From: Mycobacterium sp. E183
GTDB lineage: Bacteria; Actinomycetota; Actinomycetes; Mycobacteriales; Mycobacteriaceae
NCBI RefSeq assembly: GCF_001667735.1
Contig: NZ_LZJN01000104.1
Coordinates: 1-40,958, forward strand
Direction: 5' to 3'
DNA length: 40,958 nt
Shown here one piece after another: positions 1-40,958 of this stretch. The notes beneath the pieces are model-generated. The model saw only the letters and a program-made list of their open reading frames with translations, did no database searches and was not told the origin of the DNA. Every line of letters starts with the position of its first letter. Positions within the stretch are counted from its first letter, which is position 1. The translations under genes and the position numbers were made by a program.

Positions 1-77
1 CGCGCTCTTCAACGGGAGCCTCGTTCAGCTGGTGAGCAAGTGGGGCCTGCAACAGATCTCCTGGTTCGTCCCCGCCC
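1..77 (+). repeat. 77-base exact inverted copy of ABC gene segment (left arm)
   Basis: Bases 1-77 are the exact reverse complement of 597-673, inside the FHA-ABC transporter gene. Identity stops at base 78 (a here, where the copy would need g). In frame, this stretch reads as a transmembrane part of the transporter and then switches into an unrelated esterase/phytase-like sequence. The match reaches the window edge, so its true left limit is unknown. A chimeric contig end is more likely than a biological repeat. Confidence 0.9.
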
Positions 78-418
78 AACTCAACGGCGTCTCCGACCTG
101 GTCGCGCTGTCGGACACGACGTTTCTGGTGATCGAACGGGCCGCCGCCACCCCGCCGACCGTGCGGATCTACCGGGCCGAGATCGGCTCCGCCACCGACG
201 TTTTGGCGCTCCCGTCGCTGCAGGGCGCGGACGTGACCCCGATGAGCAAGACGCTGGCGGTCGACTTGTCCGCCACGCCGGGACTGTCGCCGCTGGACAA
301 TGTCGAGGGCATCACGCTGGGACCGAAGCTGCCCGACGGTCGCCAGTCGGTGGTGCTGGTCAGCGATAACAACTTCTCCCCGAGTCAGGTCACTCAGTTT
401 CTGTTGTTCGCGATGTGA
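77..418 (+). CDS. Esterase-like/phytase-like protein, C-terminal fragment
   Basis: The frame is open from the left edge to a TGA at 416-418. The authentic part begins about base 77-78; the residues before it belong to the inverted ABC copy, so the GTG at 32 is not a real start. The first authentic residues include NGVSDLVALSDTTFLVIER, which matches the C-terminal pattern of the esterase-like activity of phytase family (typically secreted hydrolases): a G-V-S-(D/E) turn, then a strand ending in L-V-I-E-R. About 113 residues remain, so the signal peptide and most of the beta-propeller-like domain are missing. Its 3' end overlaps the convergent ABC gene by 25 bases. The family call is reasonable; the substrate is unknown. 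Confidence 0.6.
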   Translation, partial: QLNGVSDLVALSDTTFLVIERAAATPPTVRIYRAEIGSATDVLALPSLQGADVTPMSKTLAVDLSATPGLSPLDNVEGITLGPKLPDGRQSVVLVSDNNFSPSQVTQFLLFAM

Positions 419-2775
419 GGCTCCCGCGGCCGCAGCCGGTAGAGGGTGAAGCCGGCCGCCGCGACGCCGAGCAGGAAAAGCATCGTGATGTCGAACAGCC
501 ACCAGCCGCTGTAGTGGGTCCACGTCTGGCAGTCGGCGGCCAGGGGGTCGACGCGGCGCAGGTTGGCGGTGGACGCCGATGCGGCGAAGCCCCAGCGGGC
601 GGGGACGAACCAGGAGATCTGTTGCAGGCCCCACTTGCTCACCAGCTGAACGAGGCTCCCGTTGAAGAGCGCGGAGGCCAGGATCACCGGAAGCAGCAGC
701 GGCAGGACTTCGCGCAACGACTTGCCCATGGTCGACAACGCCAGCCCGACCGCCGCGGACACGATGGCCGTCACCGCCACGCTCATGTACAGCTCGAGGG
801 TGGCGTTGTGCAGCAGGGCCGCGCCACCCGCCGGTCCGCCCTTGTCGGCGATGACAATGGCGAACACGATGGCCGTCAGGATCGCCGCGGCGAGGCTGAA
901 CACCAGGATCTTGGCGGCCAAATAGGCCACGGTCGACAGCCCGAGCGCCTGCTCGCGGCGGAAGATGCGATGCTCGCGCACCACAGTGCGGATCGTCAAC
1001 GCGGTGCCGATGATCACCGCGGCGAGGTTGAGCGCGGCCAGGATCTCGATCGCTTCGTGCGGGTGGGCGTCGCCGGCACGGGGCCGGGTCAGGCCCGAAT
1101 CGCCCGGGATCAGCAGCGTCAGACCCGCCAGGGCGAACGACAGGAGCACCAGGAACCCGACGTAGAGGCGGTCGGCGAAGAGCAGCCGGACGTCACGACG
1201 GGCCAGCAGCCGGATCTGACGACCCAAGGGGGCTTCGGCGGGCGGCGGCGTCGGTGGCGCGATCTCGGGCGGCGCGGGAGCCGCCGGGGGACGGGCGCGA
1301 AATGCGCGGTGGACGCCGTCGGGGTCGGCGCTGACGCGGGCCAGCACTTGCGGCCAGTCGGCGGTGCCCAGCGCGGATTCGACGTGTGCGGGCGGCCCCA
1401 GGAACGCCGTCGTACCGGCCGAGGTCAGCGTCAGCACCTCGTCGCACAGGTCGAGGTTCGCCAACGACGTCGGCGACGACACGGCCGCCACCACCACGCA
1501 GCCAATGTCGGCCTGGCGCCGCAGCATCGCCATGACGTGACGTTGTTGCTCCGCATCCAGGCCGGCGGTCGGCTCGTCGACGACGAGCAGCGTCGGCCGG
1601 GTGAGCAGCTCGACCGCCAGCGCGGCACACCGGCGCACCTCGGGCGAAAGCTTGCCGATCCGGGTGGACCGGTGCTCCGAGAGATCCAGTTCCTCGAGGA
1701 CTTGGCCGATCACGCGGTCGCGTTGCTCCGGTGAAACGTCCTGCGGCAGGCGCAGTTCGGCGGCGTACGCCAACGCCTTTTCGACGGTGAGCTGGCGGTG
1801 CAAGCGGTCCTCGGGCGAGACGATGCCGATGCGGGTGCGCATCGACGCCGGCTCCGCATGCACGTCGTGGCCGTCGACCGTGACGCGCCCGGAGCTGGGT
1901 TGCCGGGTGCCGGCGAGCAGCCCGAGAAGGGCGGAGTTGCGGTTGGCCGACGGCCCGACGACGACGGTGAACATGCCCGGACGCGCCGAGAACGAGATGC
2001 CCGACAACATGTCGCGCCCGTCTACCGTCAGCCCGAGCTGGTACGCGGTCACCCCGAGGGTGCGGGCCTCGGCTTTGAGCGGCAATCGATAAGTGGCATT
2101 TCCAGATTCCGCGGCGCCGACGGCCGCACGCGGGACGCGGAGTTTCGAGGTGATCATCCGCTCGATCAGGCCCGGTGCCTTCGCCTGCGCATCCGCCGCC
2201 GGGATCGGCTCGACTGGGGGTGGAATGGGCGGTGTCGGCTGCGGGTGGGCGGGACGTTCGGCCGCCGGCGGTTGCGGGGGCACCACGCGCATGCGCTGGG
2301 TCTCGCGCTCGGTCGGGGCCAGCGGGCTCGGCTCGCCCGGATGAGCGGGTGGCGGCGGGAAGGGAGGAGGCGCCGGGGGCTGCCGCGGCGGGTAAGCGGG
2401 CGGTCGAGGCGGGGTTTGACGAGGCGGGCCGGCCGGGTGAGCGATCTCGAAAACCAGCCGCGGACCGCGCTGCGGATCACCGACGCTGATCGCCTGGCCG
2501 TTGCGAATCGCGACGGTCGAGGCCCGTGCGCCGTCGACGAAGATGCCGTTGTGGCTCAGGTCGATCGCCACCCAGTGGGTGCCCGCGAACCGCAGCACCA
2601 CCTCGGGGCGGGGCGCCGGGGGCGGCGAGGTCGGAGTTCCGAGGCGCTCGAGGGCGATGTCGCTGCCCGGGCCGTAGCCGACGATCACGTCGCGGCCGGG
2701 GGAGAAGTCGAATCGCGCCGACCCGACCCACACGGTCAACGGGGAGGCTCTGAAACCGGAAGCCTCGGGCCGCAT
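394..2775 (-). CDS. FHA-domain ABC transporter (Rv1747-like) with degenerate ATPase
   Basis: This is a 793-residue half-transporter. Domains in order: an FHA phosphothreonine-binding domain (about 15-110, with SHNGIFVDG), a long Pro-rich linker (about 115-195), an ABCG-type nucleotide-binding domain (about 240-470) and an ABC-2 membrane domain with about six helices (about 530-785). The architecture resembles M. tuberculosis Rv1747, a PknF-regulated exporter, but with only one FHA domain. The ATPase motifs are odd. Walker A reads GPSANRNS (about 274-281), lacking the Lys and the glycine before it. The Q-loop position reads VSPED, the signature is LSPEV instead of LSGGQ, and no H-loop His is evident. 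Walker B (LLVVDEPT) is intact. I chose ATG 2775, preceded by AAAGGTGG, over GTG 2796. It could be a regulatory or heterodimeric partner; the substrate is unknown. Confidence 0.85.
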   Translation of the reverse strand: MRPEASGFRASPLTVWVGSARFDFSPGRDVIVGYGPGSDIALERLGTPTSPPPAPRPEVVLRFAGTHWVAIDLSHNGIFVDGARASTVAIRNGQAISVGDPQRGPRLVFEIAHPAGPPRQTPPRPPAYPPRQPPAPPPFPPPPAHPGEPSPLAPTERETQRMRVVPPQPPAAERPAHPQPTPPIPPPVEPIPAADAQAKAPGLIERMITSKLRVPRAAVGAAESGNATYRLPLKAEARTLGVTAYQLGLTVDGRDMLSGISFSARPGMFTVVVGPSANRNSALLGLLAGTRQPSSGRVTVDGHDVHAEPASMRTRIGIVSPEDRLHRQLTVEKALAYAAELRLPQDVSPEQRDRVIGQVLEELDLSEHRSTRIGKLSPEVRRCAALAVELLTRPTLLVVDEPTAGLDAEQQRHVMAMLRRQADIGCVVVAAVSSPTSLANLDLCDEVLTLTSAGTTAFLGPPAHVESALGTADWPQVLARVSADPDGVHRAFRARPPAAPAPPEIAPPTPPPAEAPLGRQIRLLARRDVRLLFADRLYVGFLVLLSFALAGLTLLIPGDSGLTRPRAGDAHPHEAIEILAALNLAAVIIGTALTIRTVVREHRIFRREQALGLSTVAYLAAKILVFSLAAAILTAIVFAIVIADKGGPAGGAALLHNATLELYMSVAVTAIVSAAVGLALSTMGKSLREVLPLLLPVILASALFNGSLVQLVSKWGLQQISWFVPARWGFAASASTANLRRVDPLAADCQTWTHYSGWWLFDITMLFLLGVAAAGFTLYRLRPREPHIANNRN
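597..673 (-). repeat. 77-base inverted repeat, right arm (inside ABC gene)
   Basis: This is the partner of bases 1-77. Here the sequence sits in the middle of a continuous permease domain and is in its natural context: the reading frame and membrane helices run through both borders. It is therefore the original, and the copy at 1-77 is the misplaced one. Confidence 0.9.
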
Positions 2776-2855
2776 GGCCGCCACCTTTCGTCGCACCGGT
2801 CAGATCGACCTAGTGTCTACCCGCCGGCCGTCGTCCATCCACGTGGGTCCGCCCG

Positions 2856-3329
2856 TCACAGCGCGTTGCGGCGCCCCGCCAGCGACGCGTTGTCGAGAAG
2901 CCGGCGCAAGACCTCGACCGCGTCGGTCAGCACCTGGCGGTCGCCCGGCTCGAGCAACGCCAGTTGCGGTTCGATCGCGGCGGCACGGTCGGCGCGAACC
3001 GCGTTGAGCGTGCGCTTGCCCTGGGGGGTGATGCGGATGCGGACGGCGCGGGCATCCCCCGGGTCGACGGTTCGGGTGACCAGGCCGGCGTCCTCGAGCC
3101 GGCGCACCTGGGTCGTCATGGTCGGTTGTGAGCAGTGATCGACCGCCGCGAGGTCGCCGATCCGGGCTTCGCCGTGGGCTTCGATCGAGGCGAGCAGTCT
3201 GGCCTGCGCCGCCGGCAGCGGCATTTGGATGCGCTGGGTGGCCAGCCTGTTGAGCCGCGCCACCACGGCGAGCAGATCCGCTCCCAGCTGCTGGGCCTCG
3301 ATGTTTGCGGTCTCGACAACTCTGTCCAT
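2856..3329 (-). CDS. MarR-family transcriptional regulator (Rv2327-like)
   Basis: This 157-residue protein has the MarR winged-helix fold. The recognition region reads ARIGDLAAVDHCSQPTMTTQ, followed by the wing LVTRTVDPGDARAVRIRIT and a C-terminal dimerisation helix. The start was placed at ATG 3329 (MDRVVETANIE) because the upstream extension is Arg/Pro-rich shadow sequence and 157 residues is a normal MarR length. It is divergent from the ECF transporter genes with 115 bases between the starts, the usual arrangement for a MarR protein that represses itself and the neighbouring transporter. In M. tuberculosis the equivalent gene (as I recall, Rv2327) sits next to the same transporter. The ligand is unknown. 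Confidence 0.88.
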   Translation of the reverse strand: MDRVVETANIEAQQLGADLLAVVARLNRLATQRIQMPLPAAQARLLASIEAHGEARIGDLAAVDHCSQPTMTTQVRRLEDAGLVTRTVDPGDARAVRIRITPQGKRTLNAVRADRAAAIEPQLALLEPGDRQVLTDAVEVLRRLLDNASLAGRRNAL

Positions 3330-3355
3330 GTGTCCATAGTTCCATAGCTTTGCTA
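3325..3355. promoter_or_regulatory. Repeats around the marR start, possible operator
   Basis: Three 8-base near-repeats (tccatgtg, tccatagt, tccatagc) start at 3325, 3333 and 3341 and cover the marR start codon. They run into a short inverted repeat, tagc-ttt-gcta (3345-3355). The A/T-rich patch lies in the divergent marR/ECF intergenic region, where a MarR dimer would be expected to bind. The inverted repeat is short for a MarR operator, so the function is a guess. Confidence 0.3.
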
Positions 3356-3444
3356 AGCGAGGCGAAGACGCGCGGTCCGAATGGTGTCGGGAGTGTCGAG
3401 TGTGACGAACCGAGTTGGGACCACGGCCTGGCAGAATCGGTGAA

Positions 3445-5493
3445 GTGAAAGTCCGCGACCCCGTCCGTGCGCGCCGTCGGGGCGGACCTTTACATCCGGC
3501 CGAATTGGCCCAGGCCTCGGTCATGGGGGCGCTTTGCGCGGTGATCGCGATCATCGCCGGTGTCATCCCGTTCGCCCAAGGATTGGCGCTGCTGGGCACG
3601 GTGCCGATGGGGCTGCTGTCCTACCGTTACCGGTTCCGTGTGCTGGTGGCCGCGACGTTTGCTGCCGGAATGATCGCCTTCCTCATCTCCGGAGTGGGCG
3701 GCGCCGTGACGGTCGTCAACTGTGCCTACATCGGCGGCCTGACCGGATTCGTCAAGCGCAGGGGCAGGGGCACACCCACGGTGCTCGTCTCCTCCCTGAT
3801 CGTCGGGGTCGCCGTCGCCGGGGCGACCGTCGGTGCGTTGGCCGTGCTGAACCGGTTGCGGCATCTGATCTTTGAGGTGATGTCGGCGAACGTGGACGGT
3901 GTGGTCGCGTTCCTGGACCGGGTGAATCTGCGATGGCTCGGCGCCGACGTCAAGCGGTGCTTCGACTTCGGGCTGCATTACTGGCCGTGGCTGATGCTCG
4001 GCTACGTCACCTATGGGGTCATGGTGTCGTCGTGGATCGGTTGGTGGGCGCTTTCCCGCCTGCTGGACCGGATGGGCAACGTGCCGGACGTGCACAAGCT
4101 CGACGCGCCGGACGAGCCGCCCGGCGCAGCGATCGGGCCCGTTCCGGTGCGGCTGGATAGGGTGCGGTTCCGCTACCCCAACGCCAGGCAAGATGCCTTG
4201 CGGGAGCTCAGCCTCGACCTTCAGGTCGGAGAACATGTCGCCGTCGTCGGCGCCAATGGGTCGGGCAAGACCACGTTGACGCTCATCTTGGCGGGCCGGC
4301 ACCCGACGTCGGGCACGGTGCACCGCCCGGGCGCGGTGGGGCTCGGCATGTTGGGCGGTACGGCGCTGGTTCTGCAGCACCCGAAGAGCCAGGTCTTGGG
4401 AACCCGCGTGGCCGATGATGTGGTGTGGGGGCTGCCCCCGGGAACCGAGGTCGACGTCGACCATCTGCTGCAGGAAGTCGGTCTCGGGGGTTTTGCCGAG
4501 CGCGATACCGGCGGCCTGTCCGGCGGCGAACTGCAACGCCTCGCCCTGGCCGCGGCGCTGGCGCGGGAACCGGCGCTACTGATCGCTGACGAGTTCACCA
4601 GCATGGTCGACCAGAGGGGCCGAGAGGTCCTGTTGAACGTGCTGGCCGGCCTTCCCAAGCGGCATCGGACCGCCCTGGTGCACATCACGCATTTCGACAA
4701 CGAGGCCGCGTCGGCGGACCGGACCATCAACCTCAGTGACTCCCCGGATAACACCGGCATGGTCGAGACGGTTCCCGCCCCGCTGCCTGCCACCGCGTTC
4801 CGGCGCGGCCCAAGCAAGCCGGTGCTGGAAATCGTTGGCGTCAGCCACGAATACAACAGCGGGACACCGTGGGCGAAGACCGCCCTGCGCGACATCAACT
4901 TCGTCGTGGAACAAGGCGACGGGATTTTGATTCACGGTGGCAACGGTTCGGGCAAGTCGACGCTGGCGTGGATCATGGCCGGACTGACCGTTCCCACGGT
5001 CGGCGCCTGCCTGCTCGACGGTGAACCGATCCGGGATCACGTCGGCGCGGTGGCGTTGTCGTTTCAGACGTCGAGGCTGCAATTGATGCGCAGCCACGTC
5101 GGCCTGGAAGTTGCTTCGGTGGCGGGCTTTTCGCCCCACGACGAAGGCCGGGTGATCGCCGCCCTGGCGGCGGTCGGGCTGGAACCCGCGATGGCCAGGC
5201 GGCGCATCGATCAGCTCAGCGGCGGCCAGATGAGACGGGTGGTGCTGGCCGGACTCCTGGCGTGCTCGCCGCGCGTGCTGATCCTCGACGAGCCGCTGGC
5301 CGGGCTGGACGTCGGGAGCCAGCGCGGCCTGCTGCGGCTGCTGGCGGATCTTCGCCGTCACCGCGGGCTGACCGTCGTCGTCATCTCGCACGACTTCGTG
5401 GGCTTGGAAGCCGTCTGCCCGCGAACCCTGCACGTGCAGAACGGCGCCCTGCAAACGGTGTCGGCCAGCGCGACGGCCGGGGGTGTGTCGTGA
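3445..5493 (+). CDS. ECF transporter: S-like membrane domain fused to two ATPases (Rv2326c-like)
   Basis: This is an energy-coupling-factor importer subunit of about 682 residues. The N-terminal 200 or so residues form about six membrane helices resembling a substrate-binding S component. Two ATPase domains follow. The first has Walker [10 protein letters not shown], signature GLSGGELQR and Walker B LLIADEFT. The second has Walker [10 protein letters not shown], signature QLSGGQMRR and Walker [13 protein letters not shown]. Both appear catalytically complete. With the downstream EcfT gene, two genes thus encode a whole transporter (S, A, A' and T). I chose GTG 3445; a TTG at 3415 would add 10 residues, and neither has a strong ribosome site. 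MarR control is likely from the divergent layout. A vitamin, metal or small precursor is the usual type of substrate; this one is unknown. Confidence 0.87.
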
Positions 5494-6341
5494 CCGCACC
5501 TTCGTCCCCGACGCGCGGCAAGGAGCGGCGCACCGCGCGCCCGGTGGTGCTGTTGGTTCCGGTGCCCGGCGGGTCCGCGATCCACAGCCTGTGGGCCGGC
5601 ACCAAACTTCTCGTGGTGTTCGGTGTTGCGGTGTTGCTGACCTTCTACCCGGGCTGGGTGACGATCGGGTCGGTGGCCGCGTTGGTGATGACGGCGATCT
5701 GGATCGCCCACATTCCCCGCGGTGCGCTCCCGTCGGTGCCGCGCTGGCTGTGGGTCCTCATCGCGTTGGGCTTCGTGACGGCCGCGCTGGCCGGTGGTAG
5801 TCCGGTGGTGTCGATCGCGGGGGTTCACCTGGGGCTCGGCGGGGCGTTGAACTTCCTGCGGATCACCGCGTTGTCCCTCGTCCTGCTCGGTCTGGGGGCG
5901 ATGGTGTCCTGGACGACCAATGTCGCCGAAATCGCCCCGGCGCTCGCGGTTTTGGGCCGCCCGCTCAAGCTCGTGCGGATCCCGGTGGACGAGTGGGCGG
6001 TGGCCCTGGCCCTGGCGCTGCGCGCCTTCCCGTTGCTGATCGAGGAATTTCAGGTGCTCTACGCCGCTCGTCGATTGCGGCCCAACCACATGGCACCGAC
6101 GCGTAAGGCCCGGGTCAAGCAGACGGCCGGCAACTCGATCGACCTGGTGGCCGCCGCCATCGTGGTGACGTTGCGCCGCGCCGACGAGATGGGTGATGCG
6201 ATCACCGCTCGGGGCGGCATCGGCCAACTCTCAGCCGCTCCGGCCCGGCCGAAAATGGCCGACTGGTTGACGCTCGCGGTGACCATCGCGGTGGGCGGTG
6301 CCGCGGTGGCGATCGAGACGATATTCCACCTGACTCGCTGA
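5490..6341 (+). CDS. EcfT transmembrane coupling protein (Rv2325c-like)
   Basis: This 283-residue membrane protein is the T component that couples ATP hydrolysis to the S component. The GTG start overlaps the upstream stop by four bases (gtga at 5490-5493), a sign of translational coupling. Hydrophobic helices cluster at about residues 35-75, 90-150 and 260-280. The cytoplasmic coupling helices carry the two family Ala-Arg motifs: AARRLRP, and [14 protein letters not shown] near residue 240. Length and motifs fit the CbiQ/EcfT family. It forms an operon with the preceding gene. After its stop there is only a 21-base gap to the next gene, so transcription may continue into the SRPBCC-sulfatase pair. 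Confidence 0.87.
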
Positions 6342-6362
6342 TCGTTCGCGTAGCGTGAGCGC

Positions 6363-6821
6363 GTGGCCGACATACGCCGGACTCGCTCGATCGCGGCCCG
6401 CATCGGCGACATCTGGGAAATCCTTGCGGACTTCGGGTCGATCAGTTCGTGGGCCGGCAACGTCGACCACTCGTGCATCCTGTTCTCCGGACCCAACGGA
6501 TCCGCCGTCGGCACCGCCCGGCGCGTCCAGGTCAAGCGTGACGCGCTCGTCGAGCGCATCACCGAGTTCGACCCGCCCCGCGCCCTCGGCTACGACATCG
6601 AAGGCCTGCCCGCCCGAATCCGCAGGGTGTCCAACCGCTGGACGCTCGAATCGACCGCCGGCGACTCGGCCACCACCCTGGTCGCCCTCACCAGCACGGT
6701 CGAAATCGGGCCGCACGCAATGCAAAAGCTGGCCGAGCGCGCCCTGTGCCGCTTTCTGGCGCGACAGTCCGAACTGATGCTCGCCGGCCTCGCCGACCGA
6801 TTGGAGCATGCCCGTGTCTGA
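6363..6821 (+). CDS. SRPBCC (START-like) family protein
   Basis: This 152-residue protein has the pattern of a polyketide cyclase/START-like ligand-binding fold: an N-terminal strand RRTRSIAARIGDIWEILADF with the typical helix after it, a G-S-x-x-G-T-A-R turn, a strand in which R-D-x-L-V-E-R-I-T leads to a conserved E-F-D, and a long C-terminal helix. No catalytic residues can be assigned. It starts at GTG 6363 and overlaps the sulfatase by 14 bases. I recall a similar SRPBCC-sulfatase pair in M. tuberculosis at Rv3076-Rv3077, far from the genes flanking it here. It might bind or process the hydrophobic substrate of the sulfatase; that is inference only. Confidence 0.72.
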   Translation: MADIRRTRSIAARIGDIWEILADFGSISSWAGNVDHSCILFSGPNGSAVGTARRVQVKRDALVERITEFDPPRALGYDIEGLPARIRRVSNRWTLESTAGDSATTLVALTSTVEIGPHAMQKLAERALCRFLARQSELMLAGLADRLEHARV

Positions 6822-8619
6822 CCGCCCCGATGTCATCGTCATCATGACCGACGAGGAACGCGCGGTACCGCCCTACGAGGCCCCCGACGTGCTCGCGTGG
6901 CGCGATCGAACGCTGACCGGCCGCAAGTGGTTTGACGATCACGGTGTCAGTTTCACGCGGCACTACACCGGCTCACTGGCCTGCGTGCCGAGCCGACCGA
7001 CCATCTTCACCGGGCAGTACCCCGACCTGCACGGCGTGACCCAGACCGACGGCATCGGAAAGACCGCCGACGACTCACGGATGCGCTGGCTGCGTGCAGG
7101 CGAGGTTCCCACGCTCGGAAATTGGTTCCGGGCGGCCGGTTACGACACCCACTACGACGGCAAGTGGCACATTTCGCACGCCGATCTCCTCGAGCCCCGG
7201 ACCGGTCGGCCGTTGGCGACCAATGACGACAACGGGGTCGTCGACGCCGCCGCCGTGCGGCGCTATCTGGAGGCAGACCCGTTGGGCCCCTATGGTTTCT
7301 CCGGCTGGGTCGGGCCCGAGCCGCACGGGGCGGCGCTGGCCAACGCCGGTGTGCGGCGTGACCCGCTGATCGCGGGCCGGGTGGTCGCCTGGCTGGCCGA
7401 CCGCTACGCCCGCCGCCGCGCCGGCGACCCCGCCGCCTTGCGGCCGTTCCTCCTGGTGGCGAGCTTCGTCAATCCCCACGACATCGTGCTCTTCCCGACG
7501 TGGTCGCGGCGGAGCCCGGTCAAGCCGTCGCCGCTCGACCCTCCCGCGGTGCCCGCCGCACCGACCGCGGACGAAGACCTGTCCACGAAGCCCGCCGCGC
7601 AGATCGCCTTTCGCGAGGCGTACTACTCCGGCTACGGCCCCGCGGCCGCGATTGACCGAACCTACACGCGCAACGCGCAGCGCTACCGCGACCTGTACTA
7701 CCGGCTGCACGCCGAGGTGGACGGACCGATCGATCGCGTCCGGCGGGCCGTCACCGAAAGCGGTTGGGGCGAGGCCATATTGGTACGCACCGCCGATCAC
7801 GGCGACCTGCTCGGGGCCCACGGCGGTCTGCACCAGAAGTGGTTCAACCTGTACGACGAGGCCACCCGCGTCCCCTTCGTCATCGCGCGCGTCGGCGAGC
7901 GCTGCACGCGACCACGGCAAGTCACGGCGCCGACTTCGCACGTCGACCTGGTTCCCACTCTGCTGGCGGCCGCAGGCGTCGATGTCGCGGCGGTCTCGGC
8001 AACGCTGGCCGAGTCGTTCTCCGAAGTGCACCCGCTACCCGGACGGAACCTGATGCCCGTCGTGGACGGTGCGCCGGCCGACGAGACCCGCGCCGTCTAC
8101 CTGATGACCCGCGACAACATGCTCGAAGGGGACAGCGGTGCTTCGGGATTGGCGCGCCGCTTGCAGCAGACGGTCAATCCGCCTGCGCCGCTGCGCATCC
8201 GGATCCCGGCCCACACCGCCTCCAACTTCGAGGGGTTGGTTGTCCGCGTCGACGAGGCGACCGCCGCCGGTGCCGCAGGCCACCTGTGGAAGCTGGTGCG
8301 CACCTTCGACGATCCGAGCACCTGGACCGAACCGGGGGTGCGGCACCTGGCGGCCAATGGGCTTGGGGGAGAGGCGTACCGGACGTCTCCCCTCGACGAT
8401 CAGTGGGAGTTGTACGACCTGACCTCGGACCCGGTCGAGGCGGTCAACCGCTGGGCCGACCCTGACCTGCACAGCCTGCGTCAGCACCTGCGGACGCAGC
8501 TCAAACACGCGCGGGCCGAATCGGTGCCCGAGCGAAACCGGCCGTGGCCGTATGCGTCTCGCCGGCCGCCTAGATCACGTCCGTCACGGCTCAAGCGCCT
8601 CTTCCGCCGGCGGACGTAA
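6808..8619 (+). CDS. Type I sulfatase (Cys-type, Rv3077-like)
   Basis: This 603-residue alkaline-phosphatase-superfamily hydrolase starts with the metal-binding strand PDVIVIMTDEE. The sulfatase signature C-x-P-S-R appears as ACVPSRPTIFTG, with Cys59 the predicted formylglycine precursor. Further metal/active-site stretches are YDGKWH (about 112-117), FVNPHD (about 224-229) and RTADHGDLLGAHG (about 329-341). It should cleave a sulfate ester, and it needs a formylglycine-generating enzyme encoded elsewhere. There is no signal peptide, so it is probably cytoplasmic. ATG 6808 overlaps the SRPBCC gene by 14 bases; GTG 6814 is an alternative. The C-terminal end is very basic (about 20 residues rich in Arg and Pro). 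The substrate is unknown; a phosphonate or phosphate ester cannot be ruled out. Confidence 0.85.
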   Translation: MPVSDRPDVIVIMTDEERAVPPYEAPDVLAWRDRTLTGRKWFDDHGVSFTRHYTGSLACVPSRPTIFTGQYPDLHGVTQTDGIGKTADDSRMRWLRAGEVPTLGNWFRAAGYDTHYDGKWHISHADLLEPRTGRPLATNDDNGVVDAAAVRRYLEADPLGPYGFSGWVGPEPHGAALANAGVRRDPLIAGRVVAWLADRYARRRAGDPAALRPFLLVASFVNPHDIVLFPTWSRRSPVKPSPLDPPAVPAAPTADEDLSTKPAAQIAFREAYYSGYGPAAAIDRTYTRNAQRYRDLYYRLHAEVDGPIDRVRRAVTESGWGEAILVRTADHGDLLGAHGGLHQKWFNLYDEATRVPFVIARVGERCTRPRQVTAPTSHVDLVPTLLAAAGVDVAAVSATLAESFSEVHPLPGRNLMPVVDGAPADETRAVYLMTRDNMLEGDSGASGLARRLQQTVNPPAPLRIRIPAHTASNFEGLVVRVDEATAAGAAGHLWKLVRTFDDPSTWTEPGVRHLAANGLGGEAYRTSPLDDQWELYDLTSDPVEAVNRWADPDLHSLRQHLRTQLKHARAESVPERNRPWPYASRRPPRSRPSRLKRLFRRRT

Positions 8620-8662
8620 CGCCAGGGCGGAAACTCGGCCCGAATTGCGCCATGGCGTTACG
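8615..8662. terminator. Inverted repeat between convergent genes
   Basis: Ten bases, cgtaacgcca (8615-8624), are exactly complementary to tggcgttacg (8653-8662), and gggc/gccc can pair inside the loop. The repeat includes the sulfatase stop codon and ends just before the convergent Lrp gene. The position fits a bidirectional terminator. There is no T-tract, as is common in mycobacteria, and the loop is long (28 bases). Confidence 0.4.
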
Positions 8663-8674
8663 CGCGCCGCGCCG

Positions 8675-9121
8675 CTAGGTGCGCATCCTGTCGATGAGAT
8701 TCGACAACACCACGATGCTCTCGCTTCTCTCGATGTCCGCGCTCGACCGGATGCGCTCGAGGGCGGCTTCCAGGTGCCGCATGTCGCGCGCCAGCACGTG
8801 CAGGATCGCATCCGACGTGCCGGTCACCGTCGCCGCGCTGGCCACCTCGGGGATGTCGACCCAGGCGGCGCGCAGCCGGTCGGGCGCGATCGTGCCGTGG
8901 CAGAAGACCTGCACGTAGGCCTCGGTGTTCCAGCCGAGTGCGTTGCGGTCGACGACCGTGGTGAAGCCCTTGATGACGCCGGTGTCCAGCATCCGGTCGA
9001 CCCGGCGCTTGACCGCGGGCGCAGACAGATTCACCTTCTCGCCGATTTCGGCGAACGTGGCCCGCGCATGCTCGGTCAGTTCGGTCAGGATGCGGGAGTC
9101 GGTCTCGTCGAGGCGCTCCAT
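8675..9121 (-). CDS. Lrp/AsnC-family regulator (Rv2324-like)
   Basis: This 148-residue protein has a helix-turn-helix at about 4-55 (with FAEIGEKVNLSAPAVKRRVD as the core) and a C-terminal RAM/AsnC ligand-binding domain (about 65-145), including the G-T-S-D-A-I-L turn that binds amino acids in this family. Its length matches the M. tuberculosis equivalent. It is transcribed divergently from the guanidino-hydrolase/rocD/rocE/usp operon with a 122-base spacer, so it is most likely the local, amino-acid-responsive regulator of arginine/ornithine use. The effector is probably arginine or ornithine by context; nothing in the sequence proves it. Confidence 0.9.
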   Translation of the reverse strand: MERLDETDSRILTELTEHARATFAEIGEKVNLSAPAVKRRVDRMLDTGVIKGFTTVVDRNALGWNTEAYVQVFCHGTIAPDRLRAAWVDIPEVASAATVTGTSDAILHVLARDMRHLEAALERIRSSADIERSESIVVLSNLIDRMRT

Positions 9122-9140
9122 CGCCCTCCGTTTCGGTCGT

Positions 9141-9217
9141 GCGCAACAAATCGATGCCAGCAGCAGTCTAACGCAATAAACCGCGCATAGACACGCAACA
9201 GCTAGCGTTTGATTGTG
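9141..9217. promoter_or_regulatory. Candidate Lrp binding region upstream of arginine operon
   Basis: The divergent spacer holds three same-direction copies of cgcaAYA (9142 cgcaaca, 9172 cgcaata, 9194 cgcaaca) and, just after them, an inverted counterpart (gcgtttgattg, from 9205). Repeated short half-sites spaced by two to three helical turns are typical of Lrp/AsnC octamer binding. The assignment rests on pattern and position only. Confidence 0.38.
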
Positions 9218-9243
9218 TACCGAGGCGCCAATACCGTTGATTT

Positions 9244-10101
9244 ATGACGGAACAGTACGTCGCGGCGCCCGCGCCCTCCCCGGCGCGACCGGGGCACATT
9301 CGAACGCCAACCGCCCGCCGCTACGCGATGACGCCGCCGACGTTCTTCGCGGTCGAGTACGCGATCAACCCGTGGATGGACACCTCGACGCCGGTCGACG
9401 TCGGGCTCGCGCACGCGCAATGGGAGGCGTTGCGCGCGACCTACCGCCGGCTGGGCCACCGGGTGGACGTGATCGAGCCCGCGGCCGGACTGCCGGACAT
9501 GGTGTACGCCGCCAACGGCGGATTCATCGCCGGCGACGTCGCGATCGTCGCGAAGTTTCGATTCGCGCAGCGCGCCGGTGAATCGCGCGCCTACGCCGAC
9601 TGGATGTCATCCATCGGGTACCGGCCGGTGTCCACCCGTCATGTCAACGAGGGGCAGGGCGACCTGCTGATGGTCGGGCAAACGGTATTGGCGGGCTACG
9701 GCTTTCGCACCGACCGGCGCGCGCACCCGGAAATCTCCGCGGCGCTTCGCCTGCCCGTCGTTTCACTCGAATTGGTGGATCCGCGTTTCTACCATCTCGA
9801 CACCGCGCTGGCCGTGCTCGACGACCACACGATCGCGTTCTACCCGCCGGCGTTCAGCGCCGCCGCGCAGGATCAACTGCAGGCGTTGTTCCCCGACGCG
9901 ATCGTGGTGGGAAGCGCCGACGCGTTCGTGCTCGGCCTCAACGTCGTGTCTGACGGACGGCGCGTCGTCTTGCCCGCGGCGGCAACCGGATTCGCCGCGC
10001 AACTACGTGCCGCGGGCTTCGAGCCCGTCGGCGTCGACCTCTCTGAGCTCCTCAAGGGAGGCGGTTCGGTCAAGTGCTGCACATTGGAGGTCTTTCCATG
10101 A
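9244..10101 (+). CDS. Guanidine-modifying hydrolase (dimethylargininase/arginine dihydrolase-like, Rv2323c-like)
   Basis: This 285-residue protein belongs to the pentein superfamily. Catalytic positions are visible: PDMVYAANGGF (84-94), E136 and D140 in NEGQGD, His184 in FYHLDTAL and a Cys near the end in GGGSVKCC (C278/C279). It is usually annotated as dimethylargininase. However, dimethylargininases normally carry an acidic residue in the V-x-x-D turn where this protein has Asn91. An Asn at that place is, as I recall, what lets ArgZ/AgrE-type enzymes take arginine all the way to ornithine, CO2 and ammonia. The next genes consume ornithine and import basic amino acids, which supports an ornithine-forming role. 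The stop overlaps rocD by four bases. The family is firm; the exact reaction is not. Confidence 0.82.
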   Translation: MTEQYVAAPAPSPARPGHIRTPTARRYAMTPPTFFAVEYAINPWMDTSTPVDVGLAHAQWEALRATYRRLGHRVDVIEPAAGLPDMVYAANGGFIAGDVAIVAKFRFAQRAGESRAYADWMSSIGYRPVSTRHVNEGQGDLLMVGQTVLAGYGFRTDRRAHPEISAALRLPVVSLELVDPRFYHLDTALAVLDDHTIAFYPPAFSAAAQDQLQALFPDAIVVGSADAFVLGLNVVSDGRRVVLPAAATGFAAQLRAAGFEPVGVDLSELLKGGGSVKCCTLEVFP

Positions 10102-11330
10102 CGATCCTCGCCCCGACTCCGACCGAAACCGATGCCGCCATCGAGCTGGTCGAACGCCATGCGGCGCACAACTATTCGCCGCTGCCGGTGGTGGCCGCCA
10201 GCGCGGAGGGCGCATGGATCACCGACGTGGAGGGTCGGCGTTACCTGGACTGTCTGGCCGCCTACTCGGCGGTGAACTTCGGCCATCGCAACCCGGAGAT
10301 CACGGCAGCGGCCCACGCCCAGCTCGACACCGTCACGCTGGTGAGCCGCGCTTTCCATTCCGACACCCTTGGCCCGTTCTGCGCCGCTTTGGCCCGGCTG
10401 TGCGGCAAGGACCTGGTGCTGCCGATGAACTCGGGCGCCGAAGCCGTGGAGAGCGGTCTCAAGATCGCCCGCAAGTGGGGCGCCGACGTCAAGGGCGTCC
10501 CCGACGGTCGCGCAAACATCATCGTGGCCGACAACAACTTTCACGGTCGCACGATCAGCATCGTCAGCTTCTCCTCGGATCCCACGGCGCGGGACGGTTT
10601 CGGGCCGTTCACGCCGGGGTTCCGCTCGGTGCCCTTCGGCGACGCAGACGCGCTGGCGTGTGCGATCGACGACGACACGGTCGCCGTGCTGCTGGAACCG
10701 ATTCAGGGCGAGGCGGGCATCGTCGTTCCGCCCGACGACTACCTGCCCGCCGTTCGCGCCGTGTGCAGCGAGCGCAACGTGTTGATGATCGCCGACGAGA
10801 TCCAGTCCGGCCTGGCGCGTACAGGCCACACATTCGCCTGCGACCACTGGGGCGTGGTGCCGGACGTCTACCTGCTCGGTAAGGCGCTGGGCGGCGGCGT
10901 GGTCCCCCTGTCGGCGGTGGTCGCCGACCGCGAGATCCTGGGCGTGCTGCATCCCGGTGAACACGGCTCCACCTTCGGCGGTAACCCGTTGGCCGCCGCC
11001 ATCGGCACCACCGTGGTGTCCATCCTGCGGCGCGGAGAATTCCAGGCCCGTTCGGCGGTTTTGGGGGCACACCTGCACGCGCGTCTGCGCGCACTGCTGG
11101 GTCACGGCGTGCTGGAGGTGCGCGGGCTGGGGTTGTGGGCCGGGGTCGACGTCGACCCGCGGCTCGGGACGGGCAAGCAGATCAGCCTTCGACTGGCCGA
11201 CCGGGGCGTGTTGGTGAAGGACACGCACGGCTCGACGTTGCGGTTCGCGCCACCTTTGGTGATCGGCGAGCAGGAGATCGACTGGGCGATCGAGCAGTTC
11301 GCTTCTGTGCTGCGGGAGGCTGGCCCATAA
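10098..11330 (+). CDS. rocD: Ornithine aminotransferase RocD
   Basis: This 410-residue class III PLP aminotransferase converts ornithine and 2-oxoglutarate to glutamate semialdehyde and glutamate. Visible motifs are NSGAEAVESGLKIARKW (phosphate site), FHGRT, the PLP-ring aspartate in IADEIQSGLARTG (D233), the Schiff-base lysine in LLGKALGGG (K262), and the GSTFGGNPLA loop. ATG 10098 overlaps the upstream stop (atga) and has a good ribosome site, ggagg at 10086-10090. The frame is intact end to end; in M. tuberculosis H37Rv, as I recall, the gene is split into rocD1 and rocD2. It acts in the cytoplasm between the guanidino hydrolase and proline/glutamate metabolism. Confidence 0.94.
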   Translation: MTILAPTPTETDAAIELVERHAAHNYSPLPVVAASAEGAWITDVEGRRYLDCLAAYSAVNFGHRNPEITAAAHAQLDTVTLVSRAFHSDTLGPFCAALARLCGKDLVLPMNSGAEAVESGLKIARKWGADVKGVPDGRANIIVADNNFHGRTISIVSFSSDPTARDGFGPFTPGFRSVPFGDADALACAIDDDTVAVLLEPIQGEAGIVVPPDDYLPAVRAVCSERNVLMIADEIQSGLARTGHTFACDHWGVVPDVYLLGKALGGGVVPLSAVVADREILGVLHPGEHGSTFGGNPLAAAIGTTVVSILRRGEFQARSAVLGAHLHARLRALLGHGVLEVRGLGLWAGVDVDPRLGTGKQISLRLADRGVLVKDTHGSTLRFAPPLVIGEQEIDWAIEQFASVLREAGP

Positions 11331-11356
11331 TCAGCTGATCGAGCAAGGAGGGGTAA

Positions 11357-12802
11357 TTGCAACCCACGTCGATCAGCCTGAAGGAGCAGATGCTGCGGCG
11401 CCGACCGGTTGTCGGCACGCCCGTCGCGTACGGGGCCGCGGACCACCTCAAGCGGAGCATCGGCACTTTCCAGCTGACCATGTTCGGGGTCGGCTCGACG
11501 GTCGGGACGGGCATCTTCTTCGTCATGTCCCAGGCCGTGCCCGAAGCCGGCCCCGCAGTGATCCTCTCCTTCCTCATCGCCGGGGTCGCGGCCGGACTCG
11601 CGGCGATCTGCTACGCCGAATTGGCTTCGGCCGTGCCGGTTTCCGGGTCGTCGTACTCGTACGCGTACACCACCCTGGGCGAGGTGGTGGCGATGGGGGT
11701 GGCGGCCTGTCTGCTGCTCGAATACGGAGTCTCGACCGCCGCCGTCGCGGTCAACTGGAGCGGCTACCTCAACAAGCTGCTCGGCAACGTCTTCGGCTTC
11801 CAGTTGCCGCACGCGCTGTCGGCCGCGCCGTGGGATGCCAGGCCGGGCTACGTGAACGTGCCCGCGATCATCTTGATCGCGATGTGCGCGTTGCTGCTCA
11901 TCCGAGGCGCCAGCGAATCGGCCAGGGTCAACACGATCATGGTGCTCGTCAAGCTGGGCGTGCTGATCATCTTCGTGATCGTGGCGTTCACGGCGTTCGA
12001 CGCGCACCATTTCCACGACTTCGCGCCCTTCGGCGTTGCGGGAATCGGCTCGGCCGCCGGCACCATCTTTTTCTCCTATATCGGGCTTGACGCCGTGTCC
12101 ACCGCGGGTGACGAGGTGAAGGACCCGCAAAAGACCATGCCGCGCGCGCTGATTGGGGCTCTGGTGACCGTGACGAGCGTGTACGTGTTGGTCGCGGTGG
12201 CCGCGCTGGGGACCCAGCGCTGGCAGGACTTCGCCGGGCAGCAGGAGGCCGGGCTGGCCACCATCCTCGACAACGTCACGGGCGGCAGCTGGGCCGGCAC
12301 CATCCTGGCTGCGGGCGCGGTGATTTCGATCTTCTCCGTCACCCTGGTCACCATGTACGGGCAGACGCGGATCCTGTTCGCGATGGGCCGCGACGGCCTG
12401 CTGCCCACCCGATTCGCGCGGGTGAACACGCGCACGATGACGCCGGTGGGCAACACGGTGATCGTCGGCGTCGCGGCCTCCGCCCTGGCCGCCTTCATAC
12501 CGCTGGACAAGCTCGCGGACATGGTGTCCATCGGGACGCTCACCGCGTTCGTCGTCGTCTCCGCCGGAGTGATCATCTTGCGCGTGCGCGAGCCCGACCT
12601 GCCGCGCGGCTTCAAGGTGCCCGGTTATCCTGTCACGCCCGTCCTTTCGGTGTTGGCGTGCGGATACATCCTCGCGAGCCTGCATTGGTACACCTGGATT
12701 GCCTTCGGTGGCTGGATCGCGCTCGCGTTAGTCTTCTACTTCGTGTGGGGCCGCCATCACAGCGCGCTCAACGCCGAAACGCTCGAGCGGGACGCGCTGT
12801 GA
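11357..12802 (+). CDS. rocE: Cationic amino-acid permease RocE-like (APC family)
   Basis: This 481-residue inner-membrane transporter of the APC superfamily has about 12-13 hydrophobic helices. Helix 1 carries the substrate-binding GVGSTVGTGIFFVM stretch. FFSYIGLDAVSTAGDEVKDP is the family hallmark of helix 6 and the loop after it. The sequence is closest in style to the cationic amino-acid transporter branch (Rv2320c). The start is TTG 11357, chosen because AAGGAGGGG lies 4-12 bases before it; ATG 11390 would lose 11 residues. It follows rocD after 26 bases and overlaps the next gene by four, so it belongs to the arginine/ornithine operon and probably imports arginine or ornithine. Confidence 0.9.
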   Translation: MQPTSISLKEQMLRRRPVVGTPVAYGAADHLKRSIGTFQLTMFGVGSTVGTGIFFVMSQAVPEAGPAVILSFLIAGVAAGLAAICYAELASAVPVSGSSYSYAYTTLGEVVAMGVAACLLLEYGVSTAAVAVNWSGYLNKLLGNVFGFQLPHALSAAPWDARPGYVNVPAIILIAMCALLLIRGASESARVNTIMVLVKLGVLIIFVIVAFTAFDAHHFHDFAPFGVAGIGSAAGTIFFSYIGLDAVSTAGDEVKDPQKTMPRALIGALVTVTSVYVLVAVAALGTQRWQDFAGQQEAGLATILDNVTGGSWAGTILAAGAVISIFSVTLVTMYGQTRILFAMGRDGLLPTRFARVNTRTMTPVGNTVIVGVAASALAAFIPLDKLADMVSIGTLTAFVVVSAGVIILRVREPDLPRGFKVPGYPVTPVLSVLACGYILASLHWYTWIAFGGWIALALVFYFVWGRHHSALNAETLERDAL

Positions 12803-13677
12803 CCGTCGTCGTGGGCTACCGGGCCGGCAAGGTCGGGCTCTCCGGGCTGCATCTGGGCGTGCGCATCGCGCGGACCCGCGGCACCTCGCTCACCGTGGCG
12901 ACCATCGTGCCCAAGCCGTGGCTGACACCCTCGCGCGCCCGCGTCGACGCCGAGTACGAACTATGGGCCGACACCATGGCCGCGGAGTCGGCGAAGGAGG
13001 CCGCCCGGTTCATGGAAACGGTGGGCGACGGGATAGACGTCACGTACCTGCACCGCGCGCACGGATCGGTATCCGGGGGACTCCTCGAAATAGTCCACGA
13101 GGTGGACGCCGACGTGCTCGTGCTGGGGTCGTTGCCCAGCGGCGGGCGTGGGCAAGTGCTGATCGGCTCGACCGCCGACTGGCTGCTGCACGCCTCGCCC
13201 GTGCCGGTGGCGATCAGCCCGCGCAATTACCGATCGCACCAAGGCACGTTGACCCGGCTCAGCTGTGCCTATTCGGCCACCCCCGACTCGGTCGACGTGG
13301 TGAAGCGCTGCTATGACTTCGGACAGCGATTCGGCGTGCCGGTGCGAGTGATCACCTTCGCCGTTCGCGGCAAGACGATGTATCCCCCGGAGGTCGGGCT
13401 CGAGGTCGAGGATCAGGTGCTGGCGGCCTGGGCCGCCCAGGTGCGCGACATCCTCGAGGAACTCAAGACCGACCAGATCGTGAGCGAAGACGTTGCGCTG
13501 CAGGTGGTTACCGGACGCAGCTGGAAAGAGGCACTGGCGAAGGCGGATTGGCAGGAGGGCGAGATACTCGCGCTGGGCACCCGGCCGCGCGGTGACATCC
13601 GGCGGGTCTTCCTCGGTTCGCGCAGCGCCAAGATCATCCGGGAGAGCCCGGTGCCGGTGCTGGTGCTGCCCGGCTAG
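12799..13677 (+). CDS. Universal stress protein, tandem Usp domains (Rv2319c-like)
   Basis: This 292-residue protein has two Usp folds (about 1-140 and 150-292). Each ends in the nucleotide-binding pattern G-x2-G-x9-G-(S/T): first about GSLPSGGRGQVLIGST, second GTRPRGDIRRVFLGS, followed by the SPVPV strand. ATP binding is therefore likely in both. GTG 12799 overlaps the permease stop by four bases (gtga), so it is translated with the permease. Pairing of Usp proteins with amino-acid permeases is common and suggests regulation of the transporter, though no mechanism can be read here. Its end overlaps convergent uspC by four bases. Confidence 0.88.
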   Translation: MTVVVGYRAGKVGLSGLHLGVRIARTRGTSLTVATIVPKPWLTPSRARVDAEYELWADTMAAESAKEAARFMETVGDGIDVTYLHRAHGSVSGGLLEIVHEVDADVLVLGSLPSGGRGQVLIGSTADWLLHASPVPVAISPRNYRSHQGTLTRLSCAYSATPDSVDVVKRCYDFGQRFGVPVRVITFAVRGKTMYPPEVGLEVEDQVLAAWAAQVRDILEELKTDQIVSEDVALQVVTGRSWKEALAKADWQEGEILALGTRPRGDIRRVFLGSRSAKIIRESPVPVLVLPG

Positions 13678-15011
13678 CGCTGCGCCGCGGCGTTGGCGGC
13701 CGCTTGGGCCTTGCCCAGGGTGGTCGCGACATCGCCCCGGCCCAGGAACATTTCATCGAAGTACGGCCGCAGGGCGTCGTTGCCGGCCGCGAAGCCCGCA
13801 CCGCCGGGTGCCGCGATGCGCGGCCCGTTGAGCACGGCGAAGAAGGGCGTGACGTCGACGCCCCGGGCGGCCCAGTAGTCGAAGTAAACCGGTTGGGCCG
13901 ACAGGACCGCCGGGATGGCCGCGCCCTCGCGCCCGAGGAACTCGTTGCCCTCCTTGCTGCCCATCCAGGTCAGGACCTGACGCACCGCTTCGGGATGCTT
14001 CGTCGCGGCATTGCCCGCCGCCGCAATGCCATTGGTGACGCTCACCCGGCCCACCGGGCCGGCCGGCATCATCGTCACGCCCCAGCGGAAGCGGGCATCG
14101 CGGGCCACCGGCGCCAGGTTGTAGGTGCCGGATTGGAAGAGCGCCATCCTGCCGGCCAGGAACTGGTTGCGGGAGAAGTCCCCGTTGTCGTTGGTGTCCG
14201 AGGCGGGCGGCGCGACGTGGTCGTCGTTGATCAGGCCAACCAGGTAACTGAAGGCCCGCACCGCACCCGGATTGTCGAACGCGAACTGGTCGCCGCGCTG
14301 GAAAATCCCGCCGGCCGAACCGATGTAGTTGAGGTAGATGCCCTGCGGGTCGTTGGCGGCGTTGTAGCCCCACTGCCGAACCCGTCGGGCGTCGAAACCG
14401 GCTGTGTTTCCGGCGTGTCCGTCCGCGTCCACCGTGAGCCGGGCCAGCATGGGCCGCAACGTGTCACCGCCGTCAGCGCTCCACCGCAAACCGCTCAGCT
14501 GGGCCGGTTCGACACCGGCCGCGGCGAGCAGGTCCGCGTTGTAGTACAGCGCGATCCCCGCATCGGTCAGCTGCGGCACACCCCACAGCACGCCGCCGCG
14601 GGTGAATTGGTCGACGACCGCCGAATCCCACGCCGAGGCGGACCCTGGCTTGAGGGCGGCGCCGATGTTCATCAGCCGGCCGCTGTCGGCGTAGGCGGCC
14701 AGGTAAGCGTTGGAGAGCCAGAAGATGTCGTCGGCGCTACCGCCGGCGACATCGGTGCGCAGCGTGTCGAAGTACGTCGAATACGACACCACGCTGGTGT
14801 GCACCACGATGTCGGGATGCGCGCGGTTGAACGCCGCGAAGGACTGCCGGTAGGCCGCGGCGATCTGGTCGGCCCAGACCCGCACCGTCACGACGACCTT
14901 GCCGCCCGGGGGCTGACCGGAGTAGTCGAGCAACACCGCGGTCGCGCCCAACAGAACAGCCACCAGGGCGAGCGCCCCGGCCATCAGCGTCGACACGCGA
15001 GGCCGGCTCAT
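13674..15011 (-). CDS. uspC: UspC amino-sugar ABC transporter substrate-binding protein
   Basis: This 445-residue extracytoplasmic solute-binding protein of the MalE-like family has a basic N-terminus (MSRPR), one hydrophobic helix (about 9-29) and then the mature domain beginning near GGKVVVTVRVWADQ. The M. tuberculosis orthologue Rv2318 is known to bind amino sugars. There is no Cys after the signal helix, so the common lipoprotein label is not supported here; the protein is probably anchored by the uncleaved helix or released by signal peptidase I. It is the last gene of uspA-uspB-uspC, 79 bases after uspB. No ATPase gene is in the cluster. Confidence 0.9.
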   Translation of the reverse strand: MSRPRVSTLMAGALALVAVLLGATAVLLDYSGQPPGGKVVVTVRVWADQIAAAYRQSFAAFNRAHPDIVVHTSVVSYSTYFDTLRTDVAGGSADDIFWLSNAYLAAYADSGRLMNIGAALKPGSASAWDSAVVDQFTRGGVLWGVPQLTDAGIALYYNADLLAAAGVEPAQLSGLRWSADGGDTLRPMLARLTVDADGHAGNTAGFDARRVRQWGYNAANDPQGIYLNYIGSAGGIFQRGDQFAFDNPGAVRAFSYLVGLINDDHVAPPASDTNDNGDFSRNQFLAGRMALFQSGTYNLAPVARDARFRWGVTMMPAGPVGRVSVTNGIAAAGNAATKHPEAVRQVLTWMGSKEGNEFLGREGAAIPAVLSAQPVYFDYWAARGVDVTPFFAVLNGPRIAAPGGAGFAAGNDALRPYFDEMFLGRGDVATTLGKAQAAANAAAQR

Positions 15012-15090
15012 GATGTGCGCCCAGATTGCCGTGGTGGTCGTAAGGCGCCGAAAATCACAGCCCTGACCGCAATCTCGATGCGCGGCCTGG

Positions 15091-15906
15091 TCATTTGAGC
15101 CCCGAGACGACGATCGAAGCGACGATGTGACGCTGGAAGACCACGAACAGCGCGATCAACGGGACGATGGCGACCGTCGTCGCCGCCATCACCAACGTCC
15201 ACTGGGCGTTGAACCGCGATTGCAAGTCGGCCGTCGCCACCGTGAGCACCCGCCACTTGTGCCCGCTGGTGATCACCAACGGCCACATGAAGTTATTCCA
15301 CTGCGAAACCACCGTGATCAACGTCAGAGCAGCCAGGACCGGCCGGCTGGACGGGATGACCACGTGCACGATGACGTCCAACGTGTTGGCGCCGTCCAGG
15401 TGGGCGGCGTTGACCAAGTCGTTCGGGATGATGCGAAAGTGCTCGCGTAGCAGGAAGATCGCGTACGGCGAGCCGAACATGAAGGGCAGCACCAACGCCC
15501 AGAACGTGTTCCGCAGGCCGAGTTGGGCCATCATCAGATACAGCGGCACCACCGTCACCGTCCCCGGCACCATCAACGTCGCGATGTACACCCAGAACAG
15601 CGCGTCGCGCCCGGGAAAGTCCAACCGCGCGAACGCGTATCCCGCCAGCACCGAAAAGGTCATCTGGCCCAGCAGGATCACGGCGGTCATCAACGCGGTC
15701 ACGGCGGCCGCCCGGCCGAATCCGGCTCCGCCCAGGTCGGCGTAGTTGGCGAGCGTGAACGGCCGCGGCAGCTGCAGGGGCGTGCCCGTGGCGAACTGGT
15801 GCGCCGAGGTGAACGAGGTGAGCAGGCCAAGAGCGAACGGCGCCAAGGTGATCAGCGCACCGAGGATGAGCCCGGCGTAGATGACGAGCCGCCTAGGTGA
15901 GGTCAT
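15091..15906 (-). CDS. uspB: UspB ABC sugar permease
   Basis: This 271-residue inner-membrane permease of the MalG type has about six helices. The cytoplasmic EAA-type coupling loop reads NAAHLDGANTLDVIVHVVIP (about 165-184). ATG 15906 overlaps the uspA stop by 14 bases, so the two permease subunits are coupled. It forms a heterodimer with UspA and receives substrate from UspC. A transporter of this class needs two copies of a MalK-like ATPase, which must come from another locus. Confidence 0.92.
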   Translation of the reverse strand: MTSPRRLVIYAGLILGALITLAPFALGLLTSFTSAHQFATGTPLQLPRPFTLANYADLGGAGFGRAAAVTALMTAVILLGQMTFSVLAGYAFARLDFPGRDALFWVYIATLMVPGTVTVVPLYLMMAQLGLRNTFWALVLPFMFGSPYAIFLLREHFRIIPNDLVNAAHLDGANTLDVIVHVVIPSSRPVLAALTLITVVSQWNNFMWPLVITSGHKWRVLTVATADLQSRFNAQWTLVMAATTVAIVPLIALFVVFQRHIVASIVVSGLK

Positions 15907-16777
15907 AGCTGATCCGCCGCCGGAAATACAGGTGTTGCACCATGGTGACGCCGATCAGGATGACGAACAACACCACCGCCATCACCGACGCGCGCCCGAT
16001 GGCCGCGGAGCCGAACGCCTCGGCGTAGATGCGGTGGGCCACCAGGTCGGTGCTGCCGCCGGGCCCGCCGCCGGTCAGCGCGTAGACCATGTCGAAAACC
16101 TGTGCGGTGCTGACGATCCCCGTTACGAGGACGAAGAACGTGGTCGGCCGCAGCATGGGCAGGGTGATGCGCCAGAACCGTTGCCAGGCGGTCGCGCCGT
16201 CGGTGCGCGCGGCCGCGTGGATGTCGTCGGGGATGGCCAGCAAGCCCGCCAGGAACGACAGCGAGACGTATCCGACGTTCGTCCATACGACGACGGCCGA
16301 GACGAGCGGCAGCGCGAAGCTGGGGTCCGACAGCCACTCGATGCTGTGGCCCAGCAGGGTGCTGACGGCGCCGTCGGTGGGAGCAAGAATCCAGCGCCAC
16401 AGCACCGCGATCGCCAGCGGGGCGCAGATCCAGGGCAACACGTAGAGGGTGCGGAACAGGCCGGTGCCGGGAAGCTGGCGGGCCAACATCGACGCGGCCA
16501 GCAGACCCAGCACCGTCTGCGCCGGAACCACGATCGCCACGAAGAGGGCGGTGACGATCAGCGAGTTGGCGAAGGTGCGATCGGTCAGCACCGACCGCCA
16601 GTTCGACAGGCCTACATAGTGCAGCGGCCCGAGCAGGTCCCATCGGTACAGGCTCAACCAGATCACCACGAGGATGGGCAGCAGCAAGAAGGCGAGCACA
16701 CCGAACAGGCTGGGCGCCAGCAGGGCATAGCCCAGCGCGGTGGAGCGAGGCTGTGTCCTCCGGACGCCGCTGGCCAT
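15893..16777 (-). CDS. uspA: UspA ABC sugar permease
   Basis: This 294-residue MalF-type permease has about six helices and an EAA-type loop (AAARTDGATAWQRFWRITLP, about 204-223). ATG 16777 was chosen over a frame extension to 16843 because the extension has no permease character and would run into the divergent tldD promoter and start. There is no Shine-Dalgarno before ATG 16777 (the bases read ttaattacctcc), so the message may be leaderless or nearly so. It is first in the uspABC operon and divergent from tldD with 59 bases between the starts. Confidence 0.9.
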   Translation of the reverse strand: MASGVRRTQPRSTALGYALLAPSLFGVLAFLLLPILVVIWLSLYRWDLLGPLHYVGLSNWRSVLTDRTFANSLIVTALFVAIVVPAQTVLGLLAASMLARQLPGTGLFRTLYVLPWICAPLAIAVLWRWILAPTDGAVSTLLGHSIEWLSDPSFALPLVSAVVVWTNVGYVSLSFLAGLLAIPDDIHAAARTDGATAWQRFWRITLPMLRPTTFFVLVTGIVSTAQVFDMVYALTGGGPGGSTDLVAHRIYAEAFGSAAIGRASVMAVVLFVILIGVTMVQHLYFRRRISYDLT

Positions 16778-16836
16778 GGAGGTAATTAAAGCGGGCGGCG
16801 CCCGGGTTTGGGGTGAACGGCCGTTACGGTGGAACG

Positions 16837-18354
16837 GTGACACCGAACCGGGGGATCGATGCCGACTTCCTCAACCTGCCCCGCCATGAGCTGGCCGATG
16901 CCGCGCTGTCATCGGCCACCGCGGCCGGTGCCAGCTACGCCGACCTGCGGGTTCACCGCATCGTGTCCGAGATCATCCAGCTGCGCGATGGTGAGCTGGA
17001 GACGGCGGTCGTCAACCGCGAGCTCGGGTTGGCCGTGCGGGTGATCGTCGACGGCACGTGGGGATTCGCCTCGCACGCGGAGCTGGCGCCGTCGGTCGCG
17101 GCCGAGACCGCGCGGCACGCCGTGCAGGTGGCCACCACCCTGGCGACGCTGAACCGCGAGCGCGTCGAGCTGGCGCCTGAACCGGTGTACGCCGACGCCA
17201 CCTGGGTCTCGAATTACCGGACCGACCCGTTCAGCATCCCGGTGGCCGACAAGATCGACGTGTTGGAGGACTACTCCGGTCGGCTGCTCAGTGCCGATGG
17301 TGTCGACCACGTGTCGGCCATCCTCACGGCCGTCAAGGAACAGTCGTTTTACGCCGACACGTTCGGGTCGTCGATCACCCAGCAGCGGGTGCGGGTGCAG
17401 CCCTCGCTGGAGGCGGTGACCGTCGACGCGGCGGCCGGCAGCTTCGACTCGATGCGCACGCTGGCGCCGCCGACCGGGCGCGGCTGGGAAGTGCTGGCCG
17501 GCGACGAGGTGTGGAACTGGACGGACGAGCTGGCGCAATTGCCGTCGCTGCTCGCCGAGAAGGTCAAGGCGCCCAGCGTGATCGCGGGGCGCACGGACCT
17601 GGTGATCGACCCGTCCAACCTATGGCTGACGATCCACGAATCCATCGGGCACGCAACCGAATACGACCGGGCCATCGGCTACGAGGCCGCCTACGCCGGA
17701 ACGTCGTTCGCCACGCCCGACAAACTCGGCACCATGCGGTACGGCTCACCGGTGATGAACGTGACCGCCGACCGCACCGTCGACCACGGCCTGGCGACCA
17801 TCGGTTACGACGACGAAGGCGTGGCGGCGCAGAGCTGGGATCTGGTGCGTGACGGCATCTTTGTCGGCTATCAGCTCGATCGGGTGTTCGCTCCGAGACT
17901 TGGACAACCGCGGTCCAACGGCTGCTCGTATGCCGATTCGCCGCATCATGTGCCGATCCAACGGATGGCCAACGTGTCGCTGCAGCCGGCGCGCGAGGAC
18001 GTCAGCACCGCCGACCTCATCAGCCGTGTGCAGGACGGCATCTACATCATCGGCGACAAGTCGTGGTCAATCGACATGCAGCGCTACAACTTTCAGTTCA
18101 CCGGCCAGCGGTTCTTCCGCATCCGCGACGGCCGCCTGGACGGCCAGCTGCGCGACGTGGCCTATCAGGCCACCACCACCGATTTCTGGAACTCGATGGA
18201 AGCCGTGGGCGGCCCGTCGACGTGGCGGCTCGGCGGCGCATTCAACTGTGGGAAGGCCCAGCCCGGTCAGGTCGCCCCGGTCAGCCACGGCTGTCCGTCG
18301 GCGCTGTTCCGCGGCGTCAACGTGCTCAACACCCGGACCGAGGGCGGCCGATGA
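16837..18354 (+). CDS. tldD: TldD metalloprotease subunit (Rv2315c-like)
   Basis: This 505-residue TldD/PmbA-family protein is the catalytic half of the TldD-TldE heterodimer, which cuts unfolded peptides and matures some ribosomal peptides in other bacteria. The zinc site HExxxH is present as HESIGH (267-272), and the third-ligand region lies further on around the NGCSYADSPHHVP stretch. GTG 16837, preceded by ggtggaac, gives exactly the 505 residues I recall for the M. tuberculosis protein; an ATG at 16813 would add eight unlikely residues. It is followed by pmbA after 49 bases, the usual partner order. No peptide precursor gene is evident nearby. Confidence 0.92.
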   Translation: MTPNRGIDADFLNLPRHELADAALSSATAAGASYADLRVHRIVSEIIQLRDGELETAVVNRELGLAVRVIVDGTWGFASHAELAPSVAAETARHAVQVATTLATLNRERVELAPEPVYADATWVSNYRTDPFSIPVADKIDVLEDYSGRLLSADGVDHVSAILTAVKEQSFYADTFGSSITQQRVRVQPSLEAVTVDAAAGSFDSMRTLAPPTGRGWEVLAGDEVWNWTDELAQLPSLLAEKVKAPSVIAGRTDLVIDPSNLWLTIHESIGHATEYDRAIGYEAAYAGTSFATPDKLGTMRYGSPVMNVTADRTVDHGLATIGYDDEGVAAQSWDLVRDGIFVGYQLDRVFAPRLGQPRSNGCSYADSPHHVPIQRMANVSLQPAREDVSTADLISRVQDGIYIIGDKSWSIDMQRYNFQFTGQRFFRIRDGRLDGQLRDVAYQATTTDFWNSMEAVGGPSTWRLGGAFNCGKAQPGQVAPVSHGCPSALFRGVNVLNTRTEGGR

Positions 18355-18403
18355 TCCGCGCCGGCGACGATGCAGAACGAAGCGATGCTGAGGAGCGGCG
18401 CCG

Positions 18404-19777
18404 ATGATCAGCGCGCAGCATGTCGTCAACCTCGTCCTCGAGGAGGCCGCCAAGCTCGGCGGCGCGAGCGAGACCATGGTGCTCGTCACCGACAAGGTGG
18501 AGGCCACGTTGCGATGGGCCGGCAACTCGATGACCACCAACGGGGTTGCGGTCAACCGCAGCATCACGGTGATCTCGATTGTCCGCCAAGGATCCGGCGC
18601 GCGCATCGGCACGATGGTGTCGGCCGAGGTCGATCCCCGGGTGATCCCCGAGCTGGTGGCGGCGTCGCAGGAGGCGGCCCGCTCGGCGCCCGAAGCCGGC
18701 GATGCCGCGCCGCTGCTGGCCGACACCGGGGTGCCCGCCGATTGGAACGCGCCGGTGCCCGGCACCGGGCCCCTGGTGTTCGCCGATGTCGCCGACTCGT
18801 TGAGTCGCGGATTCGAAGGCGCCGACCGGCTGTACGGCTTTGCGCACCACAGCGTTTCGACGACGTTCCTCGCGTCGTCGACGGGGGTGCGCCGACGCTA
18901 CACCCAGCCCGCCGGGGCGGTGGAGATCAACGGCAAACGCGGCGAGGCAAGCGCCTGGGCGGGTATCGGCACGCCCGACTTCGTCGACGTGCCAATGGAT
19001 TCGCTCCTCGAGGAGCTGTCGATGCGCCTCGGTTGGGCCGAGCGCACCGTGGAGCTGCCCGCGGGCCGGTACGAGACGATCATGCCGCCGTCCACGGTCG
19101 CCGACATGATGCTTTACCTGGCGTGGTCGATGGCAGGCCGCGGTGCGCGAGAGGGCCGCACCGCCTTTTCGGCGCCCGGCGGCGGGACGCGGGTGGGGGA
19201 GCGGCTCACCGAGTTACCGCTGACGCTGTTCTCCGATCCGATGGCGCCGGGTCTGGCGTGCACACCGTTCGTCGCGGTGAGCAGCTCGTCGGAGACGATG
19301 TCGGTGTTCGACAACGGCATGGAGATCGGCCAGGTGGATTGGATCCGCGACGGCGTGGTCAACGCGCTGGCCTACCCGCGCGCGACGGCCGCCAAATTCG
19401 ACGCCGAGGTCGCGGTCGCCGCCGACAATCTGGTGATGACGGGCGGGTCGGCCGAGTTGGCCGACATGATCGCGGCCACGGAACGCGGACTGCTGCTGAC
19501 CACGCTGTGGTACATCCGCGAGGTCGACCCCACCACGCTGTTGCTCACCGGGCTGACCCGTGACGGTGTCTACCTGATCGAGGACGGCGAGGTGACCGCC
19601 GCGGTCAACAACTTCCGCTTCAACGAGAGTCCCCTGGACCTGCTGCGGCGGGCCACCGAGGCCGGGACGAGTGAGAAGACCCTGCCCCGGGAGTGGGCGG
19701 ACTGGGCCACCCGGGCGGCCATGCCGTCGCTGCGGATCCCGGACTTCCATATGTCGTCGGTGAGCCAGGCCCAGTAG
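18404..19777 (+). CDS. pmbA: TldE/PmbA protease subunit (Rv2314c-like)
   Basis: This 457-residue TldD/PmbA-family protein lacks the HExxxH zinc motif, as expected for the non-catalytic TldE partner. Recognisable parts are an N-terminal alpha/beta region with the [14 protein letters not shown] strand, and the C-terminal [12 protein letters not shown] segment typical of the family. Length equals the M. tuberculosis protein. It probably shares a transcript with tldD. In the 49-base gap the upstream tga is embedded in cgatgatcc. Confidence 0.92.
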
Positions 19778-19817
19778 GCGATTGCCGCTCGGCCGGCGGC
19801 GTTCTAGCGTGTGACGA

Positions 19818-20684
19818 ATGGCGGCTCCGGTTTCGGTCCAAACAGATCATTTGGCGCGGTTGGTGGCCCTGTTTCCGGGCGCCCCGGCGGAGGCGCGCAT
19901 CGCGGCGCTGATTCGGCGAGTCTGTGCCCAGACGTTGTCACTGCCGCCGCTGCCGGCGCCCGTCGAGGCGGGCGGGCCGGAATCGGACACCGAGGTCGTC
20001 GTGGCCGAGTTCGCCGAGCAGTTCAGCGCCGACGTGTCCGCGATCACCGGCGAGCAGCGGTCCCGGCTGGTGAAGCAGTTGGGCGACGGCGCCTTTGGCG
20101 TCGTGGTCTCGATGTATATCGCCGACTTCGTCCCGCGGGTGCGGGCGGGGCTGGAGGCTCTCGGCGTCGGCTCGGAGTACTTGGGCTGGGTGAACGGCAG
20201 CGCCGCGTGGGATCACACCACGAATCCGGCGAATCTGGTGTTCAACGATTTCTTGCCCGCGGTGGCCCGGATGCGCGCGCTCGACCCGGTCACCTCCGAG
20301 ATGGTCCGGCTGCGCGGGGCGGCTCAGCACAACTGCCGGTTGTGCAAGTCGCTGCGTGAGGGCACGGCGCTGGACGCCGGCGGTTCGGAGACGCTCTACG
20401 ACGAGATCGGTCGCTTCGAAGCCTCGCGGTTGCTCGACGACCGCGTCAAAGCAGCGCTGCGCTACACCGATGCGTTAATTTGGACCCCTGCGCACCTCGC
20501 CGTCGACGATGCCGCCGAGGTGCGCTCCCGGTTCTCGGATGCCGAGGCCGTCGAGCTCACCTTTGACATCATGCGGAATGCAAGCAATAAGGTCGCCGTC
20601 GCTTTGGGCGCCGATGCGCCCCGCGTCGAGCAGGGTACCGAGCGTTATCTGCTCGGGACCGACGGGCAGACCGTATTCAGCTGA
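19818..20684 (+). CDS. AhpD-like/carboxymuconolactone decarboxylase-family protein
   Basis: This 288-residue protein carries the AhpD redox motif as [11 protein letters not shown] (Cys173 and Cys176, C-x-x-C) in an all-helical context. The N-terminal half looks like a second, motif-less copy of the helical fold. Such proteins use the two cysteines in peroxide-linked thiol chemistry or act as decarboxylase-fold relatives; the substrate cannot be told. It begins 40 bases after pmbA, so it may be the last gene of that transcript. It probably corresponds to M. tuberculosis Rv2313c (from memory, similar length). Confidence 0.75.
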
Positions 20685-21081
20685 CTCGCGCCTGGGCTGC
20701 CACGGTCGACCGCCGCCCAGCCGCCAGGTGCGTAATCGCAGCTCAAAAAGCTTTTGGCTTGCGCATGCCGCCTCGGCTGGCGTGGATCGGACGACGGACG
20801 CAGGCCCGGTGCGAAGTAGCGAATGTTAACCATCCGTACACGGCCGCGCAAACAAAAGTTCTCCACTCGGGCCGCTGCTACTGGCTAAATTTATGTCCCG
20901 ACACCAAAACTCATATGTGAACTCATATGTGCTGGTGATCTCAGATGGCAGCGCCGCCTGAGTTGATGACTATCGACCGCGTGACTGCAAGCCGTGGCCC
21001 GTTATCTCGGTTAGCAGTCACCACACGAAGGCTTGGTTGCGTCGGAGGGCGAGATCGCTCCCACGCAGAGGGAGGTCCGGA
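20685..21081. other. 397-base intergenic region before DUF732 genes
   Basis: No credible coding sequence was seen. Near its start is an A/T-rich palindrome, caaaaagcttttg with agc/gct flanks (about 20741-20760), which could end the pmbA transcript. Further on lies the 12-base direct repeat annotated separately, then the ribosome site ggagg (21071-21075) of the first DUF732 gene. Base composition drops visibly in A/T-rich runs around 20820-20935, as expected for a promoter region. Confidence 0.5.
20909..20931. promoter_or_regulatory. Tandem 12-base repeat actcatatgtg
   Basis: actcatatgtga (20909-20920) is followed at once by actcatatgtg (20921-20931). Each copy holds the palindrome catatg. 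A spacing of 12 bases puts both copies on nearly the same face of the helix, as for a regulator binding twice. It lies 150 bases before the DUF732 start. The binding protein is unknown. Confidence 0.4.
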
Positions 21082-21504
21082 ATGACAACCACCCGTTCGC
21101 GGTCGCGCATGCGAGCGTCATCGGTCTGGGCTGCCGGCGTCACGCTGGGGGCCTCGATGCTCGGCGGCGCGGTGCTGTCGGCACCGCAAGCGTCGGCGTC
21201 CTGCAATCTGAGTCCGAAAGACGACCAGTACATCCAGCTGCTCGCTCAGAACAAGATGGTGCACAACGCCGATTTCAGTGACTGCACCGAGGCCGCCGAA
21301 GGGCGGTGGTTCGCCGACCAGGTGCGCAACCACCCCAATCCCTTTGGGGAGGCGCAAGAGTTGGTCAACATGATCACGAATACGACCTCGATGAACCAAG
21401 CGCAGGCCGAGTGGGAGGTCGAGTCGGCCATCTACGTTTATGCACCCGACATGATCCCCAAGATCAAGGATCAGGCCGCGCACGCGGACTGGCCCAAAGA
21501 GTAG
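21082..21504 (+). CDS. DUF732 secreted protein, copy 1
   Basis: This 140-residue exported protein has a basic N-terminus (MTTTRSRSRMR), a hydrophobic signal helix and a likely signal-peptidase site after ASA, just before SCNLSP. The mature DUF732 domain contains two Cys, probably disulfide bonded (SCN and DCTEA), and the conserved region with WEVESAIYVYAPDMIPKI. ATG 21082 has ggagg six bases upstream. DUF732 proteins are small mycobacterial exported proteins of unknown function. The next gene is a close paralogue in tandem. Confidence 0.88.
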   Translation: MTTTRSRSRMRASSVWAAGVTLGASMLGGAVLSAPQASASCNLSPKDDQYIQLLAQNKMVHNADFSDCTEAAEGRWFADQVRNHPNPFGEAQELVNMITNTTSMNQAQAEWEVESAIYVYAPDMIPKIKDQAAHADWPKE

Positions 21505-21537
21505 CGACTCGGGCTTCACCAGCTAACTCAATTTAGA

Positions 21538-21562
21538 TCACCGATACCGCCCGTATCGGTGA
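21538..21562. terminator. Perfect 10-base stem hairpin after DUF732 copy 1
   Basis: tcaccgatac (21538-21547) and gtatcggtga (21553-21562) pair perfectly around a five-base loop, cgccc. An alternative outer pairing taactca/tgagtta flanks it. It lies 34 bases after the stop of copy 1 and more than 200 bases before copy 2. It has no T-tract; it may be a terminator or an operator for the second copy. Confidence 0.55.
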
Positions 21563-21775
21563 GTTACGCACTGCATGTGATTGCTGATCGGCGGTAGTCA
21601 TCGATCGCACGAGCGTTCTCCGCCGCGCAAAACCTGCAGCTCACCGAGGTTTTGGCTAACTGCTGTTCATTGATTGTTCGACGAACGCGTCGTTTGCCGC
21701 GTTTGGCGACGGTGGTACCCGACGTTTAGCGCGAAAGGACAGTTAGCAAATTCTACGAAGAGGGGGTCCGGAGAA

Positions 21776-22201
21776 GTGAGGATGACACGATCGCGCGAGC
21801 AGGTGTTGGCGGCGGGAGCCGCCGGGGTTGCGCTGGGAGCAGCGATGTTCGGTGGTGCTGTGCTAGGAGCGCCGCACGCGTCGGCGTCGTGCAACATGTC
21901 CCCGGCCGACGACCAGTACATCAAGCTGCTGGCGCAGAACAAGATGGTGCACAACGCCGACTTCAACGATTGCAGCGAGGCGGCAGAGGGACGGTGGTTC
22001 GCCAGCCAGGTACGCGCCAACCCCAATCAGTTCGGGGAGGCCCAGGAGCTGGTCAACATGATCACCAGGACGACGCCGATGAGCCAGAAGCAGGCCGAGT
22101 GGGAGGTCGAGTCCGCCATCTACGTCTACGCGCCGGACTTGATCCCGAGGCTCAAGGATCAGGCCGCGCGGCAAGCGCCCGGCCAGCCGGCGCCGATGTG
22201 A
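21776..22201 (+). CDS. DUF732 secreted protein, copy 2
   Basis: This paralogue of the preceding gene has 141 residues from GTG 21776; ATG 21782 would give 139 and also has purines before it. The signal helix ends in ASA before SCNMSPADDQ. The mature part is highly similar to copy 1: the stretch around LLAQNKMVHNADF is shared, as is WEVESAIYVYAP. Here the C-terminus carries a short Pro-rich tail (QAPGQPAPM). The region before the start (gggggtccgga) resembles that of copy 1 (ggaggtccgga), showing that the duplication took in the leader. The function is unknown. Confidence 0.88.
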   Translation: MRMTRSREQVLAAGAAGVALGAAMFGGAVLGAPHASASCNMSPADDQYIKLLAQNKMVHNADFNDCSEAAEGRWFASQVRANPNQFGEAQELVNMITRTTPMSQKQAEWEVESAIYVYAPDLIPRLKDQAARQAPGQPAPM

Positions 22202-22210
22202 TGCCCCGTC

Positions 22211-22243
22211 GAGCCCGCCGCCTTTTTCGAGGGCGGCGGGCTT
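22211..22243 (+). terminator. GC-rich hairpin terminator after DUF732 copy 2
   Basis: gagcccgccgcc (22211-22222) pairs with ggcggcgggctt (22232-22243): eleven Watson-Crick pairs plus one G-T, across a loop with five T. It lies nine bases after the stop codon. It is strong enough to act as a terminator, although no T-run follows the stem. Confidence 0.75.
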
Positions 22244-22304
22244 CGAGCATGCCCGGCGGACGACGACCCCGCGTTGGGCTACCGTTTCCTACGGAACATC
22301 GCTA

Positions 22305-22378
22305 GGGGCGGTAGCTCAGTTGGTTAGAGCCGCGGACTCATAATCCGTTGGTCGCGGGTTCGAGCCCCGCCCGCCCTA
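22305..22378 (+). tRNA. tRNA with CAT anticodon (elongator Met, possibly Ile2)
   Basis: A full cloverleaf can be drawn. Acceptor ggggcgg/ccgccct has a G-T first pair. The D stem is gctc/gagc, the anticodon stem gcgga/tccgt with loop ctcataa (anticodon CAT at 22339-22341), and the T stem gcggg/cccgc with loop ttcgagc. The discriminator is A, and CCA is not encoded. The anticodon stem lacks the three G-C pairs of an initiator tRNA. A tRNA-Ile with lysidine-modified CAT cannot be fully excluded by eye. Confidence 0.95.
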
Positions 22379-22388
22379 CTTCAGAGGT

Positions 22389-22979
22389 GTGATCGCGGAC
22401 AGACCCCTGGCGAATGCGCGCTATCGTCTGCGAGTGACCATATCGACTCCGGTAAGCGCAGCGGTCGTGACATTGCTCGCGATGACGGCTTGCGCAACGG
22501 CGCCGGTCGGCGCCGCCGACCCGACACCCCAGCAGTCGCCGTTCCCGACAGGGAAGGCCGGCACCACCATCCATGTCACGGAATACAGCGCCGCGACCGC
22601 CGACGTCACGCTCAACAACGCGACCTGGGTCTCGTCCGGCTGCACCCTTAGCGGAGGCGGCTGTACCGTCATCGAGCTCACCATCGTCGGCAAGTCCGAC
22701 ACACCGTTCAGCTACGGCGAGACCTACGTGACCGCCGCGTCTTCGCCGTGGAGGCAAGACCCTTACCGGGACGCCGAGGGCGGCTCATCCGCTGTTGACT
22801 ACCAGAAGATCAACAAGACGCCGCCCCTGCGCTCGGGCAGTGTCGCCAACGGCCAGACCGCCCACGGATACATCGCCTACGACGGCAATGTCAAGCAGGG
22901 CGACGTCTACATCGAGTTCAATGACCCCAACGCTCCGGCGGCGCCCACCCCATTAGCGGGTTGGAAACTGCACACCTAG
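22389..22979 (+). CDS. Putative lipoprotein with Ig-like domain (DUF4352/MPT63-like)
   Basis: From GTG 22389 this gives 196 residues. The N-terminal part is Arg-containing (RYRLR), then comes a hydrophobic stretch ending in LLAMTAC, a fair lipobox with Cys35. The rest is Thr/Ser/Gly-rich with beta-strand alternation (TWVSSGCTLSGGGCTVIELT, later GYIAYDGNVKQGDVYIEF). This resembles the immunoglobulin-like DUF4352/MPT63 group of mycobacterial exported proteins. GTG 22434 is an alternative start but leaves no positive charge before the hydrophobic part. It starts only 10 bases after the tRNA, so it may be read from the tRNA promoter. The ligand is unknown. Confidence 0.65.
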   Translation: MIADRPLANARYRLRVTISTPVSAAVVTLLAMTACATAPVGAADPTPQQSPFPTGKAGTTIHVTEYSAATADVTLNNATWVSSGCTLSGGGCTVIELTIVGKSDTPFSYGETYVTAASSPWRQDPYRDAEGGSSAVDYQKINKTPPLRSGSVANGQTAHGYIAYDGNVKQGDVYIEFNDPNAPAAPTPLAGWKLHT

Positions 22980-23015
22980 CGCCGCAGTGCCGGTGATCGC
23001 TCTCGGAGATAGACT

Positions 23016-24185
23016 TTGGCGTCGGAGTTCCAGGCGGCCCCGTTCATGCTTGGTTCACAGCGACCGCCGATCGTGAAAGTCGGTGGTGCGGTGATCGAGT
23101 CGGGTAGCGACCGCGCGCTGGAGGTCATGCGTTCCGACGAGGAGGCGGCCAGGGGTTATCGGGAGTGGCTGGCTGCAGCCGAGCGGGCCGGTCAAAGAGT
23201 GCTGCGGCAGCCGGACGGTACCTATGTGTTGTGGCGGCGCGACGACGTCCTCGCGGCCATACGCGACGGCGAGGTATTCGCCAGCCGCCAGGGCGAGCTG
23301 ATGCCCGGCAATCCGCCGTTCGGTCCGTACCGGAAGATCATGGTCGAGCAGTTGTTCACGCCCGGCAATTCGCGCGACATGCTCAGGCCCGTGCGGGTGA
23401 TCGTGGAACGATGCGTCGACGCCGTCGCGGCGCAGCTGGACCGCTGCGACGGTGCGGGTGTCGCCGAGGTCGTCTGGCGCGCGGCATTCGTCACGGTCTG
23501 CGGGCTGCCGACCGACCTCGCCCCGGACGCGGTCAACGCGGAGCTGGTGGCCAAGATCCGCCGAGCGCCGCAGGGCGGCCCCGATGTGCTCAGCCTCCTG
23601 GCCACCGAACCGCTTTCCGACGATGAAGTGCTGGGGCTGATGGCCTCGGTGGGCCGCGGCCTCATCTTCGCGTCGTTCGCTATCCGGGCCGGACTGGCGG
23701 TACTGGCGCGCCAGCCGATGCTGCAGCAGGAACTACGCGAACATCCGGACCGGCAACGCCGGTTCATCGAGGAGCTGCTGCGGTTGGACGGCGGGGCGAA
23801 GACCGTTTCCCGCATCACGAGCCGCAGCGTGACAGTCGGCGAAACGACGATCCCGGCCGGGTCTCGCGTCGAGTTGTATGTCGGATTCGTTCACCGCGAC
23901 GAGGCTGACGAGATGTCCGGCCAGGAGATCAAACTCGATGGCCCGCAGAGAAATTGGAGCTTTGGGGGAGGCCCGCACCGGTGCCCGGCGTCGCATCTCG
24001 CCCGGGACCTGCTGAGCGCGTTCTTCGAAGTATGGCTCGCCAAGATCCCGTTCTTCGGGTTCGACTGGGACAGCGGCGATGTGCCCAAGGCGTGGTATCC
24101 CAAACCCTACAGCCCGTCGCCGAGTGAGGTTTTCGACGGTTGGTTCCCGGTTCACGTGCCGCTCAGGTGGCGACCGGAACGGTGA
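23016..24185 (+). CDS. Cytochrome P450 with atypical I helix
   Basis: This 389-residue soluble P450 has the K-helix ExxR as EELLR (E253-R256) and the heme loop WSFGGGPHRCPASHLAR with thiolate ligand Cys323. The I helix (about 205-230) reads ASVGRGLIFASFAIRAGL and lacks the usual A-G-x-(D/E)-T acid-alcohol pair that delivers protons to oxygen. This suggests unusual oxygen or peroxide chemistry, or a non-monooxygenase role. TTG 23016 was chosen because ggag lies seven bases before it; ATG 23046 would lose 10 residues. The next gene overlaps by four bases. No ferredoxin gene is adjacent. I do not recognise the CYP family. Confidence 0.87.
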   Translation: MASEFQAAPFMLGSQRPPIVKVGGAVIESGSDRALEVMRSDEEAARGYREWLAAAERAGQRVLRQPDGTYVLWRRDDVLAAIRDGEVFASRQGELMPGNPPFGPYRKIMVEQLFTPGNSRDMLRPVRVIVERCVDAVAAQLDRCDGAGVAEVVWRAAFVTVCGLPTDLAPDAVNAELVAKIRRAPQGGPDVLSLLATEPLSDDEVLGLMASVGRGLIFASFAIRAGLAVLARQPMLQQELREHPDRQRRFIEELLRLDGGAKTVSRITSRSVTVGETTIPAGSRVELYVGFVHRDEADEMSGQEIKLDGPQRNWSFGGGPHRCPASHLARDLLSAFFEVWLAKIPFFGFDWDSGDVPKAWYPKPYSPSPSEVFDGWFPVHVPLRWRPER

Positions 24186-24571
24186 TCGGGGACAGGTGCT
24201 GCTGCGGCAGTGGCAAAGGCTATCGCGCGTGTTGCGGGCCGCTCCACGATGGCGAGCTACCGGCCCGAACGGCCGAGGAGTTGATGCGATCGCGGTATTC
24301 GGCGTTCGCCCGCGGTGACGCCGACTACCTGTTTCGCACGTGGCACCCGCGCACGCGCCCGTCGGACGTGACCGTCGACCCGGCCATCACCTGGACCGGC
24401 CTGAAAGTGACCGACACGGCCGCGGGCGGCCCGGAAGACAATCGTGGGGAGGTGGAATTCACGGCCCGGTTCGAGTCCGCGGGCCGCGCCGGCAGCCTGC
24501 ACGAGCGCAGTCGCTTCGAGCGCCGCGCCGGGCGATGGTTCTACCTCGACGCCGTGGCGGAAGAGGCATAG
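24182..24571 (+). CDS. YchJ-like SEC-C zinc-motif protein (UPF0225)
   Basis: This 129-residue protein begins with a Cys-rich SEC-C type zinc motif, RCCCGSGKGYRACCGPLHDG. An NTF2-like domain follows, with MRSRYSAFARGDADYLFRTWHP and a C-terminal W-F-Y-L-D strand, as in the YchJ family. GTG 24182 overlaps the P450 stop by four bases (gtga), so the pair is translationally coupled. The family's role is unknown; the zinc motif suggests binding to another protein or to nucleic acid. Coupling to a P450 is unexpected. Confidence 0.85.
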   Translation: MIGDRCCCGSGKGYRACCGPLHDGELPARTAEELMRSRYSAFARGDADYLFRTWHPRTRPSDVTVDPAITWTGLKVTDTAAGGPEDNRGEVEFTARFESAGRAGSLHERSRFERRAGRWFYLDAVAEEA

Positions 24572-24624
24572 CCGCCGGCGCGCCGGGCAACAGCGCCGCC
24601 TCGCGGACTGACCAGGCAATGTTG

Positions 24625-24695
24625 AGCGAGTGACGGGACTCGAACCCGTGTGTACGGCTTTGCAGGCCGCTGCCTAGCCACTCAGCCACACCCGC
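24625..24695 (-). tRNA. tRNA-Cys (GCA)
   Basis: On the minus strand the acceptor arms gcgggtg and cactcgc pair with one G-T. The anticodon loop is ctgcaaa, flanked by cggc/gccg, giving anticodon GCA (plus-strand 24661-24663). The T loop is ttcgagt between acggg and cccgt, and the discriminator is T, the Cys identity base. The length is 71 bases. It is convergent with the YchJ-like gene and divergent from the TPM gene. Confidence 0.96.
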
Positions 24696-24806
24696 ACGAC
24701 CGCCACCATGCCAGCGCAAGCGGCCGTTGCCCAGCCATTTCCTCGCTCCGATTATTTCGACGGATAGCAGTGTCCGCCGCAGCATGAGTGACGATAAGTT
24801 ACCCAT

Positions 24807-25703
24807 ATGCGCGGCGTTCGCCTGATTAGTGCGGTCCTGACCGTCCTCACGGTGGGGTTCTTGCCGGCGGCCCCCGCCGGTGCGCAGCCGCCGTCCAAGC
24901 TCACCGATCACATCACCGACAGCGCCGGAGTTCTGACGGATCCCGGTCGGTCGGCGGTGAGCTCGGCGATCGACCGGCTCTACCGCGATCGGCACATTCA
25001 GCTGTGGGTGGTCTACGTCGACAATTTCTCCCGGTTCAAACCCGAGAACTGGGCCGACCGAACCCGCAACGCCAGCGGGCTGGGTGGCAACGACGTGCTG
25101 CTGTCGGTGGCCACAAACACGAAGCTCTATGCCTTCTCGGTGCCGCCGCAAGTGCCGGGCCTCACGGATACCGAGCTGGACACACTGCGCAGCAAGCGAA
25201 TTGACCCTGCGGTGAACGCGAAAGATTGGAGCGGCGCCGCGGTCGCCGCGGCCGACGGGTTGGACAAATCGGCGAGCACGTCGAAGCCGATCTGGCAGCT
25301 GATCGCGATCAGCCTCATCATCGTCGTGGTTCTGGTCATTGTGGTTCTCGCGTTCTATCGCGTGCGCCACCGCCGCGCCGCCCGTCGCGAGAGTCAGTCC
25401 GGCATCGAGGGGCGCGGCGACTCATCGAGGGACGCGCTGTCGAACGCGGACGCCCGGCTGCGTCAGATCACCGACTACGTCACTCGGCATGGCGCCAGCG
25501 TCGGCGCCGAGGCGCAGTCTCGATCCCAAGAGGCCAGGCGGTATTTGGCGGCGGCGTACGCCAAGGAAGCAACCAATGCCGCCGAGGCGATCGCCTACGC
25601 GAACCGGGCATCAACGCTGGCCGCCCAGGCGCAAACGCTGGCGAACGCCGACGTATTGGCGGCACACCGTCGTCGGGGTGGTGGCACCGCAGCTAGACGA
25701 TGA
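24807..25703 (+). CDS. TPM-domain membrane protein
   Basis: This 298-residue protein has a signal peptide (about 1-27, ending PAGAQP), an extracytoplasmic TPM domain (about 34-165; LTDHITDSAGVLTDPGRSAV, then LWVVYVDNFS and GNDVLLSVATNTKLYAFSVP), one membrane helix (about 170-192), a basic stop-transfer stretch RVRHRRAARR, and an Ala-rich, probably coiled-coil cytoplasmic tail. TPM domains occur in proteins linked to photosystem repair, phosphatase activity and membrane assembly in other organisms. It resembles a shortened Rv2345-type protein. It is convergent with the next gene, with 21 bases between stops. Confidence 0.82.
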   Translation: MRGVRLISAVLTVLTVGFLPAAPAGAQPPSKLTDHITDSAGVLTDPGRSAVSSAIDRLYRDRHIQLWVVYVDNFSRFKPENWADRTRNASGLGGNDVLLSVATNTKLYAFSVPPQVPGLTDTELDTLRSKRIDPAVNAKDWSGAAVAAADGLDKSASTSKPIWQLIAISLIIVVVLVIVVLAFYRVRHRRAARRESQSGIEGRGDSSRDALSNADARLRQITDYVTRHGASVGAEAQSRSQEARRYLAAAYAKEATNAAEAIAYANRASTLAAQAQTLANADVLAAHRRRGGGTAARR

Positions 25704-25724
25704 CGGGTGGCATCACCGACCGCC

Positions 25725-26021
25725 TCAGAAGCACCCGCTCACATGGACTCGCCGTCCGCCCCCGACGCAGACATTCACGGGCGGCGGTGGGGGCGGAAAA
25801 TCCTGCGGCAGTGGCGCATAGGCGTCCGGCGGTGGCACATTGGCGTTGACGGTGTCGGCAATGTCCGTGCATCCGCTCACTGAAACACGTCGGCCGACGC
25901 TTGCGCACACGTCCGCGTTGGCCACCCCGGACGGCCGCACCACGGCGTACGTCTCAGGGATTGCGGCGAGGGCCAATACCGCTATCCCCCCTGCGGTCCA
26001 CGACCGTGCCCTGACATTCAT
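25725..26021 (-). CDS. Small secreted protein with duplicated RRVxVSGC motif
   Basis: This 98-residue protein comes from ATG 26021, chosen because gaggag lies six bases before it; ATG 26027 would directly touch that site. It has a signal sequence (MNVRARSWTAGG, hydrophobic to about residue 25, cleavage near ANA). The mature part has two similar Cys units, VCASVGRRVSVSGC and VCVGGGRRVHVSGCF, separated by a Pro-rich linker (VPPPDAYAPLPQDFPPPPPP). Four Cys suggest two disulfides. No family with known function was recognised. Confidence 0.72.
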   Translation of the reverse strand: MNVRARSWTAGGIAVLALAAIPETYAVVRPSGVANADVCASVGRRVSVSGCTDIADTVNANVPPPDAYAPLPQDFPPPPPPVNVCVGGGRRVHVSGCF

Positions 26022-26087
26022 CGGCATCTCCTCGTTCTGACCGGCGGCGAATTAGGGGCCGCAACACGATTACGTGCCCGACCCGAC

Positions 26088-26492
26088 TCAGGGAGTCGCG
26101 CCGCCCTGCCCGAGTAGCGGGGTCCACTGGCAACGCTGCCTGATATCGGCAAGCGGCTGACGGATGTTCTCAAGATCGGCCTGCTCCTGGGGGTTGGCGT
26201 TGAAGTACTGCTGCACCTCGTCGCGGATCTGGTCCTTGGGCCGATCCTGCAGGTCGGTGTAGAAGCCGTTCAAGTCCGGATGCGTGAACAGGTAGGTAGA
26301 GAGCGACGCGGCCACGCCAGCCGCGACGCCGGCGACGTCCGCCGCCGTGCAGTTGGCGGGTCGAGGCGCCGGATCAGCCGCGGCGGTCCCCGCGCCAGCG
26401 CATACCAGCGTGCCGCTGATCGCGCCTGCTCCGATCAGCCCGACCAGCAACCGGCGCGCTCCGTTCAAAGTGAGTCGAGGTGCAGTTGGCAT
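26088..26492 (-). CDS. Hemophore-related (Rv0203-type) secreted protein
   Basis: This 134-residue exported protein has a signal peptide (MPTAPRLTLNGARRLLVGLI, ending in TAAADP). The mature domain resembles the mycobacterial hemophore/heme-binding family: NCTAADVAGVAAGVAASLST, YLFTHPDLNGFYTDLQ, YFNANPQEQADLENIRQP and a final R-x-R-C. The two Cys are probably bridged. The longer frame to 26558 was rejected because its extra residues have no signal character. By family it may carry heme for iron uptake; the heme ligands cannot be assigned with certainty. No MmpL heme transporter is adjacent. Confidence 0.8.
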   Translation of the reverse strand: MPTAPRLTLNGARRLLVGLIGAGAISGTLVCAGAGTAAADPAPRPANCTAADVAGVAAGVAASLSTYLFTHPDLNGFYTDLQDRPKDQIRDEVQQYFNANPQEQADLENIRQPLADIRQRCQWTPLLGQGGATP

Positions 26493-26630
26493 GGTGTTAA
26501 CTCTGGACCCGGATCGAGGTCGCTCACTCGGGCCGAAAGTCACTATTAGCGCGGCCAACCGTCACCCAGGAGCCGGAGACGGCGGACTGGCGGCCGGGGG
26601 CTGCAGACACCGCTTGGCGTCCGGGGCAAT

Positions 26631-27338
26631 TCAGCTGGATGCGTCGGCGGGCAACAGCGAGCGAGTGATCCGACCGCTCTGGAAACGAATTTGATGTGCG
26701 GGACGGCGCAGTGCCTCAACCGCGGTGTCTGGGTGAACGATGACTCCGCCACCGGACGGAATCCCGAGCCCGGTGGCGGCTCCGTTCAGAGATTCGATCG
26801 TCCGCGACAGCCGAGCCCATTCGGTTCGCTCGTCGTGTGCGTCGACGACCATGGGAACGAGGTCGAACACGCCGAACAGCTCAGGTGCGGAAGATTGCGG
26901 CGTCTCGACGATTCCGTAGCGTCCCAGCTGGACCGCACCGGCCGAAACGCCCACCAGGAGCGCGCCGTGGGTATACCGGTCCAGAATCGCCCCTTTCATG
27001 CCGGTCTTCTCGAAGGTGTCCCAGCCCAGGCGCACGTCCCCGCCGGCGAGGATGATCAACTGGGCGCTCGCCAGGAAGTTGCGATCGTCGGGGCCGAAGG
27101 ACGAATCGATCATGCGGCGAGTGGTGATTCCAATCGCATCCATGGCCGCCTCGAAGATCTCGTAGTACTCCGGACGATCTCCGTTGGAGGCGCCGATGTA
27201 TGCGGCGCTCAGGGGGTTGGCTCGGGCCAATCCGTCGACGGCCGCCTCGAGGAGCAGCCGGTCCCGCTGTTTCCAAAAGAGCAGCTGACTGTCCGCCAGG
27301 AGATAGAGCGGTTGTTGTCGGGGCGCCGTGTCACCCAC
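26631..27338 (-). CDS. Cyanophycinase-like peptidase S51 family protein
   Basis: This 235-residue protein has a class I glutamine-amidotransferase-like fold of the S51 group. The nucleophile elbow is VGVSAGAVQLG with Ser132. AGGD (98-101) forms the oxyanion-side turn. VVDAHDER carries the D-x-H (166-168) found in cyanophycinases. S51 enzymes cut Asp-containing peptides or the beta-Asp-Arg bond of cyanophycin. GTG 27338 lies inside the end of the giant gene: the sequence GTGGGTGA contains both the start and the TGA, an 8-base overlap. This strongly suggests translational coupling. No cyanophycin synthetase is in the window, so the substrate is open; it may be an acidic peptide. Confidence 0.8.
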   Translation of the reverse strand: MGDTAPRQQPLYLLADSQLLFWKQRDRLLLEAAVDGLARANPLSAAYIGASNGDRPEYYEIFEAAMDAIGITTRRMIDSSFGPDDRNFLASAQLIILAGGDVRLGWDTFEKTGMKGAILDRYTHGALLVGVSAGAVQLGRYGIVETPQSSAPELFGVFDLVPMVVDAHDERTEWARLSRTIESLNGAATGLGIPSGGGVIVHPDTAVEALRRPAHQIRFQSGRITRSLLPADASS

Positions 27339-30300
27339 CGTCGGGCCTGATCGCGGTGACCTCGTTGAACCGCGCGAGGGCCGCGTCGAGGTCCGCCTCG
27401 TCGAAGATTTCGCAGCGGTCGATAAGGTCACCGTCGACCGTCTGGACTTCTATGCCCCGCCACTCGGCGTCGAACCCATCCTGTGAAACACCCTGAGCCA
27501 CATGGGAGCAGACCATGCCGAGGTCAGTCAATCGATGGACGGCTTCGATGCGGAAGGTGAGGTCGGTGGTCAGTTGCCACAGCGAACGCAGGGATGCGTT
27601 CAGGCCGCCTTCCTCAAATATCCCCGGGCGTCGGTGATCGACATTCACCCAATCCGGCGTCGTCGGAAACAGCTCGCGCCGGTTCATCGCGGCGTAGGAG
27701 CCTGCGATGACCGACCAAGTGTGCGCGTGCGGGGCCGCTTCACCGGCGAGGTAGCGGGCATCTAGTTCTTCGAAGGCGGCGTCGATGTCGTCGGGATCAA
27801 AGAAGACGTGGGCCGAAATGCGCAGGTCCGCGTCGAGCTCCGCGACTCCAAGCATTTCGATGACGAACTCTCCATGCTCGAGGTCGGAGTTGAAAGATCG
27901 AACGATAATGAGGGCGAGCCGCTCCCCGCGAGTCGCAATGACCGTCAGCGTCACGTGTGCCAAGCCCTGGGCGAGGGCTTGCATGTTCGCGATGACGACG
28001 TCCCGACCGTCCCATAAGCCGACATTCACCACTCGGCGGCGGTCGTCGACAACGCTTTCGCCAGAGAGGATTTCGGCCACAGCTGCCCAGTCGCGAGCCG
28101 CCGAGTGCGCGAAGAGCCACTCTTCTGCCCGGCTTGCCGCATTCTCTAGGCTCGGTCTTGGCCGGCTCAGCTCGTCAAAGCGCGCGAGGGCGGCGTCAAC
28201 GTCCACATCATCGAACATCTCGCAGCGATCGACCCTGTCTCCCCGGAAAGTGAAAAAGACGACCTCTCGCCACTCCGCGTCGAAGCCGTCCTGGGAGGTG
28301 CCATACCCGGTATGAGTAATGACGGCTCCAGCGTTTGTCAGCCGGTGCACCGTCTCGATGCGCATCTTGAGATCGGGTGCGACATCCCAGGTGGCTTGGA
28401 CATACGGGACGATGTTGCCCGGCTCGAACGTTATGCCGCGCCGATGGTCGATGTTGACGAAATCCGGCGTGGTCGGCGGCATCTCGTGCCGGTTGAGCCC
28501 CGCGTACGTCTGCGCCATGAGCGACCACGTGTGCCCTTCATACGCCGCCTCGCCTGCGAGGTAGCGGGCATCGAGTTCTTCGAATGCGGCGTCTAATTCG
28601 TCGAGATCGAACAGGATGCGTGTCGCAATCCGGTTTTCGGCATCCAGCTCGACAATGCAGAGCAGCTCGACGTTGAAGTCTTCGGGCCCTTCGTCCAGCG
28701 AGAATCGCGTACGTCTGAGGAGAAGTCTTTCGCCGCGGGTCGCGATGATAATCGATGTGACGTGGGTGACCCCGATCTCGGAAAGGCTTCGCATGTTTGC
28801 GACGTCAGAATCTCGGCCTCGCCGAATGCCGGCGTTCACGGTCCGCCGGCGGTCGTCATTGGCCACGTCATCAGCCAGCATCGCCCCCAGGGCTTTCCAG
28901 TCACCTGCCGCGATGTACCCCCAGAACTGTTGATCGGCACGGGTTGCCGCGTTTTCCAATCGCCGCGGCTGCTGGTGCAGTTCGTCGAAGCGTGCGATGG
29001 CGGCGTCGAGTTCCGTCTCGTCGAAGACTTCGTATCGGCTGAGCAGATCACCTTCGAAGGTGAAGATGGTGATCGTTTGCCACTCGGCGTCGAAGCCTTG
29101 TTGTGAAGTCCCCTTCACCACTTGCGTGGCGACGGCTCCGAGTTCGGTCAGCCGATGCACACTCTCGACGTAGACGTGTACCTGCGGAAGAAGATCCAGA
29201 TTGGCGCGAACAGTTGCGGCCAGATCGGCGCCCTCGATCGTCACGCCCCGGCGATGGTCGATGTATACGACATCCGGCGTCATCGCGGGAAGTTCGTGCC
29301 GGTTGAACTGGGTGTGGCCCTGGGCGACCAGCGACCACACGTGCGCGTGGGTGGCCGCTTCGCCGGCGATGTACCGGGCTTCGAGCTCGGCCACGGCGCC
29401 GTCGAAGTCGTCGGCATCGAAGATGGAGTGAACAATCATCCGGTTGTCCCCGTCGATCTCCACGACGCCGACCATATCCGCACTGATCTCCCCGGGCTCA
29501 CATCCCAGGGCGGAGGACCAAATACGAGTGAGGGCAAGGCGTTGCCCGCGAACCGCGAGGACCGTCGAGACAATGCGCTCGAATCCGACCTCAGCCACTG
29601 CTCGCAAGTTTGCGATATTGATATCTCGCCCGCGTAGTACACCGGAGTTGACCACCCGACGGTTGTCTTGCGACACAGCATTTTCGGCGAGTACCTCGGT
29701 CATCGCGGTCCAGTCTCGCGTCGTGAGGCAGTCCCAAAACCGTTCGCTCACCTGGCTTGCCGCATTGACCGGGCGGTGCGACCGCGACTGCAGCTCATCG
29801 AATCGGGTAAGTGCGGCGCCGAGGTCCGCTTCGTCGAACACCTCGCAATGTTTGAGCATGTCGCCATCAACGATCAAAAAGAGGATCTCTCGCCACTCGG
29901 CGTCGAAGCCGTCCGGCGAGGTCCCGTTCGCAGCGTGGGTGACGACGGCGCCTTGCCGATTCAACCGATGCACCGCGGCAATTCGGATGGTCAGATCAGG
30001 CGTCTGATCCAACGCGCTACGGAGGAATTCGACCAGCTGGCCTGGCGCCCACGCCGCACCTCGCCGATGATCGACATCTGCGAAGTCGGTTGTCATCATT
30101 GGTAGTTGACGCCGGTTGATCGCTGCGTACGCCTCCACGATGGCAGACCATGTGCGCTCGCAGGCGGCCGCTTCGCCGGCGAGGTAGCGCGCATCGAGCT
30201 CAGAGAAGGCCGAATCGACGTCATCGGGATCGAATACGACGGTCGCGGCGCATCGATTGTCGTCGTCGATCTCGACGACACCGAGTGCCGCAGCTTGAAA

Positions 30301-33300
30301 TGGTGCGGGTACTGCGTCTTGGCTCGCGAACGTGAAACGGAAGAGCACGAGGTTCTTTCCGCGAGTCGCAACGACGGCCGCGCGCACATCACTCATCCAG
30401 ACCTCTGCGGTGGCCCGCCAATTCTCCATCTCGATATCACGACCGCGTCGGATTCCGGCATTGATGACGGAGCGGCGGTCGTCTGAGAAGAAGTCAGCCG
30501 CGATTAGTTCCGCCATGGCCTCCCAGTTGTGGCTGGCAAAATGTGTCAGGAACTGCTGGACGACCCGGCTTGCCGCATTCTCTGCCGAAGGTGGCGGCTG
30601 GCTGAGCTGATCGAACTGCTCGATCGCGGCGTCCAAGTCCGTCTCGTCGAAGAGCTCGCACCGCGTGAGTTGGTCGCCATCGACTACGAGTAGTTGAATC
30701 ATGCGCCATTCGACATCCAAGCCGTCAGGTGAAAATCCTTGCGAGTCAATGGTGACGACCGCTCCGGCTTTGTTGAGCTGGTGCACTGTTTCGATCGTGA
30801 CGCGGAAGTCCGGGGTGAGATCGAAGAAGTTTTGCAGAGCAGGGTTCAGCTCGCCGGACGCGAACGGCGTGCCCCTCCGGTGGTCGACGATGAGCCAGTC
30901 CACGGGGGTGAGTTCATGACGGTTGAACATCGCGTAGATGTTCGTGATCACCGACCACGTGTGCGCGTGAGCTCTCGCCTCGCCGGCGGAATACCGTGCC
31001 TCAAGCTCTGCAAAGGCAGAGTCGATGTCTTCCGGGTCGAAGGAGACGAGCGCGACGATCCGACCGTCCGTGCTTATTTCGATGATGGAGAATCCCTGCA
31101 GCTGGAACTCCGCGGTCGTCTGTCCTTGTCCCACGAAGAGGAAACGAAGGAGCGCAAGGTGTTCTCCACGGGTAGCGACGACGGACCGCCTCACGTTAGT
31201 GGCCAGGATGTCGGCAGTGCCACGCCAATTCGCTATCTCGGCGTCTCGGCCATGTCGATTCCCTAAGTTCACGACCCTACGGCGATCTTCTGAGGTCATG
31301 TCTTCCACGAGCAGCTGCGCCATTGCATCCCAGTTGGTGGCCGCATAATGCGCCAGGAAGTGCTCGGCCACCCGGCTCGCCGCATTCTCCAGCCGCTGCG
31401 TTGGACTGGTGAGTTCCTCAAACCTCGCAATCGCGGCGTCGAGGTCCGCCTCGTCGAAGACTTCGGAGCGGCTGACGAGGTCACCGTTGACCGTCACCAG
31501 GCTGATTCCTCGCCATTCAGCGTCGAAACCCTCGCGGGAGGTTCCATGCGCGACATGGGTGTAAACCGCTCCCGCGTCGCTCAGCCGATGCACCGCCTCG
31601 GGATAGGTTCGAATTCTTTGGTCGAGATCCCATCCCGCGCTGACGTATTCAATCAGCTCACCGGGGGCGTGAGCTGTCCCTCGGCGATGATCGACGCTCG
31701 CGAAATCGGCTGTGGTGGCTGGCAGTTCGTGTCGGTTGAGTGCGGCGCAGCCCTTTATGATGACCGACCAGGTGCGCGCATGGGCGGCCGCTTCGCCTGC
31801 AATGTAACGGGAATCTAGCTCTGCCAAGGCAGCGTGAATGTCGTCGGTATCGAAGAAGACGACTGAGGTGATCAACCCGTTGGAATTGAGTTCGAGCACG
31901 CCGACCACTTCGGTGAGAAATGCGTCGAGGCCGTCATCGCGATCGGCGAAGCGCAGGCGCATAAGGGTAAGTCGCGTGCCGCGAGTCGCCACCAGGGTTG
32001 CCGTCACGCTCGCGGGCCAGAGACCGGCGACTGTCCTCATGTCGGCGATCTGAGCGTCTTGACCATATTGGGGGCCCGCGCCTACAACACGACGGCGATC
32101 GTCGTATACGAGGTTGCCGTCCAGCATCGTCGCCATCGCGTCCCAGTCGCCGGCGGCGAAGAACGCCAGATACCGCCGACCGGCTTGGGTGGCGGCGTTT
32201 TCCAACTGGCGCGCCGGCAGGCTGAGCTGATCGAAGCGGGCAAGCGCGGCGTCGACGTCGGTTTCGTCGAAAAGCTCGGTGCGGCTGATCCGGTCGCCGT
32301 CAAAGGTCACAACGTCAACGACCTGCCACTCCGCATCGAAACCCTCTGGCGAGGTCCCGATGGCCACGTGCGTTAACACCGCGCCGAGATCGCTCAGCCG
32401 GTGCACAGCCGCCATGTAGATCCTGGACTGTGGCGAGAGTTCCCAACTGGCAAGGAGGTACGCGGCTAAATCACTCGGACCGATTGGGGCGAGTCGTCGG
32501 TGGTCGATGCTCACCCAGTCGGGCGTCACGGCAGGGATTTCCCGCCGGTTCAACGCCGCGAAGGCTTCGGTAATTAGGGACCAGGCGTGCGCGTGGGCGG
32601 CCGCGTCACCGGCGAGGTAGCGCGCGTCGAGCTCCGCCATGGCGGCGGCGTAGTCCTCGAGATCGAAGACGACCCGTGCCGACACCTTCCCGTCGGCGTT
32701 GAGCTCGAAAACGTCGTACACATCGGTGTGAAACGCCTCCGGCCCCGTGTCCCGACCCCACGTTTGACTACGGCAGAGCGCCAAGCGGTCGCCTCGGGTG
32801 GCGATGACGTCAGACGTCATGGTTTTGACGCCGATTTCGACCGTTGCCGCCATCTCTTCGAGAGTGGCCTGACGGCCTTCTCGGGTACCGGAATTCACCG
32901 TCCGACGACGGTCGTCATTGGAAATGTCCTCGGCCAGAAGGCCCGATATCGTGTCCCAATCGCGCGCCGCAAAAAGCGTTTCCAAGCGTTTGTGCGTTTG
33001 GCTTGCCGCGTTCTCGAGCTGCACTGTCGGCTGGCCCAGCTGGTCGAACCGCGCGAGCGCGAATTCCAGGTCTTCCTCGTCGAATAACTCGCAGCGGTTG
33101 ATCGCGTCGCCTTCGACGGTCAGAAGGAAGAGTTCCCGCCACTCGGCTTCGAAGCCCTCCTGTGACGTTCCGTGCGTCACGTGGGTGAGTATGGCTCCGA
33201 GCTCGGTAAGTCGATGGACGGCCTCGATGTGGGTCGCGCCGTCTTGAGCGAGCTGCCACGCGGCGCGGACGTAGGCGATCAGGTCACCGGGTGCGAACGC

Positions 33301-36300
33301 CGCCCCCCTGCGATGGTCGATGCTGACGAAGTCCGCTGTTGTCGCCGGCATCTCGAATCTGTTGAGCGCGGCGTAGGCCTCCGTGATCACCGTCCAGGTG
33401 TGCGCGTGGGCGGCGGCGTCGCCGGCGAGGTAACGCGCGTCGAGTTCGGCGAGGGCGGCATCGACGTCGTCGACGTCGTAGACAATTACCGCCGTAATCC
33501 GCCCCCCGGAATCGACCCCGACGATGTTGAGGGCATCGTTTTGAATCGTCTCTGGGTCGCTGCCCGACGCGCGCATCCGCAAGAGCGTGAGCGACGTGCC
33601 GCGGGTCGCCAGGACCTGAACCATCTTCAGCGTGAAGCCGACATCGACCAACGCCCGCACGTCTTCGATCCCGGCACTGCGTCCAAGCCGGAGACCGGCA
33701 TTCACCACACGCCGGCGGTCGTTGTAGAACAAATCGTCGGCCACTATCGCGGTGATCGCGACCCAGTCGCGAGCCGCCAGCAGATGCATCAGGCGCTCGT
33801 AGGTTTGGCTCGCCGCGTTTTCCGGCCGTGGTGCGGACCGAGTGAGCTTCTGGAACGTGTCGACCGCCGCGTCGAGGTCCGTCTCTTCGAAAACCTCTAC
33901 CCGACTGATCATTTCGCCGTCGACCAGCATCAGGTCGACGCCGCGCCATTCCGCCGTGAAGCCGTCGCGTGATGTTCCATGTCCTGCCCACGTGAAAACG
34001 GCGCCGAGGTCGTTGACGCGATGCTCTGTTTCGACGTAGATGTCGAGCTGTTGGTCGAGATCCCAGCCCGCACGGATGTACTCCAGACCCTCACCGGGCG
34101 CAAACGTCGCCACCCGACGGTGGTCGATAGTCACCGCGTCCGATGTTGCGGCCGGCAGTTCGCGCCGATTATGGGCAGTGAGAGCCCCGGTCACCACCGA
34201 CCATGTGCGCGCGTACGTGGCCCCTTCGCCGCCAATGAAGCGTGCGTCGAGTTCGGCGACTGCGGACTCGATGTCTTCGAGGTCGAACGTGGCGACGTTC
34301 GCGATCCGGTCATCGGCATCGATCTCGACGACGTTGAGGGCGTCGTTTTCAACGGCCCCGGGGTCGCGGCCGGAGGCCCGAGTGCGGGCGAGCACCAGAC
34401 GCTTCCCGCGGATCGCCACGGCGCTCACCATCGAGATCGTGAAGCCGACTTCGGCGGCCGCCTGCAGATCTCGCACGACTGCACTTCGACTGTATTGAGT
34501 CTCGGCACTCACGACCCGCCGGTGATCGATGCCGACGTAGTCGTCGGCGACGGTGTCCGCCAGTGCATCCCAGTCGCGGGTCGCGAAGTGCGACCAAACA
34601 TGCTCGAACACCAGGGCCGCCGTGTTCTCCAAACGCCGCGTGGGGGGCCGCTCCGCTTGGAACCGGGCTTCGAGCTCGGCCATTGCGGTATCGATGTCGT
34701 CGATGTCGAACCAGACGTGCAGCCCGATTCGTCCGTCATCGTCGAGGCCGAACAATTGCAGCGAGTCGTCGCGCGGCGCACCGGGACTGGTGTCCGCCAT
34801 GTGCACTTCCAATCGCGTGAGCGCCAGCCGCTCACCGCGCACGGCGATAGTTGCGTGACCGTGCCATACACCGCCCAGCGCGCGCGTGCTCCTGACGACA
34901 TCGTTGACCCATTGGGAAGGCGTGACCACTGTGCGGGGGAATCCGACGACCTTGCGCCGACTCTCGAGGACGATCTCGGGCGCGAGTCGTCGCTCAGTTT
35001 CCTCCCAGGCTTCCCGGTCGATTGCGGCGTCCATTTCGCGCACCGAGCGGACGCATTCGTTGTCAAGTTCGACGGACGGTGGCGCTTCTTGCGGCGCTTG
35101 GGGAACCGCGACGACACGATCGCCGACCAGGCCGCGCGCCCGGTCGGCAAGCGCGGCAGCGCCCTTGCGTTCGTACAATTCGACTGCCCGCTGTGCGGCG
35201 GCACGCGCACCCGCGACGTCGCCGGCCGCACCCAAGGCGGTTGCCAGCGCAAGGCATGCGTCGCCGTGATCGACCAAAGCGTCGGTGCGCTCGGCCAGCG
35301 CGACGGCCTCCTGGGCCAGCCGCCGCGCCTCGTCGTGGTCACCGCCGCGCGACAGCAGCCGTGCTCGAAGCGTGCGCCAGGCGATCGACGCCTTCAACGC
35401 GTGACCGGCCAGACGCTCGCTCTCCGCACACAACTCGTTCGCCTCGGCATCCCGGTCGAGCGCCAGGCACGTGCGGCCCAGCAACGCCGCGGTCTCGGCG
35501 GTGTCGGCATCGAGACCCATGCGACGAAAACCGTTGTAGGCCTTGCGCAGGTACGCCTCGGCCGCGGCCGGCTCCTCGACCACCAGCTCGACGATTCCGG
35601 CGAATTGCTCGACCTCGACGAGGGCATGGCGCAGGCCGAGCTCGGTGACCGTGCGGCGGGCCGAGTCGATCATGCGTCGCGCCGCCGCGGCCCGCCCGCG
35701 GAAGGCCTCCAACACCGCCTGGCAGCGTGTCGACGTCGCCTCGACCGCGGGCGAGTCGGTGGTGATGCGCAGCAGCCGCACCACGTCCAGGCACCGGCCT
35801 CCTGCGCGCGGCACCGGGTTGGGGCCCCAGAGCGCGGCGAGTGGCGCCTGGGCCAGCACCGCGTTCACCCGGCGGTGTTCGCGGGCGCGCCGCGCCGCGG
35901 TGAGGGCGTCGTCCAGGGCGATCTCACAGTCGCCGATCCTGCCCAGCCGGGCCAGGCACCCGGCACGAACGGTGTGCGCCTTCGCTTCTCCTGCGGCATC
36001 GCCCAATTCCGCCAGTTTGTTGGCGGCGGCGCCCACCGCGGCCTCGACCTCGTCGAGCCGCTCGGGGTGAATCAGCATCGACAATTGGCCGTCGAAGCAT
36101 GTCGCCCATGCCGCGAGTTGGGCGGAATCGACCGTGGCCGTTTGCAATTGAGCGACGGCACGGGCTGCCGACGCCACGTCACCCGCGGCCAGCAGGGCCT
36201 CGCAGCGCGCGGTCAGCAGTGCGGCAACCTGGTCGTCGCGGTCGGGCAGCTCGTCGTCGATCTCTTCCAGGGCGTGCAATGCGCGGTCGTAGAGGTCGGC

Positions 36301-38910
36301 CGCGCCCTCGTAGGCGAGCCGCGTCATCGCCTGATCCGCCGCGCGCCGGCAGTATTCGACCGCCTTCGCCGCGTTGCCCGCCCACGCGCATTCGAAGTAG
36401 TGATACGCCAGTTCGGCGAGCAGTTCCTCGTCGGCGCCGGGCTCGCTTTCCAACGTGGTGGCGATGCGCTGGTGCAACCGCATGCGCCGCACCGACGGCA
36501 ATTCGGCCAGCAGCGACTGCCGAACCAGCGCATGGTTGAACCGGTACCGGCCGCCGGGCTCTTCGATGACGATGCCTGCCTTACACGCCTCGTCGAACGC
36601 ATCGACCAGGTCGTCGCCGACCACGCGTTCGACCAGTTCCAGCGCGAACCGGCTCCCGACGACAGCGGCTGCGGCGAGCGCCTTGTTGGCCTCTGCCGGA
36701 AGCCGCGAAAGACGGCGGCTCACCGCCTCGCGCACCCCCTGGGGCAGGGTGCTCTGGTCCCAGCGGCCGCCGCTTTCGTCCACGTGGCGCAGCGCCTCGA
36801 TGAGGAAGAAGGGGTTGCCTCCGGTGACCGAGGCCAATGCCCGGGCCAGCTCTTCGTCGTTGTAGCCGGCCTCCGCGACGTAAGCGGTCACGTCGTCCTC
36901 GTCGAGACCGCTCAGCGCCAAACGGCTGGCGGTGCCGTCGCGGTGCAAGTCGGCGAGCATCGCGGCCAGCGGGTGGGCGCGGTCGAGATCCGTGCTGCGA
37001 TACGTGCCGATGATCTGCAGCCGGGCCTGCTCACCGAAACGCAGCAGATGCCGCAACAGCAGCAGCGTGGGCTTGGCCGCCCAGTGCAGGTCGTCGAGGA
37101 TCAGCACGACGGGCGCGCGCGCGGAAGCCATCGCCAGCAGCGCGACGACCGCGTCGAACAGCGCATAGCGTTCGGTGTCCGGATCGGCCCGCGTCGGTGC
37201 CGCCAGATCGGGGAGGACATCGGTCAGCCCGGGAATGAGCGTGAGTAGCGCCTCCACGCCACGCAGCCCGCGGAGCCCGCTTGCACCCAGGCACGGCACC
37301 AGCGAACGCAGCGCTTCCGCGAAGGGCTGGTACGGGGCGCCGAGGTCCTCGTCGCATCGGCCGTAGATCACGAGTGCGCCCTGGTCGTGGGCCTGCCGGG
37401 ACCACTCGCCGGCCAGGCGTGTCTTGCCGACCCCCGGTTCCCCGGCGATCAGCATCGCGTTGGTCCCCCCGGCGAGCGCGGTCTGCCAGCCCGAAGCCAG
37501 TCGCTCGAGCTCGTGGCCCCGCCCGACGAACGGGCCGCGCCCGGCGAGCACCGCAGGCAGGCTGGGGCGTTCCAGCGGCGGCTCGGCGGGAGCCGCCGGA
37601 CCGGGGTCGTCGGCGGTGAGCAGTTGAAGCTCGAAAACGTGTTCCGGGCGCGCCAGGTTGCGCAGTTGGCGAGTTCCCAGGTCGGCCAGCACAACGTCGT
37701 CGGGCAGCGAGTCGATGACGAGCTCCGCCGTCGCGCCCGAGCACAGGATCTGCCCGCCGGCGGCCAGCGACCGCAGGCGAGCGGCGCGGTTGACGGCGCG
37801 ACCGAAGTAGTCGCCGTCGCGGAGCTCGACCTCCCCGGTGTGCAAAGCCACGCGGATACGCATGGGCTCACGCAGCGCCCACGGCTCGTGCACGATCGCG
37901 TCTTGAAGCTCGATAGCCGCGGCGGCAGCCGCCGAGGGCCGATCGAAAACCGAGAACGTCGCGTCACCCTCGCCGCGCGTCTTGATCAGCCGCCCCCCGC
38001 GCGACGTCACGACCTGTTCGACGAGCTCGTCGTGTCGTGCCAGTGCCACCGCCATGGCCGCCGCGTCCGCCTCCCACGCGGCCGTCGACCCTTCGATGTC
38101 GGTCAGCAGGAAGGTGACAGCACGAGTGACCGACGAAAGCTGCTGTGCGGCAGGTGTTTCCAGCGAGGAGTCTTGTGCGACGATCGCGGCCTCCAGCCGG
38201 CGGAGCTCGGGGCCGGGGTCGACGCCCAATTCGTCGGCCAGCAGCGCGCGCGCACGCTGGTATGCGCCAAGCGCTTCGCCCTGCCTGCCGGCGCGATACA
38301 GCGCGAGCATGAGCTGGCCCCACCGCCGCTCACGCAGCGGCGCGTCGGCGACGGCGGCCTCGAGCTCCCCGATGATCTCCGCGGCCCGGCCGGTCGCGAG
38401 CAGCGCGTCGGCGCGATCCTCCACCAGCGCCGCATGGCCCTCGATCCACCGCGTTTTCTCGGAGGTCCCTCGCCGGCTGTCGGGCAGCTCCGGGATCCCG
38501 CGCCAGAGGGCAAGTGCCTCCTCGAACCGGGCCACCGCCTGGCCGATGTCACCGGCGGCGGCGGCGTCGCGTCCCAGCCGGGCGGCCGACTTGTACCGCG
38601 CGGCGTCCACCTGCGTCTCGGCCAGGGTCCAGCCCGCGCCCGCCGTCAAGACGAAGCCGTCACCCAGCGCGCGACGCAAGGACGAGATGTGGGTTTGCAG
38701 CGCCTTGGCCGCGGTGCGCGGTGGGTCCTCGCCCCAGAGCAGTTCGACCAGCGTGTCGGCCGCGACGACGGACCCGCCGTGCAGCCCCAGCATCGAAAGG
38801 ATCGCGCGGGGTTTGGCGCCCGGGATGACGACGGGCGCCCCGCCTAGCCGAACCTGCAGAGGTCCCAAAACCCCCAGTTCCACCGATGGAAGCGTACTCA
38901 CATCAGTCAT
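27331..38910 (-). CDS. Giant SARP-cyclase-AAA-TPR protein with 19 NTF2/SnoaL-like repeats
   Basis: This is one uninterrupted frame of 3,859 codons. Domains: OmpR-type winged helix (about 10-95) and BTAD (about 100-245), as in AfsR/SARP regulators; class III cyclase homology domain (about 262-430) with D271, K310, D367, N374 and R378 at the catalytic places but Glu314 where the second metal Asp is expected; AAA/STAND ATPase with Walker A GEPGVGKT (490-497) and Walker B VVLILDD (601-607); helical TPR-like region (about 700-1280); then 19 NTF2/SnoaL-like domains (1283-3859). ATG 38910 begins MTDVSTLPSVELGVLGPLQV, the normal SARP N-terminus. The front half resembles M. tuberculosis cyclase-ATPase regulators, but I know none with such a tail. 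It is probably a cytoplasmic signalling or transcription regulator sensing ligands through the array. The array is lower in GC than the front part. Confidence 0.9.
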   Translation of the reverse strand: MTDVSTLPSVELGVLGPLQVRLGGAPVVIPGAKPRAILSMLGLHGGSVVAADTLVELLWGEDPPRTAAKALQTHISSLRRALGDGFVLTAGAGWTLAETQVDAARYKSAARLGRDAAAAGDIGQAVARFEEALALWRGIPELPDSRRGTSEKTRWIEGHAALVEDRADALLATGRAAEIIGELEAAVADAPLRERRWGQLMLALYRAGRQGEALGAYQRARALLADELGVDPGPELRRLEAAIVAQDSSLETPAAQQLSSVTRAVTFLLTDIEGSTAAWEADAAAMAVALARHDELVEQVVTSRGGRLIKTRGEGDATFSVFDRPSAAAAAAIELQDAIVHEPWALREPMRIRVALHTGEVELRDGDYFGRAVNRAARLRSLAAGGQILCSGATAELVIDSLPDDVVLADLGTRQLRNLARPEHVFELQLLTADDPGPAAPAEPPLERPSLPAVLAGRGPFVGRGHELERLASGWQTALAGGTNAMLIAGEPGVGKTRLAGEWSRQAHDQGALVIYGRCDEDLGAPYQPFAEALRSLVPCLGASGLRGLRGVEALLTLIPGLTDVLPDLAAPTRADPDTERYALFDAVVALLAMASARAPVVLILDDLHWAAKPTLLLLRHLLRFGEQARLQIIGTYRSTDLDRAHPLAAMLADLHRDGTASRLALSGLDEDDVTAYVAEAGYNDEELARALASVTGGNPFFLIEALRHVDESGGRWDQSTLPQGVREAVSRRLSRLPAEANKALAAAAVVGSRFALELVERVVGDDLVDAFDEACKAGIVIEEPGGRYRFNHALVRQSLLAELPSVRRMRLHQRIATTLESEPGADEELLAELAYHYFECAWAGNAAKAVEYCRRAADQAMTRLAYEGAADLYDRALHALEEIDDELPDRDDQVAALLTARCEALLAAGDVASAARAVAQLQTATVDSAQLAAWATCFDGQLSMLIHPERLDEVEAAVGAAANKLAELGDAAGEAKAHTVRAGCLARLGRIGDCEIALDDALTAARRAREHRRVNAVLAQAPLAALWGPNPVPRAGGRCLDVVRLLRITTDSPAVEATSTRCQAVLEAFRGRAAAARRMIDSARRTVTELGLRHALVEVEQFAGIVELVVEEPAAAEAYLRKAYNGFRRMGLDADTAETAALLGRTCLALDRDAEANELCAESERLAGHALKASIAWRTLRARLLSRGGDHDEARRLAQEAVALAERTDALVDHGDACLALATALGAAGDVAGARAAAQRAVELYERKGAAALADRARGLVGDRVVAVPQAPQEAPPSVELDNECVRSVREMDAAIDREAWEETERRLAPEIVLESRRKVVGFPRTVVTPSQWVNDVVRSTRALGGVWHGHATIAVRGERLALTRLEVHMADTSPGAPRDDSLQLFGLDDDGRIGLHVWFDIDDIDTAMAELEARFQAERPPTRRLENTAALVFEHVWSHFATRDWDALADTVADDYVGIDHRRVVSAETQYSRSAVVRDLQAAAEVGFTISMVSAVAIRGKRLVLARTRASGRDPGAVENDALNVVEIDADDRIANVATFDLEDIESAVAELDARFIGGEGATYARTWSVVTGALTAHNRRELPAATSDAVTIDHRRVATFAPGEGLEYIRAGWDLDQQLDIYVETEHRVNDLGAVFTWAGHGTSRDGFTAEWRGVDLMLVDGEMISRVEVFEETDLDAAVDTFQKLTRSAPRPENAASQTYERLMHLLAARDWVAITAIVADDLFYNDRRRVVNAGLRLGRSAGIEDVRALVDVGFTLKMVQVLATRGTSLTLLRMRASGSDPETIQNDALNIVGVDSGGRITAVIVYDVDDVDAALAELDARYLAGDAAAHAHTWTVITEAYAALNRFEMPATTADFVSIDHRRGAAFAPGDLIAYVRAAWQLAQDGATHIEAVHRLTELGAILTHVTHGTSQEGFEAEWRELFLLTVEGDAINRCELFDEEDLEFALARFDQLGQPTVQLENAASQTHKRLETLFAARDWDTISGLLAEDISNDDRRRTVNSGTREGRQATLEEMAATVEIGVKTMTSDVIATRGDRLALCRSQTWGRDTGPEAFHTDVYDVFELNADGKVSARVVFDLEDYAAAMAELDARYLAGDAAAHAHAWSLITEAFAALNRREIPAVTPDWVSIDHRRLAPIGPSDLAAYLLASWELSPQSRIYMAAVHRLSDLGAVLTHVAIGTSPEGFDAEWQVVDVVTFDGDRISRTELFDETDVDAALARFDQLSLPARQLENAATQAGRRYLAFFAAGDWDAMATMLDGNLVYDDRRRVVGAGPQYGQDAQIADMRTVAGLWPASVTATLVATRGTRLTLMRLRFADRDDGLDAFLTEVVGVLELNSNGLITSVVFFDTDDIHAALAELDSRYIAGEAAAHARTWSVIIKGCAALNRHELPATTADFASVDHRRGTAHAPGELIEYVSAGWDLDQRIRTYPEAVHRLSDAGAVYTHVAHGTSREGFDAEWRGISLVTVNGDLVSRSEVFDEADLDAAIARFEELTSPTQRLENAASRVAEHFLAHYAATNWDAMAQLLVEDMTSEDRRRVVNLGNRHGRDAEIANWRGTADILATNVRRSVVATRGEHLALLRFLFVGQGQTTAEFQLQGFSIIEISTDGRIVALVSFDPEDIDSAFAELEARYSAGEARAHAHTWSVITNIYAMFNRHELTPVDWLIVDHRRGTPFASGELNPALQNFFDLTPDFRVTIETVHQLNKAGAVVTIDSQGFSPDGLDVEWRMIQLLVVDGDQLTRCELFDETDLDAAIEQFDQLSQPPPSAENAASRVVQQFLTHFASHNWEAMAELIAADFFSDDRRSVINAGIRRGRDIEMENWRATAEVWMSDVRAAVVATRGKNLVLFRFTFASQDAVPAPFQAAALGVVEIDDDNRCAATVVFDPDDVDSAFSELDARYLAGEAAACERTWSAIVEAYAAINRRQLPMMTTDFADVDHRRGAAWAPGQLVEFLRSALDQTPDLTIRIAAVHRLNRQGAVVTHAANGTSPDGFDAEWREILFLIVDGDMLKHCEVFDEADLGAALTRFDELQSRSHRPVNAASQVSERFWDCLTTRDWTAMTEVLAENAVSQDNRRVVNSGVLRGRDINIANLRAVAEVGFERIVSTVLAVRGQRLALTRIWSSALGCEPGEISADMVGVVEIDGDNRMIVHSIFDADDFDGAVAELEARYIAGEAATHAHVWSLVAQGHTQFNRHELPAMTPDVVYIDHRRGVTIEGADLAATVRANLDLLPQVHVYVESVHRLTELGAVATQVVKGTSQQGFDAEWQTITIFTFEGDLLSRYEVFDETELDAAIARFDELHQQPRRLENAATRADQQFWGYIAAGDWKALGAMLADDVANDDRRRTVNAGIRRGRDSDVANMRSLSEIGVTHVTSIIIATRGERLLLRRTRFSLDEGPEDFNVELLCIVELDAENRIATRILFDLDELDAAFEELDARYLAGEAAYEGHTWSLMAQTYAGLNRHEMPPTTPDFVNIDHRRGITFEPGNIVPYVQATWDVAPDLKMRIETVHRLTNAGAVITHTGYGTSQDGFDAEWREVVFFTFRGDRVDRCEMFDDVDVDAALARFDELSRPRPSLENAASRAEEWLFAHSAARDWAAVAEILSGESVVDDRRRVVNVGLWDGRDVVIANMQALAQGLAHVTLTVIATRGERLALIIVRSFNSDLEHGEFVIEMLGVAELDADLRISAHVFFDPDDIDAAFEELDARYLAGEAAPHAHTWSVIAGSYAAMNRRELFPTTPDWVNVDHRRPGIFEEGGLNASLRSLWQLTTDLTFRIEAVHRLTDLGMVCSHVAQGVSQDGFDAEWRGIEVQTVDGDLIDRCEIFDEADLDAALARFNEVTAIRPDGG
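27334..35064 (-). repeat. Protein-level tandem array: lead domain plus nine A+B NTF2-like pairs
   Basis: Unit borders set at the (L/P/A)-E-N-A-A motif are: lead A0 34630-35064; unit 1 33823-34629; 2 33016-33822; 3 32203-33015; 4 31390-32202; 5 30583-31389; 6 29770-30582; 7 28957-29769; 8 28147-28956; 9 27334-28146. Units are 269-271 codons, all in frame. The A half (about 145 residues) contains D-D-R-R-R-V-V-N, V-A-T-R-G and ends D-A-R-Y-L-A-G-E-A. The B half (about 125) begins H-T-W-S-V-I and contains N-R-x-E-L-P, D-H-R-R-G, H-R-L-T-x-L-G-A-V and D-G-F-D-A-E-W. The DNA copies are clearly diverged, so the array is old or fast-evolving and not a sequencing stutter. Confidence 0.92.
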
Positions 38911-39005
38911 CGTCGGTGCGGCGATTCAATGCATGGTCAAGATCGAGTAAAGCTCGCTTCGCGCCGAAGCCCACCGCCACCCTAGGGCCGGCCAGTCTGA
39001 ACCGT

Positions 39006-39019
39006 TAGGTTTGTATCCA
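39006..39019 (+). promoter_or_regulatory. Possible leaderless promoter of the GAF-SpoIIE gene
   Basis: A TANNNT hexamer, taggtt (39006-39011), lies seven bases before the A of ATG 39019, the usual distance from a mycobacterial -10 box to a transcript start. No Shine-Dalgarno is present before this ATG. A leaderless message is therefore plausible; no convincing -35 was seen. Confidence 0.35.
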
Positions 39020-40958
39020 TGGGCAATGAAGGGGGAGGTGGTTCGGCGTTCACCTGGCAGGGCCGGCGTGAGTTGGTCAGCCAGATCCATGAGCAGCTCG
39101 ACGAGCTGGTGGAAGCCCGCGACCAGATGGAACAACTGGTTCGGGTCATCAGCGAAATCGGTTCGGACCTCGACCTCGACGTGACCCTGCACCGAATCGT
39201 CAAGGGGGCGATGGAGCTGACCGCCTGCCGCTACGCAGCCCTGGGCATCCGCGCTCCCGATGGCGCCTTCGTCTCATTCGTGCGCGCGGGGATCGACGAC
39301 GACACGGCGCGGCTGCTCGGTGAGCTGCCGGTCGGTGAGGGTCTCCGGCTCGCCGACGTGAGTGTCCATCCGCAGGCCGGCGCGCTGCAAGACCACGATC
39401 CGCCGGTGCGCGCGCTGCTCGGGATCCCGATCACGGTTCGCGGAGCGGACTTCGGCAGCCTCTACCTGGCCGACGACGTGGCCGGCCGCGCGTTTTCCGA
39501 CTCCCAGGCGGCCGCCGTGCGGGCCCTGGCGACCGCCGCGGCGGCGGCCGTCGACAACGCGCGCCTGTTCGAGCGGGAACGCGAATCCGCCAAGTGGACG
39601 AAGGCCAGCCGCGAAATCACCACCGCCCTGCTGTCCGGCGACCCCCAGACCGGGCCGCTCCAGCTGATCGTGAACCGGGCGCTGGAGCTGGCCGGCGCCG
39701 AACAAGCGATTCTGCTGGTTCCGAAGGAGCCCGACCTGCCCGCCGACGAGGTCAACACCTTGGTCGTGGCCGCCACCGCGGGTCGATACTCCTCGGAGGT
39801 GATCGGTCGTCAGGTGCCGATGGACGGCTCCACCACGGGCGGTGTCGCGCGGCGCGGCCTACCGCTCATCACCGACTCCTTCCAATACCCGATCGAGGGG
39901 TTCACCGACGTCGGTGAACGCTCCGCGATCGTGATGCCGCTGATCGCCGACGGCGCGGTGCTCGGCGTCATCGCCGTCGCCCGGGACCCGCAGCAGTCGC
40001 CCTTCGGCGACGATTACCTCGAGCTGGTCAGCGACTTCGCCCGGCACGCGGCCATCGCCCTGGCGCTCGCGGCGGGCCGCGAACACGCTCTCAACCAGGA
40101 ACTCGCACAAGCGGACAGCGTCGATGAGGCGGTGAACGCCGCGGCGGAGGAACTGCGCCGGCTGTGGCGGGCCCGCCGCGTCGTCGCCGTCACCTTCCCG
40201 GCTCAGAATTCTTCCACCGGAACCGCCTATGGCCCACCGCAAGTCGTGTCTGTCGGTGAGGCCGCGCAGTGGGAAGACCTGCCGCCCCATACCCAGCGCA
40301 TGCTCAGCCAGCTGCGTGAGGGCGACCTGCTCACGCCCAGCACAGGGGAGCCCGGGACGGCGGGCATCGCGCTGCAGCACCCCGAGGGCGTACTCGTGGT
40401 CTGGATCGATCTGGCCGAACGTCGGTCGTTCACCCTCGAAGACCAAACCCTGCTGACCGTGCTGGCGGGCCGGCTCGGCCAGGGCCTGCAGCGCGTCCAT
40501 CAGGTCGATCAGCAGCGCGAAACCGCCTTGGCGCTGCAGCACGCGATCCTGGGTCCCGCTGATCTGCCACACGGGTTCGCCGTGCGGTATCAGGCCGCCA
40601 GCCGGCCCCTGCAGGTGGGCGGCGACTGGTACGACATCGTCGAGCTCGACGACGGCCGAATCGCGATGGTCGTCGGCGACTGCGTGGGGCATGGCCTGGC
40701 CGCCGCGACCGTGATGGGGCAGGTGCGCAGCGCGTGCCGGGCGTTGCTGTTCGAAAACCCAAGTCCCGGGGCGGCTCTCGCCGGGATGGATCGCTTCGCG
40801 GCGCGGCTGCCCGGCGCGCAATGCACCACCGCGGTCTGCGCGGTGCTCAACCCCGAGACCGGCGAGCTGGTGTATTCCAGTGCCGGGCACCCGCCGCCCA
40901 TCCTGGTCCACGCGGACGGCACCACCCAGATGCTCGACGACGGTCACACGATCGCATT
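39019..40958 (+). CDS. GAF-GAF-SpoIIE (PP2C) phosphatase, 3' end beyond window
   Basis: The frame is open from ATG 39019 to the edge (646 codons). A short coiled-coil-like start (QGRRELVSQIHEQLDELVEA) is followed by two GAF sensor domains (about 50-185 and 195-355), a third, weaker GAF-like region (about 365-500) and a SpoIIE/PP2C phosphatase domain from about 510. The metal-binding aspartates are present in GGDWYDI (D536) and VVGDCVGHG (D554), and the SSAGHPPP loop is seen. The first GAF resembles those of DosS/DosT sensors. Such proteins dephosphorylate anti-sigma-factor antagonists; a kinase (HATPase) domain may follow beyond the edge, as in Rv1364c-like proteins. It is divergent from the giant regulator gene, with 108 bases between starts. 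Confidence 0.88.
   Translation, partial: MGNEGGGGSAFTWQGRRELVSQIHEQLDELVEARDQMEQLVRVISEIGSDLDLDVTLHRIVKGAMELTACRYAALGIRAPDGAFVSFVRAGIDDDTARLLGELPVGEGLRLADVSVHPQAGALQDHDPPVRALLGIPITVRGADFGSLYLADDVAGRAFSDSQAAAVRALATAAAAAVDNARLFERERESAKWTKASREITTALLSGDPQTGPLQLIVNRALELAGAEQAILLVPKEPDLPADEVNTLVVAATAGRYSSEVIGRQVPMDGSTTGGVARRGLPLITDSFQYPIEGFTDVGERSAIVMPLIADGAVLGVIAVARDPQQSPFGDDYLELVSDFARHAAIALALAAGREHALNQELAQADSVDEAVNAAAEELRRLWRARRVVAVTFPAQNSSTGTAYGPPQVVSVGEAAQWEDLPPHTQRMLSQLREGDLLTPSTGEPGTAGIALQHPEGVLVVWIDLAERRSFTLEDQTLLTVLAGRLGQGLQRVHQVDQQRETALALQHAILGPADLPHGFAVRYQAASRPLQVGGDWYDIVELDDGRIAMVVGDCVGHGLAAATVMGQVRSACRALLFENPSPGAALAGMDRFAARLPGAQCTTAVCAVLNPETGELVYSSAGHPPPILVHADGTTQMLDDGHTIA

Follow-up and report, generated by a model that had tools for sequence, protein, structure and literature searches.

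The window analysed here, 40,958 nucleotides of Mycobacterium sp. E183 (contig NZ_LZJN01000104.1), carries on its minus strand (27331-38910) an open frame of 3,859 codons, which encodes in one chain a SARP head, a class III nucleotide cyclase domain, a STAND-type ATPase, a TPR region and a terminal array of 19 predicted NTF2/KSI-like domains. This order of parts had been proposed in a sequence-only reading of the same DNA, and Pfam searches and structure prediction bore it out. We consider it moderately probable that the product is a giant polyspecific, autoregulated chemical sensor with cAMP output, in which the pockets of paired array domains (A-B modules) would drive the STAND switch, the cyclase and the protein's own gene. 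The domain order, the A0-(AB)n grammar of the array, the catalytic-type residues, the pattern of variation at the pocket sites and a single operator-like site are the features, all read from the sequence itself, on which this proposal is built.

When the frame was re-read and its product searched with Pfam, the single frame of 3,859 codons claimed earlier was recovered over its full extent. The strand had been left out of that claim; the plus-strand reading of 27331-38910 is interrupted by stops. The reported ATG start did not hold: it is not conserved among relatives, and the true start is probably the GTG at 38901 (38899-38901, minus strand), codon 4 of the reported frame and three codons inside the ATG, where both position and codon are conserved. 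Among 73 scorable genes, the start codon was located 21-22 nt past the operator described below in 72 and was GTG in 67. An SD-like motif was found in one of the 73, and the transcript would be leaderless. A further open frame of 1,089 codons, antisense to the giant gene (33979-37248, plus strand), is probably a high-GC shadow. An assembly artefact, that is, a collapse or join of several genes, is unlikely, because the search for the same architecture elsewhere found it in single-contig genomes and in many independent assemblies; a TPR-A0 query at E <= 0.001 hit 172 of the 396 genus genomes, the match in six of these being weaker than E 1e-30.

The N-terminal SARP module (residues 10-243; 38182-38883, minus strand, as are all parts of the gene) consists of a winged helix and a BTAD, with Trans_reg_C (33-84) and BTAD (101-243, E 5e-38) over the Pfam cut-offs. 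Its best-scoring solved structure was EmbR (2fez, E 4e-39), followed by AfsR (8hvr, E 1e-34), and the N-terminal arrangement expected of a SARP was thus recovered both by Pfam and among solved relatives. The class III nucleotide cyclase domain (residues 262-432; 37615-38127) contains Guanylate_cyc (263-397) over the Pfam cut-off, and Ma1120 of M. avium was its best-scoring solved relative (E 1e-18). Conservation was assessed in the 75 loci with readable head and array, out of 79 loci kept from a scan of named genomes (the best 80 of 133 relatives, all Mycobacteriaceae). The cyclase residues D271, K310, D367, N374 and R378 were invariant in all 75. The Lys/Asp pair is the one to which, in the accessible text of PMC4215837, the ATP specificity of Ma1120 is assigned, so that specificity for ATP is predicted here as well. 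The second metal Asp is replaced by E314, followed by D316; E314, and a two-residue insertion that accompanies it, were found in 75 of 75 loci, and for this reason the cyclase might be inactive or altered. The ATPase (residues 455-860; 36331-37548) was detected as AAA_16 (460-634, E 1e-28, over the cut-off), with Walker A K496 and Walker B D606/D607 invariant in the same 75 loci. A P-loop NTPase with both Walker motifs is therefore placed between effector and repeat sensor, the arrangement that marks STAND proteins. In the TPR region that follows (residues 861-1284; 35059-36330), TPR_12 reached the Pfam cut-off only when the region was searched alone.

The earlier count of 19 NTF2/SnoaL-like domains was reproduced by alignment of the array, whereas the idea of equal repeats was not: an unpaired first domain, A0 (residues 1289-1424; 34639-35046, alignment and A-type HMM), is followed by nine A-B pairs. 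By alignment and HMM, pairs 1 to 3 are located at 33823-34638, 33016-33822 and 32203-33015, and pairs 6 to 9 at 29770-30582, 28957-29769, 28147-28956 and 27334-28146, the last forming the protein end. Pair 4 (31390-32202) was modelled as a module with AlphaFold2 (pLDDT 92.7, pTM 0.89), and jointly with pair 5 (30583-31389; pLDDT 87.2, pTM 0.55). The array autocorrelation peaks at 271 and 540 residues, and not at 135, because two domain types alternate. SnoaL_2 exceeded the Pfam cut-off in 10 stretches of the array. Searches with single domains were weak (one A unit, E 1.8e-4, below the cut-off; one B unit, E 0.17), and Pfam matched neither another single B unit nor A0. In PDB profile searches, two pairs gave no match at E 0.01 and one pair gave weak NTF2/KSI matches from E 0.09. 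TRF detected no tandem array over the window.

Structure prediction, which had been suggested as the check on the repeats, predicts an NTF2/KSI fold for the single array domains, and the confident pair model (pTM 0.89) predicts that A and B form one rigid module. For the A unit, the NTF2/KSI cone fold was obtained by structure prediction and by structure comparison alike. The B unit lies inside the same confident model and is related to A by HHalign (probability 91.6); it is barely covered by the listed structure matches, which are filled by the A unit, so the B fold is little tested by them. Many of the fold matches are enzymes. A packing of A against B like that of tandem epoxide hydrolases was rejected, since superposition of both domains on Lsd19 gave a TM of 0.39 and an rmsd of 13.

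The same grammar was found at very different lengths among relatives. Homolog searches at E <= 0.001 returned 768 proteins from 2,098 scored and 2,905 from 7,989; the best 120 of each were analysed, and arrays were typed with HMMs of the A and B units present in the query protein. The 241 proteins of more than 1,500 residues among the matches listed (query included) hold 9 to 39 domains, arranged as A(AB)n in 179, AA(AB)n in 35, (AB)n in five, (AB)n after other runs of A, with a final A or not, in 20, and otherwise in two; many of these entries are near-duplicates, and the size and grammar counts are therefore not independent. Array length in the 176 A(AB)n proteins listed follows 134.9n + 8.8 (R2 0.9998, n odd from 9 to 39), and the array appears to grow mostly by whole pairs. 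The smallest array among the scanned loci has five domains in a complete frame of 1,989 codons (L049), and the longest frame seen has 7,523 codons and 46 domains, AA(AB)22. Among the matches listed, nine domains were counted in 27/27 entries of M. intracellulare / M. paraintracellulare and 11 in 10/11 of M. avium, the remaining entry, marked partial, having 13. Mixed sizes were listed under the names M. scrofulaceum (15, 19), M. paraffinicum (17, 23) and M. colombiense (20, 21, 23), a comparison in which species names are loose and paralogs may be mixed. Additionally, two tandem family genes with slightly overlapping frames and a head each were seen in L041 (1678-10539 and 10512-17705), L080 and L085 are likewise near neighbours on a single contig, and in L021, L036 and L047 the array is spread across two open frames through a frameshift or stop.

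Head and array differ in their divergence. Compared with M. scrofulaceum E3039, the head is 95-97% identical (dN/dS 0.04-0.07), and the array units are 53-96% identical (dN/dS 0.10-0.40), the least identical being without a clear counterpart. The E3039 protein lacks two blocks of 269-270 residues, corresponding to domains 3+4 and 9+10. Two units at 95% DNA identity were found in none of 77 genes, and at 85% in two of them. Recent tandem amplification or homogenisation was thus not seen, either by TRF or in any of the 77 genes, although collapse of identical repeats in short-read assemblies could mask some. Given these losses and replacements and the lack of near-identical units, the array seems to evolve through whole units being lost, gained or replaced, and these units seem to be old.

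The variation at putative pocket sites was analysed against ketosteroid isomerase (KSI). HHalign aligns Asp35 of A, which is nearly invariant, with KSI Asp38 (probability 74.5), and gives no support by sequence for B against KSI (probability 0.6). Eleven KSI sites were used: Asp38 and ten residues found among the ligand-near ones in the accessible part of PMC8028329 (Tyr14, Phe54, Tyr55, Ser58, Phe82, Phe86, Asp99, Met112, Ala114 and Phe116). They were mapped by HHalign, ungapped strand extension and structural ranges, the strand part being placed partly by hand at ~20% identity. In 546 A units (followed by B, longer than 120 residues, A0 excluded), the 11 mapped columns showed a modest excess of mean entropy, 2.59 versus 1.99 bits (p 0.019), and 3.08 versus 1.96 (p 1.4e-4) without the nearly invariant Asp38 and Phe116 columns. 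Units within one protein differed at 83.6% of pocket sites and 54.7% of others (2,067 pairs), while 81 reciprocal-best pairs across loci (80-97% DNA identity) differed at 13.4% and 16.7%, respectively. Given their entropy, the mapped columns showed fewer changes than predicted between reciprocal-best units (p 2.8e-4 for 11 sites, 1.6e-4 for nine). The pocket strings were all different among the A units of 78/80 frames. The sites being divergent within a protein and conserved between species, each unit seems to keep its own specificity, and the simplest reading of different pockets, each conserved, would be specificity-determining sites rather than an arms race. Positive selection at the pockets was not seen, with pN/pS in reciprocal-best pairs of 0.30 for A and 0.28 for B.

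Five of the nine mapped pocket positions are hydrophobic in 73-96% of units, and the ligands of the array would be small and largely hydrophobic. In wider column sets, both chosen after the entropies had been seen, 23 of 36 high-entropy A columns fell outside the 16-column A pocket set, and the 14-column B pocket set had an entropy of 2.69 versus 1.68. Strand-face alternation was significant for A (p 0.011) and not for B (p 0.27). The catalytic set of KSI (Tyr14, Asp38, Asp99) is not retained: the Asp38 position is Asp in 536/546 A units, and Tyr14 and Asp99 occur together in only six of the 546. The D, H and R of the B-unit motif are each kept in more than 500 of 540 B units.

Upstream of the gene, a predicted SARP operator was located at 38924-38952 (minus strand), CTTTACT-CGAT-CTTGACC-ATGC-ATTGAAT, three 7-bp direct repeats with 4-bp spacers and 0 mismatches to the consensus. 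The consensus matches itself at 10/14 positions at lag 11 and at no more than 5/15 at the other lags from 5 to 15, so that the heptameric direct repeats on an 11-bp period typical of SARP sites are found, as a predicted site, at the gene's own promoter. The main operator of PimR has the same three-heptamer layout with another heptamer (PMC5930380). Nine bp past the third repeat, GACGAT (38909-38914, minus strand) would be the -10-like hexamer; it is the commonest hexamer there (24/45 rows with 22-nt spacing). The block of operator, GACGAT and GTG is common to the upstream regions of relatives, some in unrelated neighbourhoods (L013, L015, L016), with heptamer positions conserved up to 2 bits and upstream flanks mostly at 0.0-0.4. 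Among 76 genes, the operator had 0 mismatches in 53, up to one in 72 and up to two in 74; the other two genes were misplaced by the upstream ends of their frames, and one of these, L074, has an exact site.

Across the 5.67-Mb genome, the three-repeat pattern at up to 3 mismatches matched only once, without mismatches, at the gene's own promoter, and no further site of a wider regulon was found at that threshold. By this in silico search, the SARP would therefore have no clear target but its own gene. Two-repeat searches with one mismatch gave 5 and 9 matches (own site included) against 1 and 8 with reversed controls, and relaxed or two-repeat targets could exist elsewhere. In the genus, the operator was present at up to one mismatch in 170/396 genomes, the reversed-pattern control being 0 in every row. 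Kinship ignored, gene and site occurred together in 160 genomes, the gene only in 12, the site only in 10 and neither in 214, which places the operator in 160 of 172 gene-carrying genomes. Eight of the 10 site-only genomes were read: six retain the beginning of a disrupted copy of the gene (recognised by tblastn in five and by eye in L103), L101 has the site without a recognisable gene, and L105 has a one-mismatch site without context.

The family has a patchy distribution. In an order-wide draw, 38/298 genomes matched TPR-A0; 20, the source genome among them, belong to the same genus, and no match in the others was better than E 1e-18. In a phylum-wide draw (39/296), a single match outside the genus covered the whole segment (L098, E 1.9e-123). 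This frame of 1,877 codons encodes a zinc-ribbon-like part, so labelled from its Cys pattern, a cyclase with a GDG motif, ATPase, TPR and five NTF2-like domains, lacks the SARP, and possibly represents an older layout. The best matches of G042, G092, G175, G183 and G283 (E 1e-96 to 1e-106; 42% identity in G092) have no operator and may represent a second, divergent subfamily. The source genome has one such gene and partial relatives of its head, and broken copies were found in some genomes. Mobile carriage was not supported, as none of the partial matches in 720 plasmid and 5 phage records spans 80% of the head. Relatives of three genes on the array side flank other loci: the peptidase S51-like neighbour (26631-27431, minus) 14 loci, the haem-binding haemophore (MHB) neighbour (26088-26558, minus) five, and the TPM-domain neighbour (24807-25703, plus) 11. 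A short frame upstream of the giant gene (39462-39809, minus), matching no Pfam family, has related frames in 13 loci and is 85-94% identical in the four relatives compared. The window also contains tRNAs at 22305-22378 (plus) and 24625-24695 (minus) and an Rfam match to the mycobacterial sRNA Ms_AS-5 (6982-7026, minus).

The earlier suggestion that the array binds small ligands or a large polymer and gates the cyclase and ATPase is supported in part. In the mechanism we propose, each of the nine A-B modules, predicted to be rigid, would likely hold its own small-molecule pocket, and ligands bound there would relieve the autoinhibition of the STAND part, as in MalT and AfsR. The released STAND would oligomerise, the SARP heads would pair on the three-repeat operator and drive their own gene in positive feedback, and the clustered cyclase domains would make cAMP, class III cyclases working as dimers. 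With its own promoter as the only clear operator found, the protein would signal outward through cAMP alone. These steps are drawn from parallels with AfsR, whose NOD and TPR inhibit the SARP until ATP relieves the inhibition (accessible text of PMC10936776), and with MalT, which combines inducer binding on the sensor, ATP exchange and oligomerisation (PMC10427625, in the part available). With less confidence, it is possible that the protein works as a fixed chemical keyboard, in which up to dozens of different KSI-type pockets, each kept by purifying selection for a compound of its own, would feed a single cAMP switch that amplifies itself and has no other gene under its control, and which species would edit by adding or deleting whole A-B modules.

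Four other explanations were weighed. It is rather unlikely that the array recognises proteins or a polymer, or that it is a long scaffold with many weak, length-counting contacts. The great length and modularity of the array, its different lengths between species and the binding of phage proteins by other STAND sensors (PMC10907252, accessible part) would suit such a role, but the sites mapped from the KSI pocket rank with the most variable ones when units are compared, and are yet conserved between species; moreover, a counting scaffold would be expected to keep its units alike, whereas nearly all units differ at their pockets and none of the 77 genes has two at 95% DNA identity. The many enzymes among the fold matches, the Asp kept at the Asp38 position and the retained B motif may also suggest that the regulator is fused to a row of enzymes, of KSI, hydrolase or cyclase type, which modify its ligands. 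This is unlikely as well, and slightly more so, because Tyr14 and Asp99 so rarely occur together and the majority of the remaining mapped pocket sites are not constant from unit to unit; a structural role may account for the conserved Asp-Arg motif.

Against an ordinary large SARP-STAND regulator with a decaying, mostly neutral array expansion stand frames open for up to 7,523 codons, an array dN/dS of still only 0.1-0.4 and pockets conserved between reciprocal-best units; despite the patchy presence in 172/396 genus genomes, the broken copies and an array dN/dS above that of the head, we regard it as very improbable. Much the same holds for an immune-type sensor in an arms race, either an anti-phage STAND protein or one like fungal NLRs with fast-evolving repeats, which is the least probable of the four. 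In its favour, the C-terminal array behind the STAND core is variable, units have been lost or replaced among closely related species, and sizes differ under one species name in M. scrofulaceum, M. paraffinicum and M. colombiense (loose names, possible paralogs). By contrast, no PADLOC family was detected at E 0.01, anti-phage STAND (Avs) included, no killing effector domain appeared among the Pfam matches, pocket sites are conserved rather than positively selected (pN/pS 0.28-0.30), and array size is constant in the best-sampled species among the listed entries (27/27 in M. intracellulare/paraintracellulare, 10/11 in M. avium).

The chemical sensor that we favour is assembled from parts of known kinds. 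Like AfsR and other large SARPs (SARP-NOD-TPR, STAND), the giant protein has a SARP head, an NTPase and TPRs and is likely an autoinhibited switch; unlike them, it carries a cyclase between SARP and NTPase, its only operator-like site found is its own, and in its family the TPRs are followed by a second array, sensor-like and with as many as 46 NTF2-like domains. EmbR, a mycobacterial SARP of 388 residues with an FHA end, shares only the head by structure match. Mycobacterial proteins of the Rv0386, Rv1358 and Rv2488c type also unite a class III cyclase, an ATPase and a DNA-binding part in one chain, but their DNA binding is LuxR-type and C-terminal and they are not known to carry an NTF2 array, whereas the giant protein has an N-terminal SARP and such an array. 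KSI, Rv0760c and Lsd19 share the fold of the A unit, two domains being fused in Lsd19; the KSI catalytic pair is not kept in A units and the A-B packing is unlike that of Lsd19. In the actinobacterial sigma factors SigJ and ECF41/ECF56, a SnoaL-like domain is attached to the transcription factor and contacts it; as far as the accessible text of PMC7730460 describes them, they have one SnoaL_2 domain, without pairs, ATPase or cyclase. Fungal NLRs with variable WD40 arrays (PMC12222747) and DGR-diversified STAND proteins (PMC10907252) share, in the accessible text of each, the STAND core and variable sensor, with other sensor folds, and the giant protein differs from both in showing no sign of positive selection at pocket sites. 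SnoaL does not appear in the accessible part of a survey of actinobacterial cyclases (PMC2447327), and no description of a SARP-cyclase-STAND-TPR-NTF2 array was found among the papers listed from an openly readable library without preprints. What is new is the use of a paired NTF2 array as the sensor of a STAND protein, the extension of this array pair by pair, and an operator found only at the protein's own gene.

As a rule, a bacterial one-component sensor responds to a single inducer or a few. A family whose chains each carry 5 to 46 pocket-type domains, with pocket sites that diverge between units and stay conserved across species, would be a multiplexed chemoreceptor of mycobacteria, M. 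avium and M. intracellulare among them. This raises the questions of what each module binds, whether several inputs are summed or act as gates, and whether a SARP can be its own sole target and use only cAMP to signal to the cell. The A-B module would also offer a natural scaffold for small-molecule sensors.
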